Shown one piece after another: positions 1 to 64,000 of a stretch of 64,000 nucleotides of DNA. The notes under the pieces are model-generated. The model was not told where the DNA came from. It made no database searches and worked only from the letters and a program-made list of their open reading frames with translations. The stretch spans positions 15,934,001 through 15,998,000 of the forward strand of contig OX637293.1 in NCBI GenBank assembly GCA_951799445.1, written 5' to 3'. Position 1 is the first letter of the stretch; each line of letters begins with the position of its first letter. The position numbers and the translations under genes were made by a program. This stretch comes from Pseudisothecium myosuroides. Taxonomy: Eukaryota; Streptophyta; Bryopsida; Hypnales; Lembophyllaceae.

Positions 1-1924
1 CAACAACGTCATATGCTCCACAGAAGTTCGATTGCAAACACCTGTAACCTGGGGGGAAACGTATTAGGAAGATCTGCTCTGCAAACAATGATTCTAACAA
101 GGGAAATACGATGACTTTATGCGGCTTAGCCCAAGTGAATTGCATGCTTCGTGTTTCACATAAGATGCAGTAATTCGGGGATGGTTACCTTAGTAAACAT
201 TGTCTCGTAGCCTTTCTCAACCTTGACGTCCATCGAGTACGTCAAGTCTTTGAATTTCACAACCTACAAAGAGAAGAATAAACATAGTGTAAAGACTACC
301 CGTTCAAAATATAAGCCGTAAGTAGAGCCACATTCATGATCGTAATAAATAAATAGTGGCAAGAGTAACTTAGGCTCAACCTGACGGGGGACAGGAGGCA
401 AATAGGGATGAATCGACAAGAGATACTTCAGTAGCCCTTCCTTAAGCAGTAAGTCCATGCCTTTCAATTCCTCTCTCTCAATAGATTCCTCTTGATTTTG
501 AAGGCCAGCGAGCACACTTGAGATATTCTCAGCGTCTTCCACATGTCCATGTCTCAACAGGGTCTGGTGATATAAGCTCACTAAATGAATAAGAGATGCC
601 TGAGGGGCTTCTGCCAAGGTCGCATAGAACTCTCGAGACAAATCCAAGGATCCTCCATCTTCCTCTCTCACTAGGGATTCCTGCAGCACACCCGCTCCTC
701 CAAACAAATTGCTACCAGGCGTTTCAAATCCGGGGGTTGCTGAACCCAATCTGGAATGCCCCCCATACGCGCCATCTTCAGAGGCCTCGGAAAACTGGAA
801 ATGATCTCCATCTCGTTCATCACCTTTCATAACAAATGACGAAATTATATTGAGGAACTAGATCAAAATCACCACAAGCGAAAATACTGCTCGCATCACA
901 TTGATTTTCGGGATATTCGAAGTCATCTCATTGGAATCCCACTGAATGTGCCCAAGTTATTACAACCTTACAGAATTTCAAAACAACTTCCCGAAGAACC
1001 TTGTTGAGGGAACGCAGCCCCCAAAGCGCTGAAACTATGACAAACGCAATTACTGTTGAGAGACAGAACAATAGAGATTGGCCATTATGAAGACTGCAAT
1101 ACATTTGAAAGTATGCAGACAAATGAAAGCTTTTAGATAGGGAGGTGTTGGCTCTACAGCCCTATAAGAATTCAAGTTAAGCAATCTGTTCGCTCTGAGC
1201 ACAATACACTGTAAATGATAGCCTGCTTCTCTTAGAAGTACCCTGTGGACTGACTAAATCAAACCATTTCTAACTAAGAAATGCGTCATCATGTAACCTT
1301 ATGTGCAGTAGACTTCGTGAGGAGACCTACCCACATCTGATAGAAAATCTCCACATCAACGCTACTTATATAAAGCTATTCTTAAAATTAATAGATGGGA
1401 TAGTCTCTACCTGTGCTATATCGGACTGCTCCCTGCGTTGAATCCTCTGTCTCTCCATAACTGTCATGCGAACGTCTTGCTGACTGCTGTCTATCAAATC
1501 TGAAGGAAGGCGTTTGCCCAAGCCCTCGATAGGCTTTTGCTGCTGCAATGCTCGAAGACCTCTTCATAGTTAGAAGACTCAAAGCGCGATCTTGCCATTC
1601 ACCCAAGCCCTCCTGGAGTAAGTCTTGAGGTTCGAATATCGCACCACCAGCGTCAGCACCTCGATAATCTGAACTCGCTGGGGTCGGCAATGGTTGAATT
1701 CGAGCTGAAGATAGGGACCTCCCTCTCTCGAGAATTGCCCCTGAATTGTCGGAGAGAGATGGTCGTCCTCTGTCACGGTTTGAAGATGCTCTAACAAAAT
1801 TGCTAGAAATCCTTGGCTGCCTTCCATCAACAGTACTTGTAGAATCCGAGCTTGGTAGCGAGGCTCGTGCACCATCACCTCCAAGATCTTTCGACACGCC
1901 GTCAGAGCCTTCAATCTCTGCCAT
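1..1924 (-). CDS. ABCG-type (WBC) transporter, N-terminal part, runs off the window
   Basis: Four exons can be joined with matching phases: 1924-1411 (donor ACAG/GTAGAG, phase 1), 823-381 (donor CAG/GTTGAG, phase 0), 263-189 (donor AAG/GTAACC) and 48-1, which continues beyond the left edge. The assembled N-terminus is about 170 residues of Ser/Arg/Gly-rich, probably disordered sequence, then a helical stretch, then VVKFKDLTYSMDVKVEKG, then VTGVCNRTSVEHMTLL. The last two blocks look like the strand that opens the nucleotide-binding domain of plant half-size ABCG transporters (pattern V-x-F-x-D-L-T-Y, then a T-L-L-N-G-V-S-G segment before Walker A). Walker A itself would lie outside the window, so the family call rests on the pre-Walker region only. 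The acceptor of exon 2 could also be at 819 in the same phase. Such proteins export lipids, cutin/suberin precursors or hormones at the plasma membrane; the substrate cannot be inferred here. Confidence 0.5.
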
Positions 1925-4250
1925 GCTGATCTGAACAGCTCAAAACACTTCTAGGTCAGCCATGAAAACTTCTTGCACAAAGAAATAGTCGGAAAGAAAA
2001 TCGTTTAAACGGAACGAAACCAAGTCTAGAAGCCAACCTCCCTAATCACACTGAAGAGAGAGAGCTAATTGGATATCTTAGCAACACAAATCAAATCAAG
2101 ATAGCGATCCAAATCCTGACTACACTGCCAAGAATTTTGCCTTGAAACAGCACATGACATCAACCACAAAATAATGCACAAAAATGAAATCCGGAAATCA
2201 CAGAGCTAGTGAAAGCGAACCACAGCAAAATCACCCTACTAACCTTTTTCCTCATGTCTGAATCATTGACAACAAGAATCCAAATATCAAGCCATAAAAA
2301 ATTCGCTAAGTGTCTGCCGTCCTCCATGCAATACTCTGTCAAACACCCAGTCTAGGTTTCAAAAACGTACCTGTCAAGGTTGGAGGCAAATAATCGTGGC
2401 GTACAGAAGCAGTTTTAACGTGACATTGTCATGCACAGATTTTGTTCAACTCCAAGTCGATCCTGAATTGTTATACAACCTTGTGCTGATGACAGAAGAG
2501 AAGATGTTTTTAAGTAGCCTCCCTGCAACACCCACACAGCTCTCATAAATTAAATTTTTTTGTCCCGCAACATAACAGAAGATCAATCCAACCACCTAAC
2601 TATCCCTTCACCTGAGACTACTATCTTTCTTATCTATACCACAAAAGGAGCAAATTCGTTCTGCTGCTTAAAAATCTACACGTATCGTTATCCTCGCAAT
2701 GTCCAATCGGACTCCTCAGCTAGACCCCAAATGCCTCCTCCACAATAGGAATCTAAGCATGACAGTGAACTTACAGCTGCACCAATTGCAATGACGGTAA
2801 CCATTTCAAGACATCGACCACGCAAGAGCACTTTAGCCCCCTTCTACAACACCCAAGCTAACTCTGACGAAACAAGATTACAATAACAAGTTTCACAACA
2901 CTGGCTCAGATTTGCTCTTAGAAAACTCCAAAGCCAAAACCGCACTCGTCACACAACCGTATAACATTCCGCTACACCATTGAGACTGCATAACAATTAA
3001 AGGTGCATCGAGATTTCAACACCTTCCCTCCTATAAGTTTTTCACTGTGCAGTACGTTTACACTTAGGTGCACAGTTGTATATCACAACGAAGTTCCAAT
3101 TGCCGAGATATCGAATCTCTCTCTCTAGAAAATAATTCTGTTTCTTTCTAAATGACAGCGCAAAGTGGCAATGACAGGATGCTTGTAGTCCCTAGGAAGA
3201 TAAAGTGCTACCACACGAAACCGGCATACAACATCGAAGTTCGTAGATCATAACATTCGTTTTTTCTTCGAACACGACACGATAAGGATACTTTTGCATC
3301 CTTCCCGCACACCCGAAAATCAAAATGCAAAAAAGAATCAAGACAACAACAGCAATATCGGAGAGTTAACCACACCTACTTAAACACTAGGTCTCTGCAT
3401 TCTTCACACTCCTCCACATTCCTTCACTACTCAAAATCCGCACCCAAAGGTTAAAATTTTCCAGCAAATAATTAAAATCTCTCCATAAAAACAACAAACA
3501 AGAAAGTTAATAACACTGTCCCTACGATTCATTCCTTAGAGCTCGACCTCTGACATCTCAAACAGTGCGCATCACACAATCCGCCACTACTGGCACTGCC
3601 AACTCCACGTGAAACAATACTCTCAAGAGTTCTCGCCAGCAAGCAGACCGCAACAAAATCGAGACCACGACAGCAATATCGCAAAGTCAACCACACCTTC
3701 TAGTAAAGCTAAACACCGCATTCTTCACATCCCTCCACACTCTTCAATAATTCTAAAATCCGCGTCCGCAGATCGAAAACTCTCCAGCAAAAACAATCCT
3801 GAAAGCTCCACAAAAACAACAAAAAACAAAAAACAATAATAACACTTCAAACCTCTACAAATTGTTCCTTAAAGCTAAACTCCTCAATAGTGCATTCTTC
3901 GCATCTCAACTCGCTCCCTCACTAAGTTACTATTCAAGATCAGCTTTAAGTCGGAAGCTCGAAAATTCTCAAGCAGAAAATTCTTGCACTCTCCATATAA
4001 AAGCAAAAGCAAAAAGACAACAAAACAGAGAGCACTGCAAACCTCGACAATGTGATTCTTAATAAAGGCTGGACCTCTGACAGATTCTCCAACAGCAAGC
4101 ATCACCATCCGCCACAGTATACGTACTCCACGTGAAACACGAGTTCTCGTCGTCAGCAACGAAACAGAACACGATCACAGAAACTCGCTGTCTGAACCAT
4201 TGCACGTCCAGATCTCTAAACACAGCAACATCCTGCTTCTCTGCCACCAT
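1925..4250. other. Upstream region of the ABCG-like gene
   Basis: No convincing coding exon is seen. The stretch is A/C-rich on the plus strand, as expected for a leader or promoter of the minus-strand gene, and includes the degenerate tandem repeat described separately. Short open frames around 3600-4590 have no recognisable domain. Confidence 0.4.
3340..4190. repeat. Degenerate tandem duplication upstream of the ABCG-like gene
   Basis: Two blocks share ordered similar segments: a CAGCAATATCG...CACACCT...GCATTCTTCACA run near 3350 and 3675, an ACCTCTGACA...CATCAC...CCGCCA run near 3546 and 4073, and CTCCACGTGAAACA at about 3604 and 4128. The unit is several hundred bases with indels. CACGTG in CTCCACGTGAAAC is a G-box core present in both copies. 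Confidence 0.5.
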
Positions 4251-7200
4251 AGCAGTTCCGTGTGCTCATCACGCCACCACCGTCACCGGCAGAGAACGAT
4301 TCGGACAGCAATAAAAAAACCAGAACCAAGCCAAAATTAAAAGCCACCCGATCGTGCAGTACGGGCGCTTTGCGTGCGCAAACATGGGAAATCGAACGGC
4401 ATATGCGTCGGAGATTCATCCCGACGCAACTAAGCAGGCAATTGCCGACAAATGCAGTTGCAGTCGCCACAGATCGGAGTTTGAAGGCCCGCAACTCAAG
4501 GCCGTGGCCATGGCCACTGGACCACCCCGCCATCGCCAACCTCATCGTCTTGGTCGTGTTCACACGGACCCTGCATGAATTGTTCATATTTTAAAGGAAA
4601 GTAATAAGCTTTATCCCGAAATACTGGAGGCTCCATTGGAATATGGTGGCAACGAACCAGAGTTTGATTAGAAAAAGAAGAGCCCCGGTTCTTTTGGAAC
4701 CCGAGTTCATTTCTTTAAACCACAAGTAATCGGAGGTTGCACACGAGCTTTCCTTTTAAAGCCAGGCTCTGTTCCCGTAGATTCCTGCACGTTTTCAGGA
4801 AAGAAGTAATGATATCTTTATCTTTAGCGTAGAAAAAGAAGGTGTCTCCTAGTCCCTTTTGAAACCCAATTGGATTGGAAGTGGCCAGCATCGGCACCCG
4901 GCCCATTGCGACTGACGGAGAAGAAAAGGGACGTTGACACATGGGTTTAACATTGTTTGCCAATCGGAGGCAGGGAGCCCTTTGGCATCGTTGAAAAGGG
5001 GACCCTTGCAATGAACAAAATTGTTTTATATTCTTGGTTGACAGCAAAATTTAAAAAAAAAGAGTAAAAAGGAATTTGATTTATCTTAGAAAATGAAAAT
5101 ATTGGTGTCAAGGGCTTGCCTCTCTGGTTCTTTGTACCTTTTCCTTTATCAATGGAATCGGTCCATGTGTTTCAAGGAAAAAAAAAAAAAAAAAAAATTG
5201 TTTTATATGGCTCCTCAACCAATCCCTATTGAGTTAAGTGATAAGTCCCTCTTTCAGGAATCTAGCAAAGTATAATACTTTAGCAATACGGAGAGGACCA
5301 TTGACTGGTTTTAAAGTACAACTACACTTCATTTCGAGTCAAGGCTTTTTTTTTCATTTTTATGAAATTACCAAAGTGACGATATAAAATGTTATAGTGG
5401 TGCTCCAAATTTCAACATTCTTTCACATATTGGATAGAAAATATTACATCAGTACATATCACATGTCTATAATTCTATTTTAATCCACCAAATCTAGCAA
5501 TTGCATCAAAAAAAAATTTAATTCAAAATTTTTTGGCAAAAAACTTCACGATTTTTTACCATTTTTTGGCAAAATTATTTTTTCTGATGCAATCTAGCAC
5601 AAAAAAGCAAAAAAAAAAAATGATTTCAATCCCTTTCAAAAATTGACCTGTACCCAAAAATGTACTCCCATAAGTTTATTCATGAGAGTTTAGGGGTGGT
5701 TTTAGAAACACCTCTTTTCAGCACTTTGAATATTCATGGAGTTTATTCATATAGTGTCTAAAAAATGCATTTAAAAAAAATCTAAAATTCCCTTTTATAT
5801 ACAAACAAGACCCTACACAAAAAAAATAATATAACAATGGGAACCATGTTGATTTTGAATTGTTTATTTGGTTGATTTTAAATGTAGTTATCTTATAATG
5901 TTATGCATGATCTTTAAAAATTTTGAGAGGACCAGAAAGGATCTATGAATGATTTTCAAGATTACTATAGAAACAAAGAATCAATTCAATTTTCAATGTG
6001 AATTTGGTAGTTATATGAGATTACGTGTTATCAATTAGTTTTGTAATTGTTTTGGTTTTAAACTACTAAGTGAAAAAAAATTGGTAGATATAATAAAACA
6101 ATCCAATTAATGTGAATTTTTAAAAAAAAGTTAAAAGTAGCCATGAAGAAGAGTATGAAAACTTTTGAAGTAATTATTTACTTCTTTTACACCCTAAAAA
6201 ACTTGGAGAATTATCTTCAAGCCATCACTACCATTAATCCCAAAAGGACCAAGCGTTTAAATTTTGAACAACAAATGAAATTGAAAATACCAAGCACACA
6301 AAAATGCAATTTTTTCATCCATTTTTTTCCTTAAGCTTCTTATATTAGTTCTTTAACATTTGTACAATATAGATTCTAAAGACTTTGATTTGAAATTATT
6401 ATATTCTTCAATAAATACCCTGGTTCTAAAGGAATAAAGCTAAATTTAACCTTTATATAATTGACTCATAGAATTTTAATAATCTTCATATCTAGATAAA
6501 CACTTTTTCTATAGATATTGATTTTTTGGAAATTTATTTTTGGAAAAATATCATTGTGATTTTTAAATTATAATATGTACATTAAAATCTATCTATTATA
6601 ATACATACAAGAATCATTTGGGATTCTGGCAAATGGAGGTTAGAATGAGAAAACTATTTTGTAATTTAAACTTGAAAATCGTTTCTAAAGAAACGAATAC
6701 AAATGAAATACATATAATAATGTGCTATTCGGATTCTAACTCATAGAACTTCCAATTGCAATAGCTCATTGAATTTTTGGATTTTTTCAAAGTTTTGAAA
6801 TGGTATAGAAAGACAACTTATTAGGCTTCATTTTATAAGTTCAAATCAAAACCAAAAACGGGTACTTTGAAAATTACAATTACTAAAGTTTGACCAAGGT
6901 GCATCCAATTTATGGAGGCAAGGACCTTTAAGTATTAAGTTTCAAGAGTTAAAGCCATGGGTTCATAGAATATTCTACAAGAAGGTCAAATCCAGCATGA
7001 ATTAAGTCATTTTGTAAAAAAAAGTACCTCATGTCATCTTGTGCATGGTGTGAGGTGATGTGTCCCCTTGAGAATCTAACATGGAAATTCAATTTCAAAA
7101 CCTGAGTGCCAAGTTAGACCTTCACACACATACAATATAATTGAAAAATTAGTCTTTCATCTCTTGTGACCTTCAAAGAAGGCGGCGTCAATTAGTTTTT

Positions 7201-8650
7201 CTAGTGGAGTGGTTCTCAACCTCTAGGCCTTGAAAATTTTGTTGAGACGGGGATACCCAAGGTGTGTAATTCCCAAACTTTATAATGCCAAGTTGCCTTG
7301 GATGTTGTGTCTTGTCAATCCAGCTATGGCCCTTGAAGGCCGTATGTTTAGAAAGAAAAATAAAATTGTTGAGACCAGCTAGGACTAGATCACATGCCAT
7401 TTTGGTTGGTGACTCTTAAGGACTTTTTTTTTCTGGCAAAATTTCACGAGCTATGACAGATTCTGACCTCTATGGCTTCGTACGTCCCTCCAAAAATTGG
7501 CCTGTGCAGTGAGGCCAACAGGGGGCCACTGGTAAAAAAATAAAAGCCCTGGATCAACTCAGTCTGACATTCTTCCGAGCTGCTCGCACTGCCCACCTGC
7601 CCGGAGATTGCAAACTTCCGTGAATCTGCCCAGGAGTTCATCTTCTTTCCTCGTCCACGGAGCCGCTCACGAAGCTCGTGCTCTCTTTTTTAGCTCCGGG
7701 TCTCAGGTGAGCTCTCGATGTTTGCTTGATTCTAGTGGCACTGAAAGTCTGCAACTATTATTCTAGGTAAATGGTGGCAATCACAACTACAAGATTGTTG
7801 ATGATTCACGGCATGCTTCCACATTAAGCTTCCAACAGGGAGGAGCTTTGGTCATGTCATTCAATTTGGCACTTTGTCGGCCTCTTTCACTAGCAAGCAG
7901 TTCTTGTTAAGCAAATCATACATTCTTAAGTTCATGCTTGCCCACTTTTCTTCAGTTCTGCTTGCCAAGAAGTTTGGGCAAGTTAATACCACGGGAGAGG
8001 CTCGGGGAGAGGCTTGGACATGTACTTTCTCTACTGTGAATAATATATAAAGATGAACTCAGTATCACGGAAACTTGCATCTTGAAACCAAAACTGACGC
8101 TGTAACACCGAATCTCCAGGACCTTCGATCCCACTCATTCTTCAAACTTAATTCTTCCTTCAAACTTTGTCAACGAACTCATCAGTCTCAACAAGCGAGA
8201 AGTGAACTCAAGAGCATGAATTCACAGCAAGAGAGATTGCGGGGAGGAAGGGTGGGAAGAAGTCTCGCTGTGTCCTCGACGATGGAAGAAGACTGCTGAT
8301 TGAGCTCCTGGGCAGATTCATGGAATTTTCAAATCTCTGGGCAATGGAGTGCGGGCAGCCCGGAACAGAGGCAGAGCTGGGTCCCTGCGAGTATGGCATT
8401 TGATCTAGTCCTACTCAGCTTGGGGAGCGCAGAGTGCATATAATCTAAGATAAGAGACCGTATGTGCACCATGTGACTATTTGCACCACTTCATTAAAAA
8501 AAAGAATGGGGTTTCAAGAGGGCCCAGATTTGAACCAGCAAAGCAAATAATTTATTTTTAAGAAATTTTTTATTTGCTCTCTTTACATTGCTAGTCCAAT
8601 TTGGCAACCCTCGTGAGGCCCCATTTTGTTTCTAATGCATGGGCATTACG
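4251..8650. other. AT-rich intergenic DNA without a recognised gene
   Basis: The sequence is dominated by A/T runs and lacks sustained open frames. Somewhat more GC-balanced islands at 4690-5040 and 7440-8400 have open frames of about 60-110 codons without a recognisable motif. A segment at 5364-5510 belongs to a dispersed repeat found again at 16060-16210. Confidence 0.5.
5364..5510 (+). repeat. Dispersed repeat, copy 1 (second copy 16060-16210)
   Basis: The stretch with GTGGTGCTCCAAATTTCAAC, CATATTGGATAGAAA and TCTATAATTC is matched in the same order and orientation near 16060-16210. The similarity covers about 140 bp with scattered substitutions, which is typical of two copies of an old interspersed element. 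No termini could be defined. Confidence 0.6.
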
Positions 8651-8699
8651 TATTAGCAATACACATTCAAATGTATACTATTGATACCTAGCTAGCGGC

Positions 8700-8830
8700 T
8701 CAAATAGAGTGACTTTTAAATTGTGGTGCAAATAGGGGGGCTTCTAAATTCTAGTACAAATGGGATGGCTTCTAAATTCTCGTGCAAATAGGATGGCTTC
8801 TAAATTGTGACGCAAACAGGGGCTCCTACC
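8700..8830 (+). repeat. Short tandem repeat, about 28-30-bp unit, four copies
   Basis: Four successive variants of a unit containing GGCTTCTAAATT and GTGCAAATAGG follow one another. The copies differ by point changes, so this is an ageing minisatellite. Confidence 0.65.
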
Positions 8831-9574
8831 TTAGTAGTAAACTTGACATATTAATTACGGAGTACAAAACAAGTAGGTACATGAATAGTGTTTTTTTTTA
8901 AAATAAAAGTTTTAATTGGCATGCATGATCACATAGGCTTAATTTAAATAGTCCTGCACACAAAAAACCCAGAAGGCAGTGACATGTGTTGCTTAGCTTC
9001 TAAGTTGCATTGTCTTAAGCATGCATTTTTTGTTGTTGTTGAATTCTCAATCACCCTTCAGCATCACCACCAGGCCAGCATGAGCTATGGATTCATGAGT
9101 TTTTTGTGAAGGAAGAGGATGTGGGGACCTCGCTAATAAGATTTGTCAGCTACTTCGACATTGCAAATCTTTGACATCACAGAGTAGCATCCTAGGGTAC
9201 CAAAAGTGCTTCAAAGGTCTCAGTCCATATTGAGATGCACTTGCAGCAGCAGCTAAGGCTTCACACTAAGGTGGGTACCCCTCAAACCACCACTTTTGGG
9301 TATTGAGCCCTGTTACTATTATTAGACTGGTCAAATTTTCATATGTTCTTGTTGGCAAGGGAAAGGAGGTTCCAACGCAACAGAGAATGCGACATTTGGA
9401 TATTGTATGCAAAAATGATTAAGGAACAAAGTGTGGTTCTAAAATGGTTTCCTCCACGTAGGTACATAATTGATTTTGAAGATGTACACAAAGTAAAGAT
9501 GGCAGTTTAGGATCAATGGCACATTTGGGAATACCTACCTTACTTTTATTTTTTAGAGCTTCACTACCTAGGCA

Positions 9575-9715
9575 CACTAGAAGAAAACTGTGTTGGTTTC
9601 AACAAAAACTACTTGTATCCAACGCATAATTTCAGATTTCAACACAGTTTTTGGGTTGAATACAACGAAAACATCGAGTAGTTTTTGTTGAAACCAATGT
9701 AATTTTCTTCTAGTG
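9575..9715. mobile_element. CACTA-type MITE (141 bp)
   Basis: The element starts CACTAGAAGAAAA and ends TTTTCTTCTAGTG. The subterminal GGTTTCAACAAAAACTACT is mirrored by AGTAGTTTTTGTTGAAACC near the other end. It is flanked by a 3-bp direct repeat GCA (9572-9574 and 9716-9718). CACTA termini with a 3-bp target duplication are the hallmark of the CACTA/EnSpm superfamily. It has no coding capacity. Confidence 0.8.
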
Positions 9716-9718
9716 GCA

Positions 9719-12160
9719 CATCATTTTGCATCAAAAATGATGCAACGAAGGGGTCTGGAAGGGCTCGTTGGGGGGCGCGGATGGAATCTAGGATAACGAT
9801 GCTAGTATGTGAGCTTGTGAGCAATGAGTCCACAATATAGGAACCTATAATATAGATACCACACACTATAGAAGGTTTATGTATCATAAATATCTATAAT
9901 ATGGGTATTTGTAACATATATAGCCTATAATCATAGACGAGTTCTATAATACATACACCTATAACATAGGTGTGTAATATTCTAGACTCATGGGCTCACA
10001 CTCCTGTGCTCACATAATAGCACCCCTCATTTAGGGGTTAAAGGAACTCTACAATCAAAGCAAGGGGGCACAGAAACAAGAATGGGTGCTTCCACCTTAG
10101 AGGAGTCCAAATTCACAACTGGGAGCTTTTTTTGCTTGCTACATTTCATTTTGTCAGTACAATGGTGCAAGTCAAATGTGATGGCCTTTGCAGCTTCAAG
10201 TGTGCGGACCTGAATTTGGAGCAACTTATGGAAAGAAGATGCAAAGTCTCCTCATGGGAAGACGGCCAGCCATGGCAAATGGCTTGGAATTCCGGGCCAG
10301 CTTATGTGGCCCTGTGGAGATGCTCTAACATAACATCATTTGCTGCAAAGTGCAAGCCATCACATATGGTCAATGTTTCATTTAGTTTAGGTTGAATGTG
10401 GCTGACATCTAAGCTTACAAAAACAAAAAGCATCTAATAAGCTTTGTACCAAAACAACAATGATTGATGGACACCAACGTTCACTTTCACAGTCTGTAAG
10501 TTATGGGTAGTCTGGAAAAAACAGACACCCCAAACAGACTGAGGTGCCCAGATGACTGGCGGAAATACTGAGCCTGGGACTTATATTTAAGCTTACTCAG
10601 GGACGGATGTCGGTCCTTGAAAGAGACAAGGCCACAATTGATACGTGGGATGGCTGGCAGGCTTAGAAAGTAGTCTGTTCTTACAGCGACCTTTGAAGAG
10701 CTGATTGCATTTGGGGGGAAGCTCAACTTTCATAATGAACCGTTTTTTCAAGTACGGAGTCCGGTTATTTTTTCTAATTTTTAATTCTAAATAGAAATTT
10801 TCATAGATTTTTTCATTGTCTATTGGTTGATGTTTTCAAATAGCAACGGGATTTTTTGCCAAATACACCGGCTAACTAATTCCATGAAGCTAGTCCAGAA
10901 AACATGAAATGACTTGGGTAGAAAGCCGATTCCATCTGTCTTTCAAGGAAAATTGACTGAAACATATTTCAAGAAGTCTAAGTAACCTCCCCAAATTGAT
11001 TACCAGCTCTAAAACAGGCGCTTTCAGTTATGAACCTCCTAATTATCTCAATGACCATACCAATGAAATGATCAATCACTTTTGAAATTGCAACAGGAGC
11101 CCAGGTTCTTCACAAGGGCAGAATCTTTGCATACGACTGCAACAGAGTGCCAGCATGTTCAGATTTCAGAAAACAAACAATATCTCAATCCTCTCTGCCC
11201 ACTCATGCAATGATCAACTGCACATAAACTTATTACTCCAAAATGCTGCTCATAGTCCGTGACTTTGCAATTGTGTCAGACAGGTAATTCAATTACTCCA
11301 TCAACAAGAATATGATCGCAACTCTACAGATCAAGAAATACTGATGAAACCTCGATCAGAAGTTAATTAGCATCAGGTACTCGCCACTCCAGTGCCAAAA
11401 TGCAGAGAAGATCACCTCACGAAAAATTCCACATACACCACATAACTTATGAGAGGGTACGTGAATGCCTCCCTGAATGTTCACATTGTCATTCTCAACA
11501 CAAGCGCACAACTTCCTCCTGTTTGAGGAGTAGCAGCGCTCTGGGAAAATTCGTGTATCAGAATTTGAAACTGGGAACTGAAAACGCCCCATCTCTTGAA
11601 AATCCAATCATGTAAAAGGATTTCAAGAATCTCATGAGAAGCAAGGAGACCAAGAGGATCCATGGAGCTCGTCATCATTCATAAGCTTAGCATTCTTGAA
11701 CAGAGATTTTCTATTCATCCTCTAGAACTAGTCAAGAATTAAGGTACCACTCATTAAATGAATTCCATAGCATCTTATCACCTTCGCATGTTTACGAAGT
11801 ATGATTGTGGAAGTTCAAAATTAGTTTCAATTAGTATTGTGTACTCCCTGTGTGGTGTATACTTTAGGATGAGTCAAATAAGTTATAAGCAACAAGCGAA
11901 AAGAATCTATTCCTGCAGAGCGCTGGTTTTGCACTGGGTACACCTAGCCAGATTTGGTGCGAGAACAGAGCACGTGATATTAGAGAATGGTGATATTAAA
12001 GAGGTCATCTTCGTTTCAAATGTTTCTTAGTCAGGAGTATCGGTATGCAGAATAGTGGATTCCTGAAATCCGTCGCCATGCTGTTGTGATCAGAATTTGT
12101 CTTTGAGTTTCCCTCGCCGCGATTAGTTCAGTCCAATCGTTCTGCTCCTTCCTGTAATTC
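9719..12160. other. Intergenic DNA without a recognised gene
   Basis: No sustained coding frame is present. The piece at about 10610-10740 resembles sequence near 59990-60070. The piece at about 10905-11040 resembles the interior of the piggyBac-type element at 17290-17430 (GACTTGG...ATTC...TGTCTTT...GACCTCC order), suggesting older relatives of the same families. Confidence 0.4.
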
Positions 12161-12274
12161 ATGGCACCGTCCATGGATGATGTCGTTTCCATGGACGCAC
12201 TTCTCAAGCATTTCCAGAGTTACTCTACCGGCGAGACGATGCGCTCCTGCGTAAAATTTCCCCTAATTTTTTGA
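12161..12274 (+). other. Possible upstream ORF or alternative first exon before the polygalacturonase gene
   Basis: A 37-codon frame starting MAPSMDDVVSMDALLKHFQ ends at a TGA at 12272-12274. It contains an internal GTAAAA that could serve as a donor after codon 30, but joining it to an acceptor before 12330 does not keep the GH28 frame. It may be an upstream ORF in the leader or a leftover exon. Confidence 0.25.
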
Positions 12275-12329
12275 GAAATTGTTTGGAGTGGCGATTTGAG
12301 TGATTTCGTATGCTTAGTTTGTGAGTAGA

Positions 12330-14930
12330 ATGACGAATTCCGATGGACAGAACCTCCTATTCCGATTGCTTGTGATAGTTTCAGTGATGGGCTCGTCCTT
12401 CGCCCTTCGCCCTGATTTCCAAGCCTTGAAACTGGAAGCTCGTCTCGTTTGCAGACCCAACGCTACGGGCACCGGCAAGGACTACGACACTATTGCCATC
12501 CAATCCAGCATCGATCGTTGCGCCGAGCGAGGAGGCGGAATAGTGCACATCCCCCCGGGGAGGTACCTCACGGGCACGCTCCACTTGAGGAGCAACATCA
12601 CGCTGTGGGTGGAGGAAGGGGCGACGCTCGTGGGCAGCACGCGGCAGGACGATTTCCCGTTGGAATGGAGGAGATGGTACACCATCGTGGCCGAGGATGT
12701 GGAGAATGTGGAGCTCACTGGGGGAGGAGTAATGACGGGACAGGGACGGAAGTTCGTGAAGGAATTCAAGACGGAGAAGAATGTCATGGTGAGCTGGAAT
12801 GTTACGGGTGATTGTCTCGGGGATGAGTGCCGGCCGCGACTGGTGGGGTTTGTGAATTGCAAGAATGTGCACGTCTGGAATGTGTTCCTTGAGGATCCTG
12901 CGTACTGGTGGTATGTGACATTCCCATGTAACATTCCCAACCCTAAACCCTAAACCCTAAACCCTAAACCCTGTTACATTTCCATCCTCAGCAAATGTGT
13001 AGAATTTTGCATTTAAGGGTTACACTCAATCCTGTCTAATGTCACTACCTCGCGGAGGACAAAATGATCTTTAGTTAGCACTCTCCCGCTTGTTCACAAC
13101 TTTAAATGTGGAAGATGTGTATGCAACATGCCAGATTCTTAGGATATATAGGAAACATTCAATTTCAGAGTGTAATCAGGAGGCTTGAGTGTAGGGGTTG
13201 TCAGAGTTTGCATTTTGAACTGGACGACTCTGTTGTTTGTCTCGAAATTCAGCCCTGGGTGATTATAAATGTTGTCTCAAAAGTACTAGGCCAGCTTGTC
13301 GAGGTTTCAAATCACGTTTCTTGGATTTCTCCAAGATTTGAAGCTCAAATTTTGAACTCTTACCCCCCTACATAGGTGTCAGGCCTTGCTATTACTGTGG
13401 TCCGATTTGTTGTTTTGGGACCAAATTGGACACAAGGCAATTCTTCTTTTCCCCAGAGTGTTAGGGCAGGCTTCCATGTGAGCATCGGGCGGGTGAAGCC
13501 CACCGATAGTCGGTCAGATGGGAGTTGCAGAAAAACGGGACTCCCCATCTGACCGACTATTGGTGGGCTTCACCCGCCCGATGCTCACATGGAAGGAGGC
13601 CCTTAGCCCCTTTTAGAGTTTTTGGTGATGCTGAAATTTCCTTCTTCTGTAGTCCATTCCTGAAACCCTCCAACTTAGCATTGATTTGTTTAGAAGCATT
13701 GAAATTGTCTGGGATCCAGTAACATTCAGGTGGGTTGTGAGCATTTTGAAGGACAATTGTGTGGGATTTTGTGAATTTTCAGCTTGCACGTTATCAACTC
13801 GGACATAGTTTCTATACACGACGTGTCGATACACGGCAACTTCAACTCCCCGAACACTGATGGCATTGACATCGACTCCTCCAACAACACCATGATCAAG
13901 GATTGCCACATTGACACTGGTGATGATGCTATATGCCCGAAAACTCAGGTTGGCCCTCTCTACAATTTAACGGTGAGCAACTGCTGGATCCGAACCAAGT
14001 CATGCGCAGTGAAACTGGGGAGTCAGACGTATTATGATCTCGGTAATCTTCACTTTGAGAAGCTTATGATTGTAGATTCCCACAGAGGACTAGGGATTCA
14101 ACTCCGAGATAAAGGTATCTACTTATTCCTAAGAAGCTCAGTTGGGCCTCATGTTCTTTTTTTGCAGTTTTGAGTAGGTCGTTTGAGGAATCTTTTTTGT
14201 GCAATTTTTGTCCAATTTTATTTATTTTTTGACCAACACATGCAATGTACTTCAAAGATTCTGTCGATCAATAGAATCTAGTCCCATTCGAATTCTAATA
14301 TTTTCACAATGTGATCATTCGAAATGGTCGTAAATCCTTAGTCCTTGCCATCAATTTATAAAAGAGGATTGTTGAACTAATATGGAAGTTTGCCTTTTTA
14401 TCATGCTTTCTTCTTTAATTAATCTTCCGTGTTGGTTTTGAATAGGTAATGTCAACAACGTCACTTTTGCCAACATTCACATGAACACTCGTCACTACCA
14501 CCCCTCGTGGTGGGGTTTTGCTGAGCCTATTTATGTCACAGCATGTCCTCGGACAGTGTCTACGGTGGTTGGCTCTGTCAATAACGTGCACTACGTCAAC
14601 ATCACGACCACATCAGAGAATGGCATTTTTCTTTCAGGCTCGGAAGAAAGCTTCTTGAAGGGGCTGCACTTCAGCAACGTGAATGTCACGCTCGTGAGGT
14701 GGACGAATTTCACTGCTGGTTATCACGACTATAGACCTGGATGCCAAGGTCTTGTGATGCACCGCATGTCAGGCTTGTTCATGGAGTATGTGGAGGATGT
14801 CTGGATGCAGAAGGTGATTTTACAATGGAAGGGATGTGGTATGGAGGACTGGGGCTTGCCATTTGATATTACTCCCTCTACCGTGCATGAGATGCACTTG
14901 GTGGACTATGAGAATGCATATGTTGCCTGA
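12330..14930 (+). CDS. Glycoside hydrolase family 28 (polygalacturonase-like), secreted
   Basis: Three exons: 12330-12910 (phase 2, donor TGGTG/GTATGT), 13783-14114 (phase 1, donor AAAG/GTATCT) and 14446-14930, with matching phases, giving about 465 aa. The ATG at 12330 is followed by a hydrophobic signal-peptide core (LLFRLLVIVSVMGSSFA), so the protein should enter the apoplast. GH28 landmarks are visible: the parallel-beta-helix N-terminal GGGIVHIPPGRYLTGTLHL, FNSPNTDGIDIDSSNNTMI with the first catalytic-site Asp, and CHIDTGDDAI with the catalytic Asp pair. The canonical G-H-G-x-S-I-G block is replaced by SCAVKLGS and the R-I-K block by RGLGIQLRD, so it belongs to a divergent GH28 subgroup and may not be a standard endo-acting enzyme. 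Expected role: hydrolysis of pectic galacturonans or related wall polysaccharides. Intron 1 (872 bp) contains telomeric repeats and a long hairpin. Confidence 0.87.
12939..12974 (+). repeat. Interstitial telomeric repeat (CCCTAAA)n in GH28 intron 1
   Basis: About five tandem CCCTAAA units start roughly 28 bp after the exon 1 donor. Similar short tracts occur at 27441-27472 (TTTAGGG orientation) and 35473-35496. Confidence 0.9.
13461..13605. repeat. Near-perfect 53-bp inverted repeat (hairpin) inside GH28 intron 1
   Basis: The left arm 13471-13523 and right arm 13542-13594 are complementary over about 53 bases with one internal mismatch and one gap near the loop, with a spacer of about 18 bases. 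Weaker complementarity (GTTAGGGC against GCCCTTAGC) extends outward. It is far more GC-rich than the surrounding intron. It could be a short foldback MITE or the stem of a young small-RNA precursor. Confidence 0.8.
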
Positions 14931-16600
14931 ACGTCTCGGATCCAAAACATGCCATATTTTACGTGTCCTGTTGGCCTACTCCTAGATGAATTGTTTGGTA
15001 GTCTTGGCCATCAAGGGACAGGCTGCGCAACCTCCTTGCTTCGGAGGGGCATTTCATATGTTGGGATGATGCAGACCTTAATTCAACGGCCTTTGTAAGC
15101 TGCCACAAAGCTTGATATGTTTTACGACGGAAACGCGGTGGTTTTCAAGGAGATATTGTAGGGTACATTCTTATTCACATGTTTTCAGCGTATCTCAAGC
15201 TCATGGTCTCAACGTATCGCCTAGAGGTAAACATTTTCCGCTGTGTCAAATTCTTCTTTTATTTGTACACCCTTGCTGTCATTGTTGGCGTGACTGGATG
15301 ACAAGAAATGAAAACGAGCTTTTGTCAAAGGTGAAGTGGCACACTTCTCAAGGAGATGCTTCCGTGTTTTGTCATTTATGGGGGTCCGTCAGTTTCTTTG
15401 CTATCGTATTCATGAGATACCCTTTCAAGTGGTCATCAGCCACATGCCGACTTTTTTCTCCTCTTTTCGAGAAATGTGAAAGGGAAGGGATGTGCACGCC
15501 TGCAGTGTGCCTGCCGCTCACGTCTGATGATTATAACAGGTTGACAATGTCACCGTACACTTGGCAACTTAGCAGATTCATGGTGCTAATCCACAGAGAT
15601 TATTTGTGGCATACGTTTGTAGAGGATTCTAATTGAAGAAGACTCTTAGTTACAGGTTTTGGGGTTCCGATCGTGGACGAGGGCGTGCGATACAAAATTT
15701 GGTGTACTGTCAATGATAAAATGGTAACCTCCATTTGAAGACAGTGGATTGATTATTACCGGATGAGCCGGAGAATTACCTGTGCGAAGTTCATGTGAGC
15801 ACTGAGGACCAAAGATTGAAGAGGACATTGCTTAATTCTGAGAGTACTGGTAGTAGTTTTCATCTACGGATTTGATATGCTGTGCACAGCTGAAATATCG
15901 GTAGGCTTGCAAGGAGGTTATTTTCCCCATGAATTGAGAGAGTACCGCACTGAGTGACCAATGAGTTGCTCCCAGAAGGTTGGCGGTGCACCGCCAAGAT
16001 CCGCATGCCCTAATAGAGCATGATAGTAACAATACAGAGTGAGTTTTGAACTGCTTTTTAATGAAATGCCAAAGTGGCGATAGTGAATGTTACAGTGGTG
16101 CTCCAAATTTCAACATTCATCCATATATTGGATAGAAATATCACATTAGCACATACGGAGTATTACATATCCATAATTCAATTTTCATCAACAATCTTGC
16201 GATTTCATCCAAGATTTTTTTTTTAATTTGAAGATTTCTAACGATTTTCCACTCTTTTAGTGCTATTTTATTCTATGGGCTTGGTGCATGGTGCATTATG
16301 TTGGTGCAAATTGACAACAAATTGTTGGAAAAAAAAAACATTGCCATGCATAACATTCAGTAGCCTTCAGAGAGGCTGCCTTTTCCTCTCTCGAGTCCTC
16401 ATCCATGACTTTCATCCCCACATATTTAATGTAAGCTTCGGTACCAGGATAGTGATTGTCCATTATGATATGTTCCATTTTCTTTTCTCAATTTTAGGAC
16501 TAGACATACAAATCAACAAATATTTGTAGTGAAAGATGTTGGCCAAAAATCCAATGAGTGATAAACTAATGCATTATTAATCTATGCAATCAATAACTTA
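14931..16600. other. 3' flank of the GH28 gene and intergenic DNA
   Basis: A 174-codon open frame at 15112-15636 lies in what is probably 3' UTR or flank; it shows no domain and no exon signals. The second copy of the dispersed repeat of 5364-5510 lies at 16060-16210. Confidence 0.4.
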
Positions 16601-16604
16601 TTTT

Positions 16605-18145
16605 GGATTTCAAAGAGGAAAGACAACTCTCTATATATACACATGGGGTGGTAGGAGGTAGAGCAACCCATATGGAATAAAAAAATTAGAATTTGTAGGT
16701 TCTCATGCACTCATAGTTTAACCCTTTAGTGACCGGTCGACCACTTTTTGGTTGATTTTTGGACTCTCAGTCTAATATTGTTCAAAATACATTTGATCAC
16801 AAAAATCTCAAAGAGGAACACAATTAGAATGTCTTTGTGCGCTTCAAACAAAACCAATTTCAAGAGAATCGGAGCATTGATGAATTAGCTATGAGGTTGC
16901 AAACTCAAATGGCCTAGACCTTTAAATGGGAAGTGTTCAACAAAAATACAAAAAAATATCAACCAAATTGTGAGATTTTCTTATAACTTGATGTCTTGAC
17001 AAGGTATAAGTGTTGCTTTATAATCTCATGAATGCCCAAAATAAACTTATACATTGGTATTTATGTAGCGCAAATTCTAAAGGGTCATTCAAGTCATTGA
17101 TTTTTGAAAATTAAGGAAAGCAATTCAAACTCCAACAAGGCTCTAGAAGCAAACATGATTTAGAGGTATATTTCACTTTCTTCAATGTACCAAATCTGCA
17201 CATTTTAGAAGGGTATTCATTTTGTTGACCACATATGACCATTTTTTGTGAACTTCAAAAATTTGTAACTAATTTCACAAAGCTTGAAAAAATATGAAAC
17301 GACTTGGATTAGATGCCTATTCTACTTGTCTTTTGAGGATAATTTACTAAAAAGTATTTTAAAGATGTTTCACCTCCACAAAATTCAATTTTAGCCCTTA
17401 AAAGGTTGATTTATGGACCTCCTACCTTATTTATAGCAATTTGTACTATTGGATGAGTTTGATTTTTTGTTAGGTTGAAGAATCTCCCTTATGGAAACAC
17501 CTTGTACGGTTTGATTTAAGACTACAGCTTTAGAGTGGCTACAAAATTCATTTTTTTGAAAAACTACGCCCGCCCCCCAAATCAACCATGGTCACTAAAG
17601 GGTTAAGTCAAAAACAAAGAATTGTGTTAAAAGTAGAATTTCAGACCTCATTTAGGCATAGTTAAATTACTTTTCTCAAAAAACTTTGAATTAGAAAAAG
17701 TTGGTAAATGACAATAAGTTTCACCTCAAAAAATCTATTTGGGATTTTGAATCTCCAATCAAAAGTTATGGACAAATTTCGGAGAGGGGTTGGAATGGAT
17801 TTTTAAAAGTGTTAAAAGAAAATGTCCATTAAAAATCCTCTCCAAAATTTGTCTATAACTTTTGATTGGAGATTCAAAATCCCAAACGGATTTTTTGAGG
17901 TGAAACTTATTGTCATTTACCAACTTTTTTTAGTTAATTTTTTTTTGAAAAAAGTTATTCTACTATGCCTAAATGAGGTCTAAAATTTTACTTTTAACAC
18001 AATTTCTACTTTGGACTTAACTATGAGTGGTGGTTGAAAAACTACAAATTCTAATTTATATATCCCACATGGATTGTTCTACATCCTACCACTCCATGCG
18101 CATATTAAGAATTGTCTTCTCACTTCCAAAGCACAATGCACAAAT
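16605..18145. mobile_element. Foldback element with long inverted arms, interrupted by a piggyBac-type insertion
   Basis: The left arm runs from about 16605 to 17800 (including the nested insertion) and the right arm from about 17820 to 18145. Arm pairing is seen for GGGTGGTAGGAGGTAGAGCA with TGTTCTACATCCTACCACTC, for ATTAGAATTTGTAG with CTACAAATTCTAAT, for AATCTCCAATCAAAAGTTAT with ATAACTTTTGATTGGAGATT, and for GTTAAAAGTAGAATTTCAGA with its counterpart near 17990. The apex is close to 17810. Outer ends are approximate. Confidence 0.75.
16722..17602. mobile_element. Non-autonomous piggyBac-type element (881 bp) flanked by TTAA
   Basis: The termini are CCCTTTAGTGACC at 16722-16734 and its reverse complement at 17590-17602, flanked by TTAA at 16718-16721 and 17603-17606. 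A TTAA duplication with CCC...GGG ends is diagnostic of piggyBac. There is no transposase frame. It sits in the left arm of the foldback; the right arm still holds the uninterrupted CATAGTTAAGTC target near 18020. Confidence 0.8.
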
Positions 18146-21100
18146 GGATTCCAATTCAAAGTGAGGTAATTTTACAATAACATTGAAATCAATAATCTCA
18201 ATGAATCCATTAGCATTTTGTTTAAGGATCCTATTATTTAGTTTTCAGTTTTACTTAGAAAATTTTAATTGCCACCAGCAGTGCATAGTTGCGGCGCGGG
18301 CACAAGTGATGTCTGACAATTATTGACAGTTGTCCGCATGAAATCAGTAGTTACTGATATAGTGCGGAATATACCACACCATTTCGTTTGGGGGAGGGCA
18401 GAGTCAGTGACTGCTATTGAATGTTATGTGTTGGGTGAAGAACAAAGCTGTGATATTAAAGAAGGTGATATTAGAGAGGAGTGGGTACTATTCCTTCACC
18501 TTGTACAGTACTGTAGACTCTGGTGTCATGTACTTTCATGTACTTTAGAGGTTTTGTGGTTCCTTATGGTTCCAACTCAAGAGGGCATATGCAAGGAAAG
18601 CGTGTAACAAATGAAAACTTCAGAAATTGTACAGTACAGTACTGTACAAGAGAAATGACGTCCCAGACTCTTGGTTCCGAAAGTGTGCAAGAATTTATTT
18701 TTGTTGTCAATTCCAATGACCAACATTTTCAAGAAGGAGCATGATAATCTTGAACCAGAGTTCAGCACGAGCACAGACACAGAAATGGATTAGCAATGCA
18801 AACTGTTTCAGGTACTCCAGAAAGCTCAATCCTTAGCACTTGGAATTGCAATGCACTGAAAAATCAAAACTACACGCAACCCTCTCGAACAACAGTCTAG
18901 GGAAGGCAACCCATTCCTGATCAGCGCCCCATTCTGGCTATGTCTACTGTTCACTTTCTAGGAAGGAGGAGATGAAGAGTGATTCATTATGGTGTGGTTC
19001 CTGACACAGTTGTGGCACATAATGATTGGCCACAAGACTCTCAATATTGCAACCACCCCTTGGTCAATTTTGTTTTCAGCCCATGGTCGAAAATAGCAAG
19101 CCCCATATCACTGGTATGGGAAGAACAGAATCTTCCGCTGAAAAATTCACAATAATTATGTTTTGAGAAATAAAAATCTGGAAAATTATGGAAACCTTTC
19201 AAACTCTATTTTTGAACACAAGAAAATTTTCCTACCAAAGAAACCCGCCTTGCAGATAATTATGTGTACTTGCTTAAGTGAACAGAAATGGGTTGCCTCC
19301 CCTAAAAGGTACCTCAAAGTCTTGAAGGTATAATTTGCACCCATGAGATTATTAACAACTTTCGAAATAATTAAATATTAAAAGAGAATAGTGAAGGTTT
19401 TAATCTACACAATAGTTTTTGTGTTTCTTGCTCACCTCTTGAAGGTTAATTTCCCCCCTTTCTATGAACAAAACTCTCATTTCTAGGGGGAATATTTATC
19501 TTGAGGCCACATGAATTATATAATAACTTTTTCTTTTTAAGCCCATGAGGCTAAAATTTATACCTCACTTTTTCATCGCCCTTGGTGTAAATGTACCCTC
19601 AAAGGGACAAGTGGACTTCTAAAGCCATTCATATATGTTCAAAACATGACATATCCCAACATGACATACCCTTGAGGATATGCACAATTACAGAGTGTGT
19701 AAATTGACATGATTCTCCAAATGACCAACCACCGATTTGAAGATAGAATCATGGTAAATGAACGCTTTGACATCACCTATTGAACTTGCCAAATCCTAAA
19801 TCCTAAGGTAACTACAACCACTCCTCAAAATTGACCCCTATTTTTGAAAAGAAAATGAATTGGGAGGATACCCAAAATGGTTCACATTACAAGGACAAGT
19901 GTAAGATGGAGTTAAGGCCCATTTTGAGTAGTGTGCAACTCTATTGATAGTATTGTGGAGGTGGCAACCTCACAAGTGGTCCATTTTGGGTACACTTTTT
20001 GTTGGTTTAAATTCTTCTCTTTGACATTTCTTCATGTGCATCAAATGGATTTTGGCATCACCTAGATGACACTTTTAGCACCCTACACCTTGTATCTTTG
20101 AAAATTTGTAACTAATTTACAATGTGTCAAAAAATTATGGAACCACTTGCATTTTGATTCATAGTCCTTCACCCATATACAGAAATTGTTGTTGATTTTC
20201 TAGAACATATTGGTCATGCACAAAGCTTAACTGTGCGATTTTAGGTGTAGTTACCTTAAATATCTCCCTCCAGGCACGAGTCTTCTTCCACGTATCATGC
20301 TGCGTACCTGCTAATTCAGTGACAAACGTTCTGACTGTTGCTTACCATCTCCAATTAACTATAAGCTGAATCAATTTAGAAACTTCTGCACAGAAAATCA
20401 AATCGTTGGGAAAAGAAGAAGGATTATTCAAATTAAAACAATAGAAATATATTCACAGTTTACTACTGTAGCTTTTCGACACGGTACATATTGTCTAATC
20501 TGATCAAAAGAGAGTGCCTGAAGAATCTCAGAAACTACAGCAGCCAGGACTTTTTTCTTCTTACAAATCCCATGGCGACATGTTGCCATGTGATGATTCA
20601 CCTTTCCGTACAATTACGGAGGCGGAGGCAACAATGCATCAATACCTCCAATTATGCAGTGCTATTGAAATATCTTCGACACCAAAGATGGTTTCACGTG
20701 TTACTGCCGTGCACAAATCTCTTGAGTTAGTAGAGTACCGTCCGTAAAGTGAGTTACTACCTAAGCTTAAGAGTTTCTGCAAAATTTCTAAACAGCAAAG
20801 CGTGTTGCGTACTCACCAGACTATTTTGCAGGATGGTCCTGCGTGAAGTTTGAGAGCTTTGATCATTGAAGGACCTTAAAAGTGAGTCTCCAAAGATAGT
20901 CTCCGTACATTGTCTCCAAAGTTGTTTGGCTTCCAAAGATTTTCACATTTGATATAAAAGAATGCCTGGCATTATAAGCGTCGTTACAATGTTGAGTAGT
21001 GGTTGCTCCAACGTCACTATTACTGATGCGCCATCGTACTGTCTCCATTGATTTGTCCCTGAGAACGCCCAAAGTGTGACAACGCCCAAAGTCGATTGGA

Positions 21101-21585
21101 CAGTAGATTGAAGACATATTCGTTCAGTAGAATTTGAGAGTTGCTACAATTTAGTCAAGAATGTTGGAGTTTCAATCATGTTAAAAGAAAGTCTAGAATT
21201 AGTGCATTGTTTGGGCAAGCAATTTGAGAGTAGCTTCAATTTCATACCCTGCCCGGAATCAGTCAGAGGACTCTGCACATGCATCATTTTGTGACAGCAT
21301 AATTGCAGTTTCGTCCTGTCAGGCGATGGTCCCGGAATTTCCAAACCTGGAATTGCAGGTCACGTACATGAAGTGCGCCAAGGACAGAGATCCTGAGGTT
21401 GATGGAACACCACACAAGCCAAGGGCTGAGTATTTTGCTGCTCTTCTTAATTTCAGTCAGGTCTCTGACAACCATTGAGCTTGCTGTTTGAAGAGGAGAG
21501 ACTCATATATCATCAGACGGAGAGACGCTAGTCAGACTTACGTTGGTTTCCTCAAGATCGAGCCAGAGGAGAGATTTCTAATTCT
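18146..21585. other. Intergenic DNA between the foldback and the CHX gene
   Basis: Open frames at 18323-18607, 20514-20747 and 21224-21478 are under 100 codons and show no domain. No structured RNA or defined mobile element was recognised. The last 100 bases are presumably the CHX 5' UTR. Confidence 0.4.
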
Positions 21586-24500
21586 ATGGATTCAAACGTC
21601 GCAGCTGATGTTTCGGTGACATCCGGTGGGATTGTAACAGGCGACAATCCCATTCACCATGCTCTCCTGCTTCTCATTGTACAAGTTGCAATCATCATCG
21701 CTGTATCACGCTTCCTTGGGCTCCTGTTGCGGCCCCTCAAGCAACCACGTGTTGTCGCTGGTAAGCTCCTGTGGCCTTTGGATGTATTGCTGTTAGTTTC
21801 TTTCTGACCTTACTGTAGAAAACCTTGAGGAAGCGCCACTGTTCATTCGATATCTTGTCACGGGACACCAAAATAGCCTGCCATACTGTAAAATAACTTT
21901 ATTTTATTATTTAATGTATTTGATTTGACCTTAGGACCACAATCAACAGATAAGAAGAGAAGCTTTTGAGTGAAATTCAGTCGATCAAAGGGGACTTGGG
22001 AGGTTGGGATTTACTGTTTTTGCTAATTGGTGTTCCAATCTTTTCCATCTAGAAATATAGTAATACATGGTATTTGAATTAGCATTAAACCTACTCCCTC
22101 TGTTTCTAAATAATATCAGTGCTTCTTTTGTGTTTTACAAAGGAAACACCGGTATTAATTAGAAACAGAGGGAGTATAAAATAATGATTCATACACAAAA
22201 TAGAATAGACGGTGTAGTTCCTCTAGATTTCAGATACCAGCAACTTAGGGTTTGCAAGATGGTTGAAATGACTCTTCTCAGTTGCTGATGCAAAAGGTCA
22301 TTGGACTGACTGTGCTCACGTGTGCAGAAATTTTGGGAGGAGTATTGTTGGGACCAACAGCCTTCGGCAACATTCCCGGCTTTACAAACACTATCTTCCC
22401 TCAAAGCTCTTTGACTGTGCTGGAAACTATCGCGGAATTGGGCCTCATCTTCTTCCTCTTCCTCGTGGGATTGGAACTCAACATCACAAAAATTCGCAAG
22501 TAGTGAAACTCTCCACTTTTCATCTTGCCCCTGTTTCTGTGTATCGTGTTCAAAACTCTTGTCAGCAGTCAGAACCAAAGGTCCAAATCGGGACTCATGT
22601 TTGTTTTTGCAGTTTCGAGTCGGTCATATGGAAACTTTCTTTATTCCAATTCCATTCAGTCTTAACCAGCACATACAATTGTCTTAGCTGATTCTAATGA
22701 TGTAAAATTTGACCCCATCTAAATTATGGTTTTCACAAGATGATTCAAATCGACGTGGTGGCACAAATAGTTAGGAGGCAGGTTTGATTTCTACTATCGA
22801 AACAATTAGAAACTATTGCTTTTGGCTAACGAAATAAGTAAGTGATTGACTCACCTGGACGCTGTTCACGGCAGGTCGGGAGTAATGACAGTATGGATGG
22901 CAGCAGCAGGCATGATCCTCCCATTTGGACTTGGGACAGTAGTGTCATACATCGTATGCAAAGTACTTCTGCCGGAGTTGAATCAAAACTTTGGAACCTT
23001 CACCTTGTTCCTTGGCGTGGCGCTCTCAATTACTGCGTTCCCTGTTCTCGCCTGCATTCTGGCAGAGCGAAAACTTCTCAACACTGAGGTACGCCAAGCT
23101 AAACTCTATCTCACTTATTCGTTGATCTGACGAAATCTCTTCGGTAGTGTAAACTGCACAAGAATGTCAGCATGAGAACGTTGTGAGTTTGAGCTTAACC
23201 CCTGAAGGATACAGTGGCTTCGAACTTCTCTTTCGTGGCAATTTAGAGTACGTCATAAAAAGAATAGGTGTTGCCCATTCCTATTTTTATTTTGATCAGC
23301 ACCTGCAATGTTCTTCATTGATTCTGGTAAGATAAGTTTGGCCTCGTCTGAATTATTGGTTTTTTATGGATTTGAATCAAATTGGTCACTTTAAACCGCG
23401 AAATCTCAATCCTGTTGGACCTTATCACTTGACATCCGTGAAATCAGTGAATCATTCTTAAGGTTGAACGAGCTTACCCAACAGTCTCTTCATTCGCAGA
23501 TTGGTCAAATGGCGATGTCGGCGGCCGCAATAAACGACGTGGTTGCATGGGTACTTCTGGCTCTGGCAGTGGCTGTAACGAGCTCAAAGTCAAGTCCACT
23601 GGTGGCACTGTGGGTGTCACTCCTCGGCATAGCCTTTCTTGCCTTCATGTTTTTGGTCGTTTCACCGATTACGTATGCACTGGCCCATTACAGGGAGCTT
23701 CCACAGGAGCCTGTTGTGGCATTGACTCTTTTACTTGTTCTTGGAGCGGCGTTTCTCACTGATGTCATTGGCATTCATGTCATTTTTGGAGCGTTCATCT
23801 GCGGGCTCATCGTCCCTAAGGACGGCCCATTCGCAGGTACTTAGATTGGCCTTCTCCTCTACTCCGTACATTACAATCGCGATACAAGCAGCTCTAGAGG
23901 CTCGTGTCACTGACACAAATTTTAGAAGCTCTATTTGGTGCTGGCTTCAGATATCATAAACTTGGAATAGGTGTACATCTTCATCAGTCAACAGAGAATG
24001 CAACGAATTTGCTGTTCAAACTCAACTTACAGTAAATTAAAAGGATTCTTTCTATGCAGCAATACTGATTGAGAAGGTTGAAGATTACGTGAGCATTCTC
24101 TTCTTGCCCCTCTACTTCGCATCTTCTGGACTGAAGACGCACCTGTCTGCAATCAACAATGGAACTGCAGGTATGAGCCTTTCTTATTATCCATTTTGTT
24201 AGAACAACAAGAATCACAAGAACGTCAAGGATCTTCACTAGCTAACAGACCAGTTATGAGCTCTATGCTTTGAGGTTGAAAGAATTCTCAAGCGAATCTC
24301 ATGGCAAAAACACCGAAATGCTTGTCTCACACTATATAAATATCAAATGAATGACAAACAAAGACAATCTGAATAGTGCAACGTTTCTGGTGCAGTGTTC
24401 ATTCTCATCATGGTGCTAGCAACAGCATGCATAGGAAAAGTGTTGGGGACATTTATTGTGTCCAAGCTTTGGGGTGTGGAGAATCGCAAGGCTTTGGCCC

Positions 24501-27078
24501 TGGGCTTTCTCATGAACACCAAAGGTCTTGTGGAACTGATAATCCTGAACATCGGTTTTTCAAGAGGGGTAAGTTGGAGCTCTTGCTTTGTTCTCTCAGA
24601 ATTTAACACGTTTTCTACATCTTCAGGATCATCATGACTAAGAAAAGTATGTCTTAAAACTCTATTACCAAGTACAACAAGTTTTTTGTGTTGACTAACC
24701 TTCAATGTTGCACAATTTACCTCCAGGTCATAAATGAAGAATTGTTTGCGATAATGGTGATCATGACCCTCGTGACCACCTTCATAACAACGCCAGTCGT
24801 AATGTGGATATATTCGCCAGCTCGTGATATTCCACCTTACGTGAGACGAAGTATCGACGCTGGGGATGATAAGGATGAACTACGTATGCTGCTTTGTCCT
24901 GTTGGGTCATGGAACATAGCTTCCATGATAAACATGATTGAAATCACAAGAGGGAAAGACTTCAAGTCACTGAGAGCGTATGTGCTTCACCTGATCAAAT
25001 TTTCGGAACGATTATCGTCTATCCGGATGTCCTCGTCGTTTTCCAAGCGAGAGGTGATGTATTGCACCATCCGTAAACCTCCTCAATTCACAAGAGTAGC
25101 AACAACGTCCTAATCAATACGGAGTTTCTGCAGAAATAGTAGTCTGAAATAAATTACAAAGCCATCGACAATGGCTGCAAAAAGAAAGCAATTAGAATCT
25201 ACATTCCCCCCAAAAGACTAAGGATTCATGGTTCTAAAATGACCAAATTGATTAGTCATATTGAGGAAAATATAATTCAGATGGTGAAAAAACTTATATC
25301 AGAAGAATCAGGGAAGAGCAGCTCATATAGACGTCAAAGAATAACTAAGATTGAACAAAAGAAATTCCACATATGACCTACTCAATAAATGTTTAAAAAA
25401 CCCATGAGATCCAAAACATGCTCCGATCCTCAGAAGTCTTCCTTCTTTGAAACCTCTTACATCTTGAGGTGCAGAGTTTGGGAAAAGGAAGCCCCTGACA
25501 TTACTCAATTCAAGAGCTCCCTCACAGTAGCTCCTGGATTGACACTTGAGAGGAAGTAGCATGTTGTTGCAGACTATTCTCAGACATGGTGATTAAATCT
25601 AAATCATATCCTGTTAATACTGTCTATGTTGTCAGATGAAGAGTAAATTAGGTGCACTCATTGAATGTGCTAAGATTGTCATAAAAGATAGCAATGGACT
25701 CTATTGAAAAGATAGGTTGGTGCATTCGAGCTTGATTTTCTTTGCAATAACAAGACCGCCTGATCTGTGCTTTCAGGGCAGTTCGGAGTTGGACGCAGTG
25801 GAAGTAGCATTCCAGACCTACTCCCAGGTGAGCCGAGTGAGAGTGAAAACCGCCGTCGCCGCCAGTGCTTTCCACAACATGCACATCGACATCTGCAACA
25901 CCTCATGCGCCAACCGTGTGAATTTCCTGTTGCTCCCCTTTCACATGCGTCAACGGTGCGACGGAAGCTTTGAGACGGTCATGTCGGGATTGAAGGAAGT
26001 GAACATGAAGGTGTTGCAAAACCCTCCCTGCTCAGTTGGACTACTTGTTGACAATGGTTTGGGTACCACCTCAGTCAGCCCCCCGACCAATTGCTCACAA
26101 CAAATTTACGCCCTATTCCTCGGAGGCTCGGATGACCGGGAAGCCCTAATGCTGGCACGCCGCATGTTGCAACACGGCAGTATCAGCCTCACAGTGATCC
26201 AGTTCGTGATCCAAGGTCTGGGGACCCATCACTTGGGCGACATTCGAAACATTTCAAGCCACCTGTCCATGTCACACTCGCAAACTCAATCAGTTGCTAA
26301 ACGAGTCTGGGCCGGTTTCACTTGGTTAGCTTGTGAAGTTTTGAGTTTCTTCAAGGCGCCATGGATCAACACCCAGACATCCGTCCCACACAAGCAAGAC
26401 AGTGGAGACTACTTACCAAATGGGCAGATGGATGCAAGCAAGACACAGTGCACGGAAGAAGCTCGCATCTTCATGGACAAAATCCAGTCGCAAAGTGAGA
26501 CACACTTGGATATGCAAGCTCTAGCTCCTATCTTGGAAGCTGCAAAAGAAGTAGAAGACGGTGATGACCTAAAAAGCAACGGCGAGCATAAAATCAGTTG
26601 TAGAAAGTTGACACTCAAAGTGATTGAGACGCAAAACCTCGAAGACTCTGTCCTTGACGTGTTCCATTCTTCGCAACCCAATGACTTGATCATTACCGGG
26701 TTGCACTTGCATCCCACCAGCCCAGTCAGGCAATGCTGTGCCTTCCCTGCTGTGGAGGATCATGGCCTTGGGCCCTTGGGAGATTTTTTGGTGTCCAAGA
26801 AGCACTTCCATATGCACGCGTCACTGCTGCTGGTCAAGCAGCACAGTTTTGCCAACCATTTGAGCTCGATATCTGCAAACACTCTCGATGATCACCGAAA
26901 TCTGCACCCTGTTGTCGAAAAAATGGAGGTCGGCGGGTCTTCCATTTCCTCTGTCGATGCTTCCACGCCATCTGGGAACAGAGACGGTTATCACAGCGAC
27001 TGTGGGTATTCTAGGGCAACCCAAAGCAGCGTCATAAGGGCACTTCATGATCTGGGGGATTCTTTATCTTCACCATGA
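21586..27078 (+). CDS. Cation/H+ antiporter of the CHX (CPA2) family
   Basis: Eight exons join with consistent phases: 21586-21760, 22328-22499, 22875-23088, 23500-23836, 24060-24170, 24396-24568, 24727-25053 and 25777-27078, giving 936 aa. The membrane domain contains [20 protein letters not shown], the [14 protein letters not shown] helix, [31 protein letters not shown] (the Asn-Asp ion-site pair of CPA2 antiporters), [17 protein letters not shown] and [19 protein letters not shown]. The large C-terminal cytosolic part (residues about 510-936) matches the CHX tail: [30 protein letters not shown] and [16 protein letters not shown] proteins exchange K+ (or Na+) for protons at endomembranes or plasma membrane, controlling pH and ion balance. 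The loop after [12 protein letters not shown] is a few residues shorter than usual, so a micro-exon could have been missed. The donor at 22499/22500 (GTAGTG) is weak but keeps frame. Confidence 0.9.
22094..22174. mobile_element. Stowaway-like MITE (81 bp) in CHX intron 1
   Basis: Perfect 16-bp terminal inverted repeats CTCCCTCTGTTTCTAA / TTAGAAACAGAGGGAG are flanked by TA on both sides (22092-22093 and 22175-22176). The CTCCCTC(C/T)GTT terminus and TA target are diagnostic of plant Stowaway MITEs (Tc1/mariner). Confidence 0.9.
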
Positions 27079-27439
27079 GTGCTGCCTTCTGTACAATATG
27101 AGCTAGTTAGTTAGGGCTTGACTGCATAGTGTATAACATGGAGTTACTTTCAGAGAATCGTGGAGCTACAGACTCAACTCTACTTCGCAACATTCAATAG
27201 ATCGAGTTGGCGTAAGGTAATGCTTGTCAGATTATACTGAGGGACAAGATTAATTCAAATATAACAATAGACTCCAGTTGCGCATGCAAAGATACGTGCA
27301 ACTGTCTTTCTTGGACACTTTGGCAGTCATGGAATCTAAACTCATTTATCTTACATTGTGAAGAGTTGGTGGCACGGAACTCTTTCACAGTTTCAAAATT
27401 TGATGCATATGTGCTTCTGGATCCGATGTAAGTGGTCAA

Positions 27440-29815
27440 AACAGTTTAGGGTTTAGGGTTTTAGGGTTTACGGCTGCCACGATTATGGGAAACTTCAAAC
27501 CGAAGAAAAGTGGCAACATTTGCAAGCTGCTGAGGATGATGATGTGAATGTTGTGGGAGGCATTCAGAACCTGCTTCGGCATTATGCATTTTTACCTTGA
27601 GAGAAGAAAGGGTGGTCTCCGCCATTGCTGTATAGGATGAGTGAAAATTAAGTCGACCTAAACTCTCAAAACTTGCCGATGATCTTGAATTTAGGGTTGA
27701 GAGTGTTTGGAATGAGCTCAATGCGTAAGGCATTCGTGGTTCAATAACTGTAGATTGGTGCTTGCGGAGAGGTTATTGCCCAACAAGTTCGTCAAGCTGT
27801 GGCGGAGCAAGGTGTAGCTGTCCATATTCGAACTTGCTTCAGGCATCAAGCCTGTTCAAAGAAGAGATTCTCCTCTTTGCAGGTTTCCAACGTTTGTAAT
27901 GCCCCTTCAGGAACCCCGAAATCAAAAGAATGGTCGGAGCTTTGAGAAAAGGAGGTGTCAAGGGTGTCACCTGTCTTGGAGCTTTTTTACAGTCCTGCCA
28001 GAGGGCTTCAGTGGCAGAAGGATCGGTGAGGTATGACTTTCAGAATTCTGTATCTGCACCAGCTATACATTGACAGTTGCTTGACGACCACTCCCTGCTC
28101 AAATTTTTTAATAGCATATTTGTCTTGTGCTTTCAGTAGTATTTAGTTCCGTGCAGTTCATGGGAGAGTCTGTCTACCGAATAACAAGAGATGTCGCTAG
28201 TTTCGAAAAAGTCGTGATTGCTTGCTTCTGAGCAAGCAAACATTCGAGCAGGCTGAAGCGAATGAATGCCAAAATAAAAGATGATGGTCAATTTCGATAG
28301 CCAAAGGTTGCTATCTTCTATCGTTTTAAGGGCAAGCAAATCGATGTATCAATTGGCATACGGAGTTTAAACATGAAATGCAAGGGGAGAAATGACCCTA
28401 ATTAGTAGTAAAATTTGTCTTGTAAACTAACAGAAGAATAGATAGATGACTTCAGTTGCTTGGGAACGTTTCTGTCTAACTAGCGTCACGCGAATATCGT
28501 TTAGCACTACACTGATGTTTTGATCATGCAATTATTTTGATTGCAGAGGTTCAGAAGAAAACCGAGCAATCTAGGTTATAGCAAGGTGGACATCGTTGAG
28601 GATATCGATGACGAATTTGGTGATCAAGTGCTGGAAGACCAGTTCCATCGTTTTGCAATTGCCATGGCTTTGCAAGACAATGAAGTGGCGCAGCAAATTT
28701 ATGCAAGAAATTTATGGGGAAATGCACTGTGTGGGTCGTCTGGTCAATTTTGAGTATTTGATTTCAGAATGAAAGCTCTGACTTTGTGCGTCCGGTAAGA
28801 GAGATATGACCGTCAGGATTCATAAGGCTTCGGTATCTAGCGTAAGCTGTTGGAGAATTAATCGTATTGAAGTTGTCCCAGGCTCTGATTTCTACTTTTA
28901 TGAATGTGGCTTCCTCTACTCCTGACTTTCCAAAATTGTGGTCTCACCTACATCAAATGCATTAGAATCTGTGTCATCACTTTAGCGACGGATTGCAAAC
29001 ATCCAGACGTCAACGTTTGGATGAAAGTCTTACGTGTATCACTGTGTTCATGTCCCTGTTATCTTATTCAGGGATTCTAAGTTAATACGGGAGAGATAAC
29101 TGGACTTGTGATCGAAGCCAGTAAGTTGGAGGGACAGCTCCAAAAACTTTATGGGCGAGTGCTTACGCTGGTAGAAGGAGACAAGGGCACTGCTCACGAG
29201 TTATAGAAGTCAATTATGAGGTTGTTGCAGAGTAACTGGAATCAGGAGTGAGTACCTTTCGTTGTAACTCGTAGTGGTTTACAATGCAGATAATGCTTCG
29301 CTGTATAACTGTATCATCTTGGTATAACCCACTCCTGGAAACAATCGTGCGTAGAAATTAGATGTACTCACACTAAATGATTCAGCTGCCTGGCGTCCAC
29401 CTTGCTCGCCATCGGAAGGTTTGTGGAGGCAGTTGCTTTGATGAAGCGAATGCTGAAAAACCAGGAGAAGAATTTAGGCCCAGATAGCCCAGAGCTTGTG
29501 CTTACCTTACAACTAATAGTCGTGCCTGGCGTCCACCTTGCTCTCCATCGAAGGCAATTGCGTTGATGAAGCGAATGCTGAAAATCCAGGGGAAGAATTT
29601 AGGCCCAGATAGCCTAGAACATGTGCTTACCTTACTAATAGCCCAGAACTAATAGTCATGCTTTTGGATAAGCTTGGAAGAATAAATGATATTGAACCGT
29701 TTTATATGAGGATAGCAAAGATAAGTACCGAACACGAAGGCGACGTCGAAGATGAGACTGAGAACTTACCCCGAACTGAACTGTTCGGCCGCATGTTCAA
29801 GCGTTGAACATTTTT
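27440..29815 (+). pseudogene. Decayed multi-exon gene ending in TPR (kinesin-light-chain-like) repeats
   Basis: Several short coding-looking segments follow one another on the plus strand but in different frames: EKWQHLQAAEDDDVNVVGGI near 27510, KLSKLADDLEFRVESVWNEL near 27650, GACGEVIAQQVRQAVAEQGV near 27760, RMVGALRKGGVKGVTCLGAF near 27935, VDIVEDIDDEFGDQVLEDQF near 28590, EGQLQKLYGRVLTLVEGDKG near 29130, and STLLAIGRFVEAVALMKRML near 29410. The last one continues as EKNLGPDSPELVLTL, the pattern of kinesin-light-chain-type tetratricopeptide repeats. The block at about 29386-29515 is duplicated at about 29523-29640, and the second copy carries small deletions that break the frame. In-frame stops between segments and the frameshifted duplicate suggest a pseudogene, though unrecognised introns could hide a working gene. 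The N-terminal family is not recognised. Confidence 0.45.
29386..29640 (+). repeat. Tandem duplication of a TPR exon, second copy frameshifted
   Basis: Copy 1 (about 29386-29515) and copy 2 (about 29523-29640) share GCCTGGCGTCCACCTTGCTC, TTGATGAAGCGAATGCTGAA and GAATTTAGGCCCAGATAGCC. Copy 2 lacks about ten bases after CTCTCCATCG, which shifts the frame. Confidence 0.8.
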
Positions 29816-30514
29816 ATTTTGAACGTGTAGGCCTTCCCCATTAATTGTGGCGTTGTGCTGGATAATTCCTTTTTTTTTACTGAAGCTACATATTACCTCG
29901 AAGTCATAAAACTTAACGTCAACCACGCCTGGTCAATTGTGCAATAGTGTAGGAAATCCTATACCAACTCTTCTTATAGAGATGGGTTGAGATCCAAAAT
30001 TTGAAAGAAACGTGAGCATTTGTGCAGGAAAGCAGATTGATGTCGATTCGTCTCAAATTCCAGACCATCGGACCTGAGTTCTGCATTAAATCTTCACTCG
30101 TACTTTTCTCTTCACTCGGTCCATTTGAAAATGCAACTTTCTTAGTGTTCATCTTGGGAAGGAAATGCTGTTACGACGAAACTGGTCTAAATAACAACTC
30201 CTGAGAACTACTTCAATCGGTCGGTGTCAAGAGACGCTGCAGTATGAAAATTCCAATTCCAAGCATGCTGAGACACTCGAAGAACCTCCTGAATTGAAAA
30301 CGTTGACGCCCATTGTGACGTCCAAAGAATGTTATAAAATGCTCAAGCACGGCCCAATATGGAACCCAGTGCTCATCAAATGTACACGAGTCACAGCTTG
30401 TGACTCGAAAAATGCCTACCTAATCCGACTCGGAGTGAAATAATCTCTACTCACGGGAATGTACAGTGCCTATGAGACTAACGGAACGAAAGAATTCTTG
30501 TTATCTAGAGGAAA

Positions 30515-32707
30515 TTACAAGGGGAATGGGCCAGGAGCGCCAGTCCATCCTTGCACGCACCGCAAAAGAGGTCGAATCAGCTTCCCCTCCGACATCGCCT
30601 CGAACACTTTCTGAATTTCAGTCCCGGGAGACACAGTTCGCAAGCCGGACAGCAATTGCGTCCCGAGCTCCGACCTCACGAATTGGTACAGCGGGTACGT
30701 CCTGCAGGACTCAGTCCTGTTCGGCACTGCCGAAAGGCCCTTCTTGTCATAAGCTTCCCGCACCAACGGCACCACCATGCGCAACCGCTCTTGCACTTGG
30801 GCCTCGAAGATGGGGATCTGCTCGAACACGGAGCGGGAGGCGTCTTTGAGGGCGTGGCTGACCAGCACGCCTCGCAGCTTCTCCATCAACGGGTACGTGT
30901 CGGAGGACGCGTCGTCGATGTACGAGAACACGGGCTGACGCTCCACCACCAGCAGGAGGTCCTTCTCGCAGAACCGCGACGGCAGCAGGGCGCCGTCCTG
31001 GCCCATGAACAGCGTCTTCTTCGCCGCCTGCAACACCACTTGCTTCACGGCGGACTGCATGGTCTCCTCCACATGGCGGAGGTCGATGGCTTGGCACAGT
31101 CCCACCAGGAAGGTCGAGCTCATGAGCTTGAGAATCTCCACGGCCTCCTCCGTCTTGCGCGCGGACACCAAGCCCAGCGAGTTCACGTCCTGGTTGTGCT
31201 GCTCCGCGCTCTGGACGTGGGTGGTGACGGGGTTGGCCAGGTAGTTGAGCTCGGAGAGGTACGACGCCATGGCGATCTCGGCGCCCTTCATGCCGTAGTC
31301 CAGGCTGGGGTTGGGTCCCCCGCTCAAGTTGGAAGGCAGGCCGTTGTTGTAGTAGTCGTTCACGAGCTCGGAGAACTGTGCAAACATGAGCTTGCCGATG
31401 GCCGCCACCGCCAGGCGCATGTTGTCCATGGAGACGCCGATGGGTGTGCCCTGGAAGTTGCCCCCATGCAGCGCGATCCCCCTTGCGGCGTCGATGATGG
31501 GGTTGTCATTCACGGAGTTGATCTCACGCTCGATGGCGTGTGTGGCGGTGCGGATGACCTCGATCTGGGGACCCAGCCACTGGGGCGAAGTGCGAAGTGC
31601 ATATCGATCCTGCTTGGGCTTCTTCAAGGGATCGGTCTCGTTGATCTTGGCCGCGGCTTTCATGAAGTCGCTCCCGTCCAACAGCCACTCCATCACCGCT
31701 GCAGCTTCCATTTGGCCCGGGTGATGCTTCAACTTGTGCGTCAAGGGGTCGGCGAATTCCGGCTTCCCTTGCATCACTTCACAGAACAGGGCGGATAAAA
31801 CTTCCGCAAGCAGCGCCAGCACGTTGGCATCGAAGCACACCGTGGAGGCCAATGCCGACCCGACGGCCGTCCCATTCACCAACGCCAGTCCCTCCTTGGG
31901 CTGCAGCTCGAACGGTTTCTCCACGCCCGCCATCCTTAGCCCCTCCAACGCCGAAACCTCCCGGCCATCTGGAGTGCAAGCTCTTGAGTTGGGTCGGCCA
32001 GTGAGCAGCCCCGCAATGTAAGACAAGGGCACCAAATCCCCGGAAGCGGTGACCGTCCCACGCAACGGCAGCTTGGGCGTGACATGCGCGTTCAGCAGCT
32101 TCTCCATGGCCTCCAGAATCTCCCAACGGATCCCGGAGTAGCCTTGCATCAAGGTGTTGGTGCGCACCAGCATGGCAGCGCGTGTGGTCTCCGCGGGCAG
32201 CGAGTGCCCCTTCACCAGCACTCCCGCATTCAGAAAGCGAATGAGTTCGCGCTGCAGCTCCACGCCTTGCTGCGTGCGGCGATGGGAGGTGGCGCCGAAT
32301 CCCGTGGTCACTCCGTAGATGTCCCCGCCGTTCATGATCTTCGTGAGCACCCAGCTGGAGGACTCGTCCACTCTGGCCTTGGCGTTGGCCGCGTCCAGCA
32401 CCACCGCCACGTCGGGCCGGCGTGCGATGGCCGTGACTTGTCCCACGGTGAGATTGACGCCCTCAATCGCAACTTCGGTCGAGTCGAAGTACGTCGCCAC
32501 CATCTGCTTGATCTCATCTAGATGATTCCCTTGCAGCTTGGCGGCCGTCTTCGCCCAATTGAGCGGATCTGCTCGAGAAACATCTTCTTTGGGAGCATTG
32601 CTGCAGAAGCTGGGGGATGTCGTCGTTTTCTTCAAGGCGGCGGGCTCGGATCCCGCATTGATGTAGCTCTGGGATGACGCCATGAAGTCGAATTCCACAG
32701 CTGCCAT
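30515..32707 (-). CDS. PAL: Phenylalanine ammonia-lyase (copy 1), intronless
   Basis: One uninterrupted 730-aa frame. The start is taken at the ATG at 32707 ([13 protein letters not shown]) because the shared coding similarity with copy 2 begins there; 13 codons upstream are open but dissimilar. The enzyme deaminates L-phenylalanine to trans-cinnamate, the entry step of phenylpropanoid metabolism, as a cytosolic tetramer. Visible landmarks: the catalytic Tyr131 in YGVTTGFGA, the Ala221-Ser222-Gly223 triad in [19 protein letters not shown] that cyclises to the MIO electrophile, and Phe in ELIRFLNAG at the selectivity position (Phe favours phenylalanine, His favours tyrosine). NDNPIIDA and a full C-terminal shielding domain ending GAPGPFPL are present. 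Angiosperm PAL genes usually have one intron; none is seen here. A TATATATAC run lies directly before the ATG. Confidence 0.97.
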
Positions 32708-33487
32708 TGTATATATACCCTCGAGCTCCCCACCTGGTCTCAGCAATCAATCGAGGATCGATCTAGTTGCCCCCTGAATTCAGCGCTTCACTCAACTGCA
32801 AGCAAAGTTCTTAATTCAACTACTTCTTCAAGCGTTCACGGTGTGCGAACGTCCTTGCAATTTTCAACCAAGTAAGTAAGAAGTTCGACTTGGACGAATG
32901 GAGTTGGTATACTATCCAACAGCTGAAATCTTGTGTTTGCAACTGTATGCAAGATTAGCAATGTCTAGCAAATGTGGTTGCAAATATTTGTAGTGCAGGC
33001 TCGAAGTGCTAACAAGTGAGATCGACAGACCTGAGAATGATGAGGAATTGGGATGACAGATGTGTATTTGTAAGCGGACGAGATTGGCATCTGGTGGTGA
33101 AGGAATTGGGTCGTTGCATTGGGTCTCTTGACTGCCCTGGCAATTGGGCATGTGGGCAACTGAAGAATTCGTGGCTTGTCCTGAGTTGTGTTTTTTCTGA
33201 CAACGCGGGGCAGTTTCAATAAGTTTGGGAAGACTGTCCCAAAAGTGCATGGAAAGGCAAAGTGGGTCGGGGATTCTCGTTGAAATGTTCACCGGAAGTC
33301 CGCGTGCAGTGGTTGGCCCTGTGCTCAGGCATGTCGGCTTCAGGCCTTCAGTCCACTGTGTTGAAATTTGGTTGGAGCTGGGCTGCGTGTTGGGTGGACC
33401 TTCTCGGCAATTGTATACAATTTGCAGACTTCATCAGAGTTTGAAAGAATTACTCCAACTGCAGATATGGTCTCCATGATATTAACT
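32708..33487. promoter_or_regulatory. Upstream region of PAL copy 1, conserved in copy 2
   Basis: The 120 bases next to the ATG are almost identical to those of PAL copy 2 (TCAGCGCTTCACTCAACTGC at 32780 and 59351), and similarity continues in patches to about 33480. Conservation beyond the coding region marks the shared promoter and leader. The only TATA-like string, TATATATAC, touches the start codon, too close for a normal TSS spacing, so the true core promoter is uncertain. Confidence 0.5.
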
Positions 33488-33899
33488 TAAGGTCGGACCA
33501 CCCATTCCTAATCACTTAAGCAATTTCAGCACAGATGAGGAGCACTGTGAGGCAGAGGAAATTTTTCTCTTGTAGAGAAATAAGAAATATTGGGACTCTA
33601 AATTTTTCGTAATTTTATCCCCAAAATTGAAATTACTATGAATTCTGGGAGCCAAAAAGTGTTCCAAACCCATTACCAATCACTAGCGGAGTCTTCTAAA
33701 TCCAATCATAGTCAAAACTACTTTCCCACTCAGTATTTCCCATATATTTTATGACACTTTGGGACATGTGTCATGACCTTATTAGTTATTAGTCCCAACC
33801 TTGAAAAAGAAAAAGAAAACATTCTAAGCCTTGATTGGAAATAGAACACCCTACAAGTTGGGAATTGGCTCATGGTTGGTAATGGGTGGTCCAACCTTA
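33488..33899. mobile_element. Putative MITE with about 20-bp inverted ends (about 410 bp)
   Basis: The left end TTAAGGTCGGACCACCCATT mirrors the right end, reading AATGGGTGGTCCAACCTTA. The block is absent from the corresponding position of the duplicate (near 60340-60360), which fits an insertion after duplication. The target duplication is unclear; TTA/TAA-like flanks would suit a PIF/Harbinger element. Confidence 0.55.
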
Positions 33900-36800
33900 G
33901 ATTGGTTATTAACTTATTAACCCCTAAATGCCTGAGGCACCAAAATCTAGTGTCAGACAATATTATGAAGTTAAATAAAACCTTACCAAGTTATTATTTT
34001 TAGCAGTTTCTATTTTTGAAAAAACTTTTTGAAGTCTAGTTTTAGTTTCAAAATCTGATTTTGAAAATGAATGATCGTGATTTTTTTTATTGATGATTTT
34101 TTGCAAAGGGTGTCCATTGCAAATCTTGATTTTCTAGTGTTAAGGGCTCTCAACTGAGCCTCAAATACACTAGTCTTGGAGAAAAAATCACATTAAAAAT
34201 TCATTTAAAAGATGATGTTTGGCATTTTATGGTGCTTCCCCAGCTCTTGTAACTTCTTGTCCTTTTTCCATTTTATGTTGAAGGGAGCACAAGTGCCCCC
34301 CACCTAGCCTATCACAACTTTTAACAGAAATTCATTCAAAAAAATTATAGAGTAGATTTTGACGGGTTGAAAATGGATTGGGGTTGTATATGTTATGCTC
34401 TTTAACCTCATAGTTTTTGGGTGAACAATTTTCTAGATTTGACATCTGAAAAGAAGATTGGAAGACTTCAAATCACTTTCACACTATTAAAACCCTTGTG
34501 ACCAAACATTATAATCTTTCAATCCATAAATGATATTGTTGTATTTTCTTTTTCTAACATGTCTAGTTTGAATTTGTAGGGTTATATTTCCAAAAAAAAT
34601 GATAAAAGCTTGTCAAAATGTTGGCTTTTTGAGTTTTTTTAAAATTTAGGAGCAAATTTCGAGAAGCTCAAAAAAGGCCTTGGGCATTTAGAGGTTAATA
34701 ACTCAAATCGGTCATTACTTAAATAACTTAGGACGGATTTATGGCTAATTTTCTGCATTTATTTTTTGGAGATGTAACCACATGTCTTCTATAAGTTGTA
34801 AGAAATTCAGATTTTTTTGTAAAAATTTAAAGTTGCTATGAATTTTTGAATTAAAAGTGAAAAATATTGATATCAAATACAAAATATGTTTAATAAACAT
34901 GAAAATCTCTCCAAAAGAGGTGCATATTATAGAATAAAACATCATGGTGCAATTTTGTTTTTACACTATCATCCTACACTAATAAGAAAATCAAGAGTTT
35001 GTGGTAATAGGTCCAAAGTTCAAATTGCAATATAATACTCAATTTTTTTTTAAATCTAAAATTTTCAAATTACAATGAAAACTAGACTTGATAAGCTTTG
35101 TTTCCTTACATGGTTTGAAATTCAAGAAAGATCATTTTATAACTTAAATTTAGATCCAGATAAGGAGTACAAATTGCCAAAATAAATTATATGGAGATCA
35201 ATAGATTTTCCATTTTCTTATATTGGAAAGTCAAAAAAATTCACAAGGAGAAGATATTCAACAACTTTCATTAGAATTGGGTTCAAAAACAACTCCTCAA
35301 ATAACTTTGAATGAAAAAACATTTTTTCCATCTTTGAGGCTTCCCTAAAATCATCCAAAACGTCCTCTCATGTGTTTCACAAATAATTAAAGTTTAAAAA
35401 TAAGGATTCTTGACCAAAAGAATTTGACAATTTTAGCCCCAAAACAAACTAACACATAAGGTTTACATTAAACATTAAACCCTAAACCCTAAACCTCCAA
35501 AACAATCTTGACCAATACCATTCTAATCTTGGGATTGCAAATTTTTAATTAATTTTCTAGAATAATTAGTGTGTCATCAAAACAATGCAAGATATAAATA
35601 GACAAGGGTGATTGTAAGAAACATTTATAATATTTTATTTTTTGGCCGTAATGTTTGCGTTTTGACTCCAAATGACTAAAGATTTATAGGTATAGAATTC
35701 ATGACTATTATAGACCTTTACTATTTTTTTTGCTTTTTCAAAAATGTCTTATTATCTAATAGTAAACTCCAAATTTTATCATGCTTGCCAATTTTTGGGG
35801 TGTAGTACAATTTAGTAACCCCCAAAAAAGAGTTTGGAGCTGAAATTTGAAGGGAATGGCTTTCTAGTAGACTTGCAACTATTGTTTAAAAAATCTCTAA
35901 AAATAGTTAACTGTATGTTGTATGAAAGTCTACAAAGTAAATTGCTTTTGCTCACATTTCCAAACATGTAAAATATTATTTTGGTAGTTTATTGGGTGAA
36001 TGACCATCTCCATAGAGTTGTTACAAATGGCAATTTTTTTTTAAATTTTAGCACTTTTTTAGTTCTCAATGACAAACAATTTTCTATGCTTTATCTTCTC
36101 GGGGTACAATCTTCTTAAAGGTGTATAAATTGGCCATATTTTTTTTTAATTTTAAATTATTTAAAAAAAATTAAGTAATCCAAAAAACTAAACATGAATA
36201 TTGTGAAAATGCAACAAAATCAATAAGTGTTTCTTGCAAACACCCACAAATGCATTACTATTTTTGATTGGCACCAAATTTAAAACTTTCTTCAAATTAT
36301 TATCACTAGAATAGCATTAAAAATCAAATATAAGAAAGAAAAGAAAATTCCAATTTGGACTTTAAACAACCCAAATAGATTCCATTCAGGTAGGAGGCTC
36401 GGAAACCGCTCATCTAAGGGCTGGTTTGCCTTTTTCATGTGTTTTCTTGGATGAAAATATTTTTAAATAATTTTCTAAACAAAGATAAATAAATGAGGAA
36501 CCTAACACAAGTGGTTTCATATTTTTTGAAGCATTATTGAATTACTTATGAATTTTCAAACAAGCTCAATCGTAGGTCCCTATTTATGACCCTTGCAATT
36601 AATACTGCTTTTTTTTTCTTAATTCATTCAATGACTATAGAGGTCAATTTTAGAACCACCTCATGTCCATTTTACAACTATTTATAGGGGTGGTTTTTAA
36701 TGCCCATGTGATTTTAGAGCTTCCTACCTTAGAAGTAAGCTTAAAGACAAAGGCTAGGATGTGCCACGACAAGTAAGGCTTAGGAAAGAAAAATCATGCA

Positions 36801-36980
36801 AATGACACGACAAATTTTAAAATCAAATCCAAATTTTATTATCATTATTATATGTAGTTTTCAATGTCCATCCAATGATTGATAGTATCATTTTTTTTTG
36901 GTTCATTATGTTGGATTGGTTGGATGCCCTTTACATTTTAGTATTCTTCATCATTCAATTATTTCAGTCTTCTACTCATA
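33900..36980. other. AT-rich intergenic DNA, duplicated at 60360-62610
   Basis: No gene is seen. The segment is colinear with the second duplication copy, with small indels. A short telomeric tract (AAACCCTAAACCCTAAACC, about 35473-35496) is present here but lacking at the corresponding position near 61500. Confidence 0.55.
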
Positions 36981-37172
36981 CAATAGAACCTCTCTAAGTT
37001 GATCCTCTCTAAGTTGATAAACCTCTGTAAACTAATCATGTCAGACCGGTCCTATGGATTGGGCTACATAACAAAGGCTGTGACTAAAAATGACCCTCCC
37101 TAAGTCAATTAACTTCTATAAACCAATCTGTCAGACCGGTCCGGGACTGATCAACTTAGAGAGGTTCTACTG
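36981..37172. mobile_element. Pogo-type (Tc1/mariner) MITE, 192 bp
   Basis: The ends CAATAGAACCTCTCTAAGTT and AACTTAGAGAGGTTCTACTG are flanked by TA (36979-36980 and 37173-37174). This terminus matches plant pogo-like MITEs (CAGTAGAACCTCTATAAATT type). The second duplication copy has the empty site, a single TA at 62609-62610 followed by CAAAGT. Confidence 0.85.
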
Positions 37173-38518
37173 TACAAAGTTTCAAGAATGAATATGAAGT
37201 ATTTATTGTTAAAATTTTCTTCATGTATTTGCAATTTATTTCTTCAACATGAGATATATTTCCTCAAGTTGCAAGACCTACAATTTTTGTCGATTAAAAG
37301 TTTGTGGTATGAAACTTTGCATCCAAGATGGGTAGAATCCCATCTTTTACTTGTTAGTAGAATCCTTGTTTTTTTAAATCAACTGCTTAGATCTTGCAAT
37401 TAATGAGTTATTTACTCTAAATTTTTTGGAGGGTGTACTCCAATAATAATTAAACTAAGAGATTGTAATATTAAATCTATTAACAAGTAAAAAGTAAAAG
37501 AATAGAGCATTGGTTTAGAATAGATATTTTGAGAGTAAGTTTTTGCTTGAAACAACCTAAGAACTTAGAGGAAGAATGACATTGTCTATGCACAACCCAT
37601 ATTTAACTAATTATGGACAAATGCGCGAATTATGGACAATTTTTTCACTTAGCCTCCACTGCAGAGTAGAAAAACATGCTTGAAATGATGGAAAAGTATC
37701 GGCTGCCCTCCCACACATTGTGAAAATGTACATTTGGTAAGTCATAAAATGTTGCCATGAAGGAAACTTTGTTTTCCAAATGGAAAAGGAAGTAGTGGAG
37801 TTGCTTATTTGCAGTGGTTTTCGTGTGTGGTCAGAAGGTATGCCTATAACCGCGCCCCTGAAATGAAGAAAACTCCCAGTACAATTCCCATAATCCGAAT
37901 CCATGTCAGCCTCAAACAACATGTAGTCTCAGCCTGGTGAAATGTATCGGCCGGCAGCCAACAAATGAGTAGACTAATGTGCCTAGCGAGAATAAAACAG
38001 AGCGGAGAACATGAGTGAGAGCTGAGCAATCCGGTTGAGTAGCACACTAAAGAGCATTATTTGTAAAACTGTCCTTAGCTGAACTTCATATAAACTGATA
38101 ATAGAATTCCACAAGTTCGTCGCCATTCCATTACGAAATGATGTGTCATCCACCAAGCAGGAGTACCAAAAACGTTTTAGAGATTGCTGTACAGACCTAC
38201 ATTCCATGTGTCGGCCGACAGCCGATACATATGGTAACCATTAAACGCCCAGCCTGAACTAACTTCAGACATATAGTTACTCCCTTCCTGACCCCAAACG
38301 AGAATACAAAATGTGGACGTTCCTGGCTTTACCATTGATTGAAATCATCTTGTGGATAGAACAGTGCGCTTCGGCAGCAGCAAAGAGTGTTGTATCGGCT
38401 GGCAGCCGACACCTGCATCCGCGTACGAGAATCCCTGAGCGGAATGTCCTTGTAAATCCTCTGTAATCCGAATTCCGACTATCGGCTGGCAGCCGACCGA
38501 TCCGATACCGTAGCAGCG

Positions 38519-41500
38519 CTAATCATGTCTTTGTTCGTCTGCATCTGTGTCCAATGTTGCTCCCGCGGCCTCTAGATTTGCAAGTGCAGCAGCCACGGAT
38601 GCCTCCGGGATGACATGAGAGTTGGGAGGTCCATTCTTTGCATGCGAGGGCATTCTGTGCGAGTACAAGACCATGCTGACATGTACTATCTGTGGAAGAG
38701 TGAGTTCCTTGTGCCATCTCCTTGTCCAGCATTCCCTTGCCACCAGCGCCTTTCCTTCCCTCTTCGCCTTCATTGGAGTCCACCACTCTATTGTGAAGTT
38801 CCCATACGATGTCCCTGGAGTCCTGTTGACACATTCCAGTACCCGTCCCAACCAAACCGGCAGGTAATTGTTTTGACATGGTCTACAGAGCACAAAGTCT
38901 CCTAGCAAAACATCCCTGAATGGATTGAATGTCAGTCTGGGTCTGTCTTTGGCTGGTCCGCAGTATAGAGTATTCTCTGGTTCGTCCTCCGGAGTGGTGT
39001 CCAGTGAATGATATTCTTCTGTCCCCTCCCCCGTAAAAGCGTCTCCGTGATCTCTTGTCCAGTCTGAGAGCGGCCACAATCCTTCTCGAAGCTCTGCTTG
39101 ATTTTGTGGCATGACTGAATTGATTTCCTTGTAAATTTTTTCCCAGTAAGCCACACACCCCGCCATTTCCTGTGCATATCGCTTGTTTCTGGCCATTCCC
39201 AATTTCCAGAATTCAATGTACTTTGCGATTCCATTTTTGATGAATGTTTGTTTCTCCCTGCATTCGCTCGCCCTTGCGACTTCTTTCTCTGCATTCCGCC
39301 TTTCTGTATTAATCTCCACGTTCCCCCAGAGTGCCTTGTAGGGCACTGGTCTAGGATCCCCTTGCGGTATTTTTGGTCTCCCATTTTCGTCCGCTGTCCA
39401 CATTTTGACTGGAGGCCCCGGAGGCAGCCACGCCGAATCCGTTGCCCTTTTCTTGTACCTCATGACCGGCCATCCCCGATCATCTCCATCTTCGACTACA
39501 TAGAATTTGAATATGTGTTTATCTCCGAGTCCGATGATCTTGTTTACGCCCTCATGATGGAATCCTCTGAGGTATTCCTTGAAGTCTGCGACCTCTTGTA
39601 CGACCTCCGGGACGAATGCCACCGTCTTCTGCGAGTCCATGAACGCCTTCATGAGATCTGCTAGTACATACGTGTTCTTCTTTTTGATGAGTTTCGATAG
39701 ATAACTGAAGTGCGCGTCAATGTCTTCGTGCGTATGCCCGACAATTAGAAATCCGACTGTAACTTCCTTAAATATGCGCCTCGCGGTGAGTAATGAGCAG
39801 AAAGCCATGAGGAACCTATTTTTGTTGTCCTTTGCTGAGTTGTCCAGTTGCAAGAAGAGCTTCCTCGGCAGTGGAATATGAGGCCGCCCTGATGTTTGAA
39901 TGTTATTAACCTTCTCTTGTGCCTGCGGAATGGATGAGTTGCACCTGGATTTTCCATGCATCAGAGCCTCAAAGAAGCTATTCTGCGGTGGTGATTTGAA
40001 GAGCACCTTCGACTCCCGCACAGGTGGTGCTTCTAGCGCCCTAAGTACCCTACAGAGCGACGAAATTGTGAAATTTGAGTCCCCCGGCCAGAGCGAGGTT
40101 GAATAATGCGCATATGCGCCATCTCCATGGCCATGTGTGAGCATGCCCGTGCAAGATATTGGCAATTGCCCTAGCCCCGCGGTGGCCTTTGTGACGCGCA
40201 TCATCCTTGGAATCGCTGTCTTCTTGGTGTCCATTTTATCATGAATGATGCACAGGAACTCTGATGGATTTCTGACTGACTGCGCGGTCCATCCTCCATA
40301 GACATTTCTACATGCCCTTTGGTAGTTGAGATGTCTCTCTCTGTCGTCGACTAGCGCCTGCCACTCATCACAGCCCCTGGGATACTTTGCAATACACTCT
40401 ACGAGGAAGTCACATTCTGTGCATTTTGAGAAATTGCTTCCCACCGCCTTGACCTCTACATTTTTGAAATGTGTCTTCCGAAGGCGGCTGATCGCGGACT
40501 GCGAGACTGGCTCCAAATTGCATACCCTATTGACCTGAAGGACATCATTTGGCAAATGAGGTTGCGCAATAAGGTTGAGCATTTGTATCGGCCGGCAGCC
40601 GACAGAGATGCAGAACCCTGACTGAGGAAAGCAGAGAAGTATGCCTAAAGCGCCTGCCAACGTGCTTCCATTCCATAAGTACATGGTATCGGCTGGCAGC
40701 CGACAAACAGTAGTATGTAATGTCTAAATAGAAGAAGATGATGAACTTACTGAGTTTACTTGTTCGCGCATGTGATCCCACGTCATTGCCGAGGGCACGA
40801 CCTTGAGACTGTCTACGCGCTTATTCCCAACTAGCCTGAATTCGTTTGGCATCTGATCTGCATTCTCATTGATGATTGTCATGAGAGTTGCTTGGGCTTG
40901 AATAGTTTTCGGACGTGGTCTTGTGGACCTCGCATTCCCATGCGATCCGCTGACCGATCCTCCTGCGGCCGCCGCCTTGTAAACATGGTATGCCGACCTT
41001 GAGACCCCGTGAATGATACACCAAGCGTTTTCGCATACGTCTCTATTTGCAAGAGTAATGACTTTTTTACCTGGAACGATCCCCGGATGTATTTGAGTGT
41101 GCACCGCATATGCCATTTCCCTCCTTGTCTCGAATGTGGCTGCGAAGAACTTCCTTCGTATATTTTTTGTTTCCTCCCAAGGAAACGTCTGGCAGCATCT
41201 GAGATTGCAGCACTTTTGCGAGCTGACCGCACGTATCTCCAACTCCGAGATCTTGAGCTGCAATTTGGATTTTCCACCGCGATCCTTGTGAGTGACTTTC
41301 CTGCGCACCGACCGGTAGGGATTTCTGGGCACCCCCTGACATCCGTTGTCATCCGGCTCCTCCAGCAGAGCAGCCTCTGAGCAGAGCGTGACCATCTCCG
41401 AGAGTAGCCTTCCCCCCTCTAATCTAGCGTGTGTTATCTTCCACCGCATGGATGTCATTTGCAGTTCCTCATTTTCCGAGACCAACATGACCCCTACCTC

Positions 41501-42685
41501 TGAATCACTGAGAACGCGATCGTCGCAGGCTTCCTCCGGTAGGCAGACTTGTATCATTGCTCTTCCGAAGACTGAGAAATCGTCATTGAGAAGTTGGCAG
41601 TATTTATTCCTCCAAAGAGGTCTGTCCATGATGGGTAGCCCCGACTGCACGCCGTCCGAGTTTGCGTTGGATTCTCCACTACCTCCATGACCCCTAAAGT
41701 CGACCGCCTGAACAGAGCAGTCATTGCCGCTGCTCGGATAGCTGCCATCTACAGAGGTACTATAACCATGACCATTGTGAATTCCATGAGCAGATCCGCA
41801 GCATTGCCCGTCCGATGAGTAGAGCCTATCCTCTCGATCGTCTTCATCCGATGCAGTGGCAGGAATCTGTTCATCGATCGAGTCCCCGAATTCCACGACT
41901 ACATCGTTTGAGCTACCTCCACTCTCCGGGCTCCTATCTAGCTGTGAGTGGATGAGATAGTCTCCTGTAATATCTGTCGGCTGGCAGCCGACATTCACGG
42001 TCGATGAACTAGGTGCCACGACCGGCCTCACCTTGTATCCACTCCATAGAATTCTAAATCCCACACAGCGGTTCAGTGTCATGAATTCTGGAATCTCGCA
42101 GTAGGCATTTTGATCCTCGAACTCCTCGAGGACATGCAGAAGCTTGACGACGACGAAGAAGCTGTGTGGTACGCGGAAGCCATTCCAATATCCCTTCGGT
42201 GAGCATTCTACAATGGATCCCACACCAGCATACTGCAGGTCATTACCGACCATCATCAGAAGTACAACCTCCATATTGACAGAGAGTGACAGGAATTGCT
42301 GTATGGGTTTCCCGTCCGTGTTTCCATGTGTCGGCTGGCAGCCGACACCAACGGAAGATGACCCTTCCGACTCCGCATAAGGATAAATATTTTTTGCCTC
42401 CCATACAATCGACCTTCCTGCGCATTGCCGGAGGAAGTGCAAGTCTGCCTCCGGAAACGGAATGGGCATGTCGAGGTTCGATGGAACATCTATCACCCGA
42501 ACGCAAACGAGGCATGGATCCTGCTGCACCACCTTCTCTACGACCGCCCTACCTGCGTAATATAGTCCTTCCAGTGTCAGCGCGACGACTGCTCCCTTCC
42601 GAATCTTCAACCTCCCAGAGCCTCCATTTCTTGTGAATGCTTCAATTACAGTGGTATCCAGCCCCGGCTCATCAGATGATGTCAT
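38519..42685 (-). CDS. Transposase-like protein with DUF7869-type core (1316 aa)
   Basis: Two exons: 42685-40751 (donor AACTCA/GTAAGT, phase 0) and 40534-38519 (acceptor GTCCTTCAG). The start is taken at MTSSDEPGLD; 43 further codons upstream are open but run through a palindrome copy. The C-terminal exon has a Cys pair (SKCTECDFLVE, residues about 682-692), CIIHDKMDTKKTAIP (Asp at about 744 and 747), LFLQLDNSAKDNKNRF (Asp876), and IVGHTHEDIDAHFSYLS (about 909-925). The spaced acidic residues and the LDN/GHTHEDID pair are typical of DUF7869 proteins, which have an RNase-H-like transposase look; catalysis is inferred. The single intron (216 bp) contains two palindrome copies. Two more copies (41975 and 42329) are translated in frame as GCQPT. 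It is divergent to the ParB/methylase/FCP1-like gene. Confidence 0.8.
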
Positions 42686-43404
42686 GGTACACAATCTAAA
42701 ATTAAAACCAGCGATGTCGAATCTCTTGTTCAGTTCAATCGCGCTTCCCCTTGTCGGCTGGCAGCCGATACAACAATATCCATCACAGTAGACGACCTCA
42801 TTGATGAGGATCACCTATTTTCTGAACATGAGACTGACCTTGAGATTGTGTCGGCTGGCAGCCGACACCTTGGACTGCATGGATATGAGAAGGACCTAAA
42901 TCGAAACAGCTGAGGACCACTATAGCGGACAATATGAGCGCTGCAAATGACGATGACGCGTCTCAGACTGGATGAGAAACCATGGACGGATGAAAAAAGT
43001 GGATGAAATCGTAATGATTGCGCCTCCCGGCTGGCAGCCGTCACTTCAGTAGGGAGGGGGGTATACTCCCCTGATCACTTTCATTTCAGCTCATTTCTAA
43101 CTCTCCACGCTCAAGATCAGTCTCTCTCTCTCTCTCGCGCTCTCTCACTCATGCTCTCGCTCTCTCTCGTTGTCTCTCCCACAGTCTCCCTGTTTTCTGG
43201 TCCCACGGCTTGCAGCCGACACTCCTCGGGTCATATAGTATCCGCTCCCCCGCCGCCGCATTTTTTAGGTCAGCCGCTCCGCAGATTAGGTCAGCCGATA
43301 TCAGATCCAGGGCAGCCGATACAATTGGAGGCAGTAGTGAGCAGACGACCTCACCAGCCGACAGGAGACGCAGAGCAGCCGACACGACTTCCCTGATCCA
43401 CAAG
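42686..43404. promoter_or_regulatory. Divergent promoter region of the transposon
   Basis: This 0.72-kb region separates the two start codons. It contains palindrome copies at 42753, 42849, 43027 and 43205, a CT-rich tract at 43111-43190 (a Y-patch/GAGA-like promoter feature), and the phased half-site array at 43271-43384. Confidence 0.6.
43271..43396 (+). promoter_or_regulatory. Phased array of CAGCCG(A) half-sites, 21-bp period
   Basis: CAGCCG starts at 43271, 43292, 43313, 43355 and 43376: intervals of 21, 21, 42 and 21 bp. The slot at 43334 is degenerate. All half-sites have the same orientation and are the right half of the 19-bp palindrome (CAGCCGAYA). The array ends just upstream of the ATG at 43405. 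A 21-bp period is two helical turns, so bound proteins would line up on one face. Confidence 0.7.
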
Positions 43405-46400
43405 ATGGCAACTGCCGATGCAGTCAGTGAAAGGTACCATTCAATCCCTGTATCGGCTGGCAGCCGATACAGTTTCCCCTTCCATGTTTTCCATGTTTGT
43501 ATACGCTTGTTCATTGCACGAATTCTGTGTCGGCTGGCAGCCAATACAGTTTCCCCTTCCATGTTTTCCATGTTTGTATACGTTCGTTCATTGCACGAAT
43601 TCTGTGTCGGCTGCCAGCCGACAGCATCAGCGCCTCCACTTTTTGTAGTCTGAATACATTATCGGCAGGCATTCAATATAGTTCATTTTGTTGTCATGAA
43701 TTACCGGAACTTGTATCGGCTGGCAGCCGATACATTGTACCCCCTTACCGTATCGGCTGCCAGCCGACACTATTATGTAGCACGCTGAACTCATGTCTTC
43801 TGTGTGCAGGAAACCTACCCTGCTCTTAAGACTCCTCGGTGAACAGATTCCGAATTCCGGGATATGTTCCGACGGGATTTCACCACGCGCAACTTGGAAA
43901 GCAAGTCCAGCAATTGAAGAGTGGGGCCTTTGCTGGAGGGAGTTGACTGACGGGATAGTCGAGATTGCGTGCTCGTACAAGATGAAGGGAAACATGGTCC
44001 CGGGCAAGGGGAAGGTCATGTCCGTTATGGCGGTCGGTGACGCTGTTCATGTCCTCATCTGTCTGGTCCCACTTGCGAATCCGGAAGGGGAAGCGGACTA
44101 CATCGCGGTGGAGTTGCCCTTCGACAAATGCACGGAGGAGGTCTGTGGAAATATGGCGATGGCGATGGGCATGACATTCGAGAAGAACCATCCCGTGGAT
44201 GCTGAGGACCTGGTGCAGGGATGGTATATTCTCAAAGCAGAAAGGGATGACCGTAATGCGCTTGCCATTCGGGACCTGGAGAAAGGAAAGAAGAAGGTGC
44301 CCTCCGCAAGAAAGAAGCCGTCCAGCACACCGACTGTGGAGGCGGAAACTGCTGTCGTGGAGGCGGGGTCACCGAGCAAACCCAAGAGGAAGGGGAAAGA
44401 TCCCAAGAAGGCCTTCAAGATCACACTGGACGAGGCCCTACGTCGTGGGAATCACCTCACCACGAAGACAAAGGACAGCGAGGTGAATGCCATCTACGAG
44501 GCGCTGGACAAGGGGCTGGGGCATGCCTTCCCCTACAAGAAGCAACGTCTTCCGGGGGTCATCCAAGCTGACAGACTCCACATTGCACCAGATGATCTCA
44601 AGTACAGGAAGATCGCAAAGGACCGCCTGAAACAGGTATTGTAGCTCAAGATCTCTTCATTTGAACTGCCTTATATATAATACTCTACTTTTTATTCTAT
44701 CGGCTGCCAGCCGACACTTTGATGTAGGGTTTCTAATTGTCCAGGAAATCGTCATTGTAGGTGACAACGATGTATAAGGGATATGGGTCCATTCGAAAGA
44801 AGCCGGAAATCCATGGAATTCCATTGAAGCGGAAGCCCTTGGAAACCGACAAAGGAATGGATGCTGTCATGGACAAGTGTCCCCTTGTGGGAGACACCAC
44901 AACGGTGAACGGTGTTCCAGTGCCCTGGTGGAAAGCTCCTGATGTGCATTGGTACATCATTGGTGGTCAGCATACCGTTACAGCATGCCTCGAACTCGCC
45001 AAGAACTTCCCCGATGGCTCGGACGCAAAGAAGGATCTTCTGGAATTTGAAGTCATTCCGGTTTGGGCGGAAGACGCGGACACTCTCGTCAGGGTTTCAA
45101 ACGCCTTGAACTTGAACATCGCGGAGAAGGTGGCCAAGGAGACGTTCCGATCTTGTGCGGAAATGGGGAGACCGGCATGGGTGAAGGCGGGATGTCCGGA
45201 GCCACATCACGGGGGTGGAAAACCGTCAACTGCGTTTGAGGTAGGCACTTCCGCTCAGCGTTCATTCTGATCATCGTATACGTGATGTGTGCACTAGTTC
45301 AAGACCTGCTTCTGAGTCGGCTGCCAGCCGATACAGATTCTCTTACAATTTCATGTTGTGAGTTGTGAGTCGTCTCTGTCTCTCGGCTGCCAGCCGATAG
45401 ATCAGCCCGAGGTTCTGAATGTTGAGGACTTGCACTTCCGCAGGCAGCGAAGCTGAAGGTGATGGCGCACTTCGTGGAGGAGAAAGTGTCATCGAAGCTG
45501 CCCCTCATCTTCATCAAGAAGAACACCTGGGAACTGTGGACGGAGGTGTTCGACGCGTGGGAGAATGGAGAGCTCATTGGAGATGACGGGACTCTTCCGA
45601 TACAACTCGTTAATCGGAAGCCGCTCACGCACATCACAAAGACGGATCTCACGCCGACTCTGGGGCTGCGTGATTCAGACCTCTGCGAACTGGCGGACGA
45701 GATTGTGGCCCTTCGCGTCAGCATCAAGAACACAGCCAAGGCAAGGGGCTCGGGAGTGATCACCCTGTACGACTGGTGCAAGGACAAAAAGCTGGACAGG
45801 GTGGTCATGAACGAGATCATGTGGCTCCGCGAGAAGTTTCCCCTCCCCTGTAAGGATGCGACCTGGGTGCCCTACTCAGACGAGGCATGGCAAAAACTCG
45901 CGGACAAGGAGGGGTACTCTCCGGGTGTCGTCAGAAACGTCTGGAAGGATGTCAAGAAGGTCACGGAGGGGAACACATGGCTGAACGGACGCGTCAACCC
46001 CATGAACCCGACCACGGATAAGTCCACGGACGGAAAGGCGCCGGGGGTATTCTACACGACATTGACGAAGTACTCCACGGTTGCGGTTCCACAGGAGACC
46101 GTCGCAGGGAGTAGTTCAAACCTCAAGTATGAATGTCGCCTGGGACAGAACATCGACGACGTCCTGGATTCGCTTCGGGAAAGCGCGGAGACAGACGGGC
46201 TGCAACCTACGGACAAGAAGTTCTTTGTGCTCTTCGGGTATGCAAACGACGGGATTCTGTTGGGGATTAATAAGAGCGATTTCCAGGCCATCGCCAGATA
46301 CGTCGAAATTCCCGGGGAGGAGGAAGGCCCGAACAACCCAGCACGCGATGGATATATTCCCCTCCCCATGCTCTTCATTGGGGGATCACGCTTCCGAGAT

Positions 46401-48728
46401 TCGGTTGCATTGGCGTCGTTATCGTCATCGTCATCGTGGTACTTTCATACGGTCTATTACCAGCCATCTCCGCGGGGAGGCTTCAGGAGAGAAGAGATCG
46501 AGCCCAAGCCACTCGTCACACTCTCTCTCACCTTCCCCAAGCCAGATGACGGAGCGGAGCTATTTGGAGTCTTTAAGAGGATCACCGGGATCAACAAGCA
46601 GCTCGACTGGTATCAAGTGGATGTGGACGGGGAGGTCGACTGGAACGGAGGAATGTGTGGAGTGGGACATGGACTCCTAGAACGCTTGATGAAGCCCACG
46701 CTCAAGTCCAAGGACGCTATCGTCATCAACGTCTGGGGAGGTGGAAACGTTACAGAGATCGCTCTGGTAAGATTTCTGGAACTCCATTTTCTTTGACTCT
46801 CACTCTGTCGGCTGCCAGCCGATACATCAAGTTACTAACTCCAAGTCATTGTTCACGTAGAGGAATGGCCGCTCTGTGCTGGAGTTCGTTCTAGAGGAGG
46901 AAGGACTGGCAAAAGCGAACGAGCGAGTCAAGGGAATGAACCTGGTCTCTGCCGCATATGTGGTACCCCCCACACGGCCGCTCATGATACGCGACACCGA
47001 GGAAGGTGGAGAGTCAGACGTCGAAGTTGTGGTACCCAATCCACCGGAAGGACGTCCCTCAACTTCCAGGGCAAATCGGACGACGTCGACGGAACGACAG
47101 CCGGAGACGCAACTGCCGCAAAGGAGAATGAAGGGGACACCGGATTCCGCGGTTCATTATGGAACCTCATCCCCTCGGACTCCAACTGCAGCTAACAGGT
47201 TGGCAACAGATCCTCATGGCGGACCATCAACCGCAGCGGACGCAATGGTGGTGGATTTGCATGCCATCCCCCAGTCCGAGGAAATTGTCAGGGGCGGAAC
47301 AGCACCTGTGGACGTTCTCGCGGCGGACCGAACACCGCAATCCGGGGAAATGCTCATCGCGATGGGGAGGCCTGCCACAGCGCAGGATGTCGCTATCGGC
47401 GGCCAGACGATACAGGGAACCAACTCACAGGGTGAGCCGCGACGCGGAAGGAGCAAAGCAACTGGAGGTGGAAAAACTTCAAAGGCAGTGGACTCGCGGC
47501 TCTCGGGACCCTCCAAGGAAAAACGGGTAAGGGATACTGGAGACGCAGAAGGGGGAGCCGAATCAAATGTCGGGCAGGAGATGGACTTCCCGAACGAACA
47601 GATGTCGCCCAGTCCAGCATCTAAGCGGACGCGAGTTAGAGGTTCGTAGGCGATAGACATGCTGGGGCCAAGGGGGGGTATCACTACACTAGGTCTTGTA
47701 ATGTTAGTTCTGCATGGCACGGACTTGTTGCTCCTAACTCGTCTATCGTAGCCTCTATCGATGCAGACTAGGATGTGGGTAGCATGTCGGCTGCCAGCCG
47801 ATACATTCTAATGCTACTCTCATGTTGCTCTGGAAGTGCATCTCATGGTATGTGGATTTCATCTTGCATTGCAGATTATCACACTCATCATTCTGAGCCC
47901 TCTGAGGACAAAGTGTCCGAAGGCGGGGACGAATGTAACCAGCCGGATCTCGATACGAGAGAAAAGGCAAAGGTCGTGGACACGCCAGCGGTGGCGTCTC
48001 ACAAGTTGTTCTTGTTCCTAGAGGTCCAGGGAACACTGATGTATTATGAGCCGCTCATTCTCAAGGCGGCCACTATGCAGCAGAGGTCGACCGTTAGAGA
48101 GAGGCCAGGAATTAGGGAATTCTTGCAGTTTTGTATGAGGCAGGACATTGTCATTGTCTACTGGTCGTATTTGCCCTTGGCTCAACTCAATGCGCGGATG
48201 CATAATATGAGGTGGGCGGTGCCGGAGATCCCAGAAAATTACATTGCCTTCGGACAGCAAATGTGTGACGAGAGTGCGTATAGGGATCCAGCCACTCCTG
48301 GGAAACCCATCTACCTAAAACGTCTCGCACGGATCATATCGTCCGTGCCGGATCTTAGGCAGAATGGAGCCTCCCTTACAAACTCATTGATCGTGGATCA
48401 CGTGCCATACAGAAACGTACTCAATGATCCATTCAATGCGGTTCATCCACCCGCTTGTACCCTATATTCGGAGAAACCCAAGAAAAATGCTAATCCTCCG
48501 AAATTACCCTTTCTCCAGTCCACGATGATTCCGTTCATCGAGAACTTCCTGGCCTCGGGACTATCGGTCCCGGAATTTTGTCGGGCAAACGCTCGCATTG
48601 GGCTGCCGCGGTGCATGCCGGGGTCACCCTTACACAAGCTCTACGTCCAGGTGACACCGGAGTGCCAGAAGGGATTTGAGGGGCCGAACACAGAGGTGGG
48701 AACTCTCGTCTTGGGAGGCACCAGCTGA
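43405..48728 (+). CDS. ParB-like / DNA-methyltransferase-like / FCP1-like fusion protein (1430 aa)
   Basis: Six exons with matching phases: 43405-43433, 43810-44635, 44761-45240, 45444-46766, 46861-47641 and 47875-48728. Residues 1-285 are unrecognised and end in a Lys-rich stretch. In exon 3, WYIIGGQHTVTACLELAK (about 350-367) followed by FEVIPVWAEDADTLVRVSNA resembles the ParB N-terminal domain (G-E/Q-H-R...A, then a VPV strand and a D/E-A-L-x-L helix). At the exon 4/5 junction, DAIVINVWGGGNVTEIAL then RNGRSVLEFVLEEEGLAKAN (about 869-906) follows the C-terminal SAM-binding block of N6/N4 DNA methyltransferases (D-P-F-x-G-S-G-T-T...A-L-x-x-G-R); the (D/S/N)PP(Y/W) motif was not found. Residues about 950-1146 are Ser/Thr/Gly-rich. 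Residues about 1190-1420 look like an FCP1/NIF HAD phosphatase: FLFLEVQGTL in place of the DxDxT loop, RPGIREFLQF, and SLIVDHVPYR. The nucleophile Asp is absent (Glu1196, Gln1198), so it is probably a pseudo-enzyme. ParB-methylase fusions are known in prokaryotes and phages; the C-terminal addition is unfamiliar to me. Confidence 0.75.
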
Positions 48729-48799
48729 GGACGACTGGTACTGACACACAAGGAGGCGCGAAATGTATCGGCGGCCAGCCGACATAGATGTAGATTGTT

Positions 48800-49860
48800 G
48801 TATATAGGCTCTGGATGTTGGTGGACACTTATTTCTTTTGTATAGCATTTGTAATCATTATTTGGATTAATAATCACCTGTAATTAAGAAATTACAGGAC
48901 ACGTATCCGAATTCATGAACGGGATACAGGCGCGCTATATGTCGGCTGCCAGCCGACACTGTAGTCCATTTATGTATATAGGCGGGCAACTGACATGGAG
49001 AATTCGGGCACGGACACTATAAGCAAGTTCCTCTGGATGTTGTAGGCGCAGGCGCTGAATCGCCACTGCGCAGCCTCTGCTACACGTAATGAAGCGCTCT
49101 CGCAGACAGGTCTCGAACCTACGCGGGATCACGTCACTACGTGTAACAGAGGTTGTGCAGTGGAGGTACAACGCTTACGTCCAAACATTGGACGAACGTG
49201 CTTACAGGGTTGTGCAATCAACGGAGACTCGGAGGAGGCAGTGGAGCACGGAACGTCTACGCGCGCACGGTGTCGGCTGCCAGCCGACATAGATGCACAT
49301 GTAGGCATTTAGGAGGGATATATAGATGGACACCTTTTCTCTATCAGAGACATTTGTAACCATCATTTTGATGTAGAATCAACTGTAATAAAGGGAATTC
49401 AGGACGCACATCCGGATTCAAGACATGGATGTCAGGCGCGCTCGGACCGTTCGAATGCTTCCTTCTAAAGTTGAATCGTTCGGGCACGGATACTGTGAGC
49501 GAGTTCCCGGGGAGGATGCAGGCACAGGTGATGAATCTCCACGCAACAATTTGTGCTATACATAATGAAAGGGTTCCGCAGACGGATGTACTTCGCGGGA
49601 TATTTTCGAAATCAGGTGGAATCCGGTCACTGTGTATAGCACAGATTGTTCGGTGGAGGTACACCGCCTGCGCCTCAAACAGCCAAAGGAACTTGCTTAC
49701 AGGATTCGGTACGAAACGAGGACTCGCGGAGGATGCTTTCGAACGCGTCGATAGCGTCAGACGGACGGACATGTCAACTTTTTATTCATATCATACGTCT
49801 GGAGTCAAGGAGTGCTGCTTGGGGTTCAGATTGATTTTCGGTTCACGCAAACATGTCGGC
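48800..49860 (+). repeat. Right subterminal tandem units (about 510 bp) with internal hairpins
   Basis: Two consecutive units share, in order, TGGACAC, ATTTGTAA(T/C)CAT, an ATTCAGGAC-like step, GGCGCGCT, a CACGGA(C/T)ACT block, and a palindrome copy near the end (49269 and 49854). Each unit holds an inverted repeat: CTCTGCTACACGTA at about 49074 with TACGTGTAACAGAG at about 49139, and TGTGCTATACATAATG at about 49551 with a GTGTATAGCACA counterpart at about 49632. Large hairpin-bearing subterminal repeats are common at DNA-transposon ends. Confidence 0.6.
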
Positions 49861-50153
49861 TGCCGGCCGACATCAGATGTGCATGCCTTGTGTGCTCTTC
49901 AATCCTGTCAACTATTATTGGGGCGTCTCGTTACTGGTCTCATGTGGGATCTGACGGGTATAAAATACTCATTGTCGCAATGGGATTTCAAGTGGGACAC
50001 GCAGGGGGGCTTCAAAAGGGTCAATGCAGGTAGGAAGGCCATGGTTGACGCACGGGATTCTCATACATGTCATAGAAATGGTAGCAGTTGTTTGGTGGGG
50101 GGAGGTATGCGGAAATTACCTACGGGGATGGAGATGTTCTGGTACAGAACATC

Positions 50154-50245
50154 TGTGGTATCGGCTGACGGCCGACATCTTTCGAATGGGTAGAAATGGA
50201 TCGGAATCGTATTTCGAAGGATGTCGGCCGTCAGCCGATACCACA
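50154..50245. repeat. 33-bp inverted repeat near the right end of the transposon
   Basis: The arms 50154-50186 and 50213-50245 are complementary with one mismatch, with a 26-base spacer. Each arm contains one variant palindrome copy (CGGCTGACGGCCGA and its complement), so two diverged copies face each other exactly. Confidence 0.85.
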
Positions 50246-50739
50246 ATAGCAATGCTCACTTCACATGATTCACTGTCGTTATCTACTCTTGCTTCAATTC
50301 AACATGCACTGACCTCGTCGCGTTTCAGGATTATAGGAATTCCGAACGAGGGGCTAATGGAGTTCAGTTCAGTTATCGGCTGACAGCTGATACTTATTAT
50401 ACAGGCTACTTAGCTGATTTCTTTCATTCAATTGGCACGAACAAAAATACCGGATTGCCTAGCGAATATTCCCTCCACCCGGAAATGATTCTCTACAATT
50501 ATAATGTTTTGGTCACACTATTTCATTGAGGGAATTCTGGAACCATGCATTTGCTATGGTCATGTCACTCCATTTGCTAGGCGTGTTTTCTTCAAGTCTG
50601 CTTCGTTCAGTTACGTTCAATGACATTGGAAGTCAGAATTCGGGATTCGGCTGTTTCGGCTGCCGGCCGAGTGATTTCTGGACTGTGGATTTGTCCAGAA
50701 TTAGTTAAATATGAGATGCACGCTCCGTGTAGAGGTTGC

Positions 50740-51257
50740 GGCCCCGGATACGCAACTCATGTATTATATGCAGGGGTCATCGGCATTAAAACAGCTTAGA
50801 GGATGGCTTTTGTAAAAATCATAAAAAATTAAAAGGACCAAAAAGTTAGGTGAAGATCAAATTTTATTTATTTTTAAATGTAAAAAATGTTGGATTGTAT
50901 ACATATTAGAAAAAAACTCACAATATATATGAAGAATTGAAAAACATATGCATAGTTTTAAAATTCCATACAAGAAGTTTCCTCCAATTAAAATTAATTT
51001 TTTATTTAAAATCTCAAAAGTTGTGTAGCTTGTCGCATGATACATGTATAAAAAAAACTCATATAATTAGTTTTTTAATGCTATTATTGTCCTCAAAAAA
51101 ATATTCATTTCATGTATATGATTACATTTTGAATTCCTTGTCAAAAAGGCTATAAGAATTTTCTATGTCAAAGTAAATTATAACTTTTGAAATTGGACTA
51201 AAATGCATTGTAAGTGATTATAATTAAGGTCATATAATATGGAAGTTGCGTACCTGG
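50740..51257. mobile_element. AT-rich MITE (518 bp) beside the large transposon
   Basis: Inverted ends GGCCCCGGATACGCAACT (left) and AGTTGCGTACCTGG (right) are flanked by GGTTGC at 50734-50739 and 51258-51263. The duplicate locus has an uninterrupted GGTTGCAA at about 63018, so this is a second insertion in copy 1, only about 25 bp from the right end of the large element. The superfamily is not assigned. Confidence 0.65.
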
Positions 51258-52554
51258 GGTTGCAACCAATGTCAGTCCTTCAAACACGTCAAACTCTTGT
51301 TCCATTCTTTGGAAGGGATCATAGATGGACATGGAGCAACTTGGAGAAGAACTACTTTACAAATTGCATTGTGTAGTAGTTGCAAGAAACCTTTGCTGTT
51401 TTTGGCTCAGAACAGCTTGAATATTGAAGTATTGTGACTTTTGGAATAATTTTTTTTAAATAAAATAAAATTTGAGTAATTTATAAAGCATTCAAAATAG
51501 CATGTGTGTGAAAATTCAAGCCTACAAAAAATATGTCTAAAAGTTATGCACAAAAAAAGAATGATGAAAAATGCAAAATAGTAGATACTTTGGAATTTGA
51601 TTTTTAGATAATAGTAAAATATTCAAAAAAATAAACAAAAGAAATCCATTTTTCTAACTTGAAAATGCTTCTTTTTAACCATTTGCATTTTTAGAGGAAA
51701 AAAATTGTGTTCTCTACATGTCCACAGAGATAGTGCACTTTGGGCACATAAGGAAGGTGGACACTTTATTATTTAAAAAAAAATTCTTCATAGACTTGTA
51801 TAACCTTAGTAGAAGTCCTTGCATCCCAATCTTGACCTTCAAATTTGCATTTTGTAGTCAGAAACAATACTAAACCCCCCCAAAATGGCCATGGTAGACA
51901 TCTGATAGTGGGGTCAATTTTAAAATAATAAACTAATTTTAAATAAAAAAGATTACTCAAATCTACAACTACCACACGTACCTTCATTTCAAATTTAATA
52001 GAAAACAGACATATGACGCAAAAGTTATGAGCAAAAAAACCACCTATCCAAGGTCAAGGGGACAAAAAAAAAGGACAAGTGTTTCTTGCAACAACCTTGT
52101 GTGCTTAGTTAGTAGACCATGTACAGTCATTTTCAAGGTTACACATATAATTTCACATGTATTCATTCATGATTTTGATGTTGTTATGCTCAACAATAAA
52201 TAGGTATCTCCTTCAATTTCTTTCTTATTGCAACTTTGTTTTTCCAAAATCATGTAAATTGCCATTCTTCGTTTCTTGTAGGCATTGAAGGCAACGACTT
52301 AGAAGTGTACTAATATATATAGAGTACTACATTTGAATATATTTGATCACAGTTTTCTTCATATGAGCTTAAGAAATACATCACTGATAATTCCAAGAAG
52401 TTTAAATTGCTATTGTCTCCATTTTTCAAAAGCTCAATCATACTATTTCAAGTTCATTTGCAAATTCATTTGCAATCATTCACTCAGAACTTGTTACTCC
52501 GTACTTTTCAACCCTGGAGCGCCATTTGTAATAACCATTCAAAGACCACTATGA

Positions 52555-52648
52555 GGTCATATGGTGACACTTCAATAGACACCTATTTGACTGAAATAAA
52601 GGGTCATATGGTGACAATTCAATAGACACCCATTTGACTGAAATAAAG
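52555..52648 (+). repeat. 47-bp tandem duplication upstream of the CHS-family gene
   Basis: Two adjacent units starting GGTCATATGGTGACA and ending TTTGACTGAAATAAAG differ at only two positions. They lie about 450 bp upstream of the TATA box and contain CATATG. Confidence 0.85.
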
Positions 52649-53011
52649 GGACAAACAGTATCCAGTAGTCCTGGTAATGGCACAAGAGTCTCTGCCGCCG
52701 TGGAACACAGCCAATAAAGAAGTCATCACACTTTGAAGAGAACAACAGAGAACGGAAGAATTTCAAACAGATGTCAACAACAAGGGAAGCAGGAGTTGAC
52801 ATTCTAATATTCTAATAAGGAATAGGCAGCTAAGGCATGACCTGGTGTTCACTACGCTGACCTCCTTTATCCATTTTTTCCTGGTGGACCAATTCCTTGC
52901 CGTTTTCTCCACAGAACTCGTCACCAAGACTTCCCAACAGCATTCCACGCTCTTCCGATCCTCAACACGTTTCGACGCAGAGTCTCACTCCGCGTTGCTC
53001 TCCCCACGCAC

Positions 53012-53018
53012 TATAAAG
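53012..53018 (+). promoter_or_regulatory. TATA box of the CHS-family gene
   Basis: TATAAAG in a GC-richer context (CACGCACTATAAAGAGCC) lies 286 bp before the start codon. This predicts a TSS near 53045 and a leader of about 250 bases. Confidence 0.6.
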
Positions 53019-53297
53019 AGCCTGAAACCCTGCATCCAATTCTCACAACAGCAAACATCAATCCCCAGCATTCCAGCAACTTACTGGGGATCACACTGGA
53101 CCAAACGTTTCGTAGAATTCTCTAGTCCAACCTAGTGACAGACAGTGGCCTTGGATTCGATTCCAAGTTACAAAGAGCCCGCTCATTTGGATTGGATCTA
53201 TTGAATCACAGAAAATTCGACTTCCAGACGTAAGGGAGACTTGGAACGCGAGTAGCACGCACTTCCCACTTCGGTTCGAAGGAGCGAACTCGTCGCT

Positions 53298-54755
53298 ATG
53301 GCTTCCCAGACGGCGGTGAGCGCTGTGCTCCCCAGGGGACAGCCTCGTGCGGATGGGCCAGCGTGCGTGTTGGGCATCGGCACTGCCGTGCCTCCCACGG
53401 AGTTTCTGCAATCGGAGTACCCGGATTTCTTCTTCAACATCACCAACTGCGGCGAGAAGGAGGCGCTCAAGGCCAAGTTCAAGCGCATCTGTAAGTGACC
53501 ATCTCGAGCCACACATGAATGAATTAATTCACTTCAGATGTCTGAATACTCATTCCGGCCCACCTGACTTAATTGCTTGCCGATGAATCCCATGATGAAG
53601 TAGTTCAATGTGGATGAAAGATTGGAGGGAGTTTGAGTTCTGATGCAAGCTGCGTTTCGTAGTCTATCCAATTTGATTTGAGTCGAAGAAAGTTATATAT
53701 GCTGTACTTGTGGTGCTTTGAAGTAAATTGACGTGATATGTGTGTGATCCCATTCCACAGGCGACAAGTCGGGCATCCGGAAGCGCCACCTGTTCTTGAC
53801 GGAGGAGGTGCTGAAGGCCAACCCCGGCATCTGCACGTACATGGAGCCCTCCCTGAACGCACGCCACGACATCGTGGTGGTGCAGGTGCCCAAGCTCGCA
53901 GCCGAGGCCGCGCTTAAGGCCATCAAGGAGTGGGGTGGCCGCAAGTCCGACATCACGCACATCGTCTTCGCCACCACCAGTGGCGTGAACATGCCCGGCG
54001 CCGACCACGCGCTGGCCAAGCTGCTGGGCCTCAAGCCCACCGTGAAGCGCGTCATGATGTACCAAACCGGCTGCTTCGGCGGCGGCTCGGTGTTGCGCGT
54101 GGCCAAGGACTTGGCCGAGAACAACAAGAACGCGCGCGTGCTGGCCGTGTGCAGCGAGGTGACGGCCGTGACCTACCGGGCCCCGAGCGAGAACCACTTG
54201 GACGGGCTGGTGGGCTCGGCGCTCTTCGGGGATGGCGCGGGAGTGTACGTGGTCGGGTCGGACCCCAAGCCGCAAGTGGAGAAGGCTTTGTTCGAGGTCC
54301 ACTGGGCCGGAGAAACCATCTTGCCCGAAAGTGATGGCGCCATTGACGGCCATCTCACGGAAGCAGGGCTCATCTTCCATTTGATGAAGGACGTGCCCGG
54401 GCTGATCTCGAAGAACATCGAGAAGATTCTGACGGAGGCGCGCAAGTGCGTGGGCTCCCCTGCGTGGAACGAGATGTTCTGGGCCGTGCACCCAGGAGGC
54501 CCCGCTATTCTGAACCAGGTGGAGGCCAAGCTGCAGCTCTCCAAGGACAAGATGCAGGGCAGCCGCGACGTGCTGCTGGAGTACGGCAACATGTCGAGCT
54601 CGTCGGTGTTGTTCGTGTTGGACCAGATTCGGCAGAGGTCGTTGAAGATGGGTTCTTCCACGCTCGGGGAGGGCAGCGACTTCGGATTCTTCATCGGCTT
54701 CGGACCGGGCCTCACGCTCGAGGTGCTGGTGCTCCGGGCTGCAGCCAATCAATAG
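53298..54755 (+). CDS. CHS: Type III polyketide synthase, chalcone synthase family
   Basis: Two exons, 53298-53490 and 53761-54755, give 395 aa. The intron splits the Cys codon of KRIC/DKSGI, the conserved intron position of plant CHS genes. Catalytic residues are present: Cys in YQTGCFGG, Phe in SALFGDGA, His in [12 protein letters not shown], Asn in [11 protein letters not shown], and the GFGPGLT C-terminal signature. Pocket positions known from alfalfa CHS (Thr132, Ser133, Thr194, Thr197, Gly256, Phe265, Ser338) appear retained (ATTSG, SEVTAVT, IDGHL, LIFHL, NMS). CHS condenses p-coumaroyl-CoA with three malonyl-CoA to naringenin chalcone. [13 protein letters not shown] departs from the usual VTFR(G/A)PSDTHLDS, so another starter specificity is possible. 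It lies between two PAL genes that supply the upstream step. Confidence 0.93.
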
Positions 54756-56489
54756 GCGAGGTCACGACGGGTTACTTCAAATTTTGGTGAATTGTTCATG
54801 CGAATTCTTCATTTTGTTTGCTGATTATATCAGTGTACGACAGGTTTACAAAGGTCCAAATTGGATCAATAGTCTTCATAGTTAGGTAGGTCCATTCATG
54901 AGTTGCATTGGTTGCAACCTGATTAATTCATGTTCAGCTGTGCATTGTGATTTCCAATTGAAATCCGCAGCCAGCAGGAGAATTTGATACAAACAGATCA
55001 TTCAATGAGTTTCCCCAATGTTACAGTTTACCATTTGCACCGAGCTCATCAATTGCATTATTTTAAAGGCTGTCGCTTGCTTTGCTATTGATCATGCCAT
55101 GGAGTCTTAAATAATGCAGTCGGTTGGAGAGTGGGAGCACAAGAGTGGAATCCCAAGCAACGTTATTTACAGTTTGAACATTGCAGACGATTCCGATCGA
55201 TTCCCACTGTCGTTTCTACTGAGCTTCAGGATTGCTTTTAGGTTTTCAGAGCTTATGTACGAGTGAAGCGCGTGTTTCAGAAGTTGGAGTTGTTAGATGG
55301 CGAGCATCCGCAAAAGGTATTTGAGTGTCAGTCCATGGGGGGTGTATACTGTAGATCACCGATAAAGAGACACTCAATCATCATTGTTCATCTAACTTAC
55401 ACAGCAAACCAAATCCTAAACAAACTCAAATAACAAACCATACACCTTCAACAGACCTCAAAACACCAGAAGCGAAAAGTTCAGATTATTACGTCCAGAA
55501 TGAGCCTTCTCTCAAATTACAAATATATGTAGTCAATCATGTTAGACTGTTGAAGAGATGCCGCAGACTGACGATCAATAAAGCCTTCAATTCTCTTGTT
55601 CCTTCGTTTGCACCATATCAATGTTAAGGAAACAATTGAGAAAAGTGTGTGATTTTCCTATTATTACTGATAGCAAATGGATAATTCATTCGTGGCTCAT
55701 AGTTTCATACATCCTCTCAGATCTTCCCAGACATTGTCCAATGCTAGTGCTCTTACAACGAAATTACCCCATTTTCCAAAATGAAACAAAAAACAATCCT
55801 GCAATTGAGCTAAGGGATTAGCTATCTTGCAGTTATCATTGAAGAGTGATCTCACCCGAGAGCAGTAGTTATAATAATCTTGGATGAACCAAAAGGAAAT
55901 CCATTTCCCGATAATGACAAAATACAAACCCTGGAAGCGAAAACACTGCAGCCCATACCCTGAAGTGTGGGACTGGAGGGAAGAGAACCGACACTATGCA
56001 AGGTTCCCTCCTCAAAGTCTCTACACACACAATGTAGCCGTTTGAAGAACACAAGATTTCTAACGCACAAGAGGCAACACCAAAAACCCGCCATAGCCAG
56101 CACCTTCTGCTTGGAGAGGTTCATCTCGATGTCTGAGCCTGGACAACCTTGATAGACAGACGATGGCTAGCTTAGAAGTGATGTAAACACTAATCTGTAG
56201 TCCAAGCACCGAGTAAGTGAAATAGCTGTGATGGAATTAGATCCATACTGAAGCTGAAAACTGCGATCAGTGCATTGAATTTAGGTCGTTGAATCTGCAG
56301 GCGGTTCTTGTCAATTCCGATGAAGTACTGAAAGAATTCAAGTAAGTAAATGAGCGCAGGTCGTCAAATCTGAGATAAAATGTTAGGGGACAGAGGCATT
56401 GAATTGGAAGACAGCGTGGTTATTTATGGCACCGCTAGCTGCAAGTATTTGCCTTCGAATTCAAACCTGGTATATAACTTAGCATCATC
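54756..56489. other. Intergenic DNA between the CHS-family gene and duplication copy 2
   Basis: The first few hundred bases are CHS 3' UTR and flank. Open frames at 55852-56124 and nearby have no recognised domain. No mobile element was identified. Confidence 0.45.
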
Positions 56490-59400
56490 AACACCTGATC
56501 AATTGCGCAATTGTGCAGGAAATGGCTATGTGGATTCCTCTGTTTCATGTTGACAGTTGATATTCAGATTGTGAAAGAAAACGTGAGCATGTGAGCAGGA
56601 CGGCAGATGTCGATTCTTGTCAATTTCCAGTCCATCAGACCAGAATTTAATTTATCCCTGGCCAGCGTTCTTTTCTGTCGGTTTATTTGAAGATGCAAGT
56701 TCTTTTCTCGTGTTCCAGTATCGAACGTGGGAAGGTTATTCCGACGAAACTGGTCAACTGTAAAAACCAACTCCTCAGAACTACTTCAATCGGGAGACGC
56801 AAACGAATGGAAATTCCGATGACAACCACGGTAAAACTCGAAGAACCTCATGAACTGTAAATGTAGACGCCCATTGTGACGTCCAAAGAATGTTATAAAA
56901 TGCTCAAGCACGGTCCAATGTGGAATCCAGTGCTCATCAAATGTACACGCGGAGTCACAACTAGTGACTCGAAAATTGTGTGTCGATGACTAATCCGACT
57001 AGGAGTGAAAGAATCTCTACTGACGGGAATGTACAGTGCCTATGAGACTAACGGCCGGAACGAACGAACGAAATCCTTGTTATCTAGAGGAAATGACAAG
57101 GGGAATGGGCCAGGAGCGCCAGTCCATCCTTGCACGCACCGCAAAAGAGGTCGAATCAGCTTCCCCTCCGACATCGCCTCGAACACTTTCTGAATTTCAG
57201 TCCCGGGAGACACAGTTCGCAAGCCGGACAGCAATTGCGTCCCGAGCTCCGACCTCACGAATTGGTACAGCGGGTACGTCCTGCAAGACTCAATCCTGTT
57301 GGGCACCGCCGAAAGGCCCTTCTTGTCATAAGCTTCCCGCACCAACGGCACCACCATGCGCAGCCGCTCTTGCACTTGGGCCTCGAAGACGGGGATCTGC
57401 TCGAACACGGAGCGGGAGGCGTCTTTGAGGGCGTGGCTGACCAGCACGCCTCGCAGCTTCTCCATCAACGGGTACGTGTCGGAGGACGCGTCGTCGATGT
57501 ACGAGAACACGGGCTGACGCTCCACCACCAGCAGGAGGTCCTTCTCGCAGAACCGCGACGGCAGCAGGGCGCCGTCCTGGCCCATGAACAGCGTCTTCTT
57601 CGCCGCCTGCAACACCACTTGCTTCACGGCGGACTGCATGGTCTCCTCCACATGGCGGAGGTCGATGGCTTGGCACAGTCCCACCAGGAAGGTCGAGCTC
57701 ATGAGCTTGAGAATCTCCACGGCCTCCTCCGTCTTGCGCGCGGACACCAAGCCCAGCGAATTCACGTCCTGGTTGTGCTGCTCCGCGCTCTGGACGTGGG
57801 TGGTGACGGGGTTGGCGAGGTAGTTGAGCTCGGAGAGGTACGACGCCATGGCGATCTCGGCGCCCTTCATGCCGTAGTCCAGGCTGGGGTTGGGCCCCCC
57901 GCTCAAGTTGGAAGGCAGGCCGTTGTTGTAGTAGTCGTTCACGAGCTCGGAAAACTGCGCAAACATGAGCTTGCCGATGGCCGCCACCGCCAGGCGCATG
58001 TTGTCCATGGAGACGCCGATGGGTGTACCTTGGAAGTTGCCCCCGTGCAGCGCGATCCCCCTTGCGGCGTCGATGATGGGGTTGTCATTCACGGAGTTGA
58101 TCTCACGCTCGATGGCGTGTGTGGCGGTGCGGATGACCTCGATCTGGGGACCCAGCCACTGGGGCGAAGTGCGAAGCGCATATCGATCCTGCTTGGGCTT
58201 CTTCAAGGGATCGGTCTCGTTGATCTTGGCCGCGGCTTTCATGAAGTCGCTCCCGTCCAACAACCACTCCATCACCGCTGCAGCTTCCATCTGGCCCGGG
58301 TGATGCTTCAGCTTGTGCGTCAAAGGGTCGGCGAATTCGGGCTTCCCTTGCATCACTTCACAGAACAGGGCGGATAAAACTTCCGCAAGCAGCGCCAGCA
58401 CGTTGGCATCGAAGCACACCGTGGAGGCCAATGCCGACCCGACGGCCGTCCCATTCACCAGCGCAAGACCCTCCTTGGGCTGCAGCTCGAACGGCTTCTC
58501 TACTCCCGCCATCCTCAGCCCCTCCAATGCCGAAACCTCCCGGCCATCTGGAGTGCAAGCTCTTGAGTTGGGTCGGCCAGTGAGTAGCCCCGCAATGTAA
58601 GACAACGGCACCAAATCCCCAGAAGCGGTGACCGTCCCACGCAACGGCAGCTTGGGCGTGACGTGCGCGTTCAGCAGCTTCTCCATGGCCTCCAGAATCT
58701 CCCAACGGATCCCGGAGTAGCCTTGCATCAAGGTGTTGGTGCGCACCAGCATGGCAGCGCGTGTGGTCTCCGCGGGCAGCGAGTGACCCTTCACCACCAC
58801 TCCTGCATTCAGAAAGCGAATGAGCTCGCGCTGCAGCTCCACGCCCTGCTGCGTGCGGCGATGGGAGGTGGCGCCGAATCCCGTGGTCACTCCGTAGATG
58901 TCCCCGCCGTTCATGATCTTCGTGAGCACCCAGTTGGAGGACTCGTCCACTCTGGCCTTGGCGTTGGCCGCGTCCAGCACCACCGCCACGTCGGGCCGGC
59001 GTGCGATGGCCGTGACTTGTCCTACCGTGAGATTGACGCCCTCGATCGCAACTTCGGTCGAGTCGAAGTACGTCGCCACCATCTGCTTGATTTCATCCAG
59101 ATGATTCCCTTGCAACTTGGCGGCCGTCTTCGCCCAGTTGAGCGGATCTGCTCGGGAAACATCTTCTTTTAAAGCATTGTTGCAGAAGCTGGGGGATGTC
59201 GTCGTTTTCTTCAAGGCGGGCTCGGATCCCGCATTGATGTAGCTCTGGGACGACGCCATGAGGTCGAATTCCACAGCTGCCATTGTGTATATATCTGCGA
59301 GCTCCCAGGTGGTCTCAGCAATCAATCGAGGATCTAGTTGTCCCCTGAATTCAGCGCTTCACTCAACTGCAAGCAAAGTTCTTAATTCAACTACTCCTTC

Positions 59401-62400
59401 AAGTCTTCACGAAGCGAACGTCCTTGCAATTTTCAACAAGTAACTAAGAATTTCAACTTGGACGAATGGAGTTGGTATACTATCAAGCAGCTAAAATCTT
59501 GTGTTTGCAACTGTATTCTTAGCAATGTCTAGCAAATGTGGTTGCAAGTATTTGTGCTGCAGGCTCGAATTCGAAGTTGATGAAAGCTGATGCCCTGCCT
59601 TCAAGATAGACCTGAGATGAGGAATTGGGATGACGAAGGTCTGTATTTGTAAGCGGGCGAGATTGGCATCTGGCGGTGAAGAAATGTGGTCGTTGCGCGC
59701 ATTGGGTCTCTTGACTGGGCAATTGGTCATGTGGGCAACTGATCGAAGAGTGGCTTGTGCTTTTTTGTTTTTCTGACAACGCGGGGCAGTTTCAATTAGT
59801 TTGGGAAGACTGTCGAAAAAGTGCATGGAAACGAGGGAATTTCAAAGTGGGTCGGGGATTCTCGTCGAACTTTTCACCCAAAGTCCGCGTGGTGTGCAGG
59901 CATTCCGGCTTCATCAGGCCTTGAGTCCAATGTGTTGAAATTTGGTTGGAGCTGGGCTGGCATGTTGTTGGGACCTTCTGTGCAATTGCATACAGTCGTG
60001 TGCTCTTGAAGCGACCATTTTAGAGCTGATTGCCTTTCCGGGGAAGCTAAATTTTCAAAACAAATTTGAAGGAAGGAAAATGGAATTCGCATCTAACCGA
60101 AGTCGTTTCATATTTTTCAGACCTTCATGAAATTAGTTACAAAATATTTGAAGTTGAAGCTCTATGGTTACTAAATGCGGCCATCTCTTGAAATGTACAC
60201 TAGTGGTACATTGTACCCATGTGTTACGATTGCTTGTAGAGCGTGGGCGCTTTGTGAGCATACTACTTCATATTTTGCAGATTTAATCAAAAGTCAAAGT
60301 TGTAAGAATTACTTCAACTGCACATATGGTCTCTATATTAGATTGAACCTTTTAATCCCTGTGCGTTAAAGTGGATGTTTTTTTGGATGATGAGAAACGA
60401 TAATTTGAAGAAATACCATGTTCATCAAATGTTATAATCTTGAAATCCGCATGGTGTACTCTCTTATAAATTGCAGATTTGCACTCATTAGTGTATTGGC
60501 TTCAAATTTCGACCATAAAATTTCAGTAACTAAGTAGTTCTCAAACTATTCTGGATTTTCTAGATCCAACAAAAAAAGCTTCTCACTTATGTTGTTCTCC
60601 AGGTTGTGATGCACAAGGGTTAAGGATGGACATGTGACCATTTTTCAGCACTTATTTTTTAGAGATGTAATTACATTGATGTCCATACTAAGTTGTAAGA
60701 GATTTGAAAAAAAAAATTTGTGAAAATTTGAAATTGATGTGATTTTTTCAATGAATAGTGAAAAATATTTGTATCAAACGCAAATATGTTTACAAGATTT
60801 GAAATTTTCTCCATAGTGTATGTTATAGAGTAATTAAACATTATGGTGCAATTCTGTTTCAATAGTGTCATTCAAAAGTAGAAAATCAGCATTGCGTGGT
60901 AGTAGGCCCAAAGTTCAAATTGCAATAAAATATTCAAAGCTAGTAATTTTCTAAAATTTTCAAATCAGTGCAATAGAAACTAGATCTGATAAATAGGAAA
61001 TTTTGTTAAAATGCCAATATTCCATACACCATTTTCAAACTACACAATCTAAACCGTAAAAGTGCCAAACATCCAAAGTTGCAAAATGGCGTCATTTTCA
61101 TGAAATTCCCTATATAAGCTTTGTTTTGATCCTTAGTTGATCTCAAATTTTTTTTTATTTTTAAATTTTATATTTAAACTCAACTCTAGATAAAGGAGCA
61201 CAAATTGCCAAAATACACTACACAAATAATCTATGGATTTTCCATTTTCTTAGTAGAAAAGTTAAAAATATCACAAGAAGTGGATATTCAATGTATTTCA
61301 TTGAAATTGGACTCAAATAACTCCCCAAAAAAATTTGAATGAAAAAATGTTTTTTTAATCCTTGAGGTTTCTCTAAAATCATCAAAAATGTCCTCTCATG
61401 CATTTTATGGTTAATCAAAGTTTAGAAATAAGGTTTTTGAAAAACAAGAATATGACAATTTTAGCCTAAAAACATACTAACACATAGGATTTTACGTCAC
61501 CTACCAAAATGTTCTTGACAAATGCCATTCTAACCTTTGGGATTGAGATTTTCTAATTAATTTTTTAGAATGATTAGAGTTTCATCAAAACAATGCAAGA
61601 TATGAATCAACAATTGTATTATTATTTTTTATTGGTTCAAACCTTCTTCAAATTACTATTATTGAAAGAATATTAAAAATCAAGTACAAGAAAGAAGGTA
61701 ATTGCAAGAAAGGCTAGTCCTATTTACCATCACAATGAGATTGATAGTCTTGTCATCTTTTATAACTTTTGAAACATAAAACCTCATGAACTTGAAATTT
61801 TTATTGGAAAAGCCTAATCTGATGTTAATTGGATCTCTTCTTGTTTAGAAATTTAAAAAATGATCCTTTTATATTTAAAAATCATTTTTGTTTACTTGTC
61901 ACTATGAGGTTTATTTAGGGGGTTTACTACGTTAGGAGTCTCCAAATTTTCATGGTCTACTTGCATAGTAGAAAAGCATGTATCTACCAAAGAAAATTTG
62001 AAAACATATTATTTTATGTCCTCCACATGAGTACAAACAACATTTTTTGAACATTGAAGATGGTTCTAAGATCATGCTTTTGGGAAAATCTCATCATCAT
62101 TAACTCTTCCCAAATGGAAATTTTCAATTTTTTTTTAAATAATTTTTTTATTTTTTACAAATTAAATATATATTTCACATTTTTTTTAATTTATAATTTT
62201 AAAGTACTACCCAAAAAATGAGTACTATTCAAAACGCTACAAAAATTGAATACCCTTTTCTGCAACGACTTAAGAAAAGAAATTTCCAATTTAGACTCTA
62301 AACAACCAAAATAGAGTCCATTAGAAGTAATCTAAAAGGAATAAATTTTAATGTGCCATGGCAAGTAAAGCTTGAGAAAAAAAAATCATGCAAATAGGAA

Positions 62401-63920
62401 GATGAATTTTCAAAATCCAAATCCAAATTTTCTTATCTTTCTTATATATGGTTTTTAATGCGCATCCAATGATAGCAATTTCAAGTCCTAATTCCACTCC
62501 AATCAAAAGATAGTAATATAATTTCTTTTGTGTTTCACTGTGATGGATTGGTGATGCCCTTCACAATTGAGTATTCTTCATCATTTATTTCTGTCAGCCT
62601 TCTCCTTGTACAAAGTCTCAAGAATGAATATGAAGTATTTATTGTCAAATTGTCCTTCATGTATTTATAATTTATATCTTCAACATGAGGTTTTTCTTCC
62701 TCAAGTTGCAAAACCTACAATTTATGTACATGAAAAGTTTGAGGTATAACACTTCACATCCAAGATGGATAGGAATATCCTTGCTTTTAAAAATCAGTTG
62801 CATAGATCTTGCAATTAGTGGGTTTTACACTTCAAAATTTTTAGAGGGTATATTCCAACAATTTAACTAAGAGATTCTAACATTGAATTTACTAACAAAT
62901 AAGAGGCAAAAAAAATAGACCATTGGTTTAGAAATGGTAATTTAAGAACAAGATTTTGCTTGAAAGAACCCAAGAATTAGGGGAAGAACAACATTGCCTA
63001 TGTGTGCCTCATCTAGTGGTTGCAATTGATGTCCTTTGACCCCATCCAATTCTTGTCCTAGTCCTTCAAGAACAGATTGTGAGGAGGGGGTGGGATATCT
63101 TTAGAAACTCTGTTGGATGCCTACATGCCTAAAGTCATTTCAAGGTCAAACACAACATTTTATATGTAGGTCATTGCACAAAATACCTGCCATTTTTGGC
63201 TCAAAATGGCCTATTTTAGTGAATACTATGATTTTTGGAATAAATTTTTTAAATAAAATAAAATATGAATAATTTGTAAAGCATTGCAAGTAGTTAGTAG
63301 TGTATCTCCGACTGTATCTCTAAAAATTTAGATCTAGAAAAATTTATCTCTAAAAGTTATGCACAAAAAAAGGACTATGAAAAATGCCAAGATAATGGAC
63401 ACTTTGATGCTTGTTTTTTAGAAAATAGTCAAATAATCTAAAAAATTAAAAAAAATACCATTTTTTCTAACTTGAAGATGCCCCTTCTCAACCATTTTCA
63501 TTTTGGGGAAATAAAAATTGTGTTATCTACACTTGTAAAAAGGTAGTGCACTTTGAGCACATGTGAAAGGTGGACAATTTATTATTTAAAAAAAATCTCT
63601 TAGTAAGCTTGTATATCATTAGTAGAAGTCCTTGTATCCCAATTTTGAGCTTCAAATTTGCATTTTTGGGTCAAAAATAGTATCCCCTTCCCCAAAAAAT
63701 GGCCAAGGTAGACATCCAATTGGAGGATAATTAAAATAGTAAAATAATTTTCTATAAATGCAAAAAATTACTTGACATCTATAACTACTACATATACCTT
63801 TAATTCAAATTTTATAGAAAACAGACAAAAGATACATAAGTTATGAGCAGAAAACCACTTGTCTGAGGTTAAGGGGACAAAAAAAGGGCAAGTGTTTCTT
63901 GCAATCACCCATGCACTAAT
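56490..63920. repeat. Segmental duplication, copy 2 (uninterrupted version)
   Basis: The block is colinear with 29930-37587 plus 50716-52090. It contains PAL copy 2 and lacks the large transposon, the neighbouring 518-bp MITE, the pogo MITE and the 410-bp MITE, so it shows the ancestral layout at each site. Homology reaches nearly to the right window edge and may continue past it. Confidence 0.85.
57040..59283 (-). CDS. PAL: Phenylalanine ammonia-lyase (copy 2), intronless, with stop-loss C-terminal extension
   Basis: One frame of 747 aa starting at the ATG at 59283 ([13 protein letters not shown]). It is almost identical to copy 1: same MIO triad (TASGDLV), same catalytic Tyr (YGVTTGFGA), same Phe selectivity residue (RFLNAG). 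One Ala is missing in the N-terminal tail. Where copy 1 ends [12 protein letters not shown], the codon here is TCA instead of TAA (57094-57096), so translation continues for 18 residues ([18 protein letters not shown]) to a TAG at 57040. The tail is the former 3' UTR. The PAL C-terminus is in the shielding domain and usually tolerant of change, so the enzyme is probably active. Confidence 0.95.
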
Positions 63921-64000
63921 CCCTAAAGTTCCATGACTATGTTTTCTCTAAAAACACTCAAAAACTGCCATTTTTAGTACAGATGCCAAATTTTTGAAAA
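59284..64000. other. Upstream region of PAL copy 2 and AT-rich intergenic DNA
   Basis: The first 150 bases match the copy 1 leader and promoter closely; the rest is AT-rich with no gene seen. This stretch preserves the pogo-MITE target (62609-62610), the large-transposon target (63000-63005) and the 518-bp-MITE target (about 63018). Confidence 0.6.

Follow-up and report, generated by a model that had tools for sequence, protein, structure and literature searches.

We analysed a 64,000-nucleotide stretch of the genome of the moss Pseudisothecium myosuroides (contig OX637293.1, positions 15,934,001 to 15,998,000; hereafter the window), and found within it an element with terminal inverted repeats, two divergent genes and an array of palindromes. 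Its features, in window coordinates, are as follows.

37590..37593, + strand: left target-site duplication GCAC; exact 4-bp duplication in 28 of 31 copies
37594..50717: whole transposon, 13,124 bp; left repeat and matching right end in 31 of 31 examined copies
37594..37622, + strand: left terminal inverted repeat, 29 bp, three mismatches against the right one
37699..38496: left cluster of five palindromes (37699, 37947, 38211, 38395, 38482)
38519..40534, - strand: predicted transposase gene, exon 2, with DUF7869 core, predicted DDD catalytic domain and C-terminal BAH-like domain
40588..40703: two palindromes in the transposase intron
40751..42685, - strand: predicted transposase gene, exon 1, 645 codons, no Pfam match
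41977..42345: two palindromes inside transposase exon 1, read as VGCQPT peptides
42754..43767: central cluster of nine palindromes, between the genes and in accessory intron 1
43405..43433, + strand: accessory gene exon 1, placed by frame and splice phase
43810..44635, + strand: accessory gene exon 2; 65% identity with the older subfamily copy
44700..47801: six palindromes, five in accessory introns 2-5 and one, degenerate, in exon 5
44761..45240, + strand: accessory gene exon 3, with ParB-like GGQHTVTA motif (motif level only); dN/dS 0.08
45444..46766, + strand: accessory gene exon 4, amino-methyltransferase-like predicted fold without the catalytic motif at its expected site
46861..47641, + strand: accessory gene exon 5, end of the methyltransferase-like domain, then a presumably disordered linker
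47875..48728, + strand: accessory gene exon 6, FCP1/NIF-like domain
48768..50670: right cluster of eight palindromes
50689..50717, - strand: right terminal inverted repeat, 29 bp
50718..50721, + strand: right target-site duplication GCAC; same copy comparison as for the left one

Ends, copies and age of the element

Within the terminal repeats, a 23-bp core has exactly two exact matches in the window, both at the element ends (chance expectation 0), and the termini read AACCCATATTT. An earlier note on this DNA had described terminal repeats of about 25 bp and a 6-bp ATGCAC target duplication. The repeats are present but measure 29 bp, with three mismatches, and comparison with other copies gives a 4-bp duplication, GCAC. 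The 6-bp appearance arises because the additional AT belongs to the right end of the element itself, as seen in other copies; this moves the end of the element from 50715 to 50717.

A search of the 388-Mb genome recovered at least 31 copies with 99-100% identical left ends, a lower bound because 40 of 63 candidates were scored. Both ends are present in all 31, the 4-bp duplications mostly differ between copies, and an exact duplication flanks 28 of 31 copies versus 8 of 930 mispaired flanks. Ten further copies compared over their full length diverge by 0.05-1.1% from the window copy, and 6 of these 11 full-length copies keep both genes open. The two reading frames are under purifying selection: among the 11 copies, pN/pS is 0.48 and 0.51 for the two genes (P = 3e-6 and 4e-4), and one copy of an older subfamily carries both genes in identical layout, with 22 palindromes and dN/dS of 0.08-0.19. 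This is a plant DNA transposon with multiple copies and apparently recent activity, and the copy number, low divergence and open genes bear out the earlier view of an autonomous, fairly young element. Copies sharing its termini were found, and the two genes adjoin in the older subfamily copy rather than occupying separate fixed loci. We give practically no credence to two unrelated host genes lying by chance between inverted repeats, an arrangement ruled out by 31 copies with common ends and mostly different duplications; the genome search yielded nothing in its favour.

In two near relatives, L083 and L084, the accessory gene was not seen in the 9.0 and 14.2 kb covered, and the transposase gene of L084 is interrupted by about 7 kb. 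In L085, accessory homology extends up to residue 730 only, and no right end was found within the 16 kb covered.

The predicted transposase and its accessory partner

In both gene models the frames are open and the splice phases agree, in keeping with the earlier description of two divergent multi-exon genes: the minus-strand model comprises two exons and 1317 codons including the stop, and the plus-strand model six exons encoding 1430 aa. The minus-strand protein matches DUF7869 (PF25273) in Pfam with E 8e-43 and is predicted to be a DDD transposase with an RNase-H-like catalytic core and a BAH-like C-terminus. A second-look fold list for its model was headed by Mos1, SETMAR and retroviral integrases, and the putative triad is invariant in the rows of a 46-row alignment that have a residue at each site (D99, 40 of 40; D231, 44 of 44; D271, 46 of 46). 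The match confirms the DUF7869 assignment of the earlier note, which describes such proteins as transposase-like. Exon 1 shares 66% identity with the older subfamily copy (dN/dS 0.18).

Exon 3 of the accessory gene, which holds the ParB-like motif, has the lowest dN/dS (0.08) among the stretches compared with the older subfamily copy. The ParB-like region is recognizable by its GGQHTVTA motif, with no convincing match in Pfam, NCBIfam, PDB, phages or plasmids; PDB sequence searches with two alignments and with exon 3 likewise returned nothing convincing, and Pfam on all 11 members of alignment A1 gave three single-member matches at E ~0.1 and nothing else. One cyanophage stretch, in a 90-aa protein without a Pfam family, matches the region at E 5. 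The FCP1-like tail matches Pfam NIF at E 0.0036 as an isolated domain and 0.22 within the whole protein, both short of the curated cut-off. Exon 4 alone as query retrieved 10 homologues; the full protein found none among 7,988 candidates scored, and an IMG/VR scan found no close relatives.

The middle of the accessory protein is predicted to fold like a methyltransferase from which the catalytic and cofactor residues have been lost. In structure comparison with the accessory-protein model (pLDDT 58), 50 of 50 among the matches listed are DNA or RNA amino-methyltransferases, many of them METTL3, and the motif-I stretch shares 34% identity over 56 aa with a phage DNA methylase, scoring above all 2000 shuffles. 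Querying phages broadly with the Geobacillus phage methylase, in search of ParB-methyltransferase fusions, showed no feature named ParB among the best 60 of 1,200 records. Active N6/N4 DNA methyltransferases are expected to carry a catalytic DPPY-type motif. This motif is absent from the accessory protein's methyltransferase segment and from the expected site in the 10 homologues; the expected strand, at a site placed by the model, instead reads FGYA, FAYS, FGFS and similar in all of these proteins. Motif I is INVWGGGN, and another residue stands in place of the motif-II acid. Loose [DNS]-x-P-[YFWH] matches occur elsewhere in 6 of 10 homologues, including D-V-P-F downstream of the expected site in P0126-P0128.

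Palindromes retained at their positions between subfamilies

The palindrome TCGGCTGSCAGCCGA has 32 matches with up to three mismatches in the window, all within the element (0.74 expected), in keeping with the roughly 30 internal copies counted earlier. Although exons make up 63% of the element, 29 of 32 palindromes lie outside coding exons (P = 5e-10). They are conserved in place across subfamilies: palindromes in older copies retain 83-88% identity versus 48-52% for the surrounding noncoding DNA, and those in the older subfamily copy with both genes retain 91% versus 55%. Their asymmetric centre base switches along the element, with 11 G and 1 C left of 43405 and 3 G and 13 C right of it (P = 3e-4; four palindromes with A or T set aside).

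The idea that the palindromes shield resident copies from methylation was not borne out by C-to-T decay, counted in cells of sites x copies. Decay at CpG does not differ detectably between palindromes and other noncoding DNA (16/1536 versus 36/4110; P = 0.53). At CHG it is lower in palindromes (10/2062 versus 49/4473; P = 0.016, uncorrected and among related copies).

Superfamily placement and a candidate self-recognition system

CACTA/EnSpm elements have CACTA termini and 3-bp duplications, unlike this element with its AACCCATATTT termini and 4-bp duplications. VANDAL elements are Mutator-like, and the 4-bp duplication also separates the element from Mutator-type transposons. These have duplications of 7-12 bp, according to the portion of PMC10741241 available to us. 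The same portion describes Sola as a superfamily with a DDD enzyme, 4-bp duplications and terminal inverted repeats of 11-1124 bp that is present in the moss Physcomitrella (PMC10741241). Our element, in a moss, shares these characters, with 4-bp duplications in 28 of 31 copies, 29-bp terminal repeats and a DDD transposase by prediction; it likely belongs to Sola, a placement made by description. Most Sola elements span 2-9 kb and some exceed 15 kb (PMC10741241), whereas this one has 13 kb and a second conserved gene.

The closest parallel is Sola1-1 of the brown alga Ectocarpus (Sola1-1_Ec32), a 21.5-kb giant DNA transposon whose accessory gene, likewise opposite the transposase strand, encodes ParB-like and amino-methyltransferase domains; similar proteins are cited there from green and red algal transposons (PMC12477816, in part). 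The moss protein shares the amino-methyltransferase fold by prediction, and its ParB part is at motif level only, in contrast to the ParB-like domain reported for Sola1-1_Ec32 (PMC12477816). Compared by description, the moss element further differs in its host, the catalytic motif missing at its site, an extra FCP1-like tail and some 30 palindromes. The earlier note had called the architecture apparently undescribed and the partner gene unlike the accessory genes of standard plant superfamilies. Sola precedents exist for the 4-bp duplications, the DDD enzyme and the ParB/methyltransferase-like partner; the enzyme domain in degenerate form and a conserved array of palindromes stand as new here, with no described precedent found in the portions of the Sola and Sola1-1 literature available to us. 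We doubt that DUF7869 enzymes instead define a superfamily of their own, a new DDD transposon group. PF25273 is annotated in Pfam as of unknown function, a full-text literature search for DUF7869 found no paper, and the comparison with Sola was made from descriptions; yet the element agrees with Sola or Sola1 in its 4-bp duplication, its DDD triad, its moss host and the ParB/methyltransferase-like partner on the opposite strand.

We put about even chances on a Sola-like moss transposon with a predicted DDD transposase and a conserved protein that would bind the palindromes of its own element and mark that element as self. In bacterial ParB-parS systems, ParB goes with a palindromic site repeated many times along a single replicon. 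The moss element resembles them in its ParB-like motif and many palindromes, and differs in having no ParA, no parS sequence and ParB likeness at motif level only. VANC21/VANDAL21 of Arabidopsis offers a second analogy: a non-transposase protein goes with an array of like-oriented motifs in introns, intergenic and terminal noncoding DNA (PMC5735166, in part). The VANDAL motif is YAGTATTAY in tandem repeats (PMC5735166), whereas the palindromes here occupy fixed, dispersed positions, and this element differs from VANDAL21 in its DUF7869 enzyme and unrelated-looking accessory protein. The degenerate methyltransferase and the selected palindrome array suggest that the palindromes may be landing sites of the accessory protein in a VANC-like self-recognition system. 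The ParB-like and methyltransferase-like regions would form a sequence-specific DNA-binding platform that loads onto the array and marks the element as self, so that host silencing might be countered, as VANC does for VANDAL by stripping its own element of DNA methylation, or the 13-kb element held together for transposition. More tentatively, and at somewhat less than even chances, the ParB-like region and dead methyltransferase would together coat about 30 parS-like palindromes, telling self from host and shielding against silencing or pairing the ends, with protein and palindromes co-inherited since the subfamilies split.

Other roles for the palindromes are conceivable. CACTA elements carry subterminal repeats, the model for a transposase-bound assembly array, and the palindromes could likewise be the transposase's own binding sites while the accessory protein does something else. 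We consider this rather unlikely. The palindromes do cluster at the ends (five in the first 0.9 kb, eight in the last 2 kb) and the centre, and the 645-residue N-terminal exon, without a Pfam match, is conserved between subfamilies; but introns and the intergenic region also hold palindromes, unlike purely subterminal arrays, and the precedent for an intronic motif array is an accessory protein (PMC5735166). Action in RNA, through transcript hairpins for processing, export or small-RNA control, seems improbable: the centre base follows the direction of transcription and the majority of palindromes lie in introns or around genes, but several sit within the terminal few hundred bases outside predicted genes, and the DNA-binding VANC system also has like-oriented motifs (PMC5735166). 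Least of all would we expect an active methyltransferase whose chemical marks label the element that encodes it. For the Sola1-1 gene, the Ectocarpus authors propose that the protein binds and modifies self DNA (PMC12477816), and the predicted fold and the loose motif matches in 6 of 10 homologues agree with this, but the expected strand lacks a DPPY-type motif in the accessory protein and all 10 homologues, and motifs I and II are altered.

DUF7869 gains a likely role as a DDD transposase, and the accessory protein gives the ParB/methyltransferase proteins of algal transposons a counterpart in a land plant, one in which the enzyme looks degenerate. Such degeneracy would favour DNA binding over chemical marking as the role of the protein. 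Few cases of self-recognition or self-protection by large plant transposons are known, VANC being one, and this family offers intact, near-identical copies in which both a candidate protein and a candidate binding site are defined. If the accessory protein binds the palindromes, the element could recognize its own DNA.

Multiple insertions and a 4-bp target duplication

The element (37594-50717, 13,124 bp) has inserted multiple times. A genome search with its left 601 bases found at least 31 loci at 99-100% identity, the window copy counted, a lower bound because 40 of 63 candidates were scored; nine further loci among the same 40 share 49 to 128 bp with the query. The 30 other left-end matches start at the query base equivalent to 37594 or at most 7 bases earlier. 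Left and right ends were retrieved for all 31 copies, with right ends taken from their expected positions, and both terminal repeats were present in every copy at a spacing of 13.1 kb ± about 320 bp, yielding the further full-length copies that the earlier note had suggested seeking in the same genome. The terminal inverted repeats it had described likewise hold, their 23-bp core occurring only at the element's two claimed ends in the 64-kb window.

Flank pairs were identical as a 4-bp duplication in 28 of 31 copies and agreed at 5 bp or longer in none, whereas mispaired control flanks agreed at 4 bp in 8 of 930 cases. The duplication around the window copy is therefore GCAC rather than the 6-bp ATGCAC first proposed, an appearance created because the element's right end reads GAGAT, with its final AT directly before GCAC. 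Among the three copies without matching flanks, one reads AAAC/CAAC and the other two are reciprocal: inverted copies 18 kb apart (G000:C6:17940649-17953770 and C6:17971951-17985072) carry ACAT/AAAT and AAAT/ACAT, the pattern expected after inversion or conversion involving the pair, an assembly artefact being also possible.

Ten of the 30 other copies, read at full length, measure 13,068-13,397 bp and differ from the window copy by 0.05-1.07%. The nearest, at seven substitutions, lies 16.5 kb downstream (G000:C7:16001232-16014353) with its own duplication, ATAA, and is therefore a separate insertion, suggestive of a short-range jump. Relative to CHH sites, those in CG and CHG contexts show about 3.5- to 5.5-fold more C-to-T change among copies, the footprint that would be expected if the host methylates resident copies.

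Features surrounding the window copy are as follows.
30515-32746: aromatic amino acid lyase (PAL-type) gene, on one side of the transposon
50734-51267: AT-rich stretch of ~530 bp with 37-bp inverted repeats (78%) at its edges, a possible miniature element lying ~12 bp beyond the right-hand duplication of the transposon
53748-54755: open reading frame encoding chalcone/stilbene synthase domains, in the interval that separates the transposon from the second PAL-type gene
57040-59358: second PAL-type gene, on the other side; the two proteins are 99% identical (727/737)

Two genes inherited together under selection

When translation uses the window copy's exon boundaries and splice sites are assumed to be the same, 6 of 11 copies keep the plus-strand accessory frame open, 9 keep the minus-strand transposase frame open and 6 keep both. 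Across these 11 copies, broken ones included, pN/pS was 0.48 (104 N, 67 S; P = 3e-6) and 0.51 (80 N, 45 S; P = 4e-4) for the two genes; both frames are therefore kept by selection between transpositions, despite the broken copies.

The two genes are also co-inherited over longer times. In 16 kb read from an older-subfamily relative (L085) and its continuation, the left end is present, no right end was found, and both genes stand in the same divergent arrangement with 22 palindromes. The transposase is nearly whole (residues 1-1306, 66-79% identical), and accessory homology covers residues 10-730 (65-70% identical) before breaking off; the compared accessory stretches hold two stops and the transposase four. 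The exon-3 stretch gave a dN/dS of 0.08, other accessory stretches gave 0.16-0.19 and the transposase 0.09-0.18, all at dS values above 1.2, close to saturation. No accessory gene was seen in the 9.0 and 14.2 kb read from two further relatives, L083 and L084.

Selected palindromes

The palindrome count of about 30 proved accurate: at up to three mismatches, the 64-kb window holds 32 sites, all within the element. Coding exons make up 63% of the element yet hold three of them (P = 5e-10). The palindromes are under selection. The five in the first 0.9 kb are kept in place in L083, L084 and L085 (one degenerate in L083). With gaps scored as mismatches, 62, 64 and 66 of 75 palindrome bases are identical versus 412, 384 and 384 of 795 in the surrounding sequence (Fisher P = 2e-7 to 8e-12), a comparison in which L084 and L085 are closely related, so that the three are not independent tests, and in which aligners favour repeats. 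In the intergenic region of L085, palindromes match at 123 of 135 bases versus 528 of 961 around them (gap columns excluded). Lower variability was not seen among the 11 young copies (22/551 variable sites versus 150/4,329 in other noncoding DNA).

The asymmetric centre base is G at 11 sites and C at 1 on the left, and G at 3 and C at 13 on the right (P = 3e-4, four A or T sites set aside), and is therefore mostly C on each gene's coding strand; it follows the transcribed strand, changing over between the divergent genes. Peptides that such a palindrome could encode occur in homologues from elsewhere: a loose pattern picked by eye hits 10 of 130 proteins, one of them (P0048) apparently by chance. 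VGCPPT in Ceratodon and VGGPPI and IGGPPT in Physcomitrium adjoin the same transposase blocks, as judged by eye on proteins, which hints that palindrome letters may vary between mosses while positions persist.

A candidate self-marking protein

The transposase is predicted to use DDD chemistry. Sola transposons have a DDD enzyme and 4-bp duplications, with the moss Physcomitrella named as a host (PMC10741241). The transposase C-terminus (38519-40534, minus strand) models as a BAH-like, chromatin-reading fold, with MazF-like rows scoring similarly. Open-licence PMC full text returned no mention of DUF7869, the transposase family.

In the 21.5-kb Sola1-1_Ec32 of Ectocarpus, an opposite-strand gene encodes a ParB-like and amino-methyltransferase protein, for which the authors suggest self-binding and modification, citing green and red algal cases (PMC12477816); no other transposon with a ParB and methyltransferase protein appeared among the matches listed from open-licence PMC full text. 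We give little weight to an active methyltransferase here, the accessory domain being predicted to be dead. It is also rather unlikely that the transposase binds the palindromes instead. Arabidopsis VANC21, an accessory protein, strips methylation and binds a short motif of its own element, copies of which are arrayed facing the same way across introns and the intergenic and terminal noncoding DNA (PMC5735166). We put at about even the chance that the moss accessory protein binds the palindromes, by which it would mark the element as its own.
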